Source of the DNA: Bradyrhizobium sp. YR681 | Lineage (GTDB): Bacteria; Pseudomonadota; Alphaproteobacteria; Rhizobiales; Xanthobacteraceae | Assembly (NCBI RefSeq): GCF_000282615.1 | Contig: NZ_AKIY01000259.1 | Coordinates: forward strand, 1 to 64,000 | DNA: 64,000 nucleotides | Direction of reading: 5' to 3' | Shown here: one piece after another, positions 1 through 64,000 of the stretch | Position numbering within the stretch: the first letter of the stretch is position 1 | Layout of the letters: each line of letters begins with the position of its first letter | The notes under the pieces: model-generated | Databases searched by the model: none | Seen by the model: only the letters and a program-made list of their open reading frames with translations | What the model was told of the DNA's origin: nothing | Program-made: the position numbers and the translations under genes

Positions 1-42
1 GGCGAGCCGCCGGCCGAGCGCGGCCCGCGGAAGAAGAGCTGA
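1..42 (+). CDS. C-terminal end of an upstream gene (partial)
   Basis: From base 1 an open frame reads thirteen codons (ending in PRKKS) and stops at TGA 40-42, eleven bases before the next start codon. The basic, proline-containing tail and tight spacing suggest the last residues of another gene of the same operon, probably part of the molybdenum hydroxylase set. Too little is present to identify the product. Confidence 0.4.
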   Translation, partial: GEPPAERGPRKKS

Positions 43-52
43 GGTTTGAGCC

Positions 53-490
53 ATGCCCCGGGTCTACGTCTCCACCGTCGTCAATGCGCGCAACGACCGC
101 GTCTGGGCGCGGGTGCGCGACTTCAACGGCCTGCCGAACTGGCATCCGGCGATCGCCGAGAGCCGCATCGAGGGCGGCGAGCCCTCCGACAAGATCGGCT
201 GCGTCAGGGATTTTCGCCTGCGCAACGGCGACCGCATCCGCGAGAAGCTTTTGGGCCTCTCCGACTACGACATGTTCTGCACCTATTCGATCCTGGAATC
301 GCCGATGGGCGTCGAGAACTACGTCGCGACCCTGCGGCTCACGCCCGTCACCGACGGCGACCAGACGTTTATGGAATGGACCGCCGAGTTCGACTGCGCA
401 CCCGAGCGGGAGACGGAGCTCGTCGGCAATATCGGCGGTGGCGTGTTCCAGGGCGGCTTCGATGCCCTGAAGCGCGTGTTCGGAGGCTGA
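53..490 (+). CDS. SRPBCC family protein (START/Bet v 1-like fold)
   Basis: A 145-residue single-domain protein of the polyketide cyclase/MxaD-like SRPBCC superfamily, which forms a deep hydrophobic ligand cavity. Visible family features are the N-terminal strand with VWARVRDFNG, the central SDKIGCVR segment and a C-terminal amphipathic helix ending FDALKRVFGG. GAGG at 41-44 is spaced eight bases from the ATG. The stop overlaps the start of a paralogue (TGATG), so the two are translationally coupled. Proteins of this fold (CoxG) often accompany molybdenum hydroxylases, but ligand and function are unknown here. Confidence 0.85.
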   Translation: MPRVYVSTVVNARNDRVWARVRDFNGLPNWHPAIAESRIEGGEPSDKIGCVRDFRLRNGDRIREKLLGLSDYDMFCTYSILESPMGVENYVATLRLTPVTDGDQTFMEWTAEFDCAPERETELVGNIGGGVFQGGFDALKRVFGG

Positions 491-939
491 TGGCGGTGCC
501 GCATATCGTCAAGAGCACCATCCTCGACGCGCCGACCGATGCGGCGTGGTCGGTGCTGCGCGATTTCAACGGGCACGACCGCTGGTACCCGGCGGTCGCG
601 ACCTCCTCGATCGAGCGCGCGCATTCCTCGGACAAGATCGGCTGCATCAGGCGGTTCAAGCTGAAGGACGGCGCCGAGCTGCGCGAGCAATTGCTGGCGC
701 TGTCCGATCTTGAACAGAGTTTCAGCTACTGCCTGCTCGATACGCCGATCCCGATGTTCAACTACATCGCCCATGTCCGCCTGCTGCCGGTCACCGACGG
801 CGACCGCACCTTCTGGCACTGGGAGTCGCGTTTCACGACCAGGCCTGAGGACAGGGACCGCATCACCCACATGGTCGCCGAAGACATTTACCAGGCCGGC
901 TTCGAGGCGATCCGCCGGCATTTGAAGGAGGCCGCATAG
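490..939 (+). CDS. SRPBCC family protein, tandem paralogue
   Basis: A 149-residue SRPBCC protein that aligns over its whole length with the preceding gene: shared RDFNG, SDKIGC, LPVTDGD and a GGF/AGF-type C-terminal helix. The pair therefore arose by tandem duplication and diverged well below half identity. The ATG at 490 overlaps the preceding TGA, and the stop directly abuts the start of the FAD subunit gene. Likely a cytosolic ligand-binding or accessory protein for the neighbouring molybdenum enzyme (inference from position). Confidence 0.85.
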   Translation: MAVPHIVKSTILDAPTDAAWSVLRDFNGHDRWYPAVATSSIERAHSSDKIGCIRRFKLKDGAELREQLLALSDLEQSFSYCLLDTPIPMFNYIAHVRLLPVTDGDRTFWHWESRFTTRPEDRDRITHMVAEDIYQAGFEAIRRHLKEAA

Positions 940-1758
940 ATGGCCGTGACAGTGAAGACCTTTGCCAGCGCCAGCGAGGCGGCCGGGGCGCTGTCCTCGG
1001 ACCGCAGCGCGCGCTATCTCGGCGGCGGCACGCTGGTGATGCGCGCGCTGAACGAGGGTGATGTTGCGATCTCGACCGTCGTCCGCGCCCAGGACCAGGC
1101 GCTGACCCGGATCGAAGCAGCCGGCCCGCGCGTGACGCTGGGCGCGGGCGTGACCTTCGCGCGCGTGCTCGCCGAGCGCGACCTTGGATTCCTCCATGCC
1201 CCGGCCCGCTCGATCGGCGGCCCCGCCGTGCGCAACATGGGAACTGTGGGCGGCAATCTCTTTGCAACAAACCCCTACGGCGACTTCACCGTCGCGCTGC
1301 TGGCGCTCGATGCCACCATCGCCGTGCAAGGCGGCTTCGGTTCGCGCGACATCCCGATTGAAGAGTTCTTGCAGGCGCGCGAGCGTCAGGCCGGGACGCT
1401 GGTGCTGTCGGTGTCCTGCACCCGGCCGGTGAGCACCGAGGCCTTCCGCTATCGCAAGATCGCGCGCATCAAGCCGAAGGGCGGCTCGGTGATCACGCTG
1501 GCTGCGCATCTGCCGATCAGCGGTGGCCGGATCGCGGGTGCCCGCATCGCACTGGGCTCGATGGCCCCGACGCAAATCCGCGCCCGCGCCGCGGAGCGCG
1601 CGCTGGAAGGCCGCTCACTCGATGCCGCGACCATCGCGGCCGCGGCATCCGCCGCGACCGAAGGAACATCGCCATCCGACAACGCGCTCGGCAGCGCCTG
1701 GTACCGCCGCGAGATCGTCGGCGTGCATCTGCGCCGTTTGCTGTCGGGACAGGAATAG
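940..1758 (+). CDS. FAD-binding subunit of a molybdenum hydroxylase (CoxM-like)
   Basis: A 272-residue medium subunit of the xanthine dehydrogenase/CO dehydrogenase superfamily. It carries FAD and passes electrons from the iron-sulfur subunit to an acceptor. The N-terminal FAD_binding_5 domain shows the ARYLGGGTLV loop, and the second diphosphate-binding stretch is VRNMGTVGGNLF near residue 100. The C-terminal CO_deh_flav_C domain follows. AAGGAGG at 925-931 is an excellent ribosome site eight bases before the ATG, which abuts the previous stop. It is one of four genes forming a single holoenzyme. Confidence 0.93.
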   Translation: MAVTVKTFASASEAAGALSSDRSARYLGGGTLVMRALNEGDVAISTVVRAQDQALTRIEAAGPRVTLGAGVTFARVLAERDLGFLHAPARSIGGPAVRNMGTVGGNLFATNPYGDFTVALLALDATIAVQGGFGSRDIPIEEFLQARERQAGTLVLSVSCTRPVSTEAFRYRKIARIKPKGGSVITLAAHLPISGGRIAGARIALGSMAPTQIRARAAERALEGRSLDAATIAAAASAATEGTSPSDNALGSAWYRREIVGVHLRRLLSGQE

Positions 1759-1764
1759 AGCCCC

Positions 1765-2241
1765 ATGTCCAAAATCCCCCTGCAATTTCGTCACAACGGC
1801 CGCGACGTCGCGATCTTCGTCGATGGCGGCACCAATCTGCTGGCCGCGCTGCGCGAGCTGATCGGCGACATGACGCCGAAATTCGGCTGTGGCCAGGGCG
1901 GCTGCGGCACCTGCAGCGTGCTGATCGATGGCGAGCTTCATCTGTCCTGCCTGACGCTGGCGGAAACCGTCGCGGGCCGTTCGATCGAGACGCTCGACGG
2001 CATGAAGCAGGGTCCGAACCTGCATCCGCTCCAGCGTGCCTTCGCCGACAATTTTGCCGCCCAGTGCGGCTATTGCACGCCGGGCATGCTGATGGCCGCA
2101 AAGGCGCTGCTCGACCGCAATCCTTCGCCGAGCCGCGACGAGGTGATCGAGGCCATTTCCGGCAACATCTGCCGCTGCACCGGCTACGAGCCGATCATCA
2201 ACGCCATCCTCGCCGCCGCCGGCGGCCGGGTCAGCGCGTAA
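1765..2241 (+). CDS. 2Fe-2S subunit of a molybdenum hydroxylase (CoxS-like)
   Basis: A 158-residue small subunit with both expected iron-sulfur modules. The plant-ferredoxin-like domain has its cysteines in FGCGQGGCGTCSVL plus LSC, and the helical domain has CGYCTPGM and NICRCTGYEP. Length and domain order are normal for CoxS/XdhC-type subunits. Only six bases separate it from the FAD gene. The product relays electrons from the molybdopterin site to FAD. Confidence 0.95.
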   Translation: MSKIPLQFRHNGRDVAIFVDGGTNLLAALRELIGDMTPKFGCGQGGCGTCSVLIDGELHLSCLTLAETVAGRSIETLDGMKQGPNLHPLQRAFADNFAAQCGYCTPGMLMAAKALLDRNPSPSRDEVIEAISGNICRCTGYEPIINAILAAAGGRVSA

Positions 2242-2253
2242 GGGAACGCGATC

Positions 2254-3849
2254 ATGCTGGAACTGCGCAAGGACATTTTCGCCGACGAGCGCGACGATAA
2301 CCTCAAGGAAATCGGCAAGGGCACCCAGCGGCAGGACATGCTCGGCCATGTCACGGGCACGTCCAGCTACTTCAATGACCACAAGCTGCAAGGCATGCTG
2401 CATCTGAAGGTGGTCCGCTCGACCCAAGCCCATGCCAGGCTACGCCGCATCGACACCACCGAGGCCGAGCGATCGGCCGGCGTGCGCCGGATCATTCGCG
2501 GCGCTGACGTGCCGGTCAATCTCAACACCCTTCTGAGCCTGATCAATTTCGGCAAGGACGACGAGCCGTCGCTGGCGGTCGACAAGGTGCGCTACAAGGG
2601 CGAGCCGATCGTCGCCATCGTCGCCGATAGCGAGCGCGAGGCCTTTGAGGCGATCGCAAAGGTCAAGGTCGACTACGAGCCGTTGCCGGCCGTGTTCGAC
2701 GTCGAGGATGCGCTGAAGCCCGGCGCACCCGTCGTCAACGAGACCTATCCGAAAAACACGTTCACCTATCACGATGTCTACGACCACCAGAAGCTGCGCT
2801 TCGGCGATGCCGACGCGGCGCTCGCAACGGCAGACCACGTGCTGGAGCAGCGCTACCAGATGTCGCCGATCGAGCACGCGCCGACCGAGACCAACGGTGC
2901 GATTGCCGCTCCCGACACCAACGGCCGCTATGTCGTCTATACCTCCACGCAGGCGCTGTTCTTCTCGGTCGACACCTGCGCCAAGATTCTGGACGTTCCG
3001 TCCAACACCTTCCACTTCATCGGCGGCACGGTCGGCGGCGGCTTTGGCGGCAAGGTCGACACGCTGACCGAGCCGCTTGCCATTCTCGGCGCGATGCTGA
3101 CCGGGCGGCCCGTGCGCTACGTGTTCGGACGCGAGGAGGAGATGCAATACGGCCCGCCGCGCGGCGCCGAGCGCATCTACATCAAGGACGGCGTGATGCG
3201 CGACGGCCGTGTCGTCGCGCGCAAGATCCGCGCCTATTTCGACAGCGGCGCCTATACGCGGCTCTCCAGCTACGCCGCCGTGAAATGCGCCGCGCATCTG
3301 CCCGGGCCCTACACCATCCCCAACGTCTATGGCGACGTCTATTGCGTCTTCACCAACCGCACGCCCGCCACCGCCATGCGCGGCTTCGGCGTCACCGCGA
3401 TGGATTTCGCCATCGAGTGCCAGATGGACAAGCTGGCTCACCTCGTAAACATGGACCCGATGGAGTTCCGGATTCTGAACGCCTATCGCGACGGCGACAT
3501 GAAGGCACACCGGCGCGAGGCCAAGAACACTGCACTGATTGAATGCGTTCAGGTCGCGGCCGAAAAAGCAAAATGGCCGCTCCGCGAGGAGTTCAAGCGG
3601 GCCGCCTCGCGCAAGGACGGCGGCGGCAGCCGCGCCGTGATTCCACCGACGCCTACGGACTCTTCGCGCGCCAGGTCAACAGCGCCGGTCCAGCAGCGCA
3701 CCAGCTATGACCGGCTTCCGCCCACCGTCACCCGCGAGCCGCCGCGCGATCCGCCACCACCGGCACCGCCGCCGCCCCCACCACGGCCGGCCGCGCCCTC
3801 GCATGGCGCGACCCGCTTCTCCTCCGTCTTCGGCACCAGGAGGCGTTAG
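2254..3849 (+). CDS. Molybdopterin-binding large subunit, N-terminal half, with proline-rich tail
   Basis: A 531-residue protein covering only the first half of a xanthine-dehydrogenase-type large subunit. It has the a/b hammerhead domain (about 20-130) and the first molybdopterin domain, with GGTVGGGFGGK near 255 and ATAMRGFG near 375. After about residue 446 it leaves the family and continues as an 85-residue low-complexity tail very rich in Pro, Arg and Ser, ending in TAG at 3847-3849. The catalytic glutamate motif is absent here and lies in the next gene, which follows in the same frame with no intervening base. Both products must combine to make one active site. Confidence 0.88.
   Translation: MLELRKDIFADERDDNLKEIGKGTQRQDMLGHVTGTSSYFNDHKLQGMLHLKVVRSTQAHARLRRIDTTEAERSAGVRRIIRGADVPVNLNTLLSLINFGKDDEPSLAVDKVRYKGEPIVAIVADSEREAFEAIAKVKVDYEPLPAVFDVEDALKPGAPVVNETYPKNTFTYHDVYDHQKLRFGDADAALATADHVLEQRYQMSPIEHAPTETNGAIAAPDTNGRYVVYTSTQALFFSVDTCAKILDVPSNTFHFIGGTVGGGFGGKVDTLTEPLAILGAMLTGRPVRYVFGREEEMQYGPPRGAERIYIKDGVMRDGRVVARKIRAYFDSGAYTRLSSYAAVKCAAHLPGPYTIPNVYGDVYCVFTNRTPATAMRGFGVTAMDFAIECQMDKLAHLVNMDPMEFRILNAYRDGDMKAHRREAKNTALIECVQVAAEKAKWPLREEFKRAASRKDGGGSRAVIPPTPTDSSRARSTAPVQQRTSYDRLPPTVTREPPRDPPPPAPPPPPPRPAAPSHGATRFSSVFGTRRR
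3838..3843 (+). promoter_or_regulatory. Strong Shine-Dalgarno site between the two large-subunit genes
   Basis: AGGAGG lies six bases before ATG 3850, inside the last codons of the upstream gene. This near-ideal site supports genuine separate initiation of the second half rather than an accidental stop codon in one long gene. Confidence 0.8.
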
Positions 3850-4872
3850 ATGACCCGGCATCGTGGACGCGGCATCGCGTCGATCAACTATCCCATCGGC
3901 ATGAACCTCGGCGGCGATCCCAGCCAGGCGCTGGTACATTCCAACCCGAGCGGCAAGTTCACCGTGGCGCTGTCGTCGATCGACCTCGGTCAGGGCATGA
4001 AATCGGTGACGCGCCAGATCTGCGCGGAGACGCTGGGTGTGCCGGTCGAGGACGTCTATGTCGACACGGCGGATTCCGACACCGGCCCGCATTGCATGGG
4101 CTCGTTCGCCTCGCGCGGCACCCACCGCGTCGGCAACGCCGTGATGGCCGCGGCCCGCGAGGCGCGCGGCGTCATGATGGAGGCGGCCGCCGAGGAACTG
4201 GAGGTCAATGCCGCCGATCTCGAAACTGACGGGCGCGGCAACATCCACGTCAAGGGCGCGCCGCACCGCTCGATCTCGACCAAGGATGTCGCGATCGCTG
4301 CGCAATTCAAGCAGGGCAAGACCATTTCCGGCCGCGGCATCTTCCTGGTGCCGCTCTCCGCCGTCGACCCCGAAACCGGCGAGATGTCGCCAGCGACCTG
4401 CTACGCTCATGCCTGCCTCGTCGCCGAGGTCGATGTCGATGACGAGACCGGCGAAGTCGCGATGGTGCGGATGGACTCCGCCTATGAGCTCGGCCGCGCG
4501 CTCAATCCGCGCCTCGTCGAGCAGCAGCTCGTCGGCGGCGCCTGGATGGGCGTCAGTCACGCGCTCTACGAAACGCCAGAGCCTTATTATCCCGAACCTG
4601 TTCACGGCCCGCGCGACTTCGTCGAATATCTGATGCCCGGCCCCGGCGACATCTGCCCGCACGATATCGCCGTGCTCGAGCGTCCTGCCCCCGACGGTCC
4701 GTTCGGCGCCAAGGGCCCCGGCGAGATGTGCGCCAATCCGGTCCTGCCTGCAGTCGCCAATGCGATCTTCAACGCCGTCGGCGTCCGCATCGACGATCTG
4801 CCGATTACGCCTGAAAAAGTGCTGCGCGCGATCAAGGCCCAGGGCGGCGCGCGGCCGCAGGCCCGGCACTAA
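3850..4872 (+). CDS. Molybdopterin-binding large subunit, C-terminal half
   Basis: A 340-residue protein corresponding to the second half of a xanthine dehydrogenase family large subunit. Visible elements are SSIDLGQGMKSVTRQ (cofactor loop), SFASRGTHRVGNA and, near the end, FGAKGPGEM, with Glu292 in the position of the catalytic base. It starts with ATG immediately after the TAG of the first half, in the same frame, behind AGGAGG. On its own it lacks the hammerhead domain and the GGGFGG and RGFG cofactor contacts. It should assemble with the first half and the FAD and 2Fe-2S subunits. Substrate unknown. Confidence 0.88.
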   Translation: MTRHRGRGIASINYPIGMNLGGDPSQALVHSNPSGKFTVALSSIDLGQGMKSVTRQICAETLGVPVEDVYVDTADSDTGPHCMGSFASRGTHRVGNAVMAAAREARGVMMEAAAEELEVNAADLETDGRGNIHVKGAPHRSISTKDVAIAAQFKQGKTISGRGIFLVPLSAVDPETGEMSPATCYAHACLVAEVDVDDETGEVAMVRMDSAYELGRALNPRLVEQQLVGGAWMGVSHALYETPEPYYPEPVHGPRDFVEYLMPGPGDICPHDIAVLERPAPDGPFGAKGPGEMCANPVLPAVANAIFNAVGVRIDDLPITPEKVLRAIKAQGGARPQARH

Positions 4873-4884
4873 GGGATTTCGTCC

Positions 4885-5766
4885 ATGGCGGTCCGCAGCA
4901 ACATCGTCGGCATCGATAGCCCGGAGGCGCTGGAGAAGGCGCTGCGCGCGGCCTATTACCTCGCCGACGAGGGCCTTGCGACCGCCGCCTATCTCGGCCT
5001 TGCGCTGGGCAAGCCGCTGCTGCTCGAGGGCGCCCCGGGTGTCGGCAAGACGGAGGCCGCAAAGGCCATCGCCGCCGTGCTCGGCCGCAGGCTGATCCGG
5101 CTGCAATGCTACGAGGGCATCGACGCCTCCGCCGCGCTCTACGAATGGAACTATCCGCGCCAGATGCTCGCGATCCGCCAGGCCGGCGACGAGAGCATCG
5201 ACATCTATGGCGAGACGTTCCTGATCGAACGTCCCATGCTCGCCACGCTGCGCGCGCCCGACTCCACCGTGCTGCTGATCGACGAAATCGACCGTGCCGA
5301 CCAGGAGTTCGAGGCCTTCCTGCTCGAATTCCTCTCCGACTTCCAGATCTCGATTCCCGAGCGCGGCACCGTGCGCGCCGCCGAGCGGCCTGTCGTCGTG
5401 CTGACCTCGAACCGGACGCGCGATTTGCACGAGGCGCTGCGCCGCCGCTGCGTCTATCACTGGATCGACTATCCGACCGAGGAGCGCGAAGCACGGATCG
5501 TGATGCTGCGGGCCTCCAGCGTCGCCGAGGCGACCGCGCGGGCCGTCGTCGCCGCCGTCGGCAAGCTCCGCCGCGAGCCGCTCAGCAAGGCGCCCGGCAT
5601 CGCCGAAGCCGTCGATTGGGCCGAGGCCGCGACGCTGCTCAACAAGGGCGGCGCGCGCTGGCCCGACGCCTTCAAGCGCTCGATCGGCGTGGCGCTGAAG
5701 GACGAGGAAGACCTGCACTTCATCTCGCCCCGCCTCGACGCCATGCTCGCGGAGGCGACGGCATGA
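4885..5766 (+). CDS. MoxR-type AAA+ ATPase (CoxD-like)
   Basis: A 293-residue AAA+ ATPase with Walker A GAPGVGKTE near residue 49, Walker B VLLIDEIDRAD, sensor 1 LTSNRTRDLHEAL and an arginine-rich finger region. The family, exemplified by CoxD and MoxR, acts as a chaperone in maturing metalloenzymes; CoxD is required for assembly of the CO dehydrogenase metal centre. It partners with the VWA protein encoded immediately downstream (ATGA overlap). Position directly after the molybdenum subunits supports a role in active-site maturation. Confidence 0.93.
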   Translation: MAVRSNIVGIDSPEALEKALRAAYYLADEGLATAAYLGLALGKPLLLEGAPGVGKTEAAKAIAAVLGRRLIRLQCYEGIDASAALYEWNYPRQMLAIRQAGDESIDIYGETFLIERPMLATLRAPDSTVLLIDEIDRADQEFEAFLLEFLSDFQISIPERGTVRAAERPVVVLTSNRTRDLHEALRRRCVYHWIDYPTEEREARIVMLRASSVAEATARAVVAAVGKLRREPLSKAPGIAEAVDWAEAATLLNKGGARWPDAFKRSIGVALKDEEDLHFISPRLDAMLAEATA

Positions 5767-6884
5767 GCACTGAGCTGCAACTGCCGCGAGCAGCGCGCGT
5801 GTTCGTCTCCTTCGTCGCGCTGCTGCGCGCCAACAACTTCGCCGTCGCGCCCGAACAGACCACCGCGTTCCTCACCGCGATCGAGCTGCTCGGGCCGCGC
5901 GACCTCCGGGATATCAGGCAGGCGGCGCTGGCCACCCTCGCCCCGCCGCCCGAACGCCGCACAACCTTCGACCGGCTTTTCGATCTGCACTTCCGCGGCA
6001 GCGAGGCGATCGAGCACGCCGACGACGGCGAGGACGACGAGACCGTCAGGCTTCAGGAAGAAGGTCACGGCGACGAGGAGCCGCTGCTCTCCGACGAGGC
6101 CAACGAGTCCGGCCTGACCGCGACACGCACCGAGGCGCTGGTCGAACGTCGCTTCGCCCAGCTCTCCACGACCGAGGCCCTCCGCCGCATGGCGCGCGAG
6201 GCGCCGCGACGCCTGCCGCGGCGGCGCGGACACCGGCGCATGCGCGCCCGCCGCGGGCCCTTCGCCGATCTCCGCCGCACCTTGCGCGACTCTGTCCGCA
6301 GCGACGGCGAGATCCTGCGGCTCGGCCACATGAAACGGCGCCAGCGCCCGCGAAAGTTTCTGCTGCTGATCGACGTCTCCGGCTCGATGAAGAGCCGCAC
6401 CGAGGAGAACATCAAGCTCGCCCATGCGCTCGTGCAGGCCGCGCCCAATGTCGAGGTCTTCACCTTCGGCACGCGGCTGACCCGCGTCACCCGCGCGCTG
6501 CGGCTGAAGCGCCGCGAGCAAGCGCTGAGTGCAGCCGCGCATCTCGTCAGCGACTGGGACGGCGGCACCCGCATCGGCGATGCGCTGCAGGCCTTCCTCG
6601 CGGTGCCCCGCTTCGGAGGCTATGCGCGCGGAGCGGCCGTCGTGGTCGTCTCGGACGGGCTGGAGCGCGGCGATGTCGATGCGCTGCGCGACGCGGTGGC
6701 AAAGCTGTCGCGCCGGGCCTGGCGCGTGAGCTGGCTGACGCCGCTCGCGACAGGACCGGGATTCCAGCCGCAGACCGAAGCCCTCATGGCGATCGCGCGT
6801 TATGTCGATGACCTCGTCGACGGCGGATCGAGCGCGTCGATCGTCGCGCATGTACTGGCACTGGGACGAAGGAGAGTTGCGTGA
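5763..6884 (+). CDS. VWA domain protein (CoxE-like)
   Basis: A 373-residue protein with a variable N-terminal helical region, an acidic stretch near 88-120, a strongly basic segment near 145-165 and a C-terminal von Willebrand factor A domain. The MIDAS metal site is visible as DVSGSM (Asp204), with later FGTRLTR and VVVSDGLERGD segments. It belongs to the CoxE family, which works with the MoxR-type ATPase. ATG 5763 overlaps the ATPase stop as ATGA, so the pair is coupled and probably made in fixed ratio. Confidence 0.92.
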   Translation: MSTELQLPRAARVFVSFVALLRANNFAVAPEQTTAFLTAIELLGPRDLRDIRQAALATLAPPPERRTTFDRLFDLHFRGSEAIEHADDGEDDETVRLQEEGHGDEEPLLSDEANESGLTATRTEALVERRFAQLSTTEALRRMAREAPRRLPRRRGHRRMRARRGPFADLRRTLRDSVRSDGEILRLGHMKRRQRPRKFLLLIDVSGSMKSRTEENIKLAHALVQAAPNVEVFTFGTRLTRVTRALRLKRREQALSAAAHLVSDWDGGTRIGDALQAFLAVPRFGGYARGAAVVVVSDGLERGDVDALRDAVAKLSRRAWRVSWLTPLATGPGFQPQTEALMAIARYVDDLVDGGSSASIVAHVLALGRRRVA

Positions 6885-7765
6885 CCGAGATTGTCGACGG
6901 GCATCACCACATCTGGCGGCAGGCCGACCTGCCCTGGCTGACCGGCCCCATGCAGCCCCGCATCTTCGGACCCTACGAGCCGATCCGGCGCGACTATCCG
7001 ATTGAGGAATATCTCGACGACCTCAAGGGCACCGGCGTCACCCGCTCGGTCTACGTCCAGACCAACTGGGCCAACGACCGTTTCGAGGACGAGACGGCCT
7101 GGGTACAACAGACCGCCGAGGAACATGGCTGGCCGCATGCGATCGTCGCCTACGCCAATTTTGCCGTGGACGACGTGCGCCCGCAGCTCGACCGCCTCAA
7201 GCGCTATCCGCTGGTGCGCGGCGTACGGATGCAGCTGCATTGGCACGAGAATCCGCTCTATCGCTTCGCGGCCAAGCCCGATCTCTGCGTCGATCCCGTG
7301 ATCCGTCGCAACGTCGCGTACCTCGCCGACTACGGCTGGAGCTTCGATCTGCAGGTGTTCACGCCGCAGATGACGGACGCGGCGCAGCTCGCGGAGTCCT
7401 GCCCGAAGGTCACCTTCATCCTCCAGCATGCCGGCATGCTCGAAGACCTTTCGCCGGCGGGGCGCGCGGCCTGGCGCGCCGGTATGGCGAGGCTCGCGGC
7501 CTGCCCGAACGTCGTCTCGAAGCTCTCGGGGCTCGGCACCTTCATTCACCGCAATGAGCCCACCCACATCGCTGCCGTGGTCATGGATACCGTCGCAATC
7601 TTCGGCGCCGAACGCTGCCTGTTCGGCTCCAATTTCCCGATCGAGAAATTGTGGACCAGCTACCGCGAGCTGGTCGCTGCGTTTCGCACGGCTGCTGCGC
7701 CACTGAGCAGCGAGCAGCAAGACGCGATCTTCAGGACGACGGCCACGCACGTCTATCGGCTTTGA
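6881..7765 (+). CDS. Amidohydrolase family protein (TIM-barrel, COG3618-like)
   Basis: A 294-residue amidohydrolase-2 type hydrolase. It has the N-terminal metal motif DGHHHIW, the strand FILQHAGM with a conserved His, and a terminal barrel motif. At that last strand, where relatives such as LigI read GSDWP, this protein has FGSNFP, so the usual catalytic Asp is Asn. Family members hydrolyse lactones or cyclic amides or decarboxylate aromatic acids. It starts at GTG, overlapping the coxE-like stop (GTGA), so it belongs to the same operon and probably acts on the product of the molybdenum enzyme. Confidence 0.88.
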   Translation: MTEIVDGHHHIWRQADLPWLTGPMQPRIFGPYEPIRRDYPIEEYLDDLKGTGVTRSVYVQTNWANDRFEDETAWVQQTAEEHGWPHAIVAYANFAVDDVRPQLDRLKRYPLVRGVRMQLHWHENPLYRFAAKPDLCVDPVIRRNVAYLADYGWSFDLQVFTPQMTDAAQLAESCPKVTFILQHAGMLEDLSPAGRAAWRAGMARLAACPNVVSKLSGLGTFIHRNEPTHIAAVVMDTVAIFGAERCLFGSNFPIEKLWTSYRELVAAFRTAAAPLSSEQQDAIFRTTATHVYRL

Positions 7766-7795
7766 CAGATAAAAGCAAAACAGGGAGGGCAACGA

Positions 7796-8644
7796 ATGGC
7801 GCTGGAGATCAAGATCCTGGACTACGGCGATATCGAGCTTGAATCGAGCTTTCTGGTCCTCGGCCGCGATTGCGGCCGCACCCGCCGCGTCCTCACGCTC
7901 GGCTTTTTGATCCTCGGCGGCAAATATCCGGTCGTGGTCGACACCGGTTATCGCTCCAACCAGATCATGGAGACGCTGGGTATGCGCGGGTTGCAGTACC
8001 ACGAGCACATGATCGAGAACCAGCTTGCGCGCCACGGCGTGCGCATGGGGGACGTCCGCTTCGTCTGCCACACCCACCTGCACATCGACCACGCCGGCAA
8101 GGACGATCTGTTCCCGATGAACACCACTGTGGTCGTCAACCGCAAGGAGCTCGAATATTCCGTGTCCGGCCTGATGCATCCGCAATACCCGGCGTCCGAC
8201 ATCAAGCATCTGATCGACCGCCTGCACACCAAGAGCGCGCTGCGTTTCCTCGACCTCGAGATCACCGGCCCGATCGAGCTGATGCCCGGGGTCTATTGCG
8301 ACGCCGCCAACGCCCATACCGAGGGCTCGATGAACGTCATCGTCGAGACCGCAGACGGCATCGCCACCATCTGCGGCGATGTCATCTACGACTTCAACGA
8401 CCAGATCGTGACGCCATTCAACGAGATCCACGACTGGGAGCCGCGCACCACCGGCAACCACGGCACCAGCAAGCGCGCGGAGAAGGCCTCGATCAAGAAG
8501 CTGCTGAGCAATTCGCGCTATCTGCTGCCGGTGCACGACCGTCCCGCCAAGATCGAAGGCGGCACGGTCGTGGGGCGGCTGCATGACCAGGTCCCCGGCC
8601 CCATCGTGCAGTCGCTGCCCGCACGCAACTGGTTTCCGGCCTGA
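7796..8644 (+). CDS. Metallo-beta-lactamase-fold hydrolase (N-acyl homoserine lactonase-like)
   Basis: A 282-residue MBL-fold hydrolase. The zinc-binding signature is CHTHLHIDHAG, with further ligands in NAHTEGSMN and CGDVIYDFND and a terminal His in LPVHDRP, the layout of AiiA/AttM-type lactonases. GGGAGG just before the ATG is a strong ribosome site after a 30-base gap. In this operon the likely job is opening a lactone or similar ester made from the catabolic substrate. Quorum quenching is possible but nothing nearby supports it. Confidence 0.88.
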   Translation: MALEIKILDYGDIELESSFLVLGRDCGRTRRVLTLGFLILGGKYPVVVDTGYRSNQIMETLGMRGLQYHEHMIENQLARHGVRMGDVRFVCHTHLHIDHAGKDDLFPMNTTVVVNRKELEYSVSGLMHPQYPASDIKHLIDRLHTKSALRFLDLEITGPIELMPGVYCDAANAHTEGSMNVIVETADGIATICGDVIYDFNDQIVTPFNEIHDWEPRTTGNHGTSKRAEKASIKKLLSNSRYLLPVHDRPAKIEGGTVVGRLHDQVPGPIVQSLPARNWFPA

Positions 8645-8666
8645 CGTGACCTGAGGATATCGACCG

Positions 8667-10244
8667 ATGACGCATGTCACCTTGCGCTCCGAATTCGAGA
8701 CCCTGATCGACCCCTATGCGCCGGTCGCGCAGGTGGGCACAGGGTTTGATTTCACGGAAGGACCGATCTGGCATCCGGTCGATCATTATCTCCTGTTCTC
8801 GGACATGCCTGGCGACGTGCGGCGGCGCTGGGACGCGCGGCGCGGCGTCGTCGAGGTCAAGCGCCCGTCGAACAAGTGCAACGGCATGACCTACGATGCC
8901 GAGCTCAATTTGATCGTCTGCGAGCACGCGACCTCGTCGCTGGTCCGCGAGCGGCCGGACGGACGGCGCGAGGTGCTGGCCTCCCACTTTGGCGAACAGG
9001 AGCTCAACAGCCCCAACGACGTCTGCGTGCACTCTTCCGGCGCGATCTATTTCTCGGATCCATGGTATGGCCGCATGCCGGTCTATGGCGTCGAGCGGCC
9101 GCGCCAGCTCGGCTTTCAGGGCGTCTATCGAATCGTGCCCAGCGGCGAACCCAAGCTGGTGGTCGACCGCAACCTGTTCGAACAGCCGAACGGGTTGTGC
9201 TTCTCGCCCGACGAAAAGCTGTTCTATGTCAACGACACCGTGCAGGCACTGATCCGCGTGTTCGACGTCAATGCCGACGGCACGTTGTCGAATGCGCGGG
9301 TGTTCGCAAGCGGCATCCGCTCCGAGCTCGAGCCGGGCCTGCCCGACGGCATGAAGTGCGACCAGCACGGCAATGTCTGGGTCACCGCGCCGGGCGGCGT
9401 GTGGGTCTATTCGCCCCGCGCCGAGCTGCTCGGGAAACTTCGCGTGCCCGAGATGGTCGCCAACCTCGCCTGGGGCGGGCCGGTTTTCCGCACGCTGTAC
9501 CTGACCTCGACGCATTCGGTCTACGCTATCCCGACCAAGGCCGGGCCGCGGCACGAGCCCTATATGAGCGGCAGGCGTAGCAGCGGCGGCGCCGCGAGCG
9601 CCGGCCCTGCGGCTGCGGCGCCGATCCTCGCGGACGGCGACATGCGGCTCGATCCAAACCGCTGCGCCATGATCATCCAGGACCTTCAGAACGACGTTAT
9701 CATGGACGGCGGCGCGTTTGCCGAGTCCGGCGCCCCCGGTCACGCGAAACAGCAGCATGTGGTCGAGAATGTCCGGCGCCTGGCGGAGTCCGCTCGCGCG
9801 CGGGGCGTCGCGATCATCCATGTCTGGTTCGTGGTCGAGCCCGGCGCCCCCGGCGTGACGCTGAATGCACCACTGTTCGAGGGCCTCGTCGACAGCAAGG
9901 CCATGGTGCGCGGCAGCTGGGGCGCCGCACCGGTCTCGGGCCTCGAGCCGCGGCCCGGCGATTTCGTGGTCGAGAAGATGCGGATGAGCGCCTGGGAAGG
10001 CACGCGACTCGAGACGATCCTCAAGGCCACCGGCCGCGACATGATCATCAACACCGGCGCCTGGACAAACATGTCGGTCGAGCACACTGCGCGCACCGGT
10101 GCCGACAAGGGCTATTTCATGATCGTGCCGGAAGACTGCTGCTCGACCATGAATGCCGACTGGCACTCCGCCTCGATCAACTTTGCCATGCAGAACGTTG
10201 CCGTCGTCACGCGGGCGGATGCCGTCATCAGAGCGCTGGGATGA
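8667..10244 (+). CDS. Fusion of SMP-30/gluconolactonase and isochorismatase-like hydrolase
   Basis: A 525-residue two-domain protein. Residues 1 to about 300 form an SMP-30/gluconolactonase six-bladed propeller with the metal ligands in FTEGPIW, LNSPNDVCV and LPDGMKCD. An Ala/Gly/Ser-rich linker near 303-325 leads to an isochorismatase-like domain (about 330-525). In that domain Asp339 (QDLQND) and Lys437 (VEKMRM) of the cysteine-hydrolase triad are kept, but the nucleophile position in TNMSVEHTAR is Ser470 instead of Cys. It may couple lactone opening to a second hydrolysis. I see no frameshift or second start at the linker. Confidence 0.88.
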   Translation: MTHVTLRSEFETLIDPYAPVAQVGTGFDFTEGPIWHPVDHYLLFSDMPGDVRRRWDARRGVVEVKRPSNKCNGMTYDAELNLIVCEHATSSLVRERPDGRREVLASHFGEQELNSPNDVCVHSSGAIYFSDPWYGRMPVYGVERPRQLGFQGVYRIVPSGEPKLVVDRNLFEQPNGLCFSPDEKLFYVNDTVQALIRVFDVNADGTLSNARVFASGIRSELEPGLPDGMKCDQHGNVWVTAPGGVWVYSPRAELLGKLRVPEMVANLAWGGPVFRTLYLTSTHSVYAIPTKAGPRHEPYMSGRRSSGGAASAGPAAAAPILADGDMRLDPNRCAMIIQDLQNDVIMDGGAFAESGAPGHAKQQHVVENVRRLAESARARGVAIIHVWFVVEPGAPGVTLNAPLFEGLVDSKAMVRGSWGAAPVSGLEPRPGDFVVEKMRMSAWEGTRLETILKATGRDMIINTGAWTNMSVEHTARTGADKGYFMIVPEDCCSTMNADWHSASINFAMQNVAVVTRADAVIRALG

Positions 10245-10247
10245 GCG

Positions 10248-10874
10248 GTGGCAAAGCTCCTGCACCTGTCCTGCTCGCCACGCGTCGACTCCGAGTCGAG
10301 TGCTGCCGCGCGCATCTTCCTCGACAAGTTTCATCAGGCGCGGCCGGATTGGGACGTCGACATCTCGGACATCTGGCGGGAGCGGATGCCGGAATTCGCA
10401 GGCCCCATCGTCGAGGCCAAATATGCACGCATGATGGCGCAGACTTTCAGCGAGCCGCAACGTCACAGCTTCGCCGAGGCCGAGCGGATGGCGCTGCGCT
10501 TGTCACTCGCCGATCGGGTGCTGATCTCGACGCCGATGTGGAACTTCGGTATCCCCTACAAGCTCAAGCAATGGTTCGACATCATCGTCCAGCCCGGGCT
10601 CACCTTTCGATTCGATCCGTCGCGGGGCTATCTCCCTCTGCTGAAGGACCGGCCGACGCTGGTCATCCTCGCCAGCGGCAGTGACTTCGCCACCGGAATG
10701 AACCGCGGCCGCGTCGACATGGCCACGCCTTACCTGCGAGAAATCCTGCGCTTTGTCGGAATCAGCAACGTCCGTTTCGTGCCGGTCGGGCCAACCGCCG
10801 GACCGCAGCAGCCGATCGAGGCTGCCCGCGAAAGGGCCTATCAACGCCTCGCTGCAATGGCCACGACTTTCTGA
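10248..10874 (+). CDS. FMN-dependent NAD(P)H oxidoreductase (azoreductase/AcpD-like)
   Basis: A 208-residue flavodoxin-fold reductase of the NADH-azoreductase/quinone reductase group. The FMN phosphate loop is the N-terminal SCSPRVDSESSA segment, and the flavin-binding stretch PMWNFGIPYKLKQWFD is clear. It begins with GTG three bases after the preceding stop and is the last gene of the rightward operon. Likely it reduces a quinone-type intermediate or supplies redox balance; the precise substrate is unknown. Confidence 0.9.
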   Translation: MAKLLHLSCSPRVDSESSAAARIFLDKFHQARPDWDVDISDIWRERMPEFAGPIVEAKYARMMAQTFSEPQRHSFAEAERMALRLSLADRVLISTPMWNFGIPYKLKQWFDIIVQPGLTFRFDPSRGYLPLLKDRPTLVILASGSDFATGMNRGRVDMATPYLREILRFVGISNVRFVPVGPTAGPQQPIEAARERAYQRLAAMATTF

Positions 10875-11007
10875 TGCCCGGCAACGCCGCCAATGCGAGC
10901 CGCCGTCTCGACGAAGTCGGTGAGGTCGGCGCTGACGTCGATCAGGCCGGGCAGCTCTTGCATGACCGCATCGTCATGGCCCGAGGATCCGCTCGATAGC
11001 CACGACA

Positions 11008-12024
11008 TCAGCGCGGCGGGATCAGCGCACGCAGGATGTCCGGCTTCCAGGATTGACGCGCGCTGTCGAAGGCCGCGAAATCATGATCGAACTGCCAATA
11101 GGCCCACGACCAGCCAAGCCTGTCGGCGCTTCGTGCCACGAACGACAGATATCTCGCACGACTATCGGATGGCGCGCGCTCGTAGACCCCGAACTCGCCG
11201 AGATAGATGGGGCGCTGCGCTTTCTCCGACCAGAGACTCATCTTCCTGAAGTCGGCGGCTGCCCTCGCCTCGTCATCCGGACTGCCCCAATCCAGCGGGC
11301 CGATCCGTGAAAACGTGCGGGACCACGGCGCGCCCTGATGCGTGAATCGTATCGGCGCGTAGTAATGGAACGTGACGATAATGCTCCTGTCGTCGGCCGG
11401 CAAAACCAAGGCGTCGACAGGGATGTCATCCGAGTTGAGTACCGCGGCAATGACCGGCCGTTCGGGGTTGGTGCGGCGGATGATGCCCAGGCACGCGTCG
11501 AGGAGCGCATTCCAGTCGGCGAGCGTCATTTGCCCACCGGGCTCATTCAAGACCTCGAACACCAGCGCGGGGTATCTGCCGGCATAGCGCTCGGCGATCT
11601 GCCGCCAGAAGGCCTTGAGCTTGTCGGCGCATCCGGACACGTCGCTCTGGCAAACGTGAGTATCATGCTCGTCCAGGACGGGGATGAGGTTGCGCGCGAG
11701 AACTTCCTCGATGACGGCATCAAGTTGCCTCAGGACGGTCTCGTCCAGCACGTTCCCGGCCCCCATGAACTTGAAGCCGAAGAAATTGATCCTGACGTGT
11801 GAAAAACCGGCTCTCTTGATCGTCGTCAGATTGTCCAGGCGAAAGGGTGCGTTCTGGCCGCCTTCCCAGATGCCGTCATAACCGAGAATGTTGATGCCGC
11901 GCCCCAATTTCGGCAGTTCACGGGAAGCGGCCTGCCCGGCGCCAAGGGCGCCAAGCAATACAAAGAAAAGTGCCCTTGCCGCAAGGTTGAGGCTTCTCGG
12001 CCAGCGGGCACAGATGGCGGTCAT
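11008..12024 (-). CDS. Secreted glycoside hydrolase family 5 (cellulase-like)
   Basis: A 338-residue protein starting MTAICARWPRS, with an N-terminal signal peptide (hydrophobic core ALFFVLLGALGAG, cleavage near QAAS). It is followed by a GH5-type TIM barrel. The acid/base is Glu161 in FEVLNEPGG and the nucleophile Glu277 in YLGEFGV. This start is chosen because GGAAG lies just upstream and a longer frame would overlap the previous gene. Placed in a polysaccharide locus thirteen bases after the ligase gene, it probably trims or releases the polymer in the periplasm. Confidence 0.88.
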   Translation of the reverse strand: MTAICARWPRSLNLAARALFFVLLGALGAGQAASRELPKLGRGINILGYDGIWEGGQNAPFRLDNLTTIKRAGFSHVRINFFGFKFMGAGNVLDETVLRQLDAVIEEVLARNLIPVLDEHDTHVCQSDVSGCADKLKAFWRQIAERYAGRYPALVFEVLNEPGGQMTLADWNALLDACLGIIRRTNPERPVIAAVLNSDDIPVDALVLPADDRSIIVTFHYYAPIRFTHQGAPWSRTFSRIGPLDWGSPDDEARAAADFRKMSLWSEKAQRPIYLGEFGVYERAPSDSRARYLSFVARSADRLGWSWAYWQFDHDFAAFDSARQSWKPDILRALIPPR

Positions 12025-12037
12025 CTTGCTTCCATTC

Positions 12038-13330
12038 TCAGAACGAGCGATCGGCCTGCCGCACCGGCCGGCATGTCGCAAGGAAAAACGCCACCAGCAG
12101 CACCGACGTGAACATCGTCGAGCGGAGAAACGTCGTCTCCGTAAAATTGGTCTGAAAACTCAGCACGACAAACCCGATGATGAGGGCGCAATGCGATCGT
12201 TCGATCGCGCGGGCAGAAATCAGACGGAGAACCTTGTTCGAAAACAGAAAGACGCTTCCGGCAAACAGCACGTACCCCAAAAATCCCGTTTCCATAAGGA
12301 TCGCGATATAGCCACTGTGATAATTGTCGAGCACCCAGCCGTGGTTCTGTTCGAAATAGTCATAGACCGACGGGATGGTCCAAAAGCCGTTGATCCCGAA
12401 GCCCAGCAACGGTGCATCATCGAAATGGCTGATTGCGTAGTGCCAGATGAAGGTCCGCTCCGTCAGATCGATGGTCGCGTCGCCGACATGGATGGCGTCA
12501 TATCCCGTCGCATAGAAGTAAAAGATCAACCCGCCGGCCAGCAAGCACATGACGAACGGGAGGATCGCGTAGAGCCTCATGCAGATGACCGACCACATCG
12601 CGGTTACCAGCAGCGCGCAGGCGGCCAGAGCAACAGCACCCGCGCCGCGCGATTCCGACGCGAGGACACAGGTTGACGCGAGCAGAAATGTCACGAGGAA
12701 AACCGTCCACCCCTGTCCCCTCATCTTCAGATAGCAGGCGAAGAACATCAGGTAGGCGCCGACGAAACCCAGCGTCTGCTTCGATTCATAGACGCCTTGC
12801 CATTGACCATTGTGCATCCAGCTATGGTCGATCCCGATATCGGGCACGGCGAGCGCGCAGAAGGCCGATGCGGCGACCAGGATGAAAAGCCCGAAGGCCG
12901 TAGCCCCGACGACCTCGTCCAGGTCGATCCGTGTCATCAGGCAAAATGCGCCGAAGGTCGTCATCGCCAGCGCCGCGCTCTTCATGATCGCCGCGGCACT
13001 CAGGCTGGTCCAAAACACGGAGATGACGGCGAAAGCGTAGAATGCGACCAGCGTGATCAAATCGGGGTTGAACTGCAAACGCAGACGCGGGCGCACGAAT
13101 GCGCTTGCGTAGATGAGGACACCCCACATCAGGATCGCCACGGCCTGTTGCAGATAGGTCAGCTCCGCCGGCAGCAATGCGGTGTTGAAGGTGCCCATCG
13201 ACGCAACGACGTTGATGGTGATCGAGCAGCCGATGGCGACCCTGGCAATCTTCTCGACGCCGCCGCTCCGCGTCTTCCAGATCGCGCTCCCGGGTCCCCC
13301 GGAGTCCACCTCGGTCTCTAGGCTGGCCAT
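12038..13330 (-). CDS. O-antigen ligase/polymerase-like membrane protein (WzyC family)
   Basis: A 430-residue polytopic inner-membrane protein with about ten to twelve hydrophobic segments and a large periplasmic loop (about 290-345) containing ERTFIWHYAISHF and a GFGINGFW motif, as in Wzy_C/WaaL proteins. Such proteins polymerise or ligate lipid-linked oligosaccharides. AAGGAAGG precedes the ATG by seven bases. The upstream region contains a CtrA-type box shared with the divergent acetyltransferase-like gene. Confidence 0.88.
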   Translation of the reverse strand: MASLETEVDSGGPGSAIWKTRSGGVEKIARVAIGCSITINVVASMGTFNTALLPAELTYLQQAVAILMWGVLIYASAFVRPRLRLQFNPDLITLVAFYAFAVISVFWTSLSAAAIMKSAALAMTTFGAFCLMTRIDLDEVVGATAFGLFILVAASAFCALAVPDIGIDHSWMHNGQWQGVYESKQTLGFVGAYLMFFACYLKMRGQGWTVFLVTFLLASTCVLASESRGAGAVALAACALLVTAMWSVICMRLYAILPFVMCLLAGGLIFYFYATGYDAIHVGDATIDLTERTFIWHYAISHFDDAPLLGFGINGFWTIPSVYDYFEQNHGWVLDNYHSGYIAILMETGFLGYVLFAGSVFLFSNKVLRLISARAIERSHCALIIGFVVLSFQTNFTETTFLRSTMFTSVLLVAFFLATCRPVRQADRSF

Positions 13331-13402
13331 GAATTGACCTTCCTTAAACGCGGTTAATTATTTGCTAGCGCGGGTGGGCTCCCCGCACGCGGCTGCGAGG
13401 TA

Positions 13403-13418
13403 TTAAGGGTTCGTTAAC
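13403..13418. promoter_or_regulatory. Putative CtrA-binding site (TTAA-N7-TTAAC)
   Basis: TTAA at 13403-13406 and TTAAC at 13414-13418 are separated by exactly seven bases, matching the established CtrA consensus of alphaproteobacteria. It lies in the 212-base region between two divergent polysaccharide genes, 73 bases from one start and 125 from the other. Confidence 0.5.
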
Positions 13419-13542
13419 GATACGAAGCCGGTTCCATATATTAATGCAAATCCGACGCAGTCGGTATCTCGTTCCTCACTCCCCTGCTATAAAACGCCGG
13501 CTCGATTGATATTCCCGAGTGATGTGATTTCCCTGGTTCTGC

Positions 13543-14679
13543 ATGAACACGTCCAGCAATAATTTCGATGTTGCCGCCGAGCAGGCATTCGATTTCATGT
13601 CTCCGGAATATGCAGAGCTGTTCGACGGCTCGGCCGCCACCGCGTTCCAGCATCCGCTCTGGCTGCACAGCCTCTACACCAGGCTGGCCTCTCATGCCGG
13701 CGCAAGCCCTCTGATTGTCGTGGTCCGCCGCCGCGCGACGGGCGCCCTGGCGATGGTGCTGCCCTTGCTCCGGATCCGACGCGGTCCGATACGGACCGTC
13801 GAATTCGCCGACCTCCGTGTCTCCGACTATCTTGCGCCGGTCTGCAGCCCGGACGTGTTTGCCGAGCTGCTCGGAGACGCGGATGCATGTGCCGAAATTC
13901 GCGATCTCGTCCGTCCCTTCGATCTGCTCCGGATGACCAAGCTGCCGGACGGACGGCTTCCGATCGAAAATCTCCTGGCAGCGCCCCGCCGGGCGGCGAT
14001 GGAGACCAATGCCTATGCGACAGTGCTCGTCGCGCCGTTCGAGCAATGGCGGGCCAGTGCGCTGGATCGCTCCTACCAGAAGGAGCTCGCAAAGAAATAT
14101 CGCCAGCTCCAGAAGAAGGGCGCGCTGGGTTTCTCATGCTGCGATGATCGAGCCTCCGTCTTCGATGCGCTGGAGGTGATGAGGAAATTCCGCGGTCCGC
14201 GCTTTCAGTCGCAGGGCGACGGAGACCTGCTCCAGCGCCCCGAATATTTCGACTTCTATTCCGACGTCGCGGTGCGCGGCCTCGGCTCCTTTGTGCGGCT
14301 CTATGCCATGAAGATGGATGGCCAGGTGATCGCCGCCGTGCTCGGATTGCACCATCGCGACAGTTTCCTCGTCATCATGAGTGCCTTCGATATCGACGGC
14401 TACAAGAGCCAGTCCCTGGGCGCGCTGATGTTCGAACACGTGGCAAGGGATTGCATCGAGCGCGGCGATCAGATGCTCGATTTCACCATCGGCGACGAGC
14501 CGTACAAGAAATTGTTCGGCGGACAGCCTTCGCCGATGTGGGCAGTCACGCAGGCCGGCAGCACCGCCGGCGCCATATCGCTGTTCGCCCTGAAGCAGGC
14601 GCCCTGGCTCAAACTGGCGGCCAAGCGAGTGTCGGAGTTTCGGCTCTCGCCAACCCGCACCTCCACGCCCACGCGCTGA
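13543..14679 (+). CDS. GNAT/FemAB-fold acyltransferase (CelD/BcsL-like)
   Basis: A 378-residue protein with an N-terminal region of the CelD/BcsL type and a C-terminal GNAT_acetyltr_6 domain (about 170-340). Diagnostic stretches are FQHPLWLHSLYTR and, near the end, FTIGDEPYKKLFG. Relatives occur in cellulose and exopolysaccharide clusters, where they are thought to add acyl or amino-acid groups. It is transcribed divergently from the ligase gene and faces the FAD oxidoreductase gene, whose stop is twelve bases away. Confidence 0.85.
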   Translation: MNTSSNNFDVAAEQAFDFMSPEYAELFDGSAATAFQHPLWLHSLYTRLASHAGASPLIVVVRRRATGALAMVLPLLRIRRGPIRTVEFADLRVSDYLAPVCSPDVFAELLGDADACAEIRDLVRPFDLLRMTKLPDGRLPIENLLAAPRRAAMETNAYATVLVAPFEQWRASALDRSYQKELAKKYRQLQKKGALGFSCCDDRASVFDALEVMRKFRGPRFQSQGDGDLLQRPEYFDFYSDVAVRGLGSFVRLYAMKMDGQVIAAVLGLHHRDSFLVIMSAFDIDGYKSQSLGALMFEHVARDCIERGDQMLDFTIGDEPYKKLFGGQPSPMWAVTQAGSTAGAISLFALKQAPWLKLAAKRVSEFRLSPTRTSTPTR

Positions 14680-14691
14680 GCGGCACTACCT

Positions 14692-15903
14692 TCAGGCGCG
14701 CAGGGCGCTTCGGACCTGCGCAAGCCAACCCGGCCGCATCTGATCGACACGATGGGTGAGACTGCGCCGCAGGAAATGCAGCCGTCGCCGCACATCCCAG
14801 CCGATATCGTTGCGGGACGTCAACGCCTGACGGAACCGCGCCATCTTCAGCGACTGCTGGTCTGCCGCGATCTTGTCGGGGTCGGAGTAGAACTGCGATA
14901 TCTTCTCCGTGCCCATGCCCGCGGTTGCGAGCCAGCGCGGCGCATGTTCGGCGCAGAGACGCTCGACGTCCACCAGCAGACGGGCAACACCGGTTCCTGC
15001 GGCAGGACAGTTGGTCTGGAACGCATCGCCGATGAGGACTACGCCAGGCCGGAGGTGCCCTTCGACAACGGACAGGTCCATCACCCAATTCTGCACCCGG
15101 TCCGTCACGCGGAAATCGCCGAGGAAGGGCCGCAATCCCGGCAACAATCGCAGCAGCGTCGCCTCCGTGTCGCGGCGCAGCTCCCGCATGACCGGATCGG
15201 TCGGATCACGAAACATGAAGAGATTTGCCCGCATGCCGGCGCGCACGGGGAACAGGCTGAGATAGTCGACACCATCCGCCGTCCGCTCGCCATAGCAGGT
15301 CAGTGCCTCGAAATCGAACGGCGCGCCATCCCGGCGGGCGATCGTGAATCCGAACGATACCGAATGGCGCTCGGCCAGCACGTGCCGCTTGATGCCGAGC
15401 TTGTAGCCGAGCGCTCCCGCCATGCCCGTCGCCAGCACGACGAGCCGCGCCTCCAGGCGTCGTCCCGACGCAAGCGCAAGATGCTGGATATCGTCGCTAC
15501 AGTCGATGGCGGTGACTTCGTCGACGATCAGGCTGGACGGGTCGGGCAACTGGCGGCGTGCCATCGCCACGAGATCGGCATAGGGAAGCCCGTAAGCCTG
15601 GCCGACGCTGACATCGACCACCCTGCCTTCCCTGACATTAAGCACGCGGTCGTATCGACAGGCAGCGCTCGCAAGACCATCGATGAAGCCGAGCTTGCGG
15701 AACATCTCGAGCTGCCGGCCGCCGATCTTCTCGACCCGAAATTCCTCCGGATGAACCGCACGCTTGTCCACCAGTGCGACACGATGCCCTGCCCGCGCAA
15801 GGACCGAAGCCGCAAGCGAGCCCGCCAGGCCGCCGCCGACGATCGCGATATCAGCCACAATCGTCGTGGCGATCGGCTCGGTCACGGTGCTGTCCGCCGT
15901 CAT
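14692..15903 (-). CDS. FAD-dependent oxidoreductase (NAD(P)/FAD monooxygenase fold)
   Basis: A 403-residue flavoprotein with an N-terminal Rossmann dinucleotide motif IAIVGGGLAGSLAASVLARAG, an FAD-binding GD motif in VVLIGDAFQTNCPAAG near 295, and the fold of geranylgeranyl-reductase-like/FAD_binding_3 enzymes. There is no membrane segment. Its place inside the polysaccharide locus suggests modification of a sugar, lipid carrier or small cofactor, but the reaction cannot be read from the sequence. GGGAG lies about eight bases before the ATG. Confidence 0.82.
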   Translation of the reverse strand: MTADSTVTEPIATTIVADIAIVGGGLAGSLAASVLARAGHRVALVDKRAVHPEEFRVEKIGGRQLEMFRKLGFIDGLASAACRYDRVLNVREGRVVDVSVGQAYGLPYADLVAMARRQLPDPSSLIVDEVTAIDCSDDIQHLALASGRRLEARLVVLATGMAGALGYKLGIKRHVLAERHSVSFGFTIARRDGAPFDFEALTCYGERTADGVDYLSLFPVRAGMRANLFMFRDPTDPVMRELRRDTEATLLRLLPGLRPFLGDFRVTDRVQNWVMDLSVVEGHLRPGVVLIGDAFQTNCPAAGTGVARLLVDVERLCAEHAPRWLATAGMGTEKISQFYSDPDKIAADQQSLKMARFRQALTSRNDIGWDVRRRLHFLRRSLTHRVDQMRPGWLAQVRSALRA

Positions 15904-16339
15904 GGTTCAGGCTCCCACGGTTAACGGTGGTTCCTTGTGCAATTTTCCCGCCTGATGTCGCATCCCGGTGCCGAATGCGATCATTTCCGGCGATCGAGGT
16001 TAATGAATCCGGGATCCAATCCGGCGAGGAGACGACCGGCATGTGTCTTGCCCGGAGTTGCCCGACAAAGACCGGATCTTGGCAGCGTTACGGTCGAATG
16101 CATGGTCGCCTCTCACCGGAGCGGCATCACCTCGCGGTTCGACAAAGTCGGCTCTTGCTCGATCCGGGACAATTCGGACGAAGGTGTTTCACCATGACGC
16201 AGCGAGCATATCGTCAAGCGGAGCCGCGACCGACAGGCGCACGGAGGCACTCCATTAACACTCGTGGTTTTCCGGCATGCTAGGTTGTCCCCGATATCGG
16301 AACGTATCCCTTCAGGGGAGAGTTGCCCCTTAGACTTCC
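15904..16339. other. 436-base divergent intergenic region, no gene seen
   Basis: Separates the leftward FAD oxidoreductase gene from the rightward flippase gene. Short open frames here show no convincing start or composition. Visible elements are a GTTAAC-centred dyad at 15915-15930, further isolated TTAA and TTAAC motifs (near 16001 and 16255) and a GGGGAG run near 16316, too far from ATG 16340 to be its ribosome site. It probably holds both promoters. Confidence 0.6.
15915..15930. promoter_or_regulatory. Dyad CCAC-g-GTTAAC-g-GTGG before the FAD oxidoreductase gene
   Basis: The sixteen bases CCACGGTTAACGGTGG form an inverted repeat around GTTAAC with one mismatched pair. The left edge overlaps the ribosome site of the leftward gene. 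A bound protein would block transcription or translation start. The identity of the binder is unknown. Confidence 0.35.
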
Positions 16340-17686
16340 ATGATCGAAACCATCATCCAGTTCATGCGGCGCGACGTGACACGCGGTGTTGCCGGAACCA
16401 TCCTGCTCAAGGTTGGTAGCGGCGCGCTTGCGTTTGCATTGTTCTCGCTCGCGGCACGGACGATGTCGCCCGACGGGTTCGGCATCTTCGCAACCTGGCT
16501 TTCGGTTGCCCAGATCGCGGCCGTGGTGGGACTGGTCGGCCAGGAATCGCTGCTGGTACGATTCCTGAACGAGTATCACGTCGGGGACAGGCCCGACCTC
16601 ACCAAAGGCGTGCTGCTATCGAGCCTGAAGATGTCCTCCGTCGCGATGCTCGTCGCGATCGCCGCCGTCGCACTGGCCGCGAGCTTGAGAGGCGATTGGT
16701 GGCTGCTGATCCTCGCGGTGTCGGCCTACACTGCCGTGAATGCCGGGTTGATGCTTGGCAGCCAGATCGCGCGCTCGCTGGTCAGCATTCTCATGGGCGA
16801 AGGCAACCGCGAATTCTTCTGGCGGGCGATCGTTGTGCTGTTCCTGCTCGTCATGTTGTTCGGTCATCGACGGCTCGACCCAGCCGAATTGATCGCCGTG
16901 ATGACGATCGCGATGTCGGTAGGCCTTGGCGCCCAGATCATTGCGATTGCGCGGGCGCTGCCGGATTTCCGCGGCACGCCGGCGCGTTCCGAGACCTCGC
17001 GCTGGAGGTCGAGCGCGCTGCATTTCTGGGTCGCATCCATCCTGGAAGCGGCAAACCAGTATTTCGACGTCATTCTGGTCTACTGGCTGCTGGACCCGGC
17101 AACCGCCGGAATCTATTTCGCTGCGTCGCGCCTGGCCAACATCTTCGCCATGCTGTCAGCCGCGCTCTACAGCTTCGGCGCACGCCGGCTTCCGTCGTTG
17201 TACTTCAGCAAGAACCATCAGGAGTTCGAGCGAACGTTGCAGCTGATGGCGGAAGTGACCGCACTTTGTGTGATAGGCGGCCTCCTCCTGATCTGGATCG
17301 GCAGTCCCTATCTTCTCAGCCTGTTCGGGCCGCACTTCGCCGCGCAGCACTGGGTCCTGATCGTGCTCGCGATCGGAACGGCGATCCAGGCGGCAGGTGG
17401 TCCATCCGCGGCGATATTGCAGCTCACCGGCCATGAACGCATCTATGTGCCCGTCGTCGCGGCGAACGTGGCGCTGCGGCTGGCCGGATTTCTCGTCCTG
17501 ATCCCCTGGCTCGGCGTGCTTGGCGCGGCGATCTCGGCGACCGTGTCGCTGGCGCTGGCGACCATCGCGCTCAACATTCTCTGCCGCCGGCGAACCGGGG
17601 TCGACCCTTCCATTCTGGTGCTTCTGCGTTTCTCGGCATCGAAACGCGGCAGCCTTGCGGTCCGCAGTGCCGACTCCGGCGATTAG
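16340..17686 (+). CDS. Polysaccharide flippase (Wzx/MATE-like)
   Basis: A 448-residue membrane protein with about twelve transmembrane segments, beginning with VAGTILLKVGSGALAFALFSLAARTM, typical of the oligosaccharide flippase (MOP) superfamily. Such proteins move lipid-linked repeat units across the inner membrane for polymerisation. It stands with a ligase/polymerase-like protein and a co-polymerase, completing a Wzx/Wzy-type export set. The stop lies seven bases from the convergent chain-length gene. An internal ATG at 16364 is an alternative start. Confidence 0.9.
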   Translation: MIETIIQFMRRDVTRGVAGTILLKVGSGALAFALFSLAARTMSPDGFGIFATWLSVAQIAAVVGLVGQESLLVRFLNEYHVGDRPDLTKGVLLSSLKMSSVAMLVAIAAVALAASLRGDWWLLILAVSAYTAVNAGLMLGSQIARSLVSILMGEGNREFFWRAIVVLFLLVMLFGHRRLDPAELIAVMTIAMSVGLGAQIIAIARALPDFRGTPARSETSRWRSSALHFWVASILEAANQYFDVILVYWLLDPATAGIYFAASRLANIFAMLSAALYSFGARRLPSLYFSKNHQEFERTLQLMAEVTALCVIGGLLLIWIGSPYLLSLFGPHFAAQHWVLIVLAIGTAIQAAGGPSAAILQLTGHERIYVPVVAANVALRLAGFLVLIPWLGVLGAAISATVSLALATIALNILCRRRTGVDPSILVLLRFSASKRGSLAVRSADSGD

Positions 17687-17693
17687 CCGCCGA

Positions 17694-19790
17694 TCAGCCG
17701 GCGAGGCCCAACACTTCGCCCCGACGCTGCGCCGACGATGGATCGGCGGTCACGCGGTTGACGACGATTCCGGTCGGCACGCCGCCGAAGCGGGAGAGCG
17801 CGGCCGTCACCCTGCGCATCGCGGCTGAATCGATCGCGTCCTCGCGCGCGACCAGCACAACCAGATCGGCGTGCGCGGCGAGCGCTGTCGCCTCCGGCTG
17901 CAGGGCCAGCGAGGTCGCGTGGACGACGATGAGATCGAACTCCGAACGGATATCCTCGGCTGGTGACAATTCGGGCCTCCTGCCGGCGCTCAAGAGCGCG
18001 TCGACACCGGGAAAGCTTGCCGTGGTCGTACCGTCCGCGTGCCCCCTGGCCTCTCCGGCCCCGGCACCGCCAAGGTCCGGCTCGACCCGGATCAGGACGC
18101 TCAGCTTCCCCTTGTTCACCGCCCATCGGTTCAGCGACCGCGCGACGGTGTTGCCTCCCGCACGTTTGCCGACCGACATCACGAGGACAACCTTGCCCCG
18201 CGCTGCCGGCAATTTCTCAAGTCTGTCGAGGAGCGGACGCAGATGGGGGCCGAGATCGAGTTCAGTCGTCCCGGACGCCGGACCTTGCCAGATGTTTCTG
18301 GGCGCAGCGCCAGGCACCAGATCGGGAATGCGGGCCCACACGGGCGGACGCGGCCACGCCGCAGGCTGGCGCGGTGCCGGATCGGGAGCGCGAACCTCTT
18401 CAACGATGTCGTCCGATCCGCGTCCCATGGCGACAACGACCGCCGTCGATGTCAGCAGCGATCCGATTGCAAGCGCGGCGAGCAGCAAAGGCAGCGGCGG
18501 AAGGGTCGAGCGCAGCGGCGGAACGGCCGCGGACGCAATCTTGGTCTGCGAGCTCTGCAACAGGCGCTGCTCATTCGTCGTCTTGGAGCGCGCCAGGAAC
18601 TGCTCGTAGATGTTCCTGTTGGCTTCGGCGTCGCGCTGCAATTCCTGGAGCTTCACCAGCGCCTGACCGTCGACGAGGAGCTGCGATTCAGCCGCCTTCA
18701 TCTGGTTCTCCAGCGCCTTCTGCTGATCGCGCTGGGCCTCGTATTCCGACTTGGCGGTATCGATGCCCTTGGCCCGCTCGACCTCGATCTGCCTGTTGAG
18801 GTCGTTCAGCTGGCTGTACGACATCACGAGGTCGGGATGGCGATCGCCGAACACCGCGCGCTTCTGCGCGATCTGATCGTTGAGCGCCGACCGTTGCGCG
18901 CGCAGCGCGCTCAGCAGATCCTGCTTGGCAGGCGCCTCGACATTCGCCTTCACGTCGCGCTGCGCCTGCTCAAAGCGCGCTTTCGCCTCTTCGGTCCGGG
19001 CGCGCGCGGCGGCAACCTGCTGCGACAGCTCGGTCACGCGCAATTGCTGGGTCGTGGAGTCCTTGCCGGCGTTGACGATCCTGTGGTCGAGCTTGAACGT
19101 GGCGACCGCGTCCTCCGAGGCCCTCAGCCGGTCATTCAATGTCTTGAGCCGGCTGCTCAGCCAGTCGGCCGCATCGTCGGTCGCCTCGGTGCGGTTGCGA
19201 CTCTGGCCGGCGACGAACGCCTCCGCGATCGCGTTCGCATAGTAAGCCGCCCGCTCTGGACGGTTCGAGGTGAAGCGGATGGCGATGACATACGTCAATC
19301 CCCGCCGGGAGATGTCGAGGCGATTGCGAAATCGCTCGAGCAGTCGCGCGGGATCGGTGTGTCCGCCGGAAATGTCTTCGTCATCCTGAATCTTGAGCTG
19401 CTCGATCAGCGGCTTGAGGAAGCCGTCGGACTTCGCCACCTCGACCAGGCTCTGCAACGCGGCGCTGTCCTGCCCGATACCAGGCAGGACGTCCTGCTCC
19501 GTGGTCACGCGCTGCTCGCGGGGATCGACGACGACCAGCGCGGTCGCGGCAAATCGAACGGGAATGACGAGGAGAACGACGACGCCGAGGGCGAAGATCG
19601 CAAGCGCAAGCGTCAGGATGCGACGGGCGTTGTCCCTGACGAAGGAGAGCGCCCCCTGGGCGGTGAGCGCGCCGCCAGCACGCGCTGAGGCTCCGCCAGC
19701 TTCACCTTTCGATGCATTCCGAGTCTGCCACGACGCGGCGACACCGGTCGATCCGGAACTTGTCGGCTCTGCGCCGCGACCGAACGTCAT
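17694..19790 (-). CDS. Polysaccharide co-polymerase (Wzz/GNVR) with degenerate tyrosine-kinase domain
   Basis: A 698-residue inner-membrane protein. It has a cytoplasmic N-terminus, one membrane helix near 55-75 and a Wzz domain. A long coiled-coil periplasmic part (about 180-390) carries the GNVR-like end, and a second helix (LPPLPLLLAALAIGSLLTS) follows. The cytoplasmic part resembles BY-kinases, with a Walker-B-like FDLIVVHA and a VPTGIVVNRV segment. The expected Walker A reads SVGKRAGGNTVA with no GK[ST], and there is no C-terminal tyrosine cluster. It probably sets chain length and opens export without autophosphorylating. Confidence 0.88.
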   Translation of the reverse strand: MTFGRGAEPTSSGSTGVAASWQTRNASKGEAGGASARAGGALTAQGALSFVRDNARRILTLALAIFALGVVVLLVIPVRFAATALVVVDPREQRVTTEQDVLPGIGQDSAALQSLVEVAKSDGFLKPLIEQLKIQDDEDISGGHTDPARLLERFRNRLDISRRGLTYVIAIRFTSNRPERAAYYANAIAEAFVAGQSRNRTEATDDAADWLSSRLKTLNDRLRASEDAVATFKLDHRIVNAGKDSTTQQLRVTELSQQVAAARARTEEAKARFEQAQRDVKANVEAPAKQDLLSALRAQRSALNDQIAQKRAVFGDRHPDLVMSYSQLNDLNRQIEVERAKGIDTAKSEYEAQRDQQKALENQMKAAESQLLVDGQALVKLQELQRDAEANRNIYEQFLARSKTTNEQRLLQSSQTKIASAAVPPLRSTLPPLPLLLAALAIGSLLTSTAVVVAMGRGSDDIVEEVRAPDPAPRQPAAWPRPPVWARIPDLVPGAAPRNIWQGPASGTTELDLGPHLRPLLDRLEKLPAARGKVVLVMSVGKRAGGNTVARSLNRWAVNKGKLSVLIRVEPDLGGAGAGEARGHADGTTTASFPGVDALLSAGRRPELSPAEDIRSEFDLIVVHATSLALQPEATALAAHADLVVLVAREDAIDSAAMRRVTAALSRFGGVPTGIVVNRVTADPSSAQRRGEVLGLAG

Positions 19791-19855
19791 GGATTTTACT
19801 CGGATTCAACTGGCGAACACTGTTCAGTGGCCTGCTCCACCGTAAATATCTATGG

Positions 19856-19870
19856 TTAATCGGCAGTTAC
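19856..19870. promoter_or_regulatory. CtrA-like site (TTAA-N7-TTAC)
   Basis: TTAA 19856-19859 and TTAC 19867-19870 are spaced by seven bases, one mismatch from the CtrA consensus. It lies in the 279-base divergent region between the co-polymerase and GT4 genes, which also holds TTAAC near 19900, TTAACT near 19977 and the palindrome ACCAATTGGT at 19891-19900. No gene is seen in that interval. Confidence 0.35.
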
Positions 19871-20069
19871 CCGCTCTTCGCGCGATGATGACCAATTGGT
19901 TAACACGACCGCGTCACACGATCCGGGAACCACTGGCATTTGCCTGTGGTGATGCCGTTCCGAAGGCCCGCGCATTAACTCCGTTTGTTGCTAGTCGGTG
20001 TTCGCGCGATGCCCGCATGATAGGTAGCGGGTTAAAGAAGGTGAACGTTTCATTAGCGGGTCGGAAGCC

Positions 20070-21260
20070 GTGCTCCATTACCAACCAGGCGCAGAGCTGG
20101 GCGATGCACCGAAGCTGCCTTCGACGGCAACCGCACTCGCAGGACCGGACCGCGGTACGCTGAAGCCGCATGTGCTTCTCGTGCAAACCCAGGCGGAGAA
20201 CGCAGGCGCGCAGGAGATATCGCGGCTGCTCGGCGCCGGCCTCACCGCGCGCGGCTATCGGGTCACTAACCTGTTCTTCTTCCGCAAATCGGAGTCGTTC
20301 GACGAGCCGCCGGATACGCTCTATTGCGCATCGCGCCGGCCGGGAAACCCGGTTGCGCTGCTGCGCATGCTGTGGAGGCTCGGCCGTCATATCAGGGCCA
20401 CCCGGCCTGACGCCGTTCTGACGTTCCAGCATTTCGGCAACGTCATCGGTGCCGGCACATCGCGCCTCGTCTGCCGCGCGCCTATCGTCGCCAATCAGGT
20501 GTCATCCGCTCTGTCGATGAGCTGGCCGGTCCGCACCGCCGACATCGCCATGGGCAGCCTCGGCTTCTTCGACTGCATCACGCTCAACTCGCAGGCCATG
20601 CAGCGCGAATATTCGCGCTACCCCGCGGCTTACCGCTCGCGCATGGTGCATGTCCCGCACGGTTTTGACGACAAGGCCCTCACCCTGTCGAAGGACGTCG
20701 CACGGCAGAAATTCAACCTGCCGCCGGACCGCGTCCTGCTCGGCTGCGCCGCGCGGTTGCATCCGCACAAGCGGCTCGATGCGGCGATACGCCTGTTGCC
20801 GGATCAGCCATCATGGCATCTCGCGCTCGCCGGCCAGGGCGCCGACGAGGCCCGGCTGCGGCGGCTGGCGGACGAGTTGCACGTGTCGGACAGGCTGCAT
20901 CTGCTCGGCGACATTGCCCCGCGCCGGATGGCGGAATTTCTCGCCTGTCTCGACGTCTTCGTGTTTCCGACCCAGGCCGAGACCTTTGGTCTTGCCGCCG
21001 TCGAGGCCGCGAATGCCGGCGTGCCCTCCGTCGTCACCGATCTTCCCGTGCTGCGCGAGGTGTTGTCCTTCGAAGGCAAGCCGACGGCCCTGTTCGTCGA
21101 TGCAGCCGATCACGCAAAACTGTCTGCGGCGGTCTCCAGATTACTGACCGACCAAGCCCTGAGCGGTGAGCTGCGACAAAACGCCAAAGGCCTCAAGCTG
21201 CGCTATTCGGTAGAGGCCATGGTGGAGGAATACGTTCGAATTCTCGGCCAAGTCATTTGA
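20070..21260 (+). CDS. Glycosyltransferase family 4
   Basis: A 396-residue GT-B fold glycosyltransferase. The N-terminal domain contains AENAGAQEISRLLGAGL. The C-terminal GT4 domain shows GCAARLHPHKRLDAAI near 225 and the nucleotide-sugar motif FPTQAETFGLAAVEAANAGVPSV with the E-x7-E pair. It would add a sugar to the polysaccharide repeat unit on the cytoplasmic side of the membrane. The first codon is GTG with only a close GGAAG, so the true start is uncertain and could be slightly downstream. Confidence 0.9.
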   Translation: MLHYQPGAELGDAPKLPSTATALAGPDRGTLKPHVLLVQTQAENAGAQEISRLLGAGLTARGYRVTNLFFFRKSESFDEPPDTLYCASRRPGNPVALLRMLWRLGRHIRATRPDAVLTFQHFGNVIGAGTSRLVCRAPIVANQVSSALSMSWPVRTADIAMGSLGFFDCITLNSQAMQREYSRYPAAYRSRMVHVPHGFDDKALTLSKDVARQKFNLPPDRVLLGCAARLHPHKRLDAAIRLLPDQPSWHLALAGQGADEARLRRLADELHVSDRLHLLGDIAPRRMAEFLACLDVFVFPTQAETFGLAAVEAANAGVPSVVTDLPVLREVLSFEGKPTALFVDAADHAKLSAAVSRLLTDQALSGELRQNAKGLKLRYSVEAMVEEYVRILGQVI

Positions 21261-21290
21261 CCTGATACGTTTGGGATAGATCGGCTCGAC

Positions 21291-22826
21291 ATGATCATCG
21301 AGTTTCGCTGTGAACGTGACCATGCGCGGCAGTGGATGCGCCGCGAGACGCTGCCGGTTGGCGGCCGGGACGTTCCGGTGCAAATAGCATGGGTGGAAAC
21401 AGCAGAGGAGCGGCCCGCCGGCCTCGACGCGCTGTTCGAGCTTGAACGCATGGTGTTGCGCAAGGGCAAACCTGCCGGCGCCGACACGCTGAAGATCATT
21501 CCGGAACAGACGCAGGCGCGCTCCGGCACGGCCGATGTGATCGTCGATTTCACGGCCGCTGCGCGGGACCCGAACTGTTCGGCTTCGCTGTATCTCCGCC
21601 CGCTGTTCAATGGAACCGCAGGCGAGAACGCCGCGCTCGCCACCATTCTCGCCGGCGACCTGCCGGTGATCGAGATCGTCAACGAGATCGACGGCGCCGT
21701 CCTCGACCGCGGCCATCCATCCAGTGAGATTGCAGCGGGCCTCAGCGGCGCACTCGAAACGGTGGCGGCACGAACCCTGACCATGGTGGCCGCCATTCTG
21801 TCGGGACAGCCGCGCATTGTGCCGCAGCTTTCGCGTTCTGCCGGCAACGCCGGCGGCCGTGGGCCGGTCGGCTTTGTCGCGCGCGGGCTTGCATTGTCGA
21901 TCGCCAAGGAGATCTATCGCCTCTGCTGCTACGCGCCGCACTGGCATATCGGCTGGCGCTTCAATGACAATGCCGGCGTCTGGCAGACCGGAAACCTCTC
22001 GGGGCCGGACTGGAACGTCCTCGGCGATCCCGGCAACCATTTCTACGCCGACCCCTTCCCCATCACATGGCGAGGACGGACATTCGTCTTCTTCGAGGAT
22101 CTCGATCACCGCGTCGGCAAGGGCATCATCTCGGCAATCGAGTTCGGCGACGCCGGGCCGGTCGGAAAGGTCGTGCCGGTGCTGGAAGAGCCCTGGCACC
22201 TCTCCTATCCGTTCCTGATCGAGGACGACGGCGAGTTGTGGATGATCCCGGAGAGCTCGCTCCACGGCGACGTCGCCCTCTACAAATGCGTTCGGTTTCC
22301 GGACAAATGGGAGCGGCACGCGACGCTGCTGTCGGGCCTCGAGCTCGCCGATGCGACGATCACGCGGCACAACGGCCTGCACTATCTGTTTGGCGCCTGG
22401 CGCGACGGAACCGGCGGCTATTCGGATTCGCTTGCGATCTACTACGCCGAGCACCTGCTCGGCCCCTGGCTGCCTCATGCCAGCAACCCCGTGCTGATCG
22501 ATCGCGCGAGCACGCGACCGGCGGGGAATTTCGTCACCATCAACGACAGGCTGTGGCGCCCGGTACAGGATTGCGCCGACGGATATGGCGCCGCGCTCGG
22601 CCTTGCGGAAGTGATCGAACTGTCGCCGACGACGTTCAAGCAGGTCGTCCGCCACTCCCTCAGACCCGGACCGGCATGGCCCGGCAGAAAGCTGCACACG
22701 CTGAACCGCTGCGGCCGGCTCGAGGTGATCGACGGATCGCGCGTTCAACCCAAGACCCGCGCCTTCATGAATAAATTTCCATCCGCCGTCATGCCTGCGC
22801 GAACCAGTCCATATACCGCCTGCTGA
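21291..22826 (+). CDS. GIPC-transferase-like/formyl-transferase-like sugar-modifying protein
   Basis: A 511-residue protein. The N-terminal part (to about 190) resembles formyl-transferase N-domain proteins found in polysaccharide loci (ADVIVDFTAA). The C-terminal part (about 220-490) looks like a five-bladed propeller of the family annotated from plant glucosamine inositolphosphorylceramide transferase, with repeated blade motifs HFYADPFPI, HLSYPFLIEDDGELWMIPE and HYLFGAWRDG. No signal peptide. It lies thirty bases after the GT4 gene and is likely cotranscribed. Bacterial function is not established; a role in sugar acylation or transfer is inferred from context. Confidence 0.75.
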   Translation: MIIEFRCERDHARQWMRRETLPVGGRDVPVQIAWVETAEERPAGLDALFELERMVLRKGKPAGADTLKIIPEQTQARSGTADVIVDFTAAARDPNCSASLYLRPLFNGTAGENAALATILAGDLPVIEIVNEIDGAVLDRGHPSSEIAAGLSGALETVAARTLTMVAAILSGQPRIVPQLSRSAGNAGGRGPVGFVARGLALSIAKEIYRLCCYAPHWHIGWRFNDNAGVWQTGNLSGPDWNVLGDPGNHFYADPFPITWRGRTFVFFEDLDHRVGKGIISAIEFGDAGPVGKVVPVLEEPWHLSYPFLIEDDGELWMIPESSLHGDVALYKCVRFPDKWERHATLLSGLELADATITRHNGLHYLFGAWRDGTGGYSDSLAIYYAEHLLGPWLPHASNPVLIDRASTRPAGNFVTINDRLWRPVQDCADGYGAALGLAEVIELSPTTFKQVVRHSLRPGPAWPGRKLHTLNRCGRLEVIDGSRVQPKTRAFMNKFPSAVMPARTSPYTAC

Positions 22827-22857
22827 CACGCGAACCGCGTGGCCAACAAAAATCGGC

Positions 22858-22880
22858 AAAACAACCCTATGCACAGTAGA
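22858..22880. repeat. Dispersed short repeat, copy 1
   Basis: A 23-base element whose core is AACCCTATGCACAGTAGA. It recurs at 44797-44819 with one base changed (C for T). Both copies lie just after the stop of a rightward gene. I recall similar intergenic elements in Bradyrhizobium genomes, but that cannot be checked here. Confidence 0.6.
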
Positions 22881-22911
22881 ACCGCCGCGGCCCCCTTGCC
22901 GGCGGCGGTTC
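22879..22911. terminator. Hairpin after the GIPC-transferase-like gene
   Basis: Arms GAACCGCCGC (22879-22888) and GCGGCGGTTC (22902-22911) form a perfect ten-pair stem with a thirteen-base loop, starting within the dispersed repeat. No T-run follows, so it may be a Rho-assisted terminator or part of the repeat element. Confidence 0.5.
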
Positions 22912-22994
22912 GGCGCAAGTCGAGCGCGGAGCTGGCTTAATCGGCCCGCAGGCGCAAAATTCGCGGCGGTCCTCCCGGCCCCTGCCTCCGCGGA

Positions 22995-23267
22995 TCAGCA
23001 GCCACGGCAGATGACCAGCTTGCGGTCGATCTCCTCGTCCAGGCGTCGCAGCTCGGAATCGGCCGACGATGGTCCGGCGGCCAGCGGGATATCGCTTGGG
23101 CGCGGCTGCCGGTGACCAATCGGAGCCTGGAATCGTGCGGCCGCGTCACCGGCGGAAGCGATGCTGCGGACGGCCGTGCCCGCCATGGCTCCGGCACTTG
23201 CGCCATCCGGCAGGACGCCGAACAGGACCAGGGCGACGAGGGCAGCGAGACCACATCGGTTGGACAT
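22995..23267 (-). CDS. Small secreted protein with C-terminal CRGC motif
   Basis: A 90-residue protein with a signal peptide (CGLAALVALVLFGVLPDGASA) and a short mature part ending LDEEIDRKLVICRGC. Three consecutive ATG codons precede the frame; the third (23267) is chosen because GGAG lies seven bases upstream of it. Similar short exported proteins ending in an acidic helix and CRGC are, from memory, common in rhizobia. Function is unknown; the two cysteines could bind metal or form a disulfide. Confidence 0.65.
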   Translation of the reverse strand: MSNRCGLAALVALVLFGVLPDGASAGAMAGTAVRSIASAGDAAARFQAPIGHRQPRPSDIPLAAGPSSADSELRRLDEEIDRKLVICRGC

Positions 23268-23412
23268 CATCATTCTCCTATCGCGATCGGGTTGGGTCGC
23301 TCCGAGGCGGGCAACCTGATGCGATGAGTAGAATGTTCCGGCTACGTGGCGGCTTCCCGCGCGCGATATTGCGTTACCGGTGCAACCGGCATGACGAACC
23401 GCACGAAAATCC

Positions 23413-25917
23413 CTACCCCGCCGCCACGATCCGTTTCGCTCTGTCACCGATCGCCGATGTCGCGAGGCATCGCGACAGCGCCACGGCGAGTTCGGCCGAC
23501 ATCAGCGGATGATGGACAAGCTCGGTCACGCCCGCGGTCGCAAGCAAGCGTGCAGCGAAATGATGCACCGAGGGGCTCGCGAGAATGATAGGGAGACGCG
23601 GCGCCGCGTCATGCAGCAAATAAGCCAGATCGAGCGATGAGCCTCCCGGCACGTGGCACACCAGCGCCACGTCGAAACGCATCGGCGCGGCGCGGCAGGC
23701 GGCTTCGGCCTCGGCCAGCACCGAGAACCCGACCGGCTCGTAGCCGAGCGCGGCGAGAATTTCCTCGTAACGCAACAACCGCTTGCGATCCGCTTCGAGC
23801 ACCAGAACGGCTTCACCTGCGCCGCGGAGCGCAAGCGACGGAGCGTGCGGCACCGATATCGGCTCGCTCGACGATCCGCACGGCAGCCATATGTCGAAGC
23901 GTGTCCCGGCACCAGGCGTGCTCCGCACGGTCACGGCGCCGCCGTGTTGCTCGACGATCTCCCGAACCGTCGCAAGCCCGAGACCGTTGCCCTCCGAGCG
24001 CGTCGTGAAGAACGGCTCGAACACCTGCTCCAGCGTCGCTTCATCCATTCCCGGTCCCGGATCGGAGACCGAGATGATGGCGAAGCGACCCGACCGGAGC
24101 TCGGTCCGCCCGATCTGCACTGGCCGGATGACATCCCGTTCGGCGATCTGCAGATCGATGAAGCCGGGCTCTGCCATCGCTTGCGCGGCATTGTTGCAGA
24201 GATTGATGATGACCTGCTGCAATTGCGCCGGCTCACCCGATACGGTGACGCTTTCGGCGAGCTGGCTGACCATGAGCTGCACATGCGGGGGCAGCGATGC
24301 GGCGAGCAGCGCCTTGGTTTCCGCCACCAGAGTCCTGATGCAGATCCGCTCCTGTGGTCCCTGGTTGCGACGGCCGAAGGTCAGGATCTGGCCGACGAGT
24401 TCACGCGCCCGCTCGCCGGCGCGACGGATCTCCGCCAGGCTCGCCGCTGAGCGGCTTCCCGATCTGATGCCGGTGTCGGCGATCTCGACATAGCCGAGGA
24501 TTGCACCAACGATATTGTTGAAGTTGTGGGCAATGCCGCTGGCGAAGGTGCCGATCGTCTCCATTCTCCGCGCCTGTTGCAGGCTCGCCTGCAACCTCTC
24601 CTTCTCCTGCTCGAGAACCACACGCCCCACGGCGTTTCCGATCGCATCAAACGCCGTACGGAAGAGCGCAAATTCGGCCCATTGGCTCAGCGCGGCAGCC
24701 TCCACCACGTCAAAGCCGAGAATGGCCGCCTGTCCCTCTCCCGATAGAGTCTTGATGCACAACCAGCCGCGAATACCGGCCTCGTCGAGGAGGTGCGCGA
24801 GATCTTCGGGATGCGATGGCCGGACCCTGGGAATGTAGATGATCGCATCCTCGCCGCCGTCAAACCGCTGAGCCAGATCGAGCGCCCGGCCCGGCCAGCT
24901 CTCGTCGAAGCGAACGCCCTCGCGAGCCCACCGGTAGGAATTATCGTTCTTTGCCGCCGACGGAGCGAAGTATGCCCTGTCCGCGCCGATGAAGCCGGCA
25001 AGTTCCTCGAGTGCGCTCTCGACATGGCCGCGGAGCCCATCACGATGCGTTTCGATGAAACGCATCGAGATGCTTGCAATCACGTGCTCGAAGGCGGCGC
25101 GACGGCGCAGGGCCTTGGCCCGTGCGCGCAACAGCAGACCGAAATACACGAGAGCGCCGAGCAACAGCAGCGACGTTAGATATTGCAACAAGCGGTTCTT
25201 GCGCGCCGCCACCCGGGCGGCGAGCTGGCGCTTGACGATCAGCGCATGGACGACATCCTGTTCGCGGTTACTGGCCTCGGCGACCAGCATTTTCAGAATG
25301 GCATCGACATCAGGGAGCAGGTCGTGGAGCAATTGGCCATGCGCAACGGCAGCATGGAGCAACTCGTTATCCTCGGACGCAATCTGCAGACGTGCAAGAC
25401 TGTCCAACCGGGCCTGCAATTCACGCGCAGTGGCTTCGGACGTATCGAGCGTCAACTGCAACATGGCAGCCGCGAGCGCGGAGACGTCCGCCACCAGAGG
25501 CCTGTCGTTCGACGATGACAGTCTGGCGCTGAACAGACTGAAATAGGTGAAGGAATTCCGAAGCAGCGCGTTCTTGCTCTTGAACTGCTCGATCAATTCC
25601 TCCTGCCGGGCGGCGCGTGCGGCCAATACGTCGATCGCCGCAATTTGCTCCCTGTCCGTACCGGCGGCCTCGCGAAGCCGTACCAGCGCGGCGTCGTATG
25701 CGTCCATCATCTCGACGAGGCCATCATAGTTCCGTGACAGACCCGCGCGCGACGTCAGTACCTCCCGACTCATGCCCCGCTCGAACCGGGTGAAGTCGGC
25801 GAGCGCCTGCGTTTGACGGTCGTAGCGGTCCGAGTTCAAGTTCAGGCCGTTGAGCAGAAGCCAGGTCAGCAGCGCGAGCAGAAACGTCACGCCGACCGTG
25901 GCGGGAGCGACCTTCAT
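23413..25917 (-). CDS. Membrane sensor histidine kinase with degenerate C-terminal receiver
   Basis: An 834-residue hybrid kinase. An N-terminal helix (VGVTFLLALLTWLLLNGL) and a second helix near 230-255 bracket a helical periplasmic sensor of the DAHL type. A GAF-like region (about 275-430) follows, then HisKA with His464 in GIAHNFNNI, then the ATPase with N box NLCNNAAQAM, DPGPGMDE and GNGLGLATVREIV. The final receiver-like domain (about 705-834) lacks the phospho-acceptor Asp (Cys754 in FDVALVCHVPG) and the conserved Lys (HHP instead of KP). Its start overlaps the peroxidase gene stop as ATGA. The OmpR-type regulator upstream is the probable partner. Confidence 0.88.
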   Translation of the reverse strand: MKVAPATVGVTFLLALLTWLLLNGLNLNSDRYDRQTQALADFTRFERGMSREVLTSRAGLSRNYDGLVEMMDAYDAALVRLREAAGTDREQIAAIDVLAARAARQEELIEQFKSKNALLRNSFTYFSLFSARLSSSNDRPLVADVSALAAAMLQLTLDTSEATARELQARLDSLARLQIASEDNELLHAAVAHGQLLHDLLPDVDAILKMLVAEASNREQDVVHALIVKRQLAARVAARKNRLLQYLTSLLLLGALVYFGLLLRARAKALRRRAAFEHVIASISMRFIETHRDGLRGHVESALEELAGFIGADRAYFAPSAAKNDNSYRWAREGVRFDESWPGRALDLAQRFDGGEDAIIYIPRVRPSHPEDLAHLLDEAGIRGWLCIKTLSGEGQAAILGFDVVEAAALSQWAEFALFRTAFDAIGNAVGRVVLEQEKERLQASLQQARRMETIGTFASGIAHNFNNIVGAILGYVEIADTGIRSGSRSAASLAEIRRAGERARELVGQILTFGRRNQGPQERICIRTLVAETKALLAASLPPHVQLMVSQLAESVTVSGEPAQLQQVIINLCNNAAQAMAEPGFIDLQIAERDVIRPVQIGRTELRSGRFAIISVSDPGPGMDEATLEQVFEPFFTTRSEGNGLGLATVREIVEQHGGAVTVRSTPGAGTRFDIWLPCGSSSEPISVPHAPSLALRGAGEAVLVLEADRKRLLRYEEILAALGYEPVGFSVLAEAEAACRAAPMRFDVALVCHVPGGSSLDLAYLLHDAAPRLPIILASPSVHHFAARLLATAGVTELVHHPLMSAELAVALSRCLATSAIGDRAKRIVAAG

Positions 25918-26903
25918 GGCTCACCTCCGACTTGAGCACCACGGTATTGTCCGGTCAGACTGTGAAGAAAGGCGACGATCGCCTTCACCTGCGAATCGGT
26001 CAGCGTCGCGTTCAATTGCGACTTCCCCATCTTGCGAACCGCGTCGTCGAGCGTCGGCGCGCTGCCGTCATGGAAGTAAGGCGCGGTCGTCGCGACATTG
26101 CGCAGGCTGGGCACGCGCAGAATGACGGGATCTGGAGAGGCCAGAGGATAAAATATGCCGTGACGCTGAAACAGGTTTCCACCGATATTGACACCCTGAT
26201 GGCACGAGGCACAGCCGAGGGATTTGAACTCGCGGTAACCGTTCAATTCCTCCGGGCTCAGCGCGGTCTTGTCGCCCGCGAGCCAGCGGTCGAACCTGCT
26301 GCCGGGCGTCACCAGCGTCTTTTCAAAGCTCGCAAGGGCGTCGACGATATCGCCGGCGTCCGGACCGCGACCATAGGCGGCCAGAAAGCCGACGCGCATC
26401 GCCGGATCCAGGTCGAGCTTCTCCGCGATCGCGGCCAGATTACTGCCCATGATCCGTGGGCTGACAAGCGACGCCGTGACGTCGGCCTCTACGCTGCGAT
26501 ATCTTCCGTCCCAGCCGAAACGAAAATTGTGGGTCGCGTTGAACACAGTTAGCGTGTTGAGCGGCAGCTCCTTGCCGTCCAGACCGATGTCGCGCCGCTT
26601 CGTGCTGGCACCGTTGGTGCCGATATCGTGGCACGACGAGCAGCTTCTCGAATTGTCGCGCGACAGGCGGGCATCGCTGAACAGACGCTCACCCAGCTTG
26701 ACCTTGCGTGGATCAAGCGCAGGAGCGGACGGCATGGGTGTAATCGGCTCGTCTCCACCGTGCCAGTGAAGCCGCACCGGGGGAGCTGGTTGTGGCGGCG
26801 CCTGAGAGGGCTGCAGCCCGCTGAGGACCAGCACACAGATCGCGACGACGTGGCGCCGACGCAGGAAGTCAAGCACGATGCTGGTCGGGGCAAATCCGGA
26901 CAC
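25914..26903 (-). CDS. Di-haem cytochrome c peroxidase (MauG/CCP family)
   Basis: A 329-residue periplasmic protein with an N-terminal signal sequence (VVAICVLVLSGL). Two haem c sites are present: CSSCH at 88-92 and CASCH at 231-235, the spacing expected for bacterial di-haem peroxidases. FNATHNFRFGWDGR near 121-134 is the characteristic middle stretch. It would reduce hydrogen peroxide with electrons from a c-type cytochrome, or oxidise another substrate as in MauG. Its coupling to the sensor kinase gene (ATGA) suggests that the kinase reports on, or depends on, a periplasmic redox event. Confidence 0.92.
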   Translation of the reverse strand: MSGFAPTSIVLDFLRRRHVVAICVLVLSGLQPSQAPPQPAPPVRLHWHGGDEPITPMPSAPALDPRKVKLGERLFSDARLSRDNSRSCSSCHDIGTNGASTKRRDIGLDGKELPLNTLTVFNATHNFRFGWDGRYRSVEADVTASLVSPRIMGSNLAAIAEKLDLDPAMRVGFLAAYGRGPDAGDIVDALASFEKTLVTPGSRFDRWLAGDKTALSPEELNGYREFKSLGCASCHQGVNIGGNLFQRHGIFYPLASPDPVILRVPSLRNVATTAPYFHDGSAPTLDDAVRKMGKSQLNATLTDSQVKAIVAFLHSLTGQYRGAQVGGEP

Positions 26904-26909
26904 TGATCG

Positions 26910-27140
26910 TCACATAGGCGTCGTCATATATTTCAGCAACGTGTGGCCGCGGCCGATTGCACCCGTAACCTTCAAGTCTTCTTGATCGATGCAGCGGCGC
27001 ATCTCCGCCGCATCGATCAGCTGCCTCATCCGGCCGTACATTATCGAGCCGGCGCTGAGGCCGCGCGAGATGAGGACACGAGCAAGCGCGTGGTAAAAAT
27101 CAAATCCGGCGATTGTGCAATAGATCGCGTCAGCAATCAC
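26910..27140 (-). CDS. Small hypothetical protein overlapping the DUF1127 gene
   Basis: A possible 76-residue product starting at GTG 27140, eleven bases inside the end of the DUF1127 gene, with GAGG seven bases upstream. It ends seven bases before the peroxidase start, so it fills an otherwise empty 226-base gap. Composition is mixed with no clear domain. The second half (MRQLIDAAEMRRCIDQEDL) looks helical and charged. Coupling and ribosome site support it, but I do not recognise a family. Confidence 0.45.
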   Translation of the reverse strand: MIADAIYCTIAGFDFYHALARVLISRGLSAGSIMYGRMRQLIDAAEMRRCIDQEDLKVTGAIGRGHTLLKYMTTPM

Positions 27141-27756
27141 GGCAGTACCTCACCATCCGCTCGATATCCGCCCGCCCGCGGATGCCGATATCCAGCAAGG
27201 TCCTATCGTCGTATTCCGCGAGGGCCTTGACCGCCCGTCTGACCTCGCGCTCGTTGCGCCAGCGCGTCCAAAACGCCACGACAGTCTCCCCGAGCCCGGC
27301 GATCCAGTCCGCGTTGCGACGCGGAGGCTGCTCCGCCCAGGCGGCAAGCCCCGGCACGATCACGTTAGAATCGCTCAAGGCTTGTGAAGCGCGCCGCTCG
27401 TAGATCATCGCCGGCTGACGGCTTGCAGCGACGTGCGCCCGGTGCGCATCTGCGCGGGCCGATGCCTCATCGATGGAAAACGTCGCGCTCGGATGCAGCG
27501 ACGCGCCGTAGAGCGCAAAGCCCTCCATGAGAAACGCCATTGCCGTCCACCACCATCCGCTGGTCGCGCTATCCATCTCCACGAACGGCACCGCAGGCGG
27601 CGGCGCCGCGTATTCCGGTCTGTCCGATGCGGCACCGGCGCCCCTGCCGCGGCCACGACCGCCCGGTACATCGAAGCCGCGCGGGGCTCGGCCGGCCCGT
27701 ATATCGGGGGGCTGAACCATCCGATTCGTGACTGATGGGAGCTGCTGTTTCAGCAT
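27130..27756 (-). CDS. DUF1127 domain protein with long N-terminal extension
   Basis: A 208-residue protein whose last 50 residues are a typical DUF1127 domain (ALAEYDDRTLLDIGIRGRADIERMVRY). Ahead of it is a low-complexity Gly/Arg region (about 22-45), a Trp-rich hydrophobic patch (TSGWWWTAMAFLMEGFALYG) and a polar linker. Short DUF1127 proteins are alphaproteobacterial regulators reported to act in phosphate, carbon and RNA-related control, and are usually about 50-100 residues, so this one is extended. AGGAGA lies eight bases before the ATG. Confidence 0.82.
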   Translation of the reverse strand: MLKQQLPSVTNRMVQPPDIRAGRAPRGFDVPGGRGRGRGAGAASDRPEYAAPPPAVPFVEMDSATSGWWWTAMAFLMEGFALYGASLHPSATFSIDEASARADAHRAHVAASRQPAMIYERRASQALSDSNVIVPGLAAWAEQPPRRNADWIAGLGETVVAFWTRWRNEREVRRAVKALAEYDDRTLLDIGIRGRADIERMVRYCRDC

Positions 27757-27880
27757 GGGGAAATTCTCCTGCGCGATGTTTGCAGAAGTGATCCTGGGGC
27801 TGCCCCGTTACGCGACCATCACCGTCAAGCCGAAAACGGTTACAGCTGCAGTCTGGCGCCACCACGTTTCCACGCCGCGA

Positions 27881-28606
27881 TTAGAACGGTTCTACCGCGA
27901 GCGTGAAGACGTAACCGACGCCCCGCTCGGTCTGGATGATGCGCGGCGCGCTCGGGTCGGTCTCCAGTTTGCGCCGCAGCCGCAGCACCTGAACATCGAT
28001 GCTCCGGTCGAAGATATCTTCATGGATGCGGGTCGCCTGAAGCAGGTACTCGCGGCTCAGCGGGCGCTGCGGCGCTTCGAGAAAGGCCAGCAGCAGCGCA
28101 TATTCGCCCTTGCTGAGGGGGACCTGCGCATTTCCCGAGTCCAGCAGCCGGCGGCCGCGGCGCTCGAGTCTCCAACCGTTGAAGCGATAGCCGCCGCGCT
28201 CGGGTTCACGCGCCCGCGCCGCCCGCCCCATCTCCTGACGCCGCAGCACGGCGCGGACGCGTGCCAGCAGCTCCCTCAGGCTGAATGGCTTGATGATGTA
28301 GTCGTCGGCGCCAAGCTCGAGACCGACGATGCGGTCGATCTCGTCGGGCCGGTGCCCGGTCGTGATGATGACGGGTACATCGGATTGGGCGCGAATTTCC
28401 CTGAGCATATCGAGACCATCGTCCTGGCCCAGGCGCAGATCGAGAATGATCAGACTGGGCTGCGCTCCCTCCAGATGTCGATGCAGTTCGGCCCGGTTGG
28501 AGGCGGCCCTGCTTGGTACGTTGTGTTCTTCCAGATATTTGATCACCATCTGCCGTAGGGTGGAGTCGTCATCGACGACGATGATATGGCCGACGTCTGC
28601 CAACAT
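27881..28606 (-). CDS. OmpR-family response regulator
   Basis: A 241-residue two-domain regulator starting MLADVGHIIVVDDD. The receiver has the acidic pocket VVDDD, phospho-acceptor Asp in LIILDLRLG, Thr in VIITTGH and Lys in IIKPFS. The C-terminal winged helix (about 145-240) has the recognition stretch RSIDVQVLRLRRKLE and the hairpin TERGVGYVF. GAGAG about eight bases upstream supports this start over a longer frame. It is the only complete receiver near the hybrid kinase and is likely its output. Confidence 0.93.
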   Translation of the reverse strand: MLADVGHIIVVDDDSTLRQMVIKYLEEHNVPSRAASNRAELHRHLEGAQPSLIILDLRLGQDDGLDMLREIRAQSDVPVIITTGHRPDEIDRIVGLELGADDYIIKPFSLRELLARVRAVLRRQEMGRAARAREPERGGYRFNGWRLERRGRRLLDSGNAQVPLSKGEYALLLAFLEAPQRPLSREYLLQATRIHEDIFDRSIDVQVLRLRRKLETDPSAPRIIQTERGVGYVFTLAVEPF

Positions 28607-29210
28607 ATTTGATCTCTCAAACTTGCCCCAGGAATTTGCCTCAAGCCAATCACGCTTGCTGCGCAATGTCGGGGTCTGAACACGCAATGGACCGCTTGCT
28701 CCAAAAGAAGCATGAAAATAGGCACCGTATCCGCCGACGGCGGCTTCGACCGCTCGAAATGAACAATCGCTTGCCGACAGCGTCTCTTGATATGTACGAG
28801 CGACGAACAAACACGTTCGCGATCATGAACGCAAAGTAGGTCATTTTTCCATCGCATTCCGCGGAATCTCCTAGACGTGAAGAATTGTGATCCACACCCT
28901 TTGCTACTTTAGAGAAGGGCCCGACTGTCGGGACTTGAACGAAATTTTCCCCATCGCGCGCCGTATTCGCCGATGACCGGACAACCGGCGGCCGGAATTA
29001 CCGGACTGTTTCGGCGGTTGGGGGCAAGGGTTACAATTGTAACGTAGTGCGAATTCCGACGTGCCTGCGCATCTCGCCATCGCCACGGTGCGTTGCCGCC
29101 GTAACCATTTCGCAGTGGACCGGAAGTCTTCCCGTAACGGCCATCCCGGCATTTCTCCTCTGCTCATCGACCGGCACCAGACCGCCAGTCGACAACAGAG
29201 GATCCATCCC
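28607..29210. other. 604-base divergent intergenic region, no gene seen
   Basis: Lies between the leftward response regulator and the rightward glycosyltransferase. It is more A+T rich than its neighbours around 28680-28910, consistent with promoters. It contains the short inverted repeat CCCGAC-t-GTCGGG (28920-28932) and a 14-base palindrome at 29030-29043. No open frame has a convincing start, so I see no protein or RNA gene. Confidence 0.6.
29030..29043. promoter_or_regulatory. Perfect palindrome GTTACAATTGTAAC, candidate operator
   Basis: Fourteen bases of perfect dyad symmetry, 167 bases before the glycosyltransferase start and unlike the surrounding GC-rich DNA. The form suits a homodimeric repressor of the TetR, MarR or GntR type. 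No such regulator gene is adjacent. Confidence 0.45.
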
Positions 29211-30563
29211 ATGAAAATTCTCTTCGCTTCGACGCCGGCGACAGGCCATCTCAACCCGATGCTGGCGATCGCCGACATCCTCGTTGCCGATGGCCACGAG
29301 ATCGCCTTCCTGACTGGGACGGTGTTTCGCGCTCGCGTCGAGGCCAGCGGCGCGAGATTCTTCCCCCTTCCCGCCGGCGCCGATTTTGATCTGCGCGACA
29401 TTCTCTCGGTGGTTCCCGAGTTGAAGACCATCGCACCGGGACCCGAATGGCTGCGCGTCGCCTGCGAACGCATCTTCGTCGACGCCATCCCGGCACAGAA
29501 CCAGGGCCTGCACGAATCGCTCGAACACTTTCAGGCCGACATCATCGTCGGCGACGACATGCTCTTCGGCGTGCTGCCGATGCTGCTCGGCCCGAGAGAG
29601 GAACGGCCGCCGGTCGTCCTGTGCGGGACATCCTTCCTGCACTGGGCCCGCGACGACGGCGCACCGAACTTTCTCGGCCTGCCGCCCGCGACGACGGAAG
29701 AGCAACGCCGGCAATACGCCATCATCGCAGACGAGCACGACGCGAATGTCGATCAGCCCGTGCTGCGCAGCCTGAACAGGGTACTGAAGTCGTTCGGCGT
29801 CCGGCCCGTCACGATTCCGCTGTTCCACTCCGTCATCGAGCTTGCCGACGCCTATATGCAGCTGTCGGTGCCGAGCTTCGAATTTCCGCGGAGGTTTCCG
29901 TCCACGGTGCATTTCGTCGGCACGCCGCCGATCATTCGGGACCAGGTCCCGTTGCCGCCGTGGGCGGACGAGCTCGACGGTTCGCGCAAGGTGGTGCTGG
30001 TGACCCAGGGCACCGTCGCCAACCACAATTTCGGCCTGCTCGTCGCCCCGACGCTCAAAGCGCTCGCGGACGAGCCGGACGTGCTGGTGATCGCCACGGC
30101 CGGCGGCCGTCCGGTTGACGCGGTGCCCGGCCCCGTCCCATCCAACGCGCGGATCGCCAGCTTTCTGCCGTTCGAATGGCTGCTGCCGCGCGCCGACGTG
30201 CTCGTCACCAATGGCGGCTACGGCAGCGTCAACCAGGCCATGAGCTTCGGCATTCCGCTGGTGACTGCGGGCATGACGGAGGACAAGGCCGACGTCAATG
30301 CGCGGGTGGCGTGGTCCGGCGTCGGCATCAATCTCGCCACCAACGAGCCGACGCCTGAAGCGTTGCGCGAGGCGGTGCGCACCGTGCTGGATCGGCCGGC
30401 CCACCGCATGCGCGCTTCGCGGTTGGCCGACGAGTTTGCCAGCATCGGCACCCGATCGGCGGTGCTGCGGATCATCAAGCGGCTCGTCGCTGATACGGAC
30501 GAGCCGCAGCGAACCGGCACGACGGAGGCAGGCCGGAGGTCGGCGCGTCGCCAGGCGATCTGA
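29211..30563 (+). CDS. UGT/MGT-type glycosyltransferase (family 1)
   Basis: A 450-residue GT1 enzyme starting MKILFASTPATGHLNPML, the family's acceptor-side signature. The C-terminal domain carries VVLVTQGTVAN near 265 and the nucleotide-sugar loop ASFLPFEWLLPRADVLVTNGG, followed by GSVNQAMSFGIPLV. Such enzymes glycosylate lipids, macrolides or other small hydrophobic acceptors with UDP- or dTDP-sugars. AGAGGA lies upstream of the chosen ATG. It is followed by a hairpin and an exporter gene, which suggests that a glycosylated small molecule is made and possibly exported. Confidence 0.9.
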   Translation: MKILFASTPATGHLNPMLAIADILVADGHEIAFLTGTVFRARVEASGARFFPLPAGADFDLRDILSVVPELKTIAPGPEWLRVACERIFVDAIPAQNQGLHESLEHFQADIIVGDDMLFGVLPMLLGPREERPPVVLCGTSFLHWARDDGAPNFLGLPPATTEEQRRQYAIIADEHDANVDQPVLRSLNRVLKSFGVRPVTIPLFHSVIELADAYMQLSVPSFEFPRRFPSTVHFVGTPPIIRDQVPLPPWADELDGSRKVVLVTQGTVANHNFGLLVAPTLKALADEPDVLVIATAGGRPVDAVPGPVPSNARIASFLPFEWLLPRADVLVTNGGYGSVNQAMSFGIPLVTAGMTEDKADVNARVAWSGVGINLATNEPTPEALREAVRTVLDRPAHRMRASRLADEFASIGTRSAVLRIIKRLVADTDEPQRTGTTEAGRRSARRQAI

Positions 30564-30592
30564 CATCAGCTGACGCGATCCGACCCCGCCTC

Positions 30593-30626
30593 GGGAAGGA
30601 GGGGACCGTCCCTTCCCCTCCTTCCC
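30593..30626. terminator. Strong hairpin between glycosyltransferase and exporter genes
   Basis: Perfect arms GGGAAGGAGGGGA (30593-30605) and TCCCCTCCTTCCC (30614-30626) enclose an eight-base loop. The stem starts thirty bases after the stop codon. The downstream bases lack a T-run, so termination may be partial or Rho-assisted. Confidence 0.65.
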
Positions 30627-30668
30627 ACACTCTGTCGCATGCGAACGCCCCATCGTGAATATCCTGCC

Positions 30669-31910
30669 ATGAAGATCCAGCCTGCTTCCGTCGCCTTTAC
30701 GATTCTGCTCGGCTTCCTCGCGGCGGTGCCGTATTCCGGCATCGACATCAACCTGCCGGCGCTGGCCGCGACCGGTGCCGCGCTGGGGGCAAGCCCATCG
30801 CATGTCGGCCTCACCATGAGCGCCTTCATGCTGAGCCTTGCGATCGCGCCGCTCATCTACGGGCCGATCTCCGACCGTGCTGGCCGCAAGCCCGTGATCC
30901 TGTTCGGCCTGGCGCTGTTCGTGGTCGCAAGCCTCGCCTGCGCGGCGGCGCAGTCGCTGACGATGCTGCTGATCTGCCGTGCGATCCAGGGCATTGGCGC
31001 GGCCAGCACGGCGACGACCTTTGCAATCATCCGCGACCTGTTCGACGAGGCATCCGGGCGCGCCAAGATCGGCAGTGTCATGATCGCCATCAATGTCGTG
31101 ACCGTGATTGCACCGAGCGCCGGTGCCGCGCTGCTCGCGATCGGCGGATGGCGAATGATCTATTCAAGCCAGGCCGTGGCCGGACTCATGCTCATCCCGG
31201 CGGTGCTGTGGGGACTGGCCGAGAGTGCGAAGCTCGATACCGGCGGCCGCATTGCCGCGTCTGCAGTCGTCAAAGACTATCTGCGCATCGTCACACATCC
31301 GGTTTCAATGGCCTTCATCCTGGTCGGCGCCGCCGCCGGCTCCGCCGTGTTTGCCTATGTCACGGGCTCTTCGCTGTATTTCATCAGCGTCGCCGGCCTG
31401 CAGCCGAAGCAATATGGCATGATCTTCAGCGCCTGCTCGGCGGCAGTGATGTTCGGCGCCTTCCTCGACGGCCAGCTGGGCCGGCGCGGCGTCGCGCCCG
31501 CGGACGTGCTGACGGTCGGACTGGTGCTCCTGTTTGCGGCCTCGAGCACGATGCTCGTGACGACCCTGGCCGGCTGGAGCCCGCCCGCTTTCGTTGCGGC
31601 GCTGCTGATCGCGGTGGCACTCGCCTTCGGGCTCAGCATGCCGAACCTCATGAATGCGACGATGCAGCCGCTGCCTGATATCGCCGGCGCCGTCAGCGCC
31701 GCGGCCGGCACCGTCCAGATGACCGCCGGCGCGATCGCCAGCGGCGCGGTCGCATTGCTTTTTGACGGACGCACGGCGCTTTCGATGGCCGCCATCATGA
31801 CCGCCGCCTCGCTGCTGGCGCTGGCGCTCTATCTGCGCTTTGGCAGGTCGGCCGGGCGTCGCACGAGGCAGGACGCCGCAATGGCGACCGAAAGCACGAC
31901 GCTGTCGTAA
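30669..31910 (+). CDS. MFS exporter (Bcr/CflA drug-resistance type)
   Basis: About 413 residues with twelve transmembrane helices. The loop motif GPISDRAGRKPVILFG near 70 and the motif C region (APSAGAALLAIGGWRMIY near 150) mark it as a drug:proton antiporter of the DHA1 Bcr/CflA group. A start ten codons upstream (ATG 30639) is possible; neither has a strong ribosome site. It may export the product of the neighbouring glycosyltransferase, though family members usually carry xenobiotics. The stop is 22 bases from the convergent LysR gene. Confidence 0.9.
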   Translation: MKIQPASVAFTILLGFLAAVPYSGIDINLPALAATGAALGASPSHVGLTMSAFMLSLAIAPLIYGPISDRAGRKPVILFGLALFVVASLACAAAQSLTMLLICRAIQGIGAASTATTFAIIRDLFDEASGRAKIGSVMIAINVVTVIAPSAGAALLAIGGWRMIYSSQAVAGLMLIPAVLWGLAESAKLDTGGRIAASAVVKDYLRIVTHPVSMAFILVGAAAGSAVFAYVTGSSLYFISVAGLQPKQYGMIFSACSAAVMFGAFLDGQLGRRGVAPADVLTVGLVLLFAASSTMLVTTLAGWSPPAFVAALLIAVALAFGLSMPNLMNATMQPLPDIAGAVSAAAGTVQMTAGAIASGAVALLFDGRTALSMAAIMTAASLLALALYLRFGRSAGRRTRQDAAMATESTTLS

Positions 31911-31932
31911 TCCGTTTCGACCGGCGTGCCGG

Positions 31933-32856
31933 TCACTTCGCCGCGTCGATCCAGATCCCCGGCTCCGAATGCTCGCGGATGTAGGTGACGAGAAAATCGG
32001 AAAAGGCCCTGATCTTGGCCGGCAGGCCGGCACGGTTCTGGTAGGCGATGTTCATGGTGAGCAGAGGCAGCTCCCAGTCCGGCAGCACCGGGACGAGACG
32101 GCCGGCTGCGATGTCGCTCTGCACGATGTAGAGCGGCTGGATCAGGATGCCGAGCCCCGCCAGCGCCGCGCCGCGGATGACCTGACCGTCATTGCTGTCG
32201 AGCGTCGGCGTGATGCGGACCGTCTGCGCGCCATGACCTTTGCGCAGACGCAGCGAATAGGGATCGTTGGCGAGATTGTAGACCAGCATGTTGTGGCGCG
32301 CGAGATCGGCGGGCTGCTCCAGCTCGCCTGCGCCTGCGAGATAGGACGGTGCGGCCGCGAGCACGCGCCGCATCTGGCCGATGCGTCGGACGATGATGTT
32401 GGAATCCGGCTCCTGCTCGCGCGTGCGGATCGCGACGTCGATGCCCGCCTCGATGAAGTCGGGATAGCGGTTGGCGGTGGTGATCTGCATGTTGAGCTTC
32501 GGATAGCGCACGCGGAAGGACGGCAGCATCGGCGCCAGATAGATCACCGCAAAGGACAGCGAGCTCGTGACCCGCAGCATGCCCTGCGGTGACAGCGCGC
32601 GATCGCTGACGATGTCCTCGGCTTCCGCCAGCTCGCTCAGAACCCGGCTGGAACGCTCCAGCAATTCCTGGCCCGCCTCGGTCAGCCACAGCCGGCGCGT
32701 GTTGCGCTCGATCAGCCGGACGGCGAGGCGCTCCTCAAGCGCACTGAGATAGCGGCTCGCCGCCGCATTCGACATGCGCAAGGCCTCGGCGGCCTTGGAC
32801 AGGCTGCCGAGTTCGGCCGTCTTGGCGAACACCTCCAACTGCAGCAGGCGATCCAT
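31933..32856 (-). CDS. LysR-family transcriptional regulator
   Basis: A 307-residue LTTR. The N-terminal winged helix (MDRLLQLEVFAKTAELGSL, then KAAEALRMSNAAASRYLSALE) is followed by the periplasmic-binding-like effector domain (about 90-300). The helix-turn-helix begins later than usual after a short lead. It is divergent from the hydroxyquinol catabolic genes with a 108-base shared promoter region, the classic layout for an activator of that operon. The effector is probably a pathway intermediate. Confidence 0.92.
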   Translation of the reverse strand: MDRLLQLEVFAKTAELGSLSKAAEALRMSNAAASRYLSALEERLAVRLIERNTRRLWLTEAGQELLERSSRVLSELAEAEDIVSDRALSPQGMLRVTSSLSFAVIYLAPMLPSFRVRYPKLNMQITTANRYPDFIEAGIDVAIRTREQEPDSNIIVRRIGQMRRVLAAAPSYLAGAGELEQPADLARHNMLVYNLANDPYSLRLRKGHGAQTVRITPTLDSNDGQVIRGAALAGLGILIQPLYIVQSDIAAGRLVPVLPDWELPLLTMNIAYQNRAGLPAKIRAFSDFLVTYIREHSEPGIWIDAAK

Positions 32857-32875
32857 TTTTCCACTTTTAGGAAAA
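32857..32875. promoter_or_regulatory. Inverted repeat TTTTCC-N7-GGAAAA beside the LysR start
   Basis: Arms TTTTCC (32857-32862) and GGAAAA (32870-32875) abut the LysR start codon in the A+T-rich divergent region 32857-32964. Position and symmetry fit an autoregulatory LysR contact, but the arms do not show a clear T-N11-A core. Confidence 0.3.
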
Positions 32876-32964
32876 GAGACTTACAATTATTGGCCTTTAT
32901 TTCCGTATCCCGCAAGTCAAAATGGCCCCAACACAAGCAAGATGACAGGCGAGGAAATCAGGAA

Positions 32965-33288
32965 ATGTCGGGCCCGATCAGGCACATCGTGATGTGGCGG
33001 CTGCGCGGGGAGACCCAGGAAGAGCGCTCCGCCGCCCGGCTGAAGGTCAAAACCCTGTTCGAGGGCCTGCGCGGCCGGATCGACGGCCTCACCCATATCG
33101 AGGTCGGCGTCGATGTCAGCGCGGTCGACTACGCCTGCGACGTTGTCCTATTTTCCGAATTCACCGACCACGCGGCGCTCGCGGCCTACGCCACCCACCC
33201 CGAACATTTGCGCGTCCGCGAGGCGCTGGGCGACTTGCGGATCGGACGCTTCCAGGTCGATTATCCCATCAAAGAGACCGGCGCATGA
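32965..33288 (+). CDS. Dabb family (stress-responsive alpha/beta-barrel) protein
   Basis: A 107-residue protein starting MSGPIRHIVMWRL, the ferredoxin-like fold of Dabb proteins. It has the helix ARLKVKTLFEGLRGRI and a C-terminal strand FQVDYPI. Members form dimers and include enzymes and unknowns in aromatic catabolic clusters. First gene of the operon; its stop overlaps the maleylacetate reductase start (ATGA). A small-molecule binding or isomerase role is possible but unproven. Confidence 0.85.
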   Translation: MSGPIRHIVMWRLRGETQEERSAARLKVKTLFEGLRGRIDGLTHIEVGVDVSAVDYACDVVLFSEFTDHAALAAYATHPEHLRVREALGDLRIGRFQVDYPIKETGA

Positions 33289-34364
33289 TCGGTTCGTTCA
33301 CCTTTGAAAACCTGCCCTGCCGCGTCGTGTTCGGCAGCGGAACGCTGGCCTCCGCCAAAGCCGAGATCGAGCAGCTCGGCGGCAAGCGCGCGCTGGTGCT
33401 GACGACGCCGCAGCAGGAGACGCAGGGCAAGAGCCTGGGGGCGGCGCTCGGCCCGCTCTATGCCGGCATCTTCCCGGGCGCGACCATGCATACGCCGGTC
33501 GAGGTGACGGAGCGCGCGCTCGCCGCGATGAAGGCGTGCGAGGCCGATTGCGTCGTCTCCCTCGGCGGCGGCTCGACCACCGGTCTCGGCAAGGCGCTGG
33601 CCTTGCGCACCGGAATCAACCAGCTCTGCATTCCCACCACCTATGCCGGCTCGGAGATGACGCCGATTGTCGGCCAGACCGAGAACGGCCTGAAGACAAC
33701 GGTGCGCGATGCGGCCGTGCTGCCGGAGACCGTGATCTACGACGTCGATCTCACCATGACGCTGCCGGCGAGTCTCGCTGCGACATCCGGCATCAACGCG
33801 ATCGCTCATGCGGTCGAGGCGCTTTACGCGCGCGACACGAATCCTGTGACGTCGCTGATGGCGGAAGAAGGCATCCGCGCATTGGCGCGCTCCCTGCCCG
33901 CCATTGCCGCCAACAGCAATGATCGCGACGCCCGCACCGAAGCGCTCTACGGCGCCTGGCTGTGCGGGGTCTGCCTCGGCACCGTCGGCATGGCGCTGCA
34001 TCACAAGCTCTGCCACACGCTCGGCGGCACGTTCGACCTGCCGCACGCGGAGACTCATACGATCGTGCTGCCACATGCGCTGGCCTACAACGCGCCAGCC
34101 GTGCCCGAGGCCATGGCGCGGATTTCGCGCGCAATCAGCGTCGCCGATGCCTCGCAGGGACTTTTCGACCTCGCCAAGCGGCTGGGTGCGAAAGTCGCGC
34201 TGCGCGACATCGGCATGCCCGAGAGCGGCATCGACAGGGCCGCCGATCTTGCCGTCACCAATGCCTACTGGAATCCGCGCCCGCTCGAGCGGGGCGCCAT
34301 CCGCGACCTGATCGCGCGCGCCTGGGCCGGCGAGCGGCCTGTTGCCATCAAAGCGGCGGCTTAA
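33285..34364 (+). CDS. Maleylacetate reductase
   Basis: A 359-residue iron-containing-alcohol-dehydrogenase-fold enzyme that reduces maleylacetate to 3-oxoadipate with NAD(P)H. N-terminal FENLPCRVVFGSGT is the maleylacetate reductase signature. SLGGGSTTGLGKA binds the dinucleotide, and the metal-site region has AIAHAVEALYA and MALHHKLCHTLGGTFDLPHAETH. Coupled to the Dabb gene by ATGA. It takes the product of the hydroxyquinol dioxygenase encoded 2.3 kb downstream. Confidence 0.93.
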   Translation: MIGSFTFENLPCRVVFGSGTLASAKAEIEQLGGKRALVLTTPQQETQGKSLGAALGPLYAGIFPGATMHTPVEVTERALAAMKACEADCVVSLGGGSTTGLGKALALRTGINQLCIPTTYAGSEMTPIVGQTENGLKTTVRDAAVLPETVIYDVDLTMTLPASLAATSGINAIAHAVEALYARDTNPVTSLMAEEGIRALARSLPAIAANSNDRDARTEALYGAWLCGVCLGTVGMALHHKLCHTLGGTFDLPHAETHTIVLPHALAYNAPAVPEAMARISRAISVADASQGLFDLAKRLGAKVALRDIGMPESGIDRAADLAVTNAYWNPRPLERGAIRDLIARAWAGERPVAIKAAA

Positions 34365-34368
34365 GGCG

Positions 34369-35733
34369 ATGCGGCGCACGCTGATCAAATCCGCCACGGT
34401 CATCAGCATGGATGACGCGATCGGCGATCTTTCGACCGGCGACGTGCTGGTCGAGGGCGGCCGCATCGCCGGCGTGCGCCCGTCGATCGACGTCGCTGAC
34501 GACACCGAGATCCTTGACGGCAAAGGCCGCATCGTCATTCCCGGCCTGATCAACGCCCACATGCACACCTGGCAGACGGGCTTGCGCGGCTATGCCGCCA
34601 ACTGGACGCTGCTGGAATATTTCCGCCGCATGCATGCCGGGCTGGCGACCGTGTTCCGGCCCGAGGACATCTACATCGCCACGCTGGTCGGCGCACTGAA
34701 CCAGATCAATTGCGGCACCACGACGCTGGTCGACTGGTGCCACAACAATCCGACGCCCGATCATACCGACGCCGCCGTGCGCGGCCTGATCGAGAGTGGC
34801 ATCCGCGCCGCGTTCTTTCACGGCTCGCCAAAACCGGAGCCGAAGCCGGGCGAGCCGCATTTCTCGGAGATCCCGCATCCGCGCGGCGAGGTCGAACGGC
34901 TGCTTGCCGGCCCCCTCGCCGACCGCGACGGCCTCGTCACGCTCGGGCTTGCCATCCTCGGTCCGCATTATTCGACGCTTGATGTCGCCATGCGCGATTT
35001 CCGGCTGGCACGAGAACTCAAGCTGATCGCTTCGATGCATCAGGGCGGCGGCCCGGCCAAGACGCCCGGCGGCTGGGAGAAGCTGATCGAGGCCGGGCTC
35101 GTCGGCCGCGGCATCAACATCGTCCACGGCAACGATCTGCCCGATGATCTGCTCGATCGTCTCGTCGATCTCGGCGTCTCCTTCTCGGTGACGCCGGAGA
35201 ACGAGATGATCCAGGGCCACGGCTTTCCGATCACCGGCCGGTTGCTCAAGCGCGGCGTCCGGCCGACGATCGGCATCGATCTGGAATCCGTACTGGCCGG
35301 AGATCTCCTCTCCGTCGCCCGCGTCGCGCTGTCGATGCAGCGCGCGCTCGACAATGCGGAGTCCCGCAAGACCGGCGGCACTATTCCGGCAACCACCACG
35401 ATCCCGGTGCGCGAGGCGCTGCGCTGGATCACGATTGAAGGCGCGCGCATGCTTGGCCGCGAGGATCAGATCGGCTCGCTGACGCCCGGCAAACTCGCCG
35501 ACCTCGTCGTCATCAACGTCTCCGACCTCAACCTCGTCCCGGTGCACGATCCCGTCGCGACCGTCGTGATGCAGACGAGTCTGGCCAATATCGAGGCCGT
35601 CATGATCGGCGGCGCCTGGAAGAAGCGGAACGGCCGGCTGCTGGCCGAGGGGCTGGAGACGAAGAAGGAGTTGCTGGCCCAATCCGGCCGGCGACTGGTG
35701 CAGGACATCGAACGACAGGGACGCGCCGCCTGA
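34369..35733 (+). CDS. Amidohydrolase (cytosine deaminase/AtzB-TrzN-like)
   Basis: A 454-residue subtype-III amidohydrolase. The N-terminal metal motif is LINAHMHTW near 60-68. Later metal or catalytic residues appear in SMHQGG, NIVHGNDL and IGIDLES (Asp). The C-terminal strand set with GSLTPGKLADLVV closes the composite beta domain. Relatives remove amino or chloro groups from N-heterocycles and purines. AAGG precedes the ATG, five bases after the reductase stop. Its presence in a hydroxyquinol cluster suggests an amine- or N-containing starting compound. Confidence 0.88.
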   Translation: MRRTLIKSATVISMDDAIGDLSTGDVLVEGGRIAGVRPSIDVADDTEILDGKGRIVIPGLINAHMHTWQTGLRGYAANWTLLEYFRRMHAGLATVFRPEDIYIATLVGALNQINCGTTTLVDWCHNNPTPDHTDAAVRGLIESGIRAAFFHGSPKPEPKPGEPHFSEIPHPRGEVERLLAGPLADRDGLVTLGLAILGPHYSTLDVAMRDFRLARELKLIASMHQGGGPAKTPGGWEKLIEAGLVGRGINIVHGNDLPDDLLDRLVDLGVSFSVTPENEMIQGHGFPITGRLLKRGVRPTIGIDLESVLAGDLLSVARVALSMQRALDNAESRKTGGTIPATTTIPVREALRWITIEGARMLGREDQIGSLTPGKLADLVVINVSDLNLVPVHDPVATVVMQTSLANIEAVMIGGAWKKRNGRLLAEGLETKKELLAQSGRRLVQDIERQGRAA

Positions 35734-35753
35734 AACGGCTACGGACAACAAAC

Positions 35754-36656
35754 ATGACAGACACTTTGAAGAATGTCGCTTTCATCGGGATCGGCAAGAT
35801 GGGCTTGCCGATGTCGGCACTCGTCGCCAAGGCCGGCTACTCCGTGACCGCGTTCGACCAGAGCGCCGCGCGAATCAATGAGGCGCGTGCACAAGGCATG
35901 TCGATTGCCGCCTCGCCAGCGGAAGCGGTGAGCGGCAAGGCGGTCGTCGTGACGTCCTTGCCCGATGACGCAGCCTTGCGCGGGGCGTTGCTCGGCGCCA
36001 CCGGCCTCATTGCTGCAATGACGCCCGGAGCTGTCCTGATCGAGACCAGCACCGTCAGCGTCGATGCCTCCAGCGAAGTTGCCGCCGCCGCGCAGGCCCG
36101 CGGCATCGCCTATCTGCGCTCGCCGGTCTCCGGCAATGCCAGCATCGTTCACACCGGCGCGCTGACCTGCTTCGTCTCCGGACCGAAGGACGCTTTCGAG
36201 AACGTAAAGCCGCTGTTCGCCGCCTTCACCCGCGCCCAGACCTATCTCGGGCCTGCCGAGGAAGCGCGCTACGCAAAACTCTCGGTCAATCTGATGATCG
36301 CGGTGTCGGCGGCGATGATGGCTGAGAGCCTGGCGCTGGCGCGCAAGGGCGGCATCGCCTGGCAGGATATTTTGAAGGTGCTCGACGACAGCGCGGTTGC
36401 TTCCCCGATGGTGAAGTACAAGACGGCACCGCTGCGCACGCGGGATTTCGAGTCCACCTTCTCCTGCAAGCAGATGGCCAAGGACCTCGATCTCATTCTC
36501 GGTGCCGGCCACGCCGTCGGCGTGCCGCTTCAGCTCGCAGCCCAGGTGCGGGAGACCTATGGCTCGCTGGTTGCACAGGGCGACGGCGAGGCCGACTTCA
36601 TCGCAACCGTCAAGCACCTGGAACGTCTGTCCGGGCTCGGCGAACCGAAACTCTGA
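35754..36656 (+). CDS. NAD-dependent beta-hydroxyacid dehydrogenase (3-hydroxyisobutyrate dehydrogenase family)
   Basis: A 300-residue Rossmann-fold dehydrogenase. VAFIGIGKMGLPMS near residue 9 binds the dinucleotide. The substrate signature is SPVSGNASIVHTGALT near 122, and the catalytic Lys lies in YAKLSVNLMI (about 175-184). The C-terminal helical domain contains the KQMAKDLDL motif. It oxidises a short beta-hydroxyacid or reduces the corresponding semialdehyde. Twenty bases follow the amidohydrolase stop, so it shares the transcript. Confidence 0.92.
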   Translation: MTDTLKNVAFIGIGKMGLPMSALVAKAGYSVTAFDQSAARINEARAQGMSIAASPAEAVSGKAVVVTSLPDDAALRGALLGATGLIAAMTPGAVLIETSTVSVDASSEVAAAAQARGIAYLRSPVSGNASIVHTGALTCFVSGPKDAFENVKPLFAAFTRAQTYLGPAEEARYAKLSVNLMIAVSAAMMAESLALARKGGIAWQDILKVLDDSAVASPMVKYKTAPLRTRDFESTFSCKQMAKDLDLILGAGHAVGVPLQLAAQVRETYGSLVAQGDGEADFIATVKHLERLSGLGEPKL

Positions 36657-36664
36657 GGCACAAG

Positions 36665-37549
36665 ATGCGCAACTTCAACGAAAACACGATCACGGACGCG
36701 GTGCTGGAGCGGATCAAGGACGCCAGCGATCCGCGCATCAAGCAGGTCAGCGAAGCGCTGGTGCGTCACCTGCACGCCTTCGTCCGCGAGATACGGCCGA
36801 CCCAGAAGGAATGGGAATACGGCATCGACTTCCTGACCCGCACCGGCCACATGTGCGACGACAAGCGCCAGGAGTTCATCCTGCTGTCGGATACGCTCGG
36901 CGTCTCCATGCTGGTCGACGCGATCAACCATCCGGTGCCGGAAGGCGCGACCGAGACCACCGTGCTCGGCCCGTTCTTCGTCCAGGCCGCGCCGGAGAAG
37001 GACAGCGGCGCGGATATCTCCGGCCCGATGGAAGGCGATCCCATGCTGGTCACCGGCTCGGTCTCGACCGTCGACGGAAAGCCGCTCGCCGGCGCCATCG
37101 TCGATGTCTGGCATTCCGACGACGACGGTTATTACGACGTGCAGCAGCTCGACGATATCGGCGATCTCGCGATGCGCGCACGCTTCCACACCGATGCCCA
37201 TGGCCGCTTCCATTTCTGGTCGATCAAGCCCGCCGCCTATCCGATCCCGCATGACGGCCCCGTCGGCGAGATGCTGGAGGTCCAGGGCCGCCATCCCTGG
37301 CGCCCCGCGCATGTGCACTTCATGATCTCGGCGCCCGGCTTCGAGCAGCTCGTGACTCACGTGTTCGTCGCCGGCGACAAATATCTCGACAGCGACGTGG
37401 TGTTCGGCGTCAAGGACAGCCTGATCCGCGAATTCGCTCGTCATCCCGCCGGGCGTGCGCCGGATGGTCGCATGGTGGAGCGCGAGTATTTTCACCTCAA
37501 CTACGATTTCGGCCTGAAGCAGGTCGCGAGCAACGCAAGAGCGGCCTAG
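36665..37549 (+). CDS. Intradiol ring-cleavage dioxygenase (hydroxyquinol 1,2-dioxygenase type)
   Basis: A 294-residue non-haem Fe(III) dioxygenase with the N-terminal helical dimerisation domain of catechol/hydroxyquinol dioxygenases (about 1-105). The beta-sandwich holds the four iron ligands Tyr157, Tyr192, His216 and His218, with standard spacing. DVWHSDDDGYYDVQ is the hydroxyquinol-type substrate loop. It would open hydroxyquinol to maleylacetate, matching the maleylacetate reductase in the same operon. Chlorocatechol or catechol is a less likely substrate given the absence of muconate-processing genes. Confidence 0.93.
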   Translation: MRNFNENTITDAVLERIKDASDPRIKQVSEALVRHLHAFVREIRPTQKEWEYGIDFLTRTGHMCDDKRQEFILLSDTLGVSMLVDAINHPVPEGATETTVLGPFFVQAAPEKDSGADISGPMEGDPMLVTGSVSTVDGKPLAGAIVDVWHSDDDGYYDVQQLDDIGDLAMRARFHTDAHGRFHFWSIKPAAYPIPHDGPVGEMLEVQGRHPWRPAHVHFMISAPGFEQLVTHVFVAGDKYLDSDVVFGVKDSLIREFARHPAGRAPDGRMVEREYFHLNYDFGLKQVASNARAA

Positions 37550-37606
37550 ACTGGACGGCGGCGGACCACACAAGAGTCCGGCCACGGGGAGCAGACGGAG
37601 CTGAGG

Positions 37607-39001
37607 ATGGGACCGCGGGTCAGCACGAGCATATTGGCCGATCGCCTCACCGGCATGATCGGCCCACGCGCGAGCGTCGCGCGCGGCGTGCTCGATCAGC
37701 ACGGGCAGAGCGAGTCGCACTACCAGAGCCTGCCGCCCGACATCGTCGTGTTCCCCGAGACGACGCAGGAGGTCGCGGAGATCGTCAAGCTCTGCGCTGC
37801 CGCGGGCATGCCGATCGTCCCGTTCGGCGCCGGCACCTCGCTCGAAGGCAATGCCGCCGCGGTTGCCGGCGGCGTCTGTTTCGACTTCGCGCGCATGAAC
37901 AAGGTGCTCAACGTGCACGACAGCGACATGGACGTCGTGGTACAGCCCGGCATCACGCGAAAGCAGCTCAATGCCGAGCTGCGCGGCACCGGACTCTTCT
38001 TTCCGATCGATCCCGGTGCCGACGCCTCGATTGGCGGCATGACCTCCACGCGTGCATCCGGCACGATGGCGGTGCGTTACGGTACCATGAAGGACAACGT
38101 CATGGCGCTGGAGGTGGTGCTGGCCGATGGACGCATCATCCGCACCGCCCAGCGCGCGCGGAAATCGGCCGCCGGCTATGACCTGACGCGCATGTTCGTC
38201 GGCGCCGAGGGAACGCTCGGACTCATCACCGAGATCACGCTCAAGGTACACCCGGTGCCGCAGGCGATCTCGGCCGCGGTCTGCAGCTTCGACACCCTGC
38301 ACAATGCCGTCGATACCGCGATCTCCGTGATCCAGTCCGCGATCCCCGTGGCGCGTATCGAGCTCGTCGACGACGTCATGATGCGCGGCATCAACGCCTA
38401 CGCAAGGCTCGGCTATCGCGAGGCCCCCACTTTGTTCTTCGAATTCCACGGCTCCGGGGCCTCTGTCGCCGAGCAGGCCGAGGCCGCGGAGGCGATCGCC
38501 GCCGACCATGGCGGTCACGGCTTCGCCTGGGCCAAGGCGCAGGAGGATCGCAGCCGGCTGTGGCATGCCCGCGACAACACGCTCTATGCGGGCCTGGGCT
38601 TGCGGCCCGGCGCGCGCGCCGTGATCACCGATGTCTGCGTGCCTATCTCGCGGCTGGCGGAATGCCTGACCGAGACCCGCCGCGACGCGGACGAGCAAGG
38701 GCTCACGGCCCCGATCGTCGGCCATGTCGGCGACGGTAATTTCCACATGCTGATCCTGATCGATCCCGCCAGGCCGGAAGAAGCCGAGGGCGCCAAGGCG
38801 CTCCAGGCCCGCATGGTCGCCCGCGCGATCGCCATGGACGGCACCTGCACCGGTGAGCACGGCATCGGGCTCGGCAAGATCGATTATCTTACCAACGAGC
38901 TCGGCGAGGCCGTGGATGTGATGCGGTCGATCAAGACTGCTCTCGATCCAAACGGATTGATGAACCCTGGCAAGATCTTTGCGAGCGGAGCCAAGTCATG
39001 A
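37607..39001 (+). CDS. FAD-binding oxidase (GlcD/D-lactate dehydrogenase-like)
   Basis: A 464-residue vanillyl-alcohol-oxidase-fold flavoprotein. The FAD-binding PP-loop is VPFGAGTSLEGNA near 72. The second FAD contact is GADASIGGMTSTRASGT near 138-155, and the C-terminal cap ends with CTGEHGIGLGK and GLMNPGKIF, the family's hallmark. It oxidises a 2-hydroxyacid such as glycolate or D-lactate, feeding electrons to a quinone or cytochrome. It may handle a hydroxyacid released in the pathway. Confidence 0.9.
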   Translation: MGPRVSTSILADRLTGMIGPRASVARGVLDQHGQSESHYQSLPPDIVVFPETTQEVAEIVKLCAAAGMPIVPFGAGTSLEGNAAAVAGGVCFDFARMNKVLNVHDSDMDVVVQPGITRKQLNAELRGTGLFFPIDPGADASIGGMTSTRASGTMAVRYGTMKDNVMALEVVLADGRIIRTAQRARKSAAGYDLTRMFVGAEGTLGLITEITLKVHPVPQAISAAVCSFDTLHNAVDTAISVIQSAIPVARIELVDDVMMRGINAYARLGYREAPTLFFEFHGSGASVAEQAEAAEAIAADHGGHGFAWAKAQEDRSRLWHARDNTLYAGLGLRPGARAVITDVCVPISRLAECLTETRRDADEQGLTAPIVGHVGDGNFHMLILIDPARPEEAEGAKALQARMVARAIAMDGTCTGEHGIGLGKIDYLTNELGEAVDVMRSIKTALDPNGLMNPGKIFASGAKS

Positions 39002-39011
39002 GTGAAACGGC

Positions 39012-40535
39012 ATGAGCGACGCGCTCCCGATCGAAGCCACCTCGTCCACCCCGCTGCTGGAGCTGCGCGGCATCAGCAAGGAATTTCCCGGCGTCAAGGC
39101 GCTGGACGACGTGTCCTTTGCCGTCTTCCCCGGCGAAGTCCACATGCTGCTGGGTGAGAACGGCGCCGGCAAGTCGAGCCTGATGAAGGTGCTGTGCGGC
39201 GCCTACCGCGCCGATGCCGGCGAGTTCTATTACAAGGGCGACAAGGTCGCGATCAACTCGACGGCGGACGCGCAGAAGCTCGGCATTGCCGTGATCTTCC
39301 AGGAGTTCTCGCTGGTCCCCCATCTCGACATCGCCCAGAACATCTTTCTCGGCCGCGAGCCGAAGGGTCGCATCCCCGGAACCATCGACCGGCGCAGGAT
39401 ATTGGCCGATGCCAAGCGCGTGTTGGACATGATCGGTTTCGACATTGATCCCTCCACCACCGTCGACAAGCTCGGCGTCGCACAGCAGCAGATGGTCGAG
39501 ATCGCCAAGGCGATCAGCCAGAACGCCCGCATTCTCGTCATGGACGAGCCGACCGCGGCACTGTCCGATCGCGAGACCGAGTTGCTGTTCGCGCTGATCG
39601 CGCGGCTGAAGGCCGATGGCGTCTCCATCGTCTACATCTCCCATCGCATGGCCGAAGTGTTCGCACTCGGCGACCGCATCACCGTGCTGCGTGACGGCCG
39701 CCGCATCGACGGCGTCAAACCTGCCGACGTCACGCCGGACCAGCTGGTGCGCATGATGGTCGGCCGCAACGTCGACATGACCTATCCGCGCAATTTCGCC
39801 GGCAAGCCCGGCGAGCTGCTGCTCGAGGTCAAGGGCCTGAGCTCATCGACCGGCATCTCGGACATCAACATCGAGGTGCGCCGCGGCGAGATCGTCGGCC
39901 TGTGCGGCCTGGTCGGCTCCGGCCGCAGCGAGGTCGCACGCGCGATCTTCGGCGCCGATCCCGTGACGTCAGGCGAGATCGTCTTCGACGGCAAGGCCAT
40001 GTCCGGCGAGCCTGACCTCGCCGCGCGCCGCGGCATCGCGCTGATCCCGGAGAGCCGCAAGAGCGAGGGCCTCGCGCTGCTCCGCTCGGTGAGCGACAAC
40101 CTTGTGGTGTCGGCGCTGCGAAAGCTGTTCCCTAGCGGCCTGTTCGATCAGCGCAGCGCGCGGCGGACCGCCGACGGCCTGATCCGGCAGCTGCGCATCG
40201 CAACGCCGAGCGCACGACAGACCGTCGGCCTGCTCTCCGGCGGCAACCAGCAGAAGGTGGTGATCGGCAAATGGTTGGCGGCCGGGTCAAAGCTCTTCAT
40301 CTTCGACGAACCGACGCGGGGCATCGATATCGGCGCCAAGTCCGAGATTTTTGCCTTGATCGACCGCCTGGTCGCCGAGGGCGCCGCTGCTCTGATGATC
40401 TCGTCCGAGCAGGTCGAGATCTGCCATGTCTGCGACCGCGCCTATGTGATGCGCGAGGGGCGCATTGCCGGACACCTGATCCGCAACGAACTGACCGAGG
40501 AGAACATCGTGCGACTGGGGATGCATCATGCGTGA
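39012..40535 (+). CDS. Sugar-type ABC transporter ATPase (RbsA/MglA-like, two domains)
   Basis: A 507-residue tandem ATPase. The first domain has Walker A GENGAGKSS, an unusual signature GVAQQQMVEIAKA and Walker B ILVMDEPTAALSD. The second has the degenerate Walker A GLVGSGRSE typical of RbsA, then LSGGNQQKVVIGKWL and LFIFDEPTRGID. It energises a carbohydrate-uptake-transporter-2 importer with the two permeases and the binding protein downstream. Overlaps the next gene by eight bases. Confidence 0.95.
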   Translation: MSDALPIEATSSTPLLELRGISKEFPGVKALDDVSFAVFPGEVHMLLGENGAGKSSLMKVLCGAYRADAGEFYYKGDKVAINSTADAQKLGIAVIFQEFSLVPHLDIAQNIFLGREPKGRIPGTIDRRRILADAKRVLDMIGFDIDPSTTVDKLGVAQQQMVEIAKAISQNARILVMDEPTAALSDRETELLFALIARLKADGVSIVYISHRMAEVFALGDRITVLRDGRRIDGVKPADVTPDQLVRMMVGRNVDMTYPRNFAGKPGELLLEVKGLSSSTGISDINIEVRRGEIVGLCGLVGSGRSEVARAIFGADPVTSGEIVFDGKAMSGEPDLAARRGIALIPESRKSEGLALLRSVSDNLVVSALRKLFPSGLFDQRSARRTADGLIRQLRIATPSARQTVGLLSGGNQQKVVIGKWLAAGSKLFIFDEPTRGIDIGAKSEIFALIDRLVAEGAAALMISSEQVEICHVCDRAYVMREGRIAGHLIRNELTEENIVRLGMHHA

Positions 40536-41478
40536 GGCCGCGGTCGTCTCGGAGCCCAATCCGCTGCAACGCATTCCCGGCGTTGCCATCGTGCTGGTGC
40601 TGTTGATCGCGCTATTCAGCGCGGTCGCGCCCGGCTTCCTGTCGGTCGCCAACCTCTCCAACGTGCTGGTGCAGTCGACCATTCTCACCATGCTGGCGCT
40701 GCCGATGACGCTGATCATCATGACCGAGGGACTGGACCTGTCGATGGGCGCGGTGCTGACGCTAACCTCGCTGTGCGTCGCGATCGTGTCGCTCGCGACC
40801 AAATCGATGCTGCTGGGCCTGGGTGCGGGCCTGCTGGTCGGCACGGCCTTCGGCATCGCCAATGGCTGGCTGGTTGCGATCCTGGGCATTCCGCCCTTCG
40901 TCGCGACGCTGGGCACGCTCGGCATGGCGCAGGGCCTGTCGCTGATCGTCAGCGACGGCCAGAGCGTGGTCGGCATCCCCCACAGCGTGCGTGACATTTA
41001 TTCGGCGACACTTGTCGGCGTGCCCGTGCCGATCGTGATGGCACTCTTGACCTACGCAGCCTTTCACGCTCTGCTCTATCACACGCGCTTCGGCACCTAC
41101 ATCTTCGCGCTCGGCGGCAACCGCGAGGCGCTGCGCTATGCCGGCCTCTCGCCGAACAAGCTCTTGATCGCGGTCTACGCGATCGGCGGCGCCATGGCCG
41201 GCATCGCGGGCCTCTTGATGACCGCGCGGATGAATTCCGGTCATCCGACCGCCGGCCTCGGCCTCGAATTCGATGCCATCGCGGCCGTCGCAGTCGGCGG
41301 CACCTCGTTCGAGCGCGGCAATGGCTGGCTGCTCGGCACGTTGCTCGGCGTCATCGCGGTAGGCGTGCTGCGCAACGGATTGAACCTGATCTCGATGCCC
41401 TCTTCGGTCCAGGTCGCGAGCGTCGGCGTCCTCGTCATCGTTGCCCTGTTCCTCGACGGTATCAGGAGCCGCGCATGA
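40528..41478 (+). CDS. Sugar-type ABC permease (RbsC-like), first
   Basis: A 316-residue permease of the BPD_transp_2 family with eight to ten membrane helices. It includes the conserved TEGLDLSMGAVLTLTSLC near 65-82 and FALGGNREALRYAGLS, the ATPase-contacting loop, near 194-209. Starts inside the ATPase gene and ends with ATGA overlapping the second permease. The pair forms a heterodimeric channel. Confidence 0.94.
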   Translation: MREAAVVSEPNPLQRIPGVAIVLVLLIALFSAVAPGFLSVANLSNVLVQSTILTMLALPMTLIIMTEGLDLSMGAVLTLTSLCVAIVSLATKSMLLGLGAGLLVGTAFGIANGWLVAILGIPPFVATLGTLGMAQGLSLIVSDGQSVVGIPHSVRDIYSATLVGVPVPIVMALLTYAAFHALLYHTRFGTYIFALGGNREALRYAGLSPNKLLIAVYAIGGAMAGIAGLLMTARMNSGHPTAGLGLEFDAIAAVAVGGTSFERGNGWLLGTLLGVIAVGVLRNGLNLISMPSSVQVASVGVLVIVALFLDGIRSRA

Positions 41479-42452
41479 CCGACATCGCCAAAGAGACCGT
41501 GATGCCGCCTCGCTCGTTCATCTCGCAGGACGCGATCCAGGTGTTCTATCGCCTGCTCGCGGCGCTCTTGATCTGCGCGGTGCTCGCCGTGCTCAGCGAG
41601 TCCTTCCTGAGCCTCGGCAACATCCTCAATGTGCTGAGACAGGCGAGCCTGACCTTCTTCATCGCCTCCGGCCTGACGCTGGTGGTGCTGACCGCGGGGC
41701 TCGACCTGTCCGTTGGCGCCAATGTCGCGCTGTCCGCCTGCATCGCCGGCACCGTGATCCACAAGACCGGCTCGCCGGCGCTCGGCATCCTCACCGGGCT
41801 CGCCTGCGGCGGCATCGTTGGTCTCCTCAACGGCATCATGGTCACCGCGCTGCGCATCCCCTCGTTCATCGCTACCTACGGCATGCTCTGGGTGCTGAAC
41901 GGCCTGACCTATTGGTACATGGCGGGCGAAACGCTGCACGGCTTCCCGGCAGGTTTTCGCCAGATCGGCAGCGGCTATCTGTTCGGCCTGCCGATCCCGG
42001 TCTATCTGCTGCTGGTGTTCCTCGGGATCGGAACGCTGTTTGCGCAGCGGACGGTCTGGGGCCAGGAGATCTATGCGATCGGCGCCAATCCGGTCGCCGC
42101 CCGCCTTTCCGGCATTCCGGTCGCGCGGCGCCTGCTGCTGGTCTACGCGGTATCAGGCACCATGGCGGGGCTCGCCTCGATCATCTTCCTGTCGCGGCTC
42201 AATTCGGCCGAAGCCGACATCGGCGAAAGCTTGACGCTGCCGGCGATCGCTGCGGTGCTGATCGGCGGCACCTCGCTGTTCGGTGGCGTCGGCACCGTGT
42301 TCGGCACCTTCATCGGTGCGCTGATCCTGACGCTTGTGCTGAACGGCATGAATTTGCTGTCGGTCAGCGCCAATTGGCAGCCGCTCGTGACCGGCATCAT
42401 CGTCATTCTCGCGGTCTGGCTCGACATGAAGACGCGCCGCCGCGCGCAATGA
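41475..42452 (+). CDS. Sugar-type ABC permease (RbsC-like), second
   Basis: A 325-residue paralogue of the preceding permease with the matching VLTAGLDLSVGANVALSAC and YAIGANPVAARLSGIP motifs. Two different permease genes together indicate a heterodimeric membrane domain, as in autoinducer-2 and some polyol importers, rather than a ribose-type homodimer. Confidence 0.94.
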   Translation: MTDIAKETVMPPRSFISQDAIQVFYRLLAALLICAVLAVLSESFLSLGNILNVLRQASLTFFIASGLTLVVLTAGLDLSVGANVALSACIAGTVIHKTGSPALGILTGLACGGIVGLLNGIMVTALRIPSFIATYGMLWVLNGLTYWYMAGETLHGFPAGFRQIGSGYLFGLPIPVYLLLVFLGIGTLFAQRTVWGQEIYAIGANPVAARLSGIPVARRLLLVYAVSGTMAGLASIIFLSRLNSAEADIGESLTLPAIAAVLIGGTSLFGGVGTVFGTFIGALILTLVLNGMNLLSVSANWQPLVTGIIVILAVWLDMKTRRRAQ

Positions 42453-42494
42453 GTTCCTGGACGACCAACAATCAAAATGAGGGATGGAGGCAAC

Positions 42495-43469
42495 ATGAAA
42501 CGGACCCTGAGACATCTGGCACTACCGCTGCTGCTGGCGGCCGCATTCACCACGAAGGCGCATGCCGACGGCGAGACCATCGCGGTCTTCACCAAGAACC
42601 AGACCAACCCGTTCTTCCAGACCGTGCGGGTCGGCGCCGACAACATGGCGAAGGTGCTGAACGCCAAGACGCTGCAATACATCCCGACCAGGCCCGACTC
42701 CATCCCCGAGCAGCTCAGCCAGATCGAGGACGTCGTGGTGAAGAAGCCGAGTGCGATCGTGTTCACGCCTGTTGACTACAAGGCGATGGTGCCCGGCGTC
42801 GAGAAGATCAACGACGCCAAGATCCCGGTCGTCAACATCACCGATCGCTCCGCCGGCGGCAAGTTCCTCTCCTTCATCGGCGCCGACGATTACAGCCTTG
42901 GCCTCGAGACCGCGCGCTTCCTGCTCAAGACGCTGGGCGGCAAGGGCAACATCGTCATCATCGAGGGCGTCAAAGGCTCGCTGACCAATGTCGACCGCGT
43001 TCGCGGCTTCAACGACGCGCTGAAGGAGAACGCGGGCGCCAAGCTGCTGGCCTCGCAGCCCGGCAACTACCAGCGGCTGCAGGCGCTTCAGGTCATGGAG
43101 AATTTGATGCAGTCGAACCCGCAGATCGACGGCGTGCTCGCCGCCAACGACGCCATGGCGGTCGGCGCCATCGAGGCGCTCGACGGTGCCAACCGCAAGG
43201 CCCAGGTGATCGGCATCAACGGCACCAAGGAGGCGATCGATGCGATCAAGTCCGGCAAGCTGCTCGCAAGCGGCGACTACAACGGATTTGCACAGGGCTG
43301 CCTCGGCACCATGATGGCGATCCGCTCCCTGCGCAACCAGCCCGTCATCAACGAGATCGTGCTGAAGCCGACCGTCATCACCAAGGACAATTACCAGCCG
43401 TTCGACGTGCCGCTGGAACAGCGGACCTGCCCGACCTTCGAGGAGGCCGGCAAGCTCAGCGCCAAGTAG
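42495..43469 (+). CDS. Sugar-type ABC substrate-binding protein (Peripla_BP_4)
   Basis: A 324-residue periplasmic protein with a signal peptide (LALPLLLAAAFTTKAHA) and the RbsB-like fold beginning ETIAVFTKNQTNPFFQTV. Later conserved parts are VNITDRSAGGKFLSFIGADD and VLAANDAMAVGAIEAL. GGAGG four bases before the ATG is strong, fitting high expression of a binding protein. The ligand is unknown; context suggests an aromatic, glycoside or cyclic polyol feeding the hydroxyquinol route. Confidence 0.93.
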   Translation: MKRTLRHLALPLLLAAAFTTKAHADGETIAVFTKNQTNPFFQTVRVGADNMAKVLNAKTLQYIPTRPDSIPEQLSQIEDVVVKKPSAIVFTPVDYKAMVPGVEKINDAKIPVVNITDRSAGGKFLSFIGADDYSLGLETARFLLKTLGGKGNIVIIEGVKGSLTNVDRVRGFNDALKENAGAKLLASQPGNYQRLQALQVMENLMQSNPQIDGVLAANDAMAVGAIEALDGANRKAQVIGINGTKEAIDAIKSGKLLASGDYNGFAQGCLGTMMAIRSLRNQPVINEIVLKPTVITKDNYQPFDVPLEQRTCPTFEEAGKLSAK

Positions 43470-43491
43470 GCGGATCCATCACCGCAAACCC

Positions 43492-43515
43492 GGACGGCCG
43501 CTCCCGCGGCCGTCC
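43492..43515. terminator. Hairpin after the binding-protein gene
   Basis: Perfect ten-pair arms GGACGGCCGC (43492-43501) and GCGGCCGTCC (43506-43515) with a four-base loop, 23 bases after the stop. No T-run. It is likely a partial terminator or 3'-end stabiliser, as is common after binding-protein genes, before the YciI gene. Confidence 0.6.
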
Positions 43516-43545
43516 CAAGAGTCCAAGGAAGAAAACGGAGATACC

Positions 43546-43833
43546 ATGCTGTTCGCCATTCATGCCCTCGACCGCGCCGCCGCGTTGCCGACCCGGCTCG
43601 CCAATTACGATGCCCACAAGGCCTTCCTCGGCGACACCTCACGCTTCGGCGTCAAGATCGTGATGTCAGGACCGCTCGTCTCCGACGATGGCGCGACCAT
43701 GATCGGCAGCCTGTTCCTGATCGAGGCGCCGGGCCGTAGCGAGGTCGAGGCCTTCAACCGCGCCGATCCCTTTGCCGCGGCCGGGATCTGGGAAAAAGTC
43801 ACGATCACGGGCTTTCTGCGCCGCCAGGGTTGA
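43546..43833 (+). CDS. YciI family protein
   Basis: A 95-residue YciI protein with the ferredoxin-like fold and the conserved His of YDAHKAFL (near 24-31) paired with Asp in RADPFAAAGIW, thought to form the active site. Characterised relatives include TftG, a dehydrochlorinase that makes hydroxybenzoquinone/hydroxyquinol precursors next to hydroxyquinol genes. The location 6 kb from hydroxyquinol dioxygenase in the same direction makes a ring-modifying role plausible, but this is inference. Confidence 0.85.
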   Translation: MLFAIHALDRAAALPTRLANYDAHKAFLGDTSRFGVKIVMSGPLVSDDGATMIGSLFLIEAPGRSEVEAFNRADPFAAAGIWEKVTITGFLRRQG

Positions 43834-43934
43834 GCGGTCGCGATCGATGTTCAATTCGAACGGGATTCGTGGCAGACAGGAGAAAGCGACGCCGATCCCA
43901 GCCATGCCAGGGCGTCCTACGCTCCGGAGACTCC

Positions 43935-44789
43935 ATGGTAGACAGTTCGACACATCGGCCGCTCGATCCCCGTACCAATTGGGCTACGCTGTCCCAAGAA
44001 GAACGCAACGCCGCCTATGACAACAACGGGGCCGTCAAGAACAGCGCGGCCCTGATCGCGGAGCGGAACGAGACGTCGGGCCGGCTGCGAGGCACGCTGA
44101 AATCCCATCTCGACCTGCCTTACGGCGAGCGGGCCAACAACAAGATCGACCTCTATCCGGCCGCTCGGCCCGATGCGCCCTGCCTGGTGTTCCTGCATGG
44201 CGGCTATTGGCAGCGCAACTCACGCGAGTTGTTCGCCATGCTGGTTGAAGGCGTTGCCGCGCATGGCTGGTCGGTCGCCATTCCCGGCTATTCGCTGGCG
44301 CCGGAGGTGTCGCTCACCGACATCGTCGCCGAGATCCCCCGCGCGCTCGACTGGCTCGCCGCGCACGGTGCCTCCCATGGCATCGCCGGACCGGTCGTGC
44401 TGTCGGGCTGGTCCGCCGGCGCCCATCTCGCCGCAATGGCGCTGGACCATCCGCGCGTCCATGCGGGGCTTGCGCTATCGGGCGTCTACGATCTCGCGCC
44501 GATCCGCGATACCGGGCTCAACAACGCGCTGAAGCTGACGGAGGAGGAAATCGCCCGCCTCTCGCCGCTTCGCTTGCCCGTGACGAACAAGCGGCTCGAC
44601 ATCGCCTATGGCAGCAACGAGCTGCCGGCGCTCGTCTGCGATTCAATCGATCTCCACGAGAAGCGCATGGCCGCGAAGGCACCGGGCCGACTCATCCCGG
44701 TCGAAGGCGCGGATCATTTCACCATTCTCGAGGCGCTGCGGCGGCCGGATGGCGTTCTGGTGGAGGCTGCTCGCCAACTGTTGGGCTAA
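43935..44789 (+). CDS. Alpha/beta hydrolase (kynurenine-formamidase-like esterase)
   Basis: A 284-residue hydrolase of the BD-FAE/KynB-like esterase group. The oxyanion loop is FLHGGYW, the nucleophile Ser lies in SGWSAGAH, and the catalytic His is in EGADHFT near the end. Start MVDSSTHRP is chosen because GGAG lies just upstream. Enzymes of this group hydrolyse N-formyl amides or carboxyl esters. It closes the rightward catabolic cluster and is followed by a dispersed repeat. Confidence 0.88.
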   Translation: MVDSSTHRPLDPRTNWATLSQEERNAAYDNNGAVKNSAALIAERNETSGRLRGTLKSHLDLPYGERANNKIDLYPAARPDAPCLVFLHGGYWQRNSRELFAMLVEGVAAHGWSVAIPGYSLAPEVSLTDIVAEIPRALDWLAAHGASHGIAGPVVLSGWSAGAHLAAMALDHPRVHAGLALSGVYDLAPIRDTGLNNALKLTEEEIARLSPLRLPVTNKRLDIAYGSNELPALVCDSIDLHEKRMAAKAPGRLIPVEGADHFTILEALRRPDGVLVEAARQLLG

Positions 44790-44796
44790 AAATTTG

Positions 44797-44819
44797 AAAA
44801 CAACCCCATGCACAGTAGA
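44797..44819. repeat. Dispersed short repeat, copy 2
   Basis: Matches the element at 22858-22880 in 22 of 23 bases (core AACCCCATGCACAGTAGA). It begins eight bases after the alpha/beta hydrolase stop. A second stretch with CACGTCGGGCAAAACAGG (near 44868) follows, and the first copy is likewise preceded by a TCGGCAAAACA-like stretch, so the two may be parts of one larger repeat family. Confidence 0.6.
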
Positions 44820-44896
44820 GATGCCCTTGTTTTTGAACGGGAAATCCACGGTGCTCGTGACTTTGACACGTCGGGCAAAACAGGAGCATGATGTCA

Positions 44897-45259
44897 TCAT
44901 CGCCCCGACCGTCGCTGGGACGTTTCAATCCAGATTTTCTCGCCCGTGATCCTGACCGGATAGAGCCGCAACGGCGGGCTCGGCCATCCCGCAGTGATCG
45001 CCCCGTCACGCAGATCGAATGATGCGGCATGGCGCGGGCAGAGCAGCCGCCCCGCCGTCACCTGCCCGCGACCGAGATCGGCCTGTTCATGCGGGCATGC
45101 GCGGTCGCAGGCGACGACATTGCCGTCGTTCCAGATCACGAGCATGTCGCGGCCTGCGACACGAACAATCGTCTCTGCTTTCAGCCGGGCGAGATCGCAG
45201 ACCGGAATCCATCCGGTCTCGCTTGCCCCGTCATCCACCGAGGTAGGCTTTCCGCACAT
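44897..45259 (-). CDS. Rieske 2Fe-2S ferredoxin
   Basis: A protein of up to 120 residues with the Rieske cluster ligands CPHE and LLCPRHAASFDL in a soluble, NirD/BphF-like ferredoxin domain. It could carry electrons to an oxygenase or from the molybdenum enzyme of the same leftward operon. The start is uncertain: ATG 45259 lies 29 bases inside the end of the ABC ATPase gene, while GTG 45238 overlaps it by only eight. Last gene of the leftward run. Confidence 0.85.
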   Translation of the reverse strand: MCGKPTSVDDGASETGWIPVCDLARLKAETIVRVAGRDMLVIWNDGNVVACDRACPHEQADLGRGQVTAGRLLCPRHAASFDLRDGAITAGWPSPPLRLYPVRITGEKIWIETSQRRSGR

Positions 45260-45935
45260 GCTCGTTCTCGATCAGCTCGGCGCCTGGGCCCGACAGCACG
45301 ATGCGGCCGTTCTCGAGCAGATAGGCATGGTCGCACATCTCCAGCGCCGCGAACGCGTTCTGCTCGACCAGCAGCACCGTGGTGCCGGCATCGCGAATGC
45401 CGCGGATGATGGCAAAGGTGCGCTCGACGATGTTGGGCGCGAGCCCGAGCGAGGGCTCGTCGAACATGATCAGCCGCGGCCGCGACATCAGCGCGCGCCC
45501 GATCGCGAGCATCTGCTGCTCGCCGCCGGACAGCGTGCCCGCAGCCTGCCGGCGCCGCTCGGCGAGCCGCGGAAATTCCGTGTAGATGCGGTCGCGATCA
45601 GCCGCGATTTCGCCAAAACCACGACGGAGGTAGGCCCCCATGTCGAGATTTTCCTCGACGCTCATGTGCGGAAACACCCGCCGTCCCTCCGGACAATGCG
45701 CAATGCCGCTCGCCAGCACGCGCGGCGGCTTCGCGCCGGTGATGTCGATGCCTTCGAATCGCATTTGGCCTGCGCGCGGCGGCACGAGGCCGGAAATCGC
45801 GCGCAAAGTCGTGCTCTTGCCGGCGCCGTTGGCGCCGATCAGGGCAACCAGTTGGCCTGCCTTCACATCGAGCGAGATGCCGCGCAGCGCGGTGACGCCG
45901 CCATAGCCGCACACCATGTCGCGGATCTCAAGCAC
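45231..45935 (-). CDS. Branched-chain-type ABC transporter ATPase (LivF-like)
   Basis: A 234-residue ATPase with Walker A GANGAGKST, signature LSGGEQQML and Walker B LIMFDEPSLGLAP. The SHORT insert GISDVKAGQ-type N-terminus and HVRKAYLGG end are typical of LivF. Starts at GTG overlapping the LivG-like stop by eight bases. It works with the second ATPase and two permeases to import a hydrophobic or aromatic amide-type ligand bound by the LivK-like protein. Confidence 0.94.
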   Translation of the reverse strand: MLEIRDMVCGYGGVTALRGISLDVKAGQLVALIGANGAGKSTTLRAISGLVPPRAGQMRFEGIDITGAKPPRVLASGIAHCPEGRRVFPHMSVEENLDMGAYLRRGFGEIAADRDRIYTEFPRLAERRRQAAGTLSGGEQQMLAIGRALMSRPRLIMFDEPSLGLAPNIVERTFAIIRGIRDAGTTVLLVEQNAFAALEMCDHAYLLENGRIVLSGPGAELIENEHVRKAYLGG

Positions 45936-46710
45936 GGGCCGCTCCGTGTCCGAGATAGGCCTCGATCACGGCGGGATCGTTGCGGATCACGTCGGGCGTT
46001 CCTTCCGCGATGATGCGGCCATAGTTGAGCACCACGATGCGGTCCGAGACGGTCATCACCATCGGCATGTCGTGCTCGACCAGCAGGATCGTGATGCCGC
46101 GATCGCGGATGCTGCGGATCAGCTCGACAAACCGGTGGGTTTCGGACGCATTCATGCCCGAGACCGGCTCGTCGAGCAGCAGCATCGAGGGCTCGGCCGC
46201 AAGCGCCAGCGCGACGCCGACGAGGCGCTGCTCGCCGTAGGAGAGCGAGCCGGCAAGGTCGTGAGCCCGGCGTTCGAGCCCGACCCATTCGATCAGCTCG
46301 CTCGCGCGCTGCCGCAGCTTGCGCTCCGAGGCACGAGCGCCGGGCAGGCCAAGGATGGCATCGAGCAGCCGGACCCGGCCCTGTCGGTGCAGCCCGATCA
46401 GCAAATTGTCGTAGACGGTGTCGTTGGGAAACACGGAAGTGCGCTGGAAGGTGCGGATCAGGCCGAGATCGGCGATCTCGTGCGGCTTCAACCCGGTGAG
46501 CGTTGTGCCCTGATAGGTGACGTGGCCTGCGCTCGGCGTCAGGAAGCCGGTCATGACGTTGAAGGCGGTGGTCTTGCCGGCGCCGTTCGGCCCGATCAGG
46601 CTGACGATCTCGCCCTCGCCGACCGTAAAGCTCATATCGGAGATCGCAACCAGCCCGCCGAACCGGACGGCGACCTGATCGATCGTCATGGCAACGCTGC
46701 GCGCCGTCAT
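45928..46710 (-). CDS. Branched-chain-type ABC transporter ATPase (LivG-like)
   Basis: A 260-residue ATPase with Walker A GPNGAGKTT, signature LSYGEQRLV and Walker B MLLLDEPVSGMN. The C-terminal AEGTPDVIRNDPAVIEAYLG is diagnostic for LivG. ATG 46710 overlaps the LivM-like stop as ATGA; a GTG one codon upstream is possible. Confidence 0.94.
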   Translation of the reverse strand: MTARSVAMTIDQVAVRFGGLVAISDMSFTVGEGEIVSLIGPNGAGKTTAFNVMTGFLTPSAGHVTYQGTTLTGLKPHEIADLGLIRTFQRTSVFPNDTVYDNLLIGLHRQGRVRLLDAILGLPGARASERKLRQRASELIEWVGLERRAHDLAGSLSYGEQRLVGVALALAAEPSMLLLDEPVSGMNASETHRFVELIRSIRDRGITILLVEHDMPMVMTVSDRIVVLNYGRIIAEGTPDVIRNDPAVIEAYLGHGAARA

Positions 46711-47753
46711 CACGCCGGCTCCTTGGCGCCGGTTTCAGTGAGCGCGACCGGCGCCAGCGCGGTCGTCCCGCGCCGCCTGGCAAACCGCTGCGCGAGCGAC
46801 GGCACGATGCCGCGCGGCAGCACGAACAGGATGGCGATCAGCACGCCGCCATAGGCGATCCACTGCGCCTCCGGCGCCATGACCGGACGCAGCGCGACCG
46901 GCAGCAGCCCGAAGATCAGGCCGCCGACGACGGGCCCGGCGAGCGAGCCCTTGCCGCCGGAGATCACCATGATCACCATCGTGACGGTGTTGATGAAGGC
47001 GAAGACCTCGGGGTCGATGATCCGGATGTAATGCGCGTAAAGGCTGCCGGCGGCACCTGCGATCGCGGCCGAGATCACGGCTGCGATCGTCAGCGTCCTG
47101 GTGACGTCGATGCCGACGGAGACGGCGAGCGTCTCGTTCTCCATCAGCCCGCGCATGGCGCGGCCGAAATGGGAGCGAACGAGGCGCGCGATCAGGAGAT
47201 AGGCGATGAGCGCCACGACCAGCACGAGATAGTAGTTATGCATCTTGGTGCGCAGCGTCAGCTCACCGAATCCGGGCAAAGGCAGCGCGATAGAGGGAAT
47301 ATTGGTCAGCGCCAGCGGTCCCTGCGTCAGCTCAACCCAGTTCAACGCGACCAGCCGAACGACTTCGGCAAAGGAGATCGTGACAATGACGAAATAGGCT
47401 CCGCGAACCCGGAACGAGAGCAACCCGACGAAATAGCCGCACAATCCGGCGGCCAGGATCGCGAGCACGAAGCCGACGACGGGCGGCCAGGGCGTGTGGA
47501 CCAGACGGAAGCCTCCGGGCAGACCGGCGTCGAAGCCAAGCGATGTCAACGCGCTGACATAGGCGCCGATGCCAAAGAAGGCGATGTGACCGAGGCTGAG
47601 CTGGCCGGTGAAGCCGAGCAGAAGGTTGAGGCTCATCGCACCGATGACGAAGATGCCGGTCGTGATCAGCGCGTTGAGCAGATAGGGATCGCGCAGCCAG
47701 AGCGGCACCGAGGCAAGCGCTGCGACGGCAAGAATGGTGACGACGATCCTCAT
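46710..47753 (-). CDS. Branched-chain-type ABC permease (LivM-like)
   Basis: A 347-residue permease with about nine to ten membrane helices and the LivM hallmark LNLLLGFTGQLSLGHIAFFGIGAY near 45-68. The ATPase-contact loop RGLMENETLAVSVGIDV lies near 195. Start at 47753 overlaps the LivH-like stop. The last 35 residues are a basic, Ala-rich extension (LAQRFARRRGT) beyond the usual end. Confidence 0.94.
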   Translation of the reverse strand: MRIVVTILAVAALASVPLWLRDPYLLNALITTGIFVIGAMSLNLLLGFTGQLSLGHIAFFGIGAYVSALTSLGFDAGLPGGFRLVHTPWPPVVGFVLAILAAGLCGYFVGLLSFRVRGAYFVIVTISFAEVVRLVALNWVELTQGPLALTNIPSIALPLPGFGELTLRTKMHNYYLVLVVALIAYLLIARLVRSHFGRAMRGLMENETLAVSVGIDVTRTLTIAAVISAAIAGAAGSLYAHYIRIIDPEVFAFINTVTMVIMVISGGKGSLAGPVVGGLIFGLLPVALRPVMAPEAQWIAYGGVLIAILFVLPRGIVPSLAQRFARRRGTTALAPVALTETGAKEPA

Positions 47754-48622
47754 CCGACGCGCTCCGCGCGCGCGAACAGGCCGGTCGGCTTGAAGATGAG
47801 GACCGCGATGATGATCACGAAGCCCATGGCGTCGCGATAGCCTGAAGAGACGTAGCCGGCGCCGAGCTCCTCGGCGAGCGCCAGGATGAAGCCGCCGATC
47901 ACCGCGCCGGTGATGTTGCCGAGACCGCCGAGGATGACGATGGCGAAGGCCTTGACGGCGGCGAGGTCCCCCATCTGCGGGAAGATCACGTAAACCGGCC
48001 CGAGCAGAGCGCCTGCGGCGGCGGCGAGGCTGGAGCCAATCGCGAAGGTCGAGGTGTAGATCATGTCGACATTGACGCCCATCAGCGAGGCCGTGTCGTG
48101 GTCCTGGAACGTCGCACGCATCGCGCGTCCCAGGCTGGTCTTGTTGATGAGCAGATACGTCACCAGGATCAGCATCGCCGCGGCGGCAAGGACGAACAGG
48201 CGCAGCCAGGATACCGACACCGGCCCGAGCACCAGCGGCGCTTCGGGAAACGGCGTCGTCACCGATTTGGCGACACCGCCCCAGATCCACAACGTGCCGG
48301 ACTGCATCGCAATCCAGGCGCCGATCATCACCAGCATCGTGGTGTCGATGTCGGAGCCGCGCAGCGGCCGCAGCAACGTCAGCTCGATGGCGGCGCCCAG
48401 CAGCCATCCGGCCAGCACCGCCACGGGCAATGCCAGGAAGAAGTTCAGCCCGAACTGCTGCACCACGATGAACATGATGTAGGCGCCGAACGTGTACAGG
48501 ATGCCGTGCGTGAAATTCACGACATTCATGATGCCGAAGATCAAGGTCAGCCCGATGCCCAGCAGCGCATAGGTGCCGCCGAGCACGAGCATGTTGACCA
48601 GATGCTGGAGAAACTCGCTCAA
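47750..48622 (-). CDS. Branched-chain-type ABC permease (LivH-like)
   Basis: A 290-residue permease starting, I judge, at TTG 48622 (SEFLQHLVNMLVLGGTYALLG) behind GGGAA. A frame open further upstream lacks family similarity and overlaps repeat-like DNA. LivH features are GIMNVVNFTHGILYTFGAY and RAMRATFQDHDTASLMGVNVD. It forms the channel with the LivM-like protein. Confidence 0.92.
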   Translation of the reverse strand: MSEFLQHLVNMLVLGGTYALLGIGLTLIFGIMNVVNFTHGILYTFGAYIMFIVVQQFGLNFFLALPVAVLAGWLLGAAIELTLLRPLRGSDIDTTMLVMIGAWIAMQSGTLWIWGGVAKSVTTPFPEAPLVLGPVSVSWLRLFVLAAAAMLILVTYLLINKTSLGRAMRATFQDHDTASLMGVNVDMIYTSTFAIGSSLAAAAGALLGPVYVIFPQMGDLAAVKAFAIVILGGLGNITGAVIGGFILALAEELGAGYVSSGYRDAMGFVIIIAVLIFKPTGLFARAERVG

Positions 48623-48699
48623 GGCTGTTCCCGAATGAGTCGTTCGCAAATGACAGCGCGAAGCTGCCGGATGAGCTCTGAGATCTCGCCGCAAAACGC

Positions 48700-48746
48700 G
48701 ACCTCATCCTGAGGGCCCGCCGCAGGCGGGCGTCTCGAAGGATGGG
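48700..48746. repeat. REP-like palindromic intergenic repeat
   Basis: Hairpin GCCCGCC-gca-GGCGGGC (48715-48731) is nested inside CATCCT (48705-48710) and AGGATG (48739-48744), giving a double-stem element. It sits in the 222-base gap between the binding-protein and LivH-like genes. From memory, elements with CATCCTGAGG and CTCGAAGGATG ends are abundant between Bradyrhizobium and Rhodopseudomonas genes. It could terminate or stabilise the binding-protein mRNA. Confidence 0.65.
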
Positions 48747-48844
48747 CCGCAGGCAAGCTGCCCGCCACGCTTTTCTTCATATGCGATACCCTTACGTAGT
48801 CAGGCGAGAGTGGCAGTGTGCCGCCCTCGCCCCGACGAAGTACG

Positions 48845-49999
48845 TTAGAGCGTCTTCATCTCGACCTTGCCGTCGTTGATCTCGATCAGATAGACGTTCG
48901 GCTGGCTCTGCCCGCTCTCCTTGCCTTCGGGGCCGGACTTGCGGAACACGATGTCGCCGTTCAGGCCCTTGATGTTGATGTCCCAGAACGCCGCCTTGAT
49001 CGCAGCGGGCTCGGCCTTGCCGGCCTTCTCGATCGCGGCCGCGGCGGTGCGGATGCCGTCATAGCCGCGGAAGCTTTCGGTGCAGCCGGCGAACTCGAAG
49101 CCGCGCTTCTTCCATTCGGTGATGAAGTAGTTGGTGGCTTCCGGGTTCGGCGTCTTGTCCGGGAACCACGGCAGGAACGTGGTCAGATGCATGGTACCGT
49201 TGGCGGCAGCACCGGCCTGCGCGATGATCTGGTCCGGGTTCTGCGAGCCGCCGGTGGTGATGATGCGCTTCTTCAGGCCGAGCGCAGCGGCCTGCTTGAA
49301 GATCAGCGTGAGCTGGTCGACAGCGGTCGTGACGATCACAGTCTCGGAATCCGAGCTCTTGATCTTGGAGAGCTGGGCGCTCATGTCCTGCGCGCCCTGG
49401 TCCATGGTTTCGACCAGGCCGATGGTGATGCCCTTGTCCTTCATCATCTTGCTGAAGTCCTCGGCGGTGCCGCGGCCCCAGTCGTTGTTGATGACGAGGA
49501 AGTCCACCTTCTTCAGCGCGAGCTTGTCGACGATGCCCTTGAACGCGGCGGCCTCGACCGCCGAGGGCGGCGAGATGCGGAAGATGAAGGGATTGCCGGT
49601 CGTCGTAATCTTGCCCGAGGACGAGGTCTCCACCACCATCGGGGTCTCGTACTCCATCAGCTTCGGCATCACCGCGAGCGTCAGGCTCGAGCCCCAGGCG
49701 CCCATCAGCACCGGCACCTTGTCACTGGTGATAAGCTTTTCGGCGACGGCGGCGGCTTCCGTCGGGTTGCTCTTGTTGTCCTCGATGACGAGCTCGATCT
49801 TCTTGCCGAGAATGCCGCCCTTGGCGTTGATCTCGTCGGCGGCGATCTTGGCGCCATTGACGACGTAGGTGCCGGACGCCGCGAACGCGCCGGTGAGCGG
49901 CTCGTTGACGCCGATCTTGATGGTCTGCGCCCCTGCCGTGCCGCCGACCAGGGCCGTCGCCAGAGCGATTGTCCCAACCAGTCCGAGTGCTCGTGTCAT
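48845..49999 (-). CDS. Branched-chain-type ABC substrate-binding protein (LivK-like)
   Basis: A 384-residue periplasmic binding protein (Peripla_BP_6) with a signal peptide (LGLVGTIALATALVGGTAGA) and the mature start QTIKIGVNEPLTGAFAASG. Later conserved parts are VPVLMGAWGSSLTLAVMPKL and NNDWGRGTAEDFSKMM. GGAGAGACAAC precedes the ATG. It lies between the molybdenum hydroxylase genes and the transporter genes, so the ligand is probably the pathway substrate rather than leucine. Confidence 0.93.
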   Translation of the reverse strand: MTRALGLVGTIALATALVGGTAGAQTIKIGVNEPLTGAFAASGTYVVNGAKIAADEINAKGGILGKKIELVIEDNKSNPTEAAAVAEKLITSDKVPVLMGAWGSSLTLAVMPKLMEYETPMVVETSSSGKITTTGNPFIFRISPPSAVEAAAFKGIVDKLALKKVDFLVINNDWGRGTAEDFSKMMKDKGITIGLVETMDQGAQDMSAQLSKIKSSDSETVIVTTAVDQLTLIFKQAAALGLKKRIITTGGSQNPDQIIAQAGAAANGTMHLTTFLPWFPDKTPNPEATNYFITEWKKRGFEFAGCTESFRGYDGIRTAAAAIEKAGKAEPAAIKAAFWDINIKGLNGDIVFRKSGPEGKESGQSQPNVYLIEINDGKVEMKTL

Positions 50000-50073
50000 G
50001 TTGTCTCTCCAAATCCCACGCTGTTGATGTCTAGCAGTTCAGACTTCGTCACTCTCCGGCGCCGGCACGCCGA

Positions 50074-51267
50074 TCATTCCGCGCCACCTTTTCCGACGCG
50101 GCCAAACATGCGCGCCACCCGGGCGCGCAGAACGCCTGAAACAATCGACCAGCCACTGAGCTCCGCCGCAGCCGTCGGTTCAGACGGTGCACCGGACATG
50201 CGGCGATCGAGATTGCCCGCGAACTCCGCAACCAGGCGCTTGGCGAGATCGCGCACCAGGCCGGGCCGGCCGACCTGGGCCAGCATTCCCGTCAGCGTGT
50301 AGCCGATCGCGAGTTCAACGGCGGTCGCCGCGCCGCCTTCGAGCGGCAACAGGCGATAACGGATCTCACCTTGCGTCGCCGAATGGCTGCGCTGGTCGGT
50401 GCCGATGCCGACGATGCGCCCCGAGAGCGTTGCAGGATCGCGTTCGACCCGCGCTGCGCCCTCGAAGGACGCGGCGATCGGACCGAGCCTGACGCTGATC
50501 ATCCCTTCCACGCGCTCCGGCCTTGGCGGCGCCGTCAGCGAGACGCCGGGAAGGCAGGCCGCGATGCCCGCGATATCGTCGAACATCGCAAACACCTTTG
50601 CCGGCGCGTGCGGCAGCGTGAAGCGTTGGTCGAGGACGGTTGCCGGCGTGAAGTCGGGAATTCTGACCGGTGCGGCACTCTCTGTTTCAGGCGCCAACGC
50701 CTGCCGCGCAGGCCCCGACTCGCTTGAGCTGGACGTCGCCCGCCCCGATCCGGCGGGCCCGAGGCTGGTCCGGCCGCCACCTGTCTGCGGCGCGATGTTG
50801 CGCGCGCGCCTCGCCTCGATCACGGACTGCACCGCCCTGACGATGCCGACATAGCCGGTGCAGCGGCAGAGATTGCCGCTGAGGCCGACGCGAATGCGCC
50901 GCTCGTCAGAATCCGGCAGACGCAGCACCAGGTCGCGCGCGGAAACCAGCATCCCCGGGGTGCAATAGCCGCATTGCAGGGCGTGTTCGCGGGTGAAGGC
51001 GGCGCGCAGCTCGGTCGTGACCTCGTCCTCGTCGAGGCCTTCGATGGTGGTGATATCGGCGCCCTCGCAGGCCACCGCATAGGTGATGCAGGAGCGCGCC
51101 GGCACGCCGTCGAGCAGCACGGTGCAGGCGCCGCAGACGCCGTGCTCGCAGCCGAGATGAGTGCCGGTCAGATCGAGCTTGTCGCGGACGAAATCGGCAA
51201 GGCTGGTGCGCGGCTCGGCCGGTAGCTCCACCGCACGGCGATTGACCTGAAGTGCGATCGTATTCAT
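50074..51267 (-). CDS. Fusion of 2Fe-2S subunit (CoxS) and CoxG-like SRPBCC domain
   Basis: A 397-residue protein. Residues 1 to about 155 form a complete molybdenum-hydroxylase iron-sulfur subunit (CEHGVCGACTVLLDG, CGYCTPGM, NLCRCTGY). A Ser/Gly/Pro-rich linker (about 158-200) leads to a CoxG-like SRPBCC domain (about 208-350) with TLPHAPAKVFAMFDDI and an ACLPGV motif, then a basic tail. CoxG in CO oxidisers anchors the dehydrogenase to the membrane; here that function would be covalently attached. Coupled to the FAD subunit gene by ATGA. Confidence 0.92.
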   Translation of the reverse strand: MNTIALQVNRRAVELPAEPRTSLADFVRDKLDLTGTHLGCEHGVCGACTVLLDGVPARSCITYAVACEGADITTIEGLDEDEVTTELRAAFTREHALQCGYCTPGMLVSARDLVLRLPDSDERRIRVGLSGNLCRCTGYVGIVRAVQSVIEARRARNIAPQTGGGRTSLGPAGSGRATSSSSESGPARQALAPETESAAPVRIPDFTPATVLDQRFTLPHAPAKVFAMFDDIAGIAACLPGVSLTAPPRPERVEGMISVRLGPIAASFEGAARVERDPATLSGRIVGIGTDQRSHSATQGEIRYRLLPLEGGAATAVELAIGYTLTGMLAQVGRPGLVRDLAKRLVAEFAGNLDRRMSGAPSEPTAAAELSGWSIVSGVLRARVARMFGRVGKGGAE

Positions 51268-52100
51268 GCCGCGGCCTCCAGGACGGCGCGCTTCAGCACG
51301 CTGACATGGATATGGCGCTGGGTGGCGTCGTCGATGCCGGCCTTTGTGAGCAGCGCGTCGGCGACGCGGGCATCGAAGCGCTGCTTGTAGTCGGCCGCGA
51401 TCCTGCCGCCGAACAACTCCGCGGCATCGGTGACGACGATCGGCGTCGTGTCGATCGCGCCGATCACGATTCGCGCCGAAGCGGCGGAAGGATCGACCAG
51501 CACCGCGCCGATGGCGTGGGCGAACTCGCCGGTCTTGCGGCAGCTCTTGGCATAGCCCCAATGGGCTGACGCCGCGCGCACCGGCACGTGGATCGCCTCG
51601 ACAATCTCGCCCGCTTGCAGCGCGGATTCAAGGGCGCCGACAACAAAGGCCTCGATCGCCATCGTGCGTGCGCCGGCGAGACTGCGCAGCGTCACCCGCG
51701 CGCCCAGGGCCGCGAGCGAAGAAATCCAGTCCGCCGCGGGATCGGCGTGGCTGAGCGAGCCGCCGATGGTGCCGCGGTTGCGCACCGCGCGATAAGCGAT
51801 GTTGGCTGCGACGGCGCGCATCGCGCCCCGGGTCACATCGGCCGTACGCCCATCCTCGATATCGGCATGGGTGACCAGGGCGCCGAGCACCAGTTCGCCA
51901 CCGGATATTTCGGCACGCTTGAGCTCGGCAAGGCCGGAGATGTCCACGATCAGCTCCGGCTGCACCAGCCGCAGATTGAGCATCGGCCCGAGCGACTGGC
52001 CGCCGGCGATGATCTTTGCAAAACCGCTGCTTGCGGCCAGCATCGACAGAGCCGCATTGAGATCGCGCGGGCGCTCGTAGCGGAAAGGAGCCGGCTTCAT
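51264..52100 (-). CDS. FAD-binding subunit of second molybdenum hydroxylase (CoxM-like)
   Basis: A 278-residue FAD subunit with the FAD-binding stretches AKIIAGGQSLGPMLNLRL near 27-44 and VRNRGTIGGSLSHADPAAD near 105-123. It has a CO_deh_flav_C domain at the end. The motifs differ from the first cluster's FAD subunit, so the two enzymes are not recent duplicates. Both ends overlap neighbouring genes by ATGA, giving a tightly coupled L-M-S order. Confidence 0.94.
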   Translation of the reverse strand: MKPAPFRYERPRDLNAALSMLAASSGFAKIIAGGQSLGPMLNLRLVQPELIVDISGLAELKRAEISGGELVLGALVTHADIEDGRTADVTRGAMRAVAANIAYRAVRNRGTIGGSLSHADPAADWISSLAALGARVTLRSLAGARTMAIEAFVVGALESALQAGEIVEAIHVPVRAASAHWGYAKSCRKTGEFAHAIGAVLVDPSAASARIVIGAIDTTPIVVTDAAELFGGRIAADYKQRFDARVADALLTKAGIDDATQRHIHVSVLKRAVLEAAA

Positions 52101-54472
52101 GCCGCGCTCCTTTCGGCTGTGCGCGCCGCCAGCACGGCTTCGACGACACGGTGCGGCGTGATCGGCGACTGCATCAGCTCGACGCCGAGCGGGCGCAGCG
52201 CGTCGTTGACGGCGTTGGCAATCGCGGCCGGCGGCGCGATCGCACCGCCCTCGCCGATTCCCTTGACGCCGAACTGCGTATAGGGCGACGGCGTCTCCAT
52301 GTGATCAAGACGCGCGGCGGGCACCTCGGTCGCGCCCGGCAGCAGATAATCGGCGAGCGTCGTCGCCAGCGGCTGGCCGGAGGCATCGAACGGCATCTCC
52401 TCGTAAAGGGCAGTGCCGATGCCTTGCGCGAGGCCGCCATAGATCTGGCCGTCAACGACGAGCGGATTGACCAGAACGCCGCCGTCCTCGACGATCACGT
52501 AGTCGAGGATCTCGACCTCGCCGACATCGGGGTCGACCGCGACCACGGCCGCATGCGCGGCGTAGCTGAAGGTGCCGCTGTCGCGCACCGGCTTGTAGCC
52601 CTGCGTCACTTCCAGCCCGCCGGGATCGACATCGGCCGGGAGATCCTGCGGGCGGCGATACCAGGTGTGCGCGATCGTTTGAATGCTGACGCTGCCATTG
52701 ACGCCGCGCACCTCGCCGTTCTGCAACACCACCGAGGCCGGATCGTGTTGCAACAACTTGGCGCCGATGCGCAGCGCACGCTCGCCGAGTTCGCGGCAGG
52801 CGGTGGCGACCGCACCGCCCGCCATCACCATCGAGCGCGAACCCCAGGTGCCGGTCGAATAGGGCGTCATCGCGGTGTCGCCGAGGATGATGCGGATCTT
52901 TGCGACGTCGATGCCCAGCATCTCATGCGCGACCTGGGCCAGCGTCGTCTCCATGCCCTGCCCGTGCGAATGCACGCCGACGCGCAATTCGAGGCCACCG
53001 TCCGGCGTCAACCGCGCCGAGGCCTGCTCGTGGCCCGGGACCATCGGAATGCCCCAGCCGGAATAGACGGAGGTGCCGTGCGCGGCTTGCTCGCAATAGA
53101 TGGAGACGCCGACGCCGATGCGGCGGCCATCGGTCTCGCCCTGGCTCTGTTTGGCGCGAATGGAAGCGATATCGATGGCAGCCAGCGCGCGACGCATCGC
53201 TTCCGGATAATCGCCGCTGTCAAAGTGCTTCCTGGTGATGTTGTCAAACGGCATTTCGTCCGGCAGCACCAGATTGCGCAGCCGCACCTCGCCGGGTTCA
53301 AGCCCGGCTTCGGCCGCCACGAGATCGAGCATCAGCTCCAGCGCAAAGCAGACGCCGGTGCGCGCGACGCCGCGATACGGCAGGATCGGACATTTGTTGG
53401 TGGCGACCGAGAAGGTGCGGCAGCGATAGGCCGGCATCTTGTACGGACCGGGCAGAATGCTCGCGACCTGCGCGGCTTCCAGACACGCCGAGAACGGATA
53501 GGACGAGTAGGCGCCGGAATCCACCGTCGCTTCGCAATCGATGCCACGCAGCGTACCGTCGCGGTCGGCATAGACCGTGATCTTGTAATGATGCTCGCGG
53601 CAATTGGAGCTGGCGACGAGATGCTCGCGGCGGTCCTCGGTCCAGCGCACGGGATGGCCGCGCTGCATCGTCAGCCAGGACAGGCAGACCTCTTCGGGCA
53701 GCAGAATTCCCTTGTGGCCAAAGCCGCCGCCGACATCCGGCGAGATGATGCGGATCTGGCCCTCTTCCATGCCGAGGCATTCGGCAAGCCCGCTGCGCGT
53801 GATGTGGGGCATCTGCGCCGCCGAATGCAGCGTGAGCTGATCGAGCCGACGCTCGAAGGTCGCAACCACGCCGCGCCCCTCCAGCGGCGACATGCATTGC
53901 CGCGCCGTCGAAATCTCGCGCGTCAGCTTGATCGGCGCGTCGAGCGCGGCGGAGATATCGACCTCGTAATTGGTCTCGAGGAAGACGTTGTCGCCCCAAT
54001 GCTCGTGCACCAGCGCCGAGCCGGGCTCGCGCGCCTTCAGCATGTCGGTGATGGCGGGCAGCTCTTCCAGATCGAGCGTCACGGAGGCCGCGATGTCCTC
54101 GGCCTCGGCCCGCGTCGGCGCGAGGCACATGGCGACGAGCTCACCGACCTGGCGCACCTTGCCGGTGGCGAGCACCGGCTGCTCGGAGATCTTGAAGCCG
54201 GGAAGCCCCGAGACCGCGCGGATCGGCTTGATGCCGACGAGATCGGCTGCCGTGAACACGCTGCCGCGATAGCGTTCGGGCACGTGGATGCCGCGAATCC
54301 GCGCATGCGCCATCGGGCTGCGCACGAAGGCGACGTCCTGGAGGCCCGCGAGCCTGATGTCGGCGACATACTGGCCGCGGCCGCGCATCAGGCGGTCGTC
54401 CTCCTTCCGCGGCAGCCGCGCGCCCACGCCCTGCCCGGACTTGCCGTGAGGAAACTCTCGCTCGTTGCGCAC
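52097..54472 (-). CDS. Molybdopterin-binding large subunit of second molybdenum hydroxylase (CoxL-like)
   Basis: A 791-residue undivided large subunit. It has the hammerhead domain (LMRGRGQYVADIRLAGL), the cofactor motif DVGGGFGHKG near 255, LPYRGVARTG near 370 and the catalytic Glu in GVKGIGEGGAIAPP near 760. The PYRGVAR stretch lacks the Cys-containing loop of true CO dehydrogenase, so the substrate is another heterocycle or aldehyde. GTG 54472 is chosen because AAGGAGG lies eight bases upstream; a GTG six codons earlier is possible. Confidence 0.92.
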   Translation of the reverse strand: MRNEREFPHGKSGQGVGARLPRKEDDRLMRGRGQYVADIRLAGLQDVAFVRSPMAHARIRGIHVPERYRGSVFTAADLVGIKPIRAVSGLPGFKISEQPVLATGKVRQVGELVAMCLAPTRAEAEDIAASVTLDLEELPAITDMLKAREPGSALVHEHWGDNVFLETNYEVDISAALDAPIKLTREISTARQCMSPLEGRGVVATFERRLDQLTLHSAAQMPHITRSGLAECLGMEEGQIRIISPDVGGGFGHKGILLPEEVCLSWLTMQRGHPVRWTEDRREHLVASSNCREHHYKITVYADRDGTLRGIDCEATVDSGAYSSYPFSACLEAAQVASILPGPYKMPAYRCRTFSVATNKCPILPYRGVARTGVCFALELMLDLVAAEAGLEPGEVRLRNLVLPDEMPFDNITRKHFDSGDYPEAMRRALAAIDIASIRAKQSQGETDGRRIGVGVSIYCEQAAHGTSVYSGWGIPMVPGHEQASARLTPDGGLELRVGVHSHGQGMETTLAQVAHEMLGIDVAKIRIILGDTAMTPYSTGTWGSRSMVMAGGAVATACRELGERALRIGAKLLQHDPASVVLQNGEVRGVNGSVSIQTIAHTWYRRPQDLPADVDPGGLEVTQGYKPVRDSGTFSYAAHAAVVAVDPDVGEVEILDYVIVEDGGVLVNPLVVDGQIYGGLAQGIGTALYEEMPFDASGQPLATTLADYLLPGATEVPAARLDHMETPSPYTQFGVKGIGEGGAIAPPAAIANAVNDALRPLGVELMQSPITPHRVVEAVLAARTAERSAA

Positions 54473-54499
54473 CTCGGCGCCCTCCTTCACCGCGCGGCC

Positions 54500-55777
54500 T
54501 TACGCCGCGACGGCCTGCGGCAGGATCGGTGCGACCGCGTCGAAGCGCGTGCCGGCGCGCAGACAGAAGGCCGGCTGCAGCAGGCGCTCGGCGATCACCT
54601 CGTTCTTCTCGTTGTCGGTCAGAACGAAGCGGCCGTTCTTCTCGGAGAGCACGGAGACGTCGGCGTCCATGCCGACCCTGAGCGCGCCGATCTCGGCGCT
54701 GCGGCCGAGCATCTTGGCCGGATTGGAGGTGACCATGGGGACCACCTGCTCCAGCGACAGGCCGAGCGCCATCATCGAGCTCATCGCCTGGACCAGGCTG
54801 AATTTTGCCTGGCCGGCGAACGGATGGTTCTCCTCGTCCTCGTGCTGGTCCGGCGTCCCGGCCGGCGCGGGCACATGGGTGTTGTAGCCGTGAATGTCGG
54901 CGCCGAGCGTGGTCGGAATGATGCCGGCGGCGATCGCCTTCTTCGCGAGCCGGTAGGAGAAATGGCTGCCGTGGCCGACATCGACCTTCAGGCCACGGTC
55001 GAGCGCGGCCTGGATCACCGGATGCACCTCGCCCTCGCGGTTGACGAAGCCGCCGGGATGGCGCGTGAAGGGATGAGCGAGCACGTCGCCTTCGCGCAGC
55101 AGCGGGATCACGCGCGTGAGGATGGTGTCGGCATCCTCGCCATTGGCGCCGCTCTCGGGCAGGCCCCACAGCTGGCCGAAATGCACATAGACCGGCAGAT
55201 CGGCACGCTTGCCGATCTCCGCCGCCATCTCGATGACGCGGATGCCCCAGCGCGCGAAGCCGCCGATCTCGGCGTGGGCCTTGATGCCGCGCACGATGTC
55301 GAGATTGGCCGTCGCCGCCTTGACGGTCGCGTCGATGTCGACGCCGTCGGGGCTGTAGAGCTGCGGATAGAAGTGTCCCTCAAGCCCGCCAACGAGATAG
55401 GCCGACAGGAAGGCGTAGACGCGCGTATGGGACGGCTCGGCGATGAAATGACGAAAGCCCGGCAGCGTCATGCAGGACGGGCCACCCTGGTCGATCACCG
55501 TCGTCACACCCGACTCCACGCCGACCATGTCGGGGTTCATGCCGAAACGTCCCGAGACATATTGATAGACATGCGCATGGGTGTCGATCAGCCCGGGCAG
55601 CACCAGCTTGCCGCCGACATCGACGACCTCCTTCGCGCTGGTCGGCAGGATATCCGCCGCGACGGCCGCGATCTTGCCATTGCGGATGGCGACGTCCCTG
55701 AGACCGTCCACGCCCGAGGCCGGGCAGATCACCCGGCCGCCTTGCAGCAAGAGATCGAAGCTGGCAGTGACGGACAT
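54500..55777 (-). CDS. Amidohydrolase (dihydroorotase/deacetylase-like)
   Basis: A 425-residue metal-dependent hydrolase. It has the composite N-terminal beta domain, the metal motif GLIDTHAHVY near 56-65, further His in KAHAEIG, VYVHFGQ and DVGHGSHFSY, and the barrel-closing Asp in LGADIHG. It resembles cyclic amidohydrolases and the 'amidohydrolase/deacetylase' family. AGAGGAGAG lies just before the ATG. First gene of the leftward operon and directly downstream of the palindromic operator, so it is probably substrate-induced through the MarR protein. Confidence 0.88.
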   Translation of the reverse strand: MSVTASFDLLLQGGRVICPASGVDGLRDVAIRNGKIAAVAADILPTSAKEVVDVGGKLVLPGLIDTHAHVYQYVSGRFGMNPDMVGVESGVTTVIDQGGPSCMTLPGFRHFIAEPSHTRVYAFLSAYLVGGLEGHFYPQLYSPDGVDIDATVKAATANLDIVRGIKAHAEIGGFARWGIRVIEMAAEIGKRADLPVYVHFGQLWGLPESGANGEDADTILTRVIPLLREGDVLAHPFTRHPGGFVNREGEVHPVIQAALDRGLKVDVGHGSHFSYRLAKKAIAAGIIPTTLGADIHGYNTHVPAPAGTPDQHEDEENHPFAGQAKFSLVQAMSSMMALGLSLEQVVPMVTSNPAKMLGRSAEIGALRVGMDADVSVLSEKNGRFVLTDNEKNEVIAERLLQPAFCLRAGTRFDAVAPILPQAVAA

Positions 55778-55821
55778 GGCGCTCTCCTCTATCTCTCGCC
55801 CAGGCGGCTCGCCGCCCGAAT

Positions 55822-55839
55822 TACGAAGCATGCTTCGTA
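55822..55839. promoter_or_regulatory. Perfect 18-base palindrome, MarR operator (site 1)
   Basis: TACGAAGCATGCTTCGTA is perfectly symmetric and lies 44 bases before the leftward amidohydrolase start and 80 before the MarR gene. Two related copies (55845-55860 and 56699-56716) flank the MarR gene. Location in all the promoters around a MarR gene is the normal signature of its operator. Confidence 0.7.
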
Positions 55840-55844
55840 TTTTA

Positions 55845-55860
55845 CAAAAGCAAGCTTCGT
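55845..55860. promoter_or_regulatory. Imperfect second operator copy (site 2)
   Basis: The right half AAGCAAGCTTCGT keeps the GCTTCGT arm of site 1; twelve of sixteen positions match its core. Its centre is 22 bases from that of site 1, two helical turns, so two MarR dimers could bind on the same face of the DNA. Confidence 0.5.
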
Positions 55861-55919
55861 GCCATGATCTGGCGGTGGCGAGCGCGTTCGAATCGAGCTA
55901 AGCGCGTCGGAGTTTTGGG

Positions 55920-56438
55920 TTGGGAGAGCGTGCATTGCGGCAAGCACAGAAGCGTCGCAGCGGGGCCAAGGGGGCTAGGCATCGCCCCTGGCCATTGTCG
56001 CAACGTCCCGGCTATCTGATCCGGCGGCTGCATCAGATTCACGTCGCGCTGTTTCAGGATGCCTGCGGCGCGTTCGAGGTCACGCCGCTGCAATACAGCC
56101 TGCTCTCGGCGCTGGCGGTGCGCGAAACCGCCGATCAGACCACTTTGGCGGCCGATATCGCCCTCGACCGGACCACGACAACAGGCGCATTGAAGCGGCT
56201 CGCCGCGCGACATCTGGTCGAGCGCGCCGTCAACAAGGACGATCGCCGCGCGCGTCTGTGCCGGTTGACGCCTGAGGGCGCCGCCCTATTGGTCAAGATC
56301 GAGGGCGCGGCGCGGCAGGCGCATCGCGCGACGCTTGGCGATTTGAGCGAGCGGGAACAGGCGCTCTTCATCGAAATGATGCAGCGCATCGTCGCCGGCA
56401 ACCCAACTCGCGACAGCGCCGCTGCCCTATTCGATTAG
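55920..56438 (+). CDS. MarR-family transcriptional regulator
   Basis: About 160-172 residues with a MarR winged helix. It shows LIRRLHQIHVALFQDAC (helix 1), TPLQYSLLSALAVRE, recognition segment DRTTTTGALKRLAARHLVER and wing KDDRRARLCRLTPEG. It is divergent from the leftward catabolic operon and upstream of the permease gene. The frame opens at TTG 55920 with another TTG at 55935, so the start is uncertain. MarR proteins usually repress and release DNA on binding an aromatic or heterocyclic ligand. Confidence 0.9.
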   Translation: MGERALRQAQKRRSGAKGARHRPWPLSQRPGYLIRRLHQIHVALFQDACGAFEVTPLQYSLLSALAVRETADQTTLAADIALDRTTTTGALKRLAARHLVERAVNKDDRRARLCRLTPEGAALLVKIEGAARQAHRATLGDLSEREQALFIEMMQRIVAGNPTRDSAAALFD

Positions 56439-56698
56439 CGGCTGCTGCTGCAGTTTTAAGTGGGGCTGCTCAATTTATCATCGCACCGCTGCCCGGCTGA
56501 GCGACCTCCTCCGCCTTTTGCCGGCAAGCTCAAACGGACCAACACTGCCGCAAACTTGCAGAGGCGAGCCGGCGCGTGAGGTCGGAGCGCGCTTGAAATT
56601 TCAAGTGCAATCCGGCGCGAGGCGCGTTCCCTCCGGTATCGGCGCACGCCCTTGTTCCAGCGGCTTCACGACCAATGGCACGATTTATGCTGCGATGA

Positions 56699-56716
56699 TG
56701 CGAAGCGTGCTTCGTA
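56699..56716. promoter_or_regulatory. Operator copy before the NCS1 permease gene (site 3)
   Basis: TGCGAAGCGTGCTTCGTA matches site 1 in sixteen of eighteen positions. It ends two bases before the GGGGG ribosome site of the permease gene, so binding would block transcription there. It extends the inferred MarR regulon to the permease-formamidase pair. Confidence 0.65.
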
Positions 56717-56728
56717 TTGGGGGATGTC

Positions 56729-58147
56729 ATGACGGATTCCGAACTTCGCGCTGATATTCACAGCATTGAACCAATTCCGGATGCGGACCGGGACTCGACC
56801 GGCCCGCAGCAGATGTGGATCTGGGCCGGCGCCAACATCGCGCCGGTCAACTGGGCGCTCGGTGCGCTCGGCATCATTCTGAAACTCGGCCTGATGGAGA
56901 CGATCGCGGTCATCGTGCTCGGCAACATCGTGGGCTGCGCGATCTTCGCGACCTTCACGGTGATGGGGCACAAGACCGGCGTCAACCAGATGGTCTTGAG
57001 CCGCTCCGCCTTCGGCGTCCGCGGCGCCTATTTGCCCAGCATCCTGATGTTCGTGATGACGCTGGGCTGGATCGGCGTGAACACCTACTTCCCGGTGAAG
57101 GTCTCGATGGGCATCCTCGGCCAGTTCGGCATGCCCGACACCTGGTTCATCGAGATCGTCGTCATCACGCTGGTGATGGCCGTCCAGGTGCTGATCGGCA
57201 TCTACGGCTTCTATGCGATCCGCACCTTCGAGAAATACACCGTGCCGCCCACCATCGCCATCATGGTGCTGATGAGCGTATTGGCGTGGACGCGTCCCGG
57301 CGTCGTCAACTGGGGTCTCACCACCTCGCTGCCGCCGGGCGCGCATCTGGCGATGCTGACCCTGCTGATGACCGCGATCGGCGTCGGCTGGGGTATTTCC
57401 TGGGTGACCTGGGCCTCCGACTATTCGCGCTTCGTGCCGCGCAACGTGTCGTCGAAATCCGTGTTCTGGTACAGCTATATCGGCATGTTCGTGCCGACGG
57501 TCTGGCTCGGCATTCTCGGCGCGACCATCGCCTCGACGACGCTGGACACCGATCCCGCCAAGATGGTGAGCGCGGTGTTCGGCGGACCGGTCAGCATCCT
57601 CGTGCTCTTGATGGTGCTGCACGGCCCGATCGCCACCAACATCCTCAACGTCTATTCGGCGACGCTGGCTGCCCTGAGCGCGGGGCTGAAATTCTCGCGC
57701 TTCTGGCTCACCGTCATCGTCGGCGTCGCCGGTTATCTGGTCACGCTGTACTTCATCTTCGCGCCGTCCTTTGCGAAGGCGTTCGACAACTGGATGATCA
57801 GCCTCCTGCTGTGGATGAGCCCGTGGGCCGGTGTGGTGCTGGCGGACTTCTTCATCAAGCGGAAAGGCAAGATCGAGGTCGCCGAGCTCTATCGTTCGCC
57901 CGAGACCAGCGCCTATGGCGACATCAACTGGGCCGGCATGATCGCCTTCTTCGCGGGCCTCGTCGCCGGATGGCTGGTCGAAGACGGCCTTGTCGGCGCG
58001 CTCCAGGGGCCGATCTCGACCAACCTGCTCGGCGGCGCCGATCTGAGCTGGCTGTTCGGCATCGGGGTTGCGGGCCTCGTCTATCTCGGGCTCGGCAAGC
58101 TCGTGACGTCGCCCTCCTCGATCGTTGCCAGCAGCGCAGGCAGGTAG
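56729..58147 (+). CDS. NCS1-family permease (cytosine/purine/hydantoin type)
   Basis: A 472-residue membrane protein with twelve transmembrane helices and the NCS1 opening MWIWAGANIAPVNWALGALG near 30-49. Further core motifs are KTGVNQMVLSRSAFGVRGAYLPS and the helix-8 region around LNVYSATLAAL. Relatives import cytosine, purines, allantoin, hydantoins or thiamine precursors with Na+ or H+. GGGGG lies five bases before ATG 56729. The formamidase gene follows after fourteen bases. Control by the adjacent MarR protein is indicated by the operator. Confidence 0.92.
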   Translation: MTDSELRADIHSIEPIPDADRDSTGPQQMWIWAGANIAPVNWALGALGIILKLGLMETIAVIVLGNIVGCAIFATFTVMGHKTGVNQMVLSRSAFGVRGAYLPSILMFVMTLGWIGVNTYFPVKVSMGILGQFGMPDTWFIEIVVITLVMAVQVLIGIYGFYAIRTFEKYTVPPTIAIMVLMSVLAWTRPGVVNWGLTTSLPPGAHLAMLTLLMTAIGVGWGISWVTWASDYSRFVPRNVSSKSVFWYSYIGMFVPTVWLGILGATIASTTLDTDPAKMVSAVFGGPVSILVLLMVLHGPIATNILNVYSATLAALSAGLKFSRFWLTVIVGVAGYLVTLYFIFAPSFAKAFDNWMISLLLWMSPWAGVVLADFFIKRKGKIEVAELYRSPETSAYGDINWAGMIAFFAGLVAGWLVEDGLVGALQGPISTNLLGGADLSWLFGIGVAGLVYLGLGKLVTSPSSIVASSAGR

Positions 58148-58161
58148 CGGCTGATACATCG

Positions 58162-59112
58162 ATGGACCATTTTCTGCGATCCACACCCGGCAACGTCCAG
58201 TGGGGACTCTGGGATGGACGGCTGAAACCGGTGCTCCGGATTGTATCCGGAGACCGGGTGACCATCGAGACGCTCTCGGGCGAACCGGACGATCTGCCCG
58301 ATCCGTCGCTCGGCTATGATAGCGTTCCCGGACATGCGGAGGTGCTCGCCAGCGCCTTCCGCGGTCCGGGGCCGCATCTCCTCACCGGTCCCGTCGCCAT
58401 CGAGGGCGCCGAGCCCGGCGACGTGCTCGAAGTGCGCGTCCTCGACATCCAGCTGCGCTGCAATTGGGGCTGGAACATCCAGGTGCCGACGCTCGGCACC
58501 CTGCCGGAGGATTTCCCGGAGTTCCGCCGCATCCACATTCCGCTCGACCGCGCGCGCAACATCGCAAAACTGCCCTGGGGGCAGGAGCTGCCGCTCTCCC
58601 CCTTCTTCGGCAATTTCGGTGTCGCGCCGCCGCTCGCCTGGGGCCGGCTGTCCTCGAAGGAGCCGCGCGCATTCGGAGGCAACATGGACAACAAGGAGCT
58701 CGGCGCCGGCAGCACGCTGTATTTTCCGGTGTTCGTGCCGGGCGCATTGTTCTCCGCCGGCGACGGTCACGCGCTGCAGGGCGACGGCGAAGTCTGTCTG
58801 ACCGCGATCGAGGCCGCACTGACAGGCACCTTCGAATTCCACATCCGCCGCGATCTCAAGCTCTCCTCCCCGCGCGCCGAGACGGCGTCGGACTGGATCA
58901 CCATGGGCTTTGACGAGGATCTCGACGATGCCGCCAAGGCCGCGCTGCGCGACATGATCGCGCTGATCCGCGAGCACAGCGGCCTCAGCGCGCAGGATGC
59001 CTATACGCTCTGCTCGATCGCCGCGGACCTCAGGGTCACACAGCTGGTCGATGGCAACAAGGGCATTCACTGCGTGCTGGCGAAGTCCCGCATGCCCCTG
59101 AAGCAAATCTAG
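58162..59112 (+). CDS. Acetamidase/formamidase family protein
   Basis: A 316-residue member of the FmdA_AmdA family, which hydrolyses formamide, acetamide or other simple amides to ammonia and the acid. Typical stretches are RSTPGNVQWGLWD, GPVAIEGAEPGDVLEV, FGNFGVAPP, FGGNMDNKELGAGSTLYFPV and GDGHALQGDGEVC. Cotranscribed with the permease. Its likely role is to finish nitrogen release from the imported compound. The TAG stop overlaps the stop of the opposing RraA-type gene. Confidence 0.93.
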   Translation: MDHFLRSTPGNVQWGLWDGRLKPVLRIVSGDRVTIETLSGEPDDLPDPSLGYDSVPGHAEVLASAFRGPGPHLLTGPVAIEGAEPGDVLEVRVLDIQLRCNWGWNIQVPTLGTLPEDFPEFRRIHIPLDRARNIAKLPWGQELPLSPFFGNFGVAPPLAWGRLSSKEPRAFGGNMDNKELGAGSTLYFPVFVPGALFSAGDGHALQGDGEVCLTAIEAALTGTFEFHIRRDLKLSSPRAETASDWITMGFDEDLDDAAKAALRDMIALIREHSGLSAQDAYTLCSIAADLRVTQLVDGNKGIHCVLAKSRMPLKQI

Positions 59113-59819
59113 GCCCGATCGCTCCAGACCGCGTCGATCTCGACGATGCCGGCGGCTTCGAACAGGCTCTTCATCCCCGCCACGTCGTAAAGCGTCTGCC
59201 CCTCATCGAGCCGCCGCTTGATCTCGGCCTCCTTCGCCACCCGCGCCTCGGCATTGCGAACGGCGGCCTCGACCTGAGCAGGCGGGATCGCCATGACGCC
59301 GTCGGCATCGCCGACGATCAGGTCGCCGGGATTGACGGTCACGCCCGATACGACCACGGGCACATTGACCGCGCCGGGGCCGCGCTTGCCGGGATAGGAC
59401 ACCGAGATGCAGGAGGCGAACACCGGAAACGCCATCTCGGTGATTTGCAGGGAATCCCGCATCGCGCCGTCGATCACGGCGCCGCCGAGTTTCCTGATCC
59501 GGCTGTAGTAGGTTGCGATCTCGCCCCACAGCGCGCCCTGCGGCGAGCCGCCATTGGTCAGCACGAGAATGTCCCCGGGCGCTGCGACCCGGAAGGCGGC
59601 ATGCAGCATGAGATTGTCGCCGGGAAAGTTGAACGAGGTGATCGCCTGGCCGCAGATCCGGGCCGTCGGGAACAGCGCGCGCATCTGCGGCTGCATCAGG
59701 CATTGCCGCCCGACCACCGCGCCCAATCCCTCATGCAGATCGGCGACATTGATGCGGTTGGCGCGCGCGACAAGCGCGGGATCGAGCCGGGGAATTCGTG
59801 TGTAGACGACTGATTGCAT
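59109..59819 (-). CDS. RraA family protein (4-hydroxy-4-methyl-2-oxoglutarate aldolase-like)
   Basis: A 236-residue RraA-fold protein. The loop DILVLTNGGSPQGALWGEIATYY, the metal and substrate signature GAVIDGAMRDS near 115-125 and GDLIVGDADGV near 180-190 match the class II pyruvate aldolases LigK and ProA rather than the RNase E inhibitor. Such aldolases split 4-carboxy-4-hydroxy-2-oxoadipate into pyruvate and oxaloacetate. The LigI-type hydrolase upstream in the same run supports a catabolic role. AGGAC precedes the ATG. Confidence 0.88.
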   Translation of the reverse strand: MQSVVYTRIPRLDPALVARANRINVADLHEGLGAVVGRQCLMQPQMRALFPTARICGQAITSFNFPGDNLMLHAAFRVAAPGDILVLTNGGSPQGALWGEIATYYSRIRKLGGAVIDGAMRDSLQITEMAFPVFASCISVSYPGKRGPGAVNVPVVVSGVTVNPGDLIVGDADGVMAIPPAQVEAAVRNAEARVAKEAEIKRRLDEGQTLYDVAGMKSLFEAAGIVEIDAVWSDRA

Positions 59820-59869
59820 TGTGATGTCCTTTCGAAGGTGGGAATGGTCTCGTCAGCGGCGATAGCGTG

Positions 59870-60844
59870 TCATTGGGCAACCGCCGGCGCGCCGAGCTGC
59901 GTCGAAACCATTGTGCTGAGAACGCGCCTGACGGTTGCGAGATCGCTGTCCGGGATGCCCTGGAACAGGATCGCTTCGTTGGCGCGCGCATGGGCCACGA
60001 TTGCGCGAAGACGCTCCTCGCCCGCCGCGGTCAGACGAATGCGGCCGTGATCGTCGACGGCCACGAGCCCCAGCGACACGACCGATTCGAGAAGGCTGCG
60101 GCTGGCGCCGAAATCGAGGAACAGCTCCGGCATCAACGCATCGAGCGTGCGATCAGGTGATGTCGCCGCGGCACGCAGCAGCCGCGCCTGCATCAGCGTG
60201 AGGCCGAGCCCTTCCGTCTGCCGTCCCTGCTCCAGCCGCGAGGCAATGCTGCTGTAGGCGCGGATCATCAGGTTGGACAGCACGCGCTCCTCGCTGCCGT
60301 CGGACCGGTCCGCGCTTCCGCCGGCGAAAGCGCGCATATCGGGATGCTCGGCCGAGACAGCATAGCCTCCCTTGACGAACAGCAGCGGCCGCCGATCGTG
60401 ACGATGGTAGCGCACGACCTCGCCGATCAGGATGAGATGATCGCCGCCATCGAGGGTCTGGCGGCAGACACATTCGAATGAGGCGGCGACGCCAGCGAGC
60501 AGCGGCGCAGCGCCCTCGCCTGCATCGCAGTCGAGATCCCCAAACTTGTCCGGTCCCGATCGCGCAAAACGCTGCGACAGCTCGATCTGATCTTCGGCAA
60601 GGACGTTCACGGCAAAGTGGGAGCACGCCGCGAAGGCGGCAAAACTCTTGCTCTCGCGGCGGATCGACCACAGCACCAGCGGCGGATCGAGCGAGACCGA
60701 GGTGAACGAGTTCGATGTCAGGCCGAAGCGCTCGCCGCCCGTCGATGTCGAGATGACAGTGACGCCGGTTGCGAATTCGGCGAGACTGCGCCGAAAGCCT
60801 TCCATCTCGACACGGGGGTCTCCACTCTCGATCGGCAATCTCAT
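59870..60844 (-). CDS. Flavin reductase with C-terminal MarR-like domain
   Basis: A 324-residue fusion. The N-terminal half (to about 170) is a HpaC/flavin-reductase domain with ATGVTVIST, the flavin-binding GLTSNSFTSVSLDPPLV and the GDHLILIGEV motif. The C-terminal half (about 190-320) is a MarR-like winged-helix domain. The same architecture occurs in the reductase (C1) of p-hydroxyphenylacetate hydroxylase, where the tail makes activity depend on substrate binding. ATG 60844 has GGAG six bases upstream. The likely oxygenase partner is the LLM enzyme 2 kb upstream. Confidence 0.9.
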   Translation of the reverse strand: MRLPIESGDPRVEMEGFRRSLAEFATGVTVISTSTGGERFGLTSNSFTSVSLDPPLVLWSIRRESKSFAAFAACSHFAVNVLAEDQIELSQRFARSGPDKFGDLDCDAGEGAAPLLAGVAASFECVCRQTLDGGDHLILIGEVVRYHRHDRRPLLFVKGGYAVSAEHPDMRAFAGGSADRSDGSEERVLSNLMIRAYSSIASRLEQGRQTEGLGLTLMQARLLRAAATSPDRTLDALMPELFLDFGASRSLLESVVSLGLVAVDDHGRIRLTAAGEERLRAIVAHARANEAILFQGIPDSDLATVRRVLSTMVSTQLGAPAVAQ

Positions 60845-60872
60845 TGGCAACTCCGTTCAGCCCGATCAGCCA

Positions 60873-61829
60873 TCACACCGTGGTCACGCGGATCTGGATT
60901 CCCCGCCGCAGCGACTGGCGATCGACGGTTGCAGCGATCCATTCTGAAAAGCGACGCCGCAGCTCGCTGAGCAGCCATTGCGCGGCCGGCCCGGGCGGCT
61001 GCTCGATCTTGTGTACGGCATAGAGCGGAAACCGCAGCGGCTCGCCATTGTGCGCGGCGAGCTTCAATTCCACGAGCTCGCCGGAATCCAGATAGGATTG
61101 CGCAAGATGGGTTGGCATCGCGCACCAGCCAAAGCCGTTACGGACGAAATCGAGCCGGCTGAACTGGTCGATGAAGCTCCAGGTATGCGTTCCCATCACC
61201 ACGCCGCGGTAACGCTTGGTGCGGTCGACCATGGTCAGCTGGATGTGCTCTTCCAGCGCGGCTTGCGGAATCAATCCCTCGATCGCCGCCAGCGGGTGCC
61301 GGGACGAGGCCACCAGCGAGATCGGCACGTCGCCGAGAAATTCCATCTGGAAACCCGGCATGCCATCCAGCGCGGTGGAGTAGATCGCGAGCCGCGCGTT
61401 ACCTTCGAACAGCGACTGCTCCGGCGCCCCGAGGCCTTCGGCGAGCAGGTTCACCGATACGAGCGGAAAACGTTCCCGAAACGCGCGCAGGCTCTCGATC
61501 AGCACCGGGCTCGGAAAGACCTGCTCGATCGAGAGACTGATCTCCGGCTCGGCCACGGTCGCCATGTTCTTCGCACGCGCCCGCAGCGCATCCGTGCTGA
61601 TGACGATCCGGCGCGCATCCTGGACGATCGCCTCGCCCGCATCCGTCAGCCGGGGCAGCTTGCTCGAGCGGTCGAACAGCTTGAGCTCGAGCGCGTCCTC
61701 GAGCGACTGGATCGATTGACTGACGGCCGACTGGACACGATTGACCTTGCGCGCGGCCGCAGAGAAATTGCCGCAGTCCGCGACCGCGATCAGCATCTGG
61801 AGTTGGTCCAGCGTCACCCTGGAGAGCAT
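60873..61829 (-). CDS. LysR-family transcriptional regulator
   Basis: A 318-residue LTTR starting MLSRVTLDQLQMLIAVAD, with the helix-turn-helix NFSAAARKVNRVQSAVSQSIQSLE and the effector-binding domain (about 90-300). An open frame extends further upstream but lacks family similarity, so this start is preferred. It lies within a run of same-strand catabolic genes rather than divergent from its target. The 173 bases before it (61830-62002) hold no gene and could contain its promoter. Confidence 0.92.
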   Translation of the reverse strand: MLSRVTLDQLQMLIAVADCGNFSAAARKVNRVQSAVSQSIQSLEDALELKLFDRSSKLPRLTDAGEAIVQDARRIVISTDALRARAKNMATVAEPEISLSIEQVFPSPVLIESLRAFRERFPLVSVNLLAEGLGAPEQSLFEGNARLAIYSTALDGMPGFQMEFLGDVPISLVASSRHPLAAIEGLIPQAALEEHIQLTMVDRTKRYRGVVMGTHTWSFIDQFSRLDFVRNGFGWCAMPTHLAQSYLDSGELVELKLAAHNGEPLRFPLYAVHKIEQPPGPAAQWLLSELRRRFSEWIAATVDRQSLRRGIQIRVTTV

Positions 61830-62002
61830 GTTCCACCTAGCCCAATGAGTTGAATCGGGCCGCGCAGGCCCTCTCATCAGGTCAATGAAACGATCCGCCC
61901 GGCTCATCATCATTATATCTGATGATTGCGTAATGCATCCGCCTTGATCGCGTCGATCAGGCGTTGGTCGAGCAGATGGCGGGACGGCATGGAGCATGTC
62001 GG

Positions 62003-62851
62003 CTATCCGAACCCGTAGAGACGGGCAGGATTGTCGGAAAGGATGGCCTGACGCACCGCCGGATCAGGCGCCCAGGCCAGGAGCAGATCCAGCAGGTCGG
62101 CGTCGTCAGGCATGGTCTCCGCCGTCTCGGTCGGATGCGGCCAGTCCGATCCCCATAGCAGGCGGCCCGTCCCCTGCCGAACCAGGGCCTGCGCGATCGG
62201 CGCGACGTCCCTGTATTCGGGCCCGCTCGCGTGCGCGATGTGATAGGCCCCCGACAGCTTGACGTAGACATTGTCGCGCACAGCCAGACGGAGCAGCGAC
62301 TGGACGGCCGGGTGCTCCACCGCGAGCGGCCGGGCGTAGCGGCCCATATGGTCGATCACCACGGTGCAGGGCAAGCGCGCGATCAGCGCCTCATGATCGA
62401 GAAATTCCAGCCCGTCGAATTGAATCTGAAGGTGCCAGCCGGTGCCGCGGATGCGCTCGGCCATCACGGGCACGTCAGACCATTCGGTGAGGCTGCCCCG
62501 CATCTGGTGGTAACGCAGGCCCCGCGCACCGCTTTGCCAGAGCCTGTCGAGCTCGCTGTCGGCGACATCGGTCGGCACCGTCACGACCGCCCGCGCGCCG
62601 GGACCGAACGCTGCGACCGAATCCAGCGTGCAGCGATTGTCGAAGCCGTAGGTGACGGGCTGGACGATGATCGTGCGCTGCAAGCCGAGCCGTGCCTGCA
62701 CCTTGCGATAATCATCGACGCTGAAATCGGGTGGAAACAGCCAGGCTTTTGACGAGGCCGGATACGCCCTGCTGTAGATGTGCATATGGGTGTCGCAGGC
62801 CCCATTGGGAGCCTGGAGCTTGGGAGTTCGTGGTGTTGATTTGTCAGGCAT
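62003..62851 (-). CDS. Amidohydrolase family 2 hydrolase (2-pyrone-4,6-dicarboxylate lactonase-like)
   Basis: A 282-residue TIM-barrel hydrolase. Metal and catalytic motifs are GACDTHMHIY near 18-27, RGLRYHQM, VVIDHMGRY and WGSDWPHP with the conserved Asp, matching LigI and related lactonases. LigI hydrolyses 2-pyrone-4,6-dicarboxylate in the protocatechuate 4,5-cleavage pathway. Together with an RraA-type aldolase nearby this is suggestive, but ring-cleaving dioxygenase and hydratase genes are not in the window, so the substrate is uncertain. Confidence 0.88.
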   Translation of the reverse strand: MPDKSTPRTPKLQAPNGACDTHMHIYSRAYPASSKAWLFPPDFSVDDYRKVQARLGLQRTIIVQPVTYGFDNRCTLDSVAAFGPGARAVVTVPTDVADSELDRLWQSGARGLRYHQMRGSLTEWSDVPVMAERIRGTGWHLQIQFDGLEFLDHEALIARLPCTVVIDHMGRYARPLAVEHPAVQSLLRLAVRDNVYVKLSGAYHIAHASGPEYRDVAPIAQALVRQGTGRLLWGSDWPHPTETAETMPDDADLLDLLLAWAPDPAVRQAILSDNPARLYGFG

Positions 62852-62893
62852 CTCGAAAGCACCGATCGCGGCGCAGAGCGCGCGATCCCCTCC

Positions 62894-64000
62894 TCAGTTC
62901 ATGAAATTGTCGCGCAGGGTGTCGCCGTCATAGTCGGTTCGGAACACGCCTCTTGCCTGCAGGAGCGGGACGACCTCGTCGACGAAGTTCTCGATACTTC
63001 GGATGTTGGTCGTCGGCGTGATGTTGAAGCCATGACAGCCGCTCGTGCGCCAGAGATGCTCGAGCTGATCGGCGACCTGCTCCGGCGTGCCGACCAGTTG
63101 CGGCATGCCGGCCGTCGCCCCGAACACGCGCGCCGCGTCGCGCGCGGTCGCATTGCCGTCGCCGGTCATGTTCGCCAGCGCCATCAGCATGCCGCGCGAG
63201 GCGTCGGTGGTGTTGGCCGCAAGCGGCGTGTCGAGATCGATCCTGCTGAAATCGATGCCGAGCGTGCCGGACATCCGGCTGAGCGCGGCATCGAGCGGGA
63301 TGCGCTCGAAGATCTCGGCCTGGCGGCGCTTCGCCTCGGCCTCGGTGCCGCCGAGCACGCATTGAATGCCGAACACCACTTTTGGCGGCTCGGCCCGCCC
63401 CTGCGATGTCGAGGAGTCCTTGAGCTTGTCGACGAAATTCTTCATCGACTCCACCCGCGCCTGGATCGAGAAGACGACATCGCTGTGCTTGAGCGCGAAT
63501 TCCTGGCCGCGGCCCGACGAGCCCGCCTGAAACAGCACGGGACGGCCCTGCGCCGACGGCAGCGTCGGCGGCACGGTGTGGCAGCGGTAGTGCGCGCCCT
63601 TGAAATCGACCACCGCGACCTTGGCCGGATCGGCGAACTTGCCGCTCTGCCGGTCGGCAAGGACGGCGCCGGACTGAATCCCGTTCCACAGCGCGTGACA
63701 GATCTCCATGTATTCGTCGGCCTGGTCGTAGCGCTTGTCGTGCTCGATCTGATCGAGGCCGAGCGCGCGATGCTCGCCGCGCAGATGCCCCGACACGATG
63801 TTCCAGCCGACGCGCCCGCCGCTGAGATAGTCCAGCGTCGAGAGCCGGCGCACCGTGTGGTAGGGATGCGTCCCCGCCGTCGACAGCGTGACGGCGAGCC
63901 CGAGATGCCGGGTCTCCGCCAGCATCACGCCGAGCAAGGCCATGGGGTCGTGGCAGGGCCAAGTGACGCCGTAACGGACATAGTCTTCAAAACTGTCCTT
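62894..64000 (-). CDS. LLM-class flavin monooxygenase (NtaA/SnaA/DszA type), partial
   Basis: The last 368 residues of a luciferase-like monooxygenase; the 5' end lies beyond the right edge. The frame is open from base 64000 (VRYGVTWPCHDPMALLGVM). Family marks are LDYLSGGRVGWNIVSG, DEYMEICHALWN, PVLFQAGSSGRGQEFA and a C-terminal IRSIENFVDEVVPLLQ segment. NtaA/DszA enzymes use reduced FMN from a separate reductase to oxidise chelators, sulfur heterocycles or other compounds. The flavin reductase at 59870-60844 is the natural partner. Confidence 0.92.
   Translation of the reverse strand, partial: KDSFEDYVRYGVTWPCHDPMALLGVMLAETRHLGLAVTLSTAGTHPYHTVRRLSTLDYLSGGRVGWNIVSGHLRGEHRALGLDQIEHDKRYDQADEYMEICHALWNGIQSGAVLADRQSGKFADPAKVAVVDFKGAHYRCHTVPPTLPSAQGRPVLFQAGSSGRGQEFALKHSDVVFSIQARVESMKNFVDKLKDSSTSQGRAEPPKVVFGIQCVLGGTEAEAKRRQAEIFERIPLDAALSRMSGTLGIDFSRIDLDTPLAANTTDASRGMLMALANMTGDGNATARDAARVFGATAGMPQLVGTPEQVADQLEHLWRTSGCHGFNITPTTNIRSIENFVDEVVPLLQARGVFRTDYDGDTLRDNFMN

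Follow-up and report, generated by a model that had tools for sequence, protein, structure and literature searches.

Gene content of the two divergent operons

The window, a 64,000-nucleotide stretch of Bradyrhizobium sp. YR681 (contig NZ_AKIY01000259.1, here C259), contains two divergent operons with a gene for a MarR-family repressor between them (55920-56438, plus strand, TTG start), the 172-residue product of which matches Pfam MarR (PF01047) at 37.6 bits (cut-off 24.6). The nearest solved chains of this protein are 6pcp, 6pco and 4fht, the first of which we take to be BpsR of nicotinate control. The long operon, on the minus strand, opens with an amidohydrolase/deacetylase-family metallohydrolase (54500-55777; NF006689, 448 bits versus a cut-off of 371), for which a start at 55777, 61 nt past the predicted transcription start, is more plausible than one at 55831, inside the operator described below. 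The enzyme matches PDB 2ogj (7e-40), presumably the COG3964 amidohydrolase Atu3266. It scores 195 bits with the related model TIGR03583 (cut-off 432), and among the matches listed (25 of 68 models) the hydantoinase, dihydroorotase and allantoinase models reach at most 66 bits versus cut-offs of at least 357.

The remaining genes of this operon, all on the minus strand, encode a CoxL-type molybdopterin subunit (52097-54490, start codon uncertain; Pfam MoCoBD_1 and MoCoBD_2), a CoxM-type FAD subunit (51264-52100; FAD_binding_5), a CoxS [2Fe-2S] subunit fused to CoxG (50074-51267; Fer2, Fer2_2 and COXG in a single protein), a Liv-type substrate-binding protein (48845-49999; Peripla_BP_6), LivH-type (47750-48628, start uncertain) and LivM-type (46710-47753) permeases, both with BPD_transp_2, LivG-type (45928-46713; ABC_tran, BCA_ABC_TP_C) and LivF-type (45231-45935; ABC_tran) ATPases, and a Rieske [2Fe-2S] ferredoxin (44897-45259; Rieske), the gene for which follows that of LivF in all 20 Bradyrhizobium upstream regions fetched. 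The shorter operon, on the plus strand, comprises an NCS1-family permease (56729-58147), identified by its Pfam Transp_cyt_pur domain (176 bits) and lying under the cut-off of TIGR00800 at 157.5 bits, and an accessory FmdA_AmdA-family amidase (58162-59112, the more plausible start being 58162; Pfam, 120 bits). The Pfam matches bear out the gene list of an earlier note on this DNA for the Rieske protein, Liv importer, CoxS-CoxG fusion, molybdenum hydroxylase, amidohydrolase, MarR and NCS1 permease; the name formamidase given there to the last gene finds no support, the protein (in a version 16 residues short) scoring 73 bits with the formamidase FmdA model NF045496, for which the cut-off is 500.

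Convergent to the long operon, and outside the range reported earlier, lies a gene for an alpha/beta hydrolase resembling kynurenine formamidase (43935-44789, plus strand; solved relatives 9n8r, 2pbl and 4e11), which had been overlooked and which seems to be part of the core system. In all 20 Bradyrhizobium regions it is next to the gene for the Rieske protein, and 14 loci outside the genus have it directly after the amidohydrolase gene; in the window it stands on the opposite strand and has no operator.

Conservation of the gene set

The conserved core consists of the amidohydrolase, CoxL, CoxM, CoxS-CoxG, the Liv importer and the NCS1 permease, and 43 of 46 Bradyrhizobium-group loci contain 10 core genes. 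These loci (L041-L086) derive from one scan by MarR similarity and are mutually related; L083 and L086 are short contigs, each missing one side, and L087, at 27% identity, was excluded. Gene neighborhoods were charted with a selected set of tblastn queries and a simple ORF caller, which may miss other genes. Within the genus, 94 of 265 genomes have a MarR match at E 1e-35, some of them also among the named loci, and from these 94 the amidohydrolase-marR regions of 16 and the upstream regions of 20 were fetched, with one genome (G235) in both samples. The FmdA_AmdA gene is more variable, being found in 22 of 44 loci and missing from 22. A further module at 59109-63943 (RraA-like protein, flavin reductase, LysR, amidohydrolase and luciferase-like monooxygenase) is not counted in the system because it occurs in only 2 of the 46 loci.

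Predicted operators and sigma-54 promoters

Two predicted MarR operators flank the marR gene. O1 (55822-55839, TACGAAGCATGCTTCGTA) is an 18-bp perfect palindrome, and O2 (56699-56716, TGCGAAGCGTGCTTCGTA), before the permease gene, is a 16/18 copy with 2 mismatches to O1; both had been described before. A genome-wide scan for the palindrome finds O1 as the sole place with 0 mismatches and O1 and O2 as the sole places with up to 2, and at up to 3 mismatches it adds one further place, C197:16339. By our estimate with equal base frequencies, chance alone would yield about 0.16 places with up to 2 mismatches and about 2.7 with up to 3. The third place, located within an ORF, is therefore probably noise and is rejected as an operator of the regulon. 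No operator match with up to 3 mismatches occurs in 50 windows shuffled in blocks of two bases. The operator is kept in 45 of the 46 Bradyrhizobium-group loci on the amidohydrolase side, in 1 to 4 tandem copies, and in 45 of 46 on the NCS1 side. At up to 4 mismatches, another 31 distinct loci of the clade have it, versus none of 18 sister-clade loci; among the distant clade entries, 11 of 32 match only at 4 mismatches, including L128, where no marR gene was seen. This conservation points to O1 and O2 as operators, to which MarR is predicted to bind, and lends good support to the earlier proposal that the two divergent units form one MarR regulon.

A third, half-degenerate operator had also been claimed, at about 55844-55861. 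This stretch has 6 mismatches to the palindrome, and the bases kept in an alignment of 46 sequences (the window and 45 loci) fit instead a minus-strand sigma-54 promoter, TGGCACGNNNNTTGCT. In place of three operators the region thus appears to hold two operators and two sigma-54 promoters, the latter having escaped notice. The predicted -24/-12 promoter of the amidohydrolase-Cox-Liv operon (55849-55864, minus strand, TGGCACGAAGCTTGCT) has 0 mismatches to the consensus and places +1 near 55838, whereas that of the NCS1 operon (56676-56691, plus strand, TGGCACGATTTATGCT) has 1 mismatch and places +1 near 56702; both conform to GG-N10-GC with TGGCAC / TTGC. Both operators therefore overlap the predicted start sites, O1 covering positions -1 to +17 of the amidohydrolase operon and O2 positions -3 to +15 of the NCS1 operon. 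The 64 kb contain five sigma-54 matches with up to 2 mismatches, two of which are on the correct strands at distances of 11 and 9 bp from the operators; with up to 1 mismatch there are 3 matches, versus 0-2 in 50 shuffled windows.

Across the Bradyrhizobium group, a sigma-54 element is present on the amidohydrolase side in 45 of 45 loci (up to 1 mismatch, 10-13 bp from the operator) and on the NCS1 side also in 45 of 45 (up to 2 mismatches, 8-14 bp from the operator). In the distant entries it occurs before the amidohydrolase gene in 25 of 49 (a count that includes L127, the same record as L080), before CoxL in 2 of 43 and before MarR in 2 of 42, and most elements outside the genus carry 2 mismatches. 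In clade A outside a set of Bradyrhizobium loci here termed variant 2, the element precedes the amidohydrolase gene in 17 of 19 loci (16 of 18 when L127 is left out). Of seven NCS1 entries, two, L094 and L100, have no sigma-54 element. The variant-2 loci have an element (up to 2 mismatches) at only 5 of 12 amidohydrolase promoters, and in the nine in which the second operator and the sigma-54 element of the neighboring operon were both found, more than 100 bp separate the two.

An ordinary MarR regulon with sigma-70 promoters, in which the sigma-54-like elements are fortuitous or relics, is improbable. Sigma-70 usually drives MarR-controlled catabolic operons, and 7 of 12 variant-2 loci have no clear sigma-54 element before the amidohydrolase gene; however, the GG-N10-GC spacing, the consensus bases and the near-fixed distance to the operator recur in every one of the 45 loci on each side, and sigma-54 elements are found in other genera as well.

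None of the seven sigma-54 activators of the genome lies on C259, and there is thus no linked activator; an activator pair on C101 stands in a setting that, from our reading of its ORFs, looks like ntrBC-ntrYX. Upstream of the NCS1 promoter lie two conserved blocks, both candidate enhancers. One, a non-coding block after marR (56445-56500, TCAATTTATCATCG), is kept in the alignment though its distance to the promoter varies, and is weak or absent in L080, L081, L082 and L084; the other, a CTTGAAA element (56592-56613), lies in the alignments near -100 of the NCS1 start and is absent from L055 and L061. Both match no motif known to us, and inspection by eye recognized no NtrC, NifA or IHF sites upstream.

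Proposed mechanism

We favor, with moderate confidence, a system of two divergent catabolic operons, with predicted sigma-54 promoters and MarR over the start sites, that would serve the uptake and breakdown of an N-heterocycle. RpoN-polymerase would wait at -24/-12 until an ATP-driven activator acts from a distance, the likeliest being a global regulator such as NtrC when nitrogen is short, and the geometry of the sites suggests that a MarR dimer on the palindrome blocks opening or escape until an inducing compound frees the DNA. The NCS1 permease and Liv importer may take up the heterocycle. Its ring would be oxidized by the CoxL/M/S-G molybdenum hydroxylase, for which the Rieske ferredoxin is a possible electron partner, and then opened by the amidohydrolase, and the alpha/beta hydrolase would cut the open chain.

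Such an arrangement, if true, would place a MarR repressor on sigma-54 start sites across several genera as a clean natural AND gate, and the gene set would predict a pathway, so far undescribed, by which legume-associated and other soil bacteria scavenge nitrogen. In the open-licence literature, judged by titles and the beginnings of abstracts, no treatment of the cluster, or of a sigma-54 start site covered by a MarR operator, was found.

Candidate substrates

Clues to the substrate come from relatives. The 18 sister loci include AllG-like genes in 13, HpxZ in 3, a PRK08310-type amidase in 4 and a PhyH-family dioxygenase in 4; the tblastn queries (two AllG, one HpxZ and one amidase) were taken from sister loci that are themselves counted. 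The genome of the window has no AllG gene and a single HpxZ gene, unlinked, at C251, the linkage of AllG and HpxZ to the operon that would mark the Hpx/All oxalurate branch being confined to sister-clade loci. In the variant-2 loci, a nitroreductase - importer - RidA - DUF1989 gene set lies across marR and the second operator, with DUF1989 in 12 of 13 loci, both UAAP1 and UAAP2 in 10 of 13, and a guanidine-I riboswitch in the leader of the neighboring set in 8 of the 12 loci scanned. In L094, outside the genus, such a riboswitch precedes UAAP1, UAAP2 and a gene of the urea carboxylase family, whereas none was found in the 9 other clade A loci and 10 of the 18 sister loci that were scanned. The window region has no guanidine-I riboswitch, and the genome has neither this riboswitch nor a DUF1989 gene, the two marks of guanidine utilization. 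The ureide and guanidine ideas of the substrate both rest on relatives for these reasons. Taken together, AllG/HpxZ in sister operons and a guanidine-riboswitch operon in one variant point to a ureide- or guanidine-type ring, with a cyclic ureide, or else the guanidine analogue of one, as the probable substrate.

The earlier idea of N-heterocycle breakdown is consequently plausible, given the kinship of the hydroxylase to quinoline 2-oxidoreductase, the AllG, HpxZ and amidase genes and the guanidine riboswitch; the associated claim of ammonia release through the formamidase is weakened, since half of the loci examined lack that gene. Hydantoin to parabanate to oxalurate is our best single guess for the route. 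Tentatively, and as a possibility rather than an expectation, we propose that cyclic ureides or cyclic guanidines may be broken down by a new oxidative route, in which the molybdenum hydroxylase would convert a hydantoin-type ring to parabanate, or to the imino analogue, and the COG3964 amidohydrolase would yield oxalurate or an acylguanidine, to be finished by the alpha/beta hydrolase in clade A or by AllG/HpxZ/amidase in the sister clade, with MarR on sigma-54 starts in clade A acting as an AND gate for nitrogen state and substrate.

The same architecture could act on a guanidine-type ring (iminohydantoin, creatinine-like or aminoimidazole) with release of guanidine or methylguanidine. This is rather unlikely: the variant-2 gene set and the L094 operon speak for it, as does the description of a carboxyguanidine deiminase among DUF1989 proteins (PMC11271267), and methylguanidine is described elsewhere as being demethylated by a 2-oxoglutarate dioxygenase (PMC12508155), with no kinship to the PhyH-family genes of the four sister loci implied; however, riboswitch and DUF1989 are absent from the window's genome, the riboswitch was not found in the other clade A and sister loci scanned, and the neighboring operon of variant 2 may be unrelated. 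A pyridine, quinoline or other non-ureide heterocycle, again within the same architecture, is also somewhat unlikely. The best solved relative of CoxL is quinoline 2-oxidoreductase (1t3q, E 1.2e-142) and BpsR is among the closest solved MarR chains, but the nearest solved relative says little because both are large families, the AllG, HpxZ and amidase genes of the sister clusters argue against such a ring, and a pyridine ring-cleavage gene was not noticed among the genes read. An operon for the oxidation of carbon monoxide or a simple aldehyde is very improbable: carbon monoxide dehydrogenase and glyceraldehyde dehydrogenase are the top NCBIfam models for CoxL, but both fall under their cut-offs (560 of 950 and 547 of 790), the active-site loop PYRGVARTG differs from AYRCSFR and AYRGAGR, which we take to be the motifs of these oxidases, and the amidohydrolase and importer do not fit.

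Comparison with known systems

Some COG3964 amidohydrolases act on acetyl-mandelate esters, and the likeness of the window enzyme to Atu3266 is one of sequence family; the gene set would give these proteins a physiological context, which guanidine riboswitches in some relatives make testable. The sister clusters, with AllG-like, HpxZ and PRK08310-type amidase genes, resemble the Hpx/All oxalurate branch (HpxW-Z), although AllF and AllH are not among the genes named in annotated sister loci, the window contains none of these genes, and the branch itself has no ring oxidation by a molybdenum hydroxylase. AllFGH is described as an oxamic transcarbamylase acting on oxalurate (PMC11326118). The guanidine carboxylase and carboxyguanidine deiminase operons are approached by the variant-2 loci and L094, which adjoin such genes with guanidine-I riboswitches, in contrast to the window and its genome. 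MarR-type control of pyridine degradation by NicR/PicR/BpsR shares the repressor family, the palindromic sites and a molybdenum hydroxylase, and differs in that sigma-54 promoters are predicted here and no pyridine ring-cleavage gene was noticed. The Escherichia coli rut operon serves N-heterocycle nitrogen utilization with a nucleobase permease and RutR as specific repressor, and is similar in these respects and in RpoN; it has a TetR-type repressor and other enzymes, whereas the repressor sites in the window lie over two predicted sigma-54 starts. RpoN holoenzyme is described as binding in vitro between rutA and rutR of Escherichia coli (PMC8743547).

Organization of the gene cluster

On the minus strand, from 55777 down to 44897, an amidohydrolase gene is followed by genes for CoxL, CoxM, a CoxS/CoxG fusion, a Liv binding protein, LivH, LivM, LivG, LivF and a Rieske ferredoxin, and on the plus strand (55920 to 59112) marR is followed by genes for an NCS1 permease and an FmdA_AmdA-family amidase. 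A single MarR-query scan of named genomes returned 47 loci, 46 of them from the Bradyrhizobium group; ten core genes were found in 43 of these 46, and the FmdA_AmdA gene in 22/44. An alpha/beta hydrolase gene related to kynurenine formamidase (43935-44789), outside the range reported in the earlier note, adjoins the Rieske gene in 20/20 Bradyrhizobium regions, lies directly 3' of the amidohydrolase gene in 14 loci from outside the genus, and was not seen in the 18 loci of a sister clade.

Two neighbouring gene groups were also observed. A plus-strand run at 34342-43469 (amidohydrolase, dioxygenase-like, FAD oxidase and sugar-type ABC importer genes, from ORFs read by eye) stops just short of YciI-like and alpha/beta hydrolase genes. 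A separate module at 59109-63943 (RraA-like, flavin reductase, LysR, amidohydrolase 2, luciferase-like monooxygenase), whose flavin reductase has ~160 additional C-terminal residues without a Pfam match, adjoins the regulon in only 2 of the 46 loci (L043, L049).

Predicted MarR operators

The 18-bp palindrome claimed previously is exact at 55822-55839, and its copy before the permease gene is present at 56699-56716 with 2 mismatches. At up to 3 mismatches the whole genome holds a single additional place, within an ORF on another contig, and the operator occurred in 0/50 shuffled windows. The operator (≤4 mismatches) was found on the amidohydrolase side in 45/46 Bradyrhizobium-group loci (one copy in 27, two in 16, three in one and four in one, spaced 24 to 27 bp in the two- and three-copy loci) and on the permease side in 45/46, the misses being short contigs. 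The number of copies differs among species, and the longest tandem arrays before marR, of four copies (L067:6034-6140) and three (L071:9848-9919), are mostly spaced at 27 bp.

Further loci of the same MarR clade (L093-L106 and L112-L129; 31 distinct among 32, as L127 duplicates the L080 record) carry the operator in 32/32 cases at ≤4 mismatches and 21/32 at ≤3; L128, in which no marR gene was detected, has its matches at 4 mismatches. Since the clade loci have matches and the sister clade (L107-L111, L130-L142; amidohydrolase ~43-65% identical) has none in 18, the operator goes with this MarR clade.

Predicted sigma-54 promoters at the operators

The earlier note had counted three operators, and both palindromic sites stand, but the third, a half-degenerate copy, is instead a sigma-54 element (55849-55864). 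In fact, when the marR upstream regions from the window and from 45 loci are aligned, the bases AGCAA.C..C.TGCCAT of this site are nearly or fully invariant, and on the minus strand they spell TGGCACGAAGCTTGCT, the sigma-54 -24/-12 consensus, in which ten bases separate GG from GC. The same alignment approach identified TGGCACGATTTATGCT before the permease gene (56676-56691, plus strand), and these amidohydrolase-side and permease-side elements are two of the five places in the 64-kb window with ≤2 mismatches to the consensus.

All 45 operator-bearing loci have the element on each side, 10-13 bp from the operator on the amidohydrolase side (0 mismatches in 31 loci, 1 in 14) and 8-14 bp on the permease side (0 mismatches in 1 locus, 1 in 40, 2 in 4). 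As a rule of thumb, sigma-54 transcription starts twelve bases after the -12 position, which predicts starts near 55838 and 56702; both operators therefore cover a predicted start site. This conserved placement of MarR operators on predicted sigma-54 start sites is the new point of the analysis, and searches of open-licence papers yielded no report of such an arrangement, nor of the cluster.

Among more distant loci, 25/49 have the element before the amidohydrolase gene, against 2/43 and 2/42 for the internal controls CoxL and MarR; the two CoxL matches (L107 and L137, both sister loci) are perfect and could be genuine promoters. Broken down, the counts are 17/19 for clade A, the window's own clade, without its variant 2 (one duplicate included), 5/12 for variant 2 (L112-L124, Bradyrhizobium) and 3/18 for the sister clade. 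The variant-2 shortfall counts against a universal sigma-54 rule, although in 6/6 variant-2 loci tested the element does stand before the adjacent nitroreductase operon.

Proposed control mechanism

This anatomy would amount to a two-key lock, in which sigma-54 polymerase would be held until an activator acts and an inducer would have to lift MarR off the start site. Seven sigma-54 activators were found in the genome at E 1e-20 or better. None of them was found on the window's contig. Because two sit in what reads, from the ORFs, as ntrBC-ntrYX, a global nitrogen activator may plausibly drive the operons. Candidate enhancers are two conserved non-coding blocks that lie upstream of the permease promoter, one of them at a distance that varies. 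Among working systems, the E. coli rut operon, with RutR as its repressor, is the nearest analogue. In vitro binding of RpoN holoenzyme to the rutA-rutR spacer is documented in PMC8743547.

Hints to the substrate

The earlier interpretation, a MarR regulon for breakdown of an N-heterocyclic compound, is partly supported: the operator is conserved with the MarR clade, and hints to the compound point either to the oxalurate type or to guanidine. For guanidine, variant-2 loci have a second operator between marR and a nitroreductase - polar amino acid importer - RidA - DUF1989 set (DUF1989 in 12/13), located, where both were found, >100 bp upstream of the nitroreductase-operon sigma-54 element. 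Just 3' of that element, the operon leader contains a guanidine-I riboswitch in 8 of the 12 variant-2 loci scanned (L112, L113, L115, L116, L117, L118, L120 and L124; none at gathering score in L114, L119, L121 and L122), and in L094, from outside the genus, one precedes UAAP1, UAAP2 and a urea carboxylase-family gene. If this neighbourhood is meaningful, the ring in these strains would be a cyclic guanidine. Scans of the window region, of the genome it belongs to, of nine other clade A loci and of ten sister loci gave no such riboswitch, and DUF1989 is absent from the window's genome.

For the oxalurate type, 13 of the 18 sister loci carry an AllG-like (DUF1116) gene, 3 carry HpxZ, 4 a PRK08310-type amidase and one a gamma-glutamyltransferase-family gene, of which clade A locus L097 has a weaker relative (35%). 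In L130 and L131, HpxZ and the amidase score above NCBIfam cut-offs, and the AtzE and gamma-glutamyltransferase models below them; the DUF1116 protein of L107 passes Pfam AllG, and those of L130 and L132 matched no NCBIfam model. According to PMC11326118, oxalurate is a substrate of E. coli AllFGH, and an old title cited there has parabanic acid inducing oxamate transcarbamylase. Together with the sister-locus genes, this suggests that the amidohydrolase converts an oxidised hydantoin-type ring to a ureide such as oxalurate. Two observations speak against this reading: as far as inspected, the sister loci hold AllG by itself, and the window's genome lacks AllG and has only an unlinked HpxZ.

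Sister-clade clusters L130, L137, L140 and L142 share a recurrent phytanoyl-CoA dioxygenase-family gene. The window's own genome has a second ureide-type cluster (L167, C251:28000-46838), where HpxZ adjoins amidases 31-34% like the sister-clade amidase, a MarR-like gene and importer genes, apparently of oligopeptide type.
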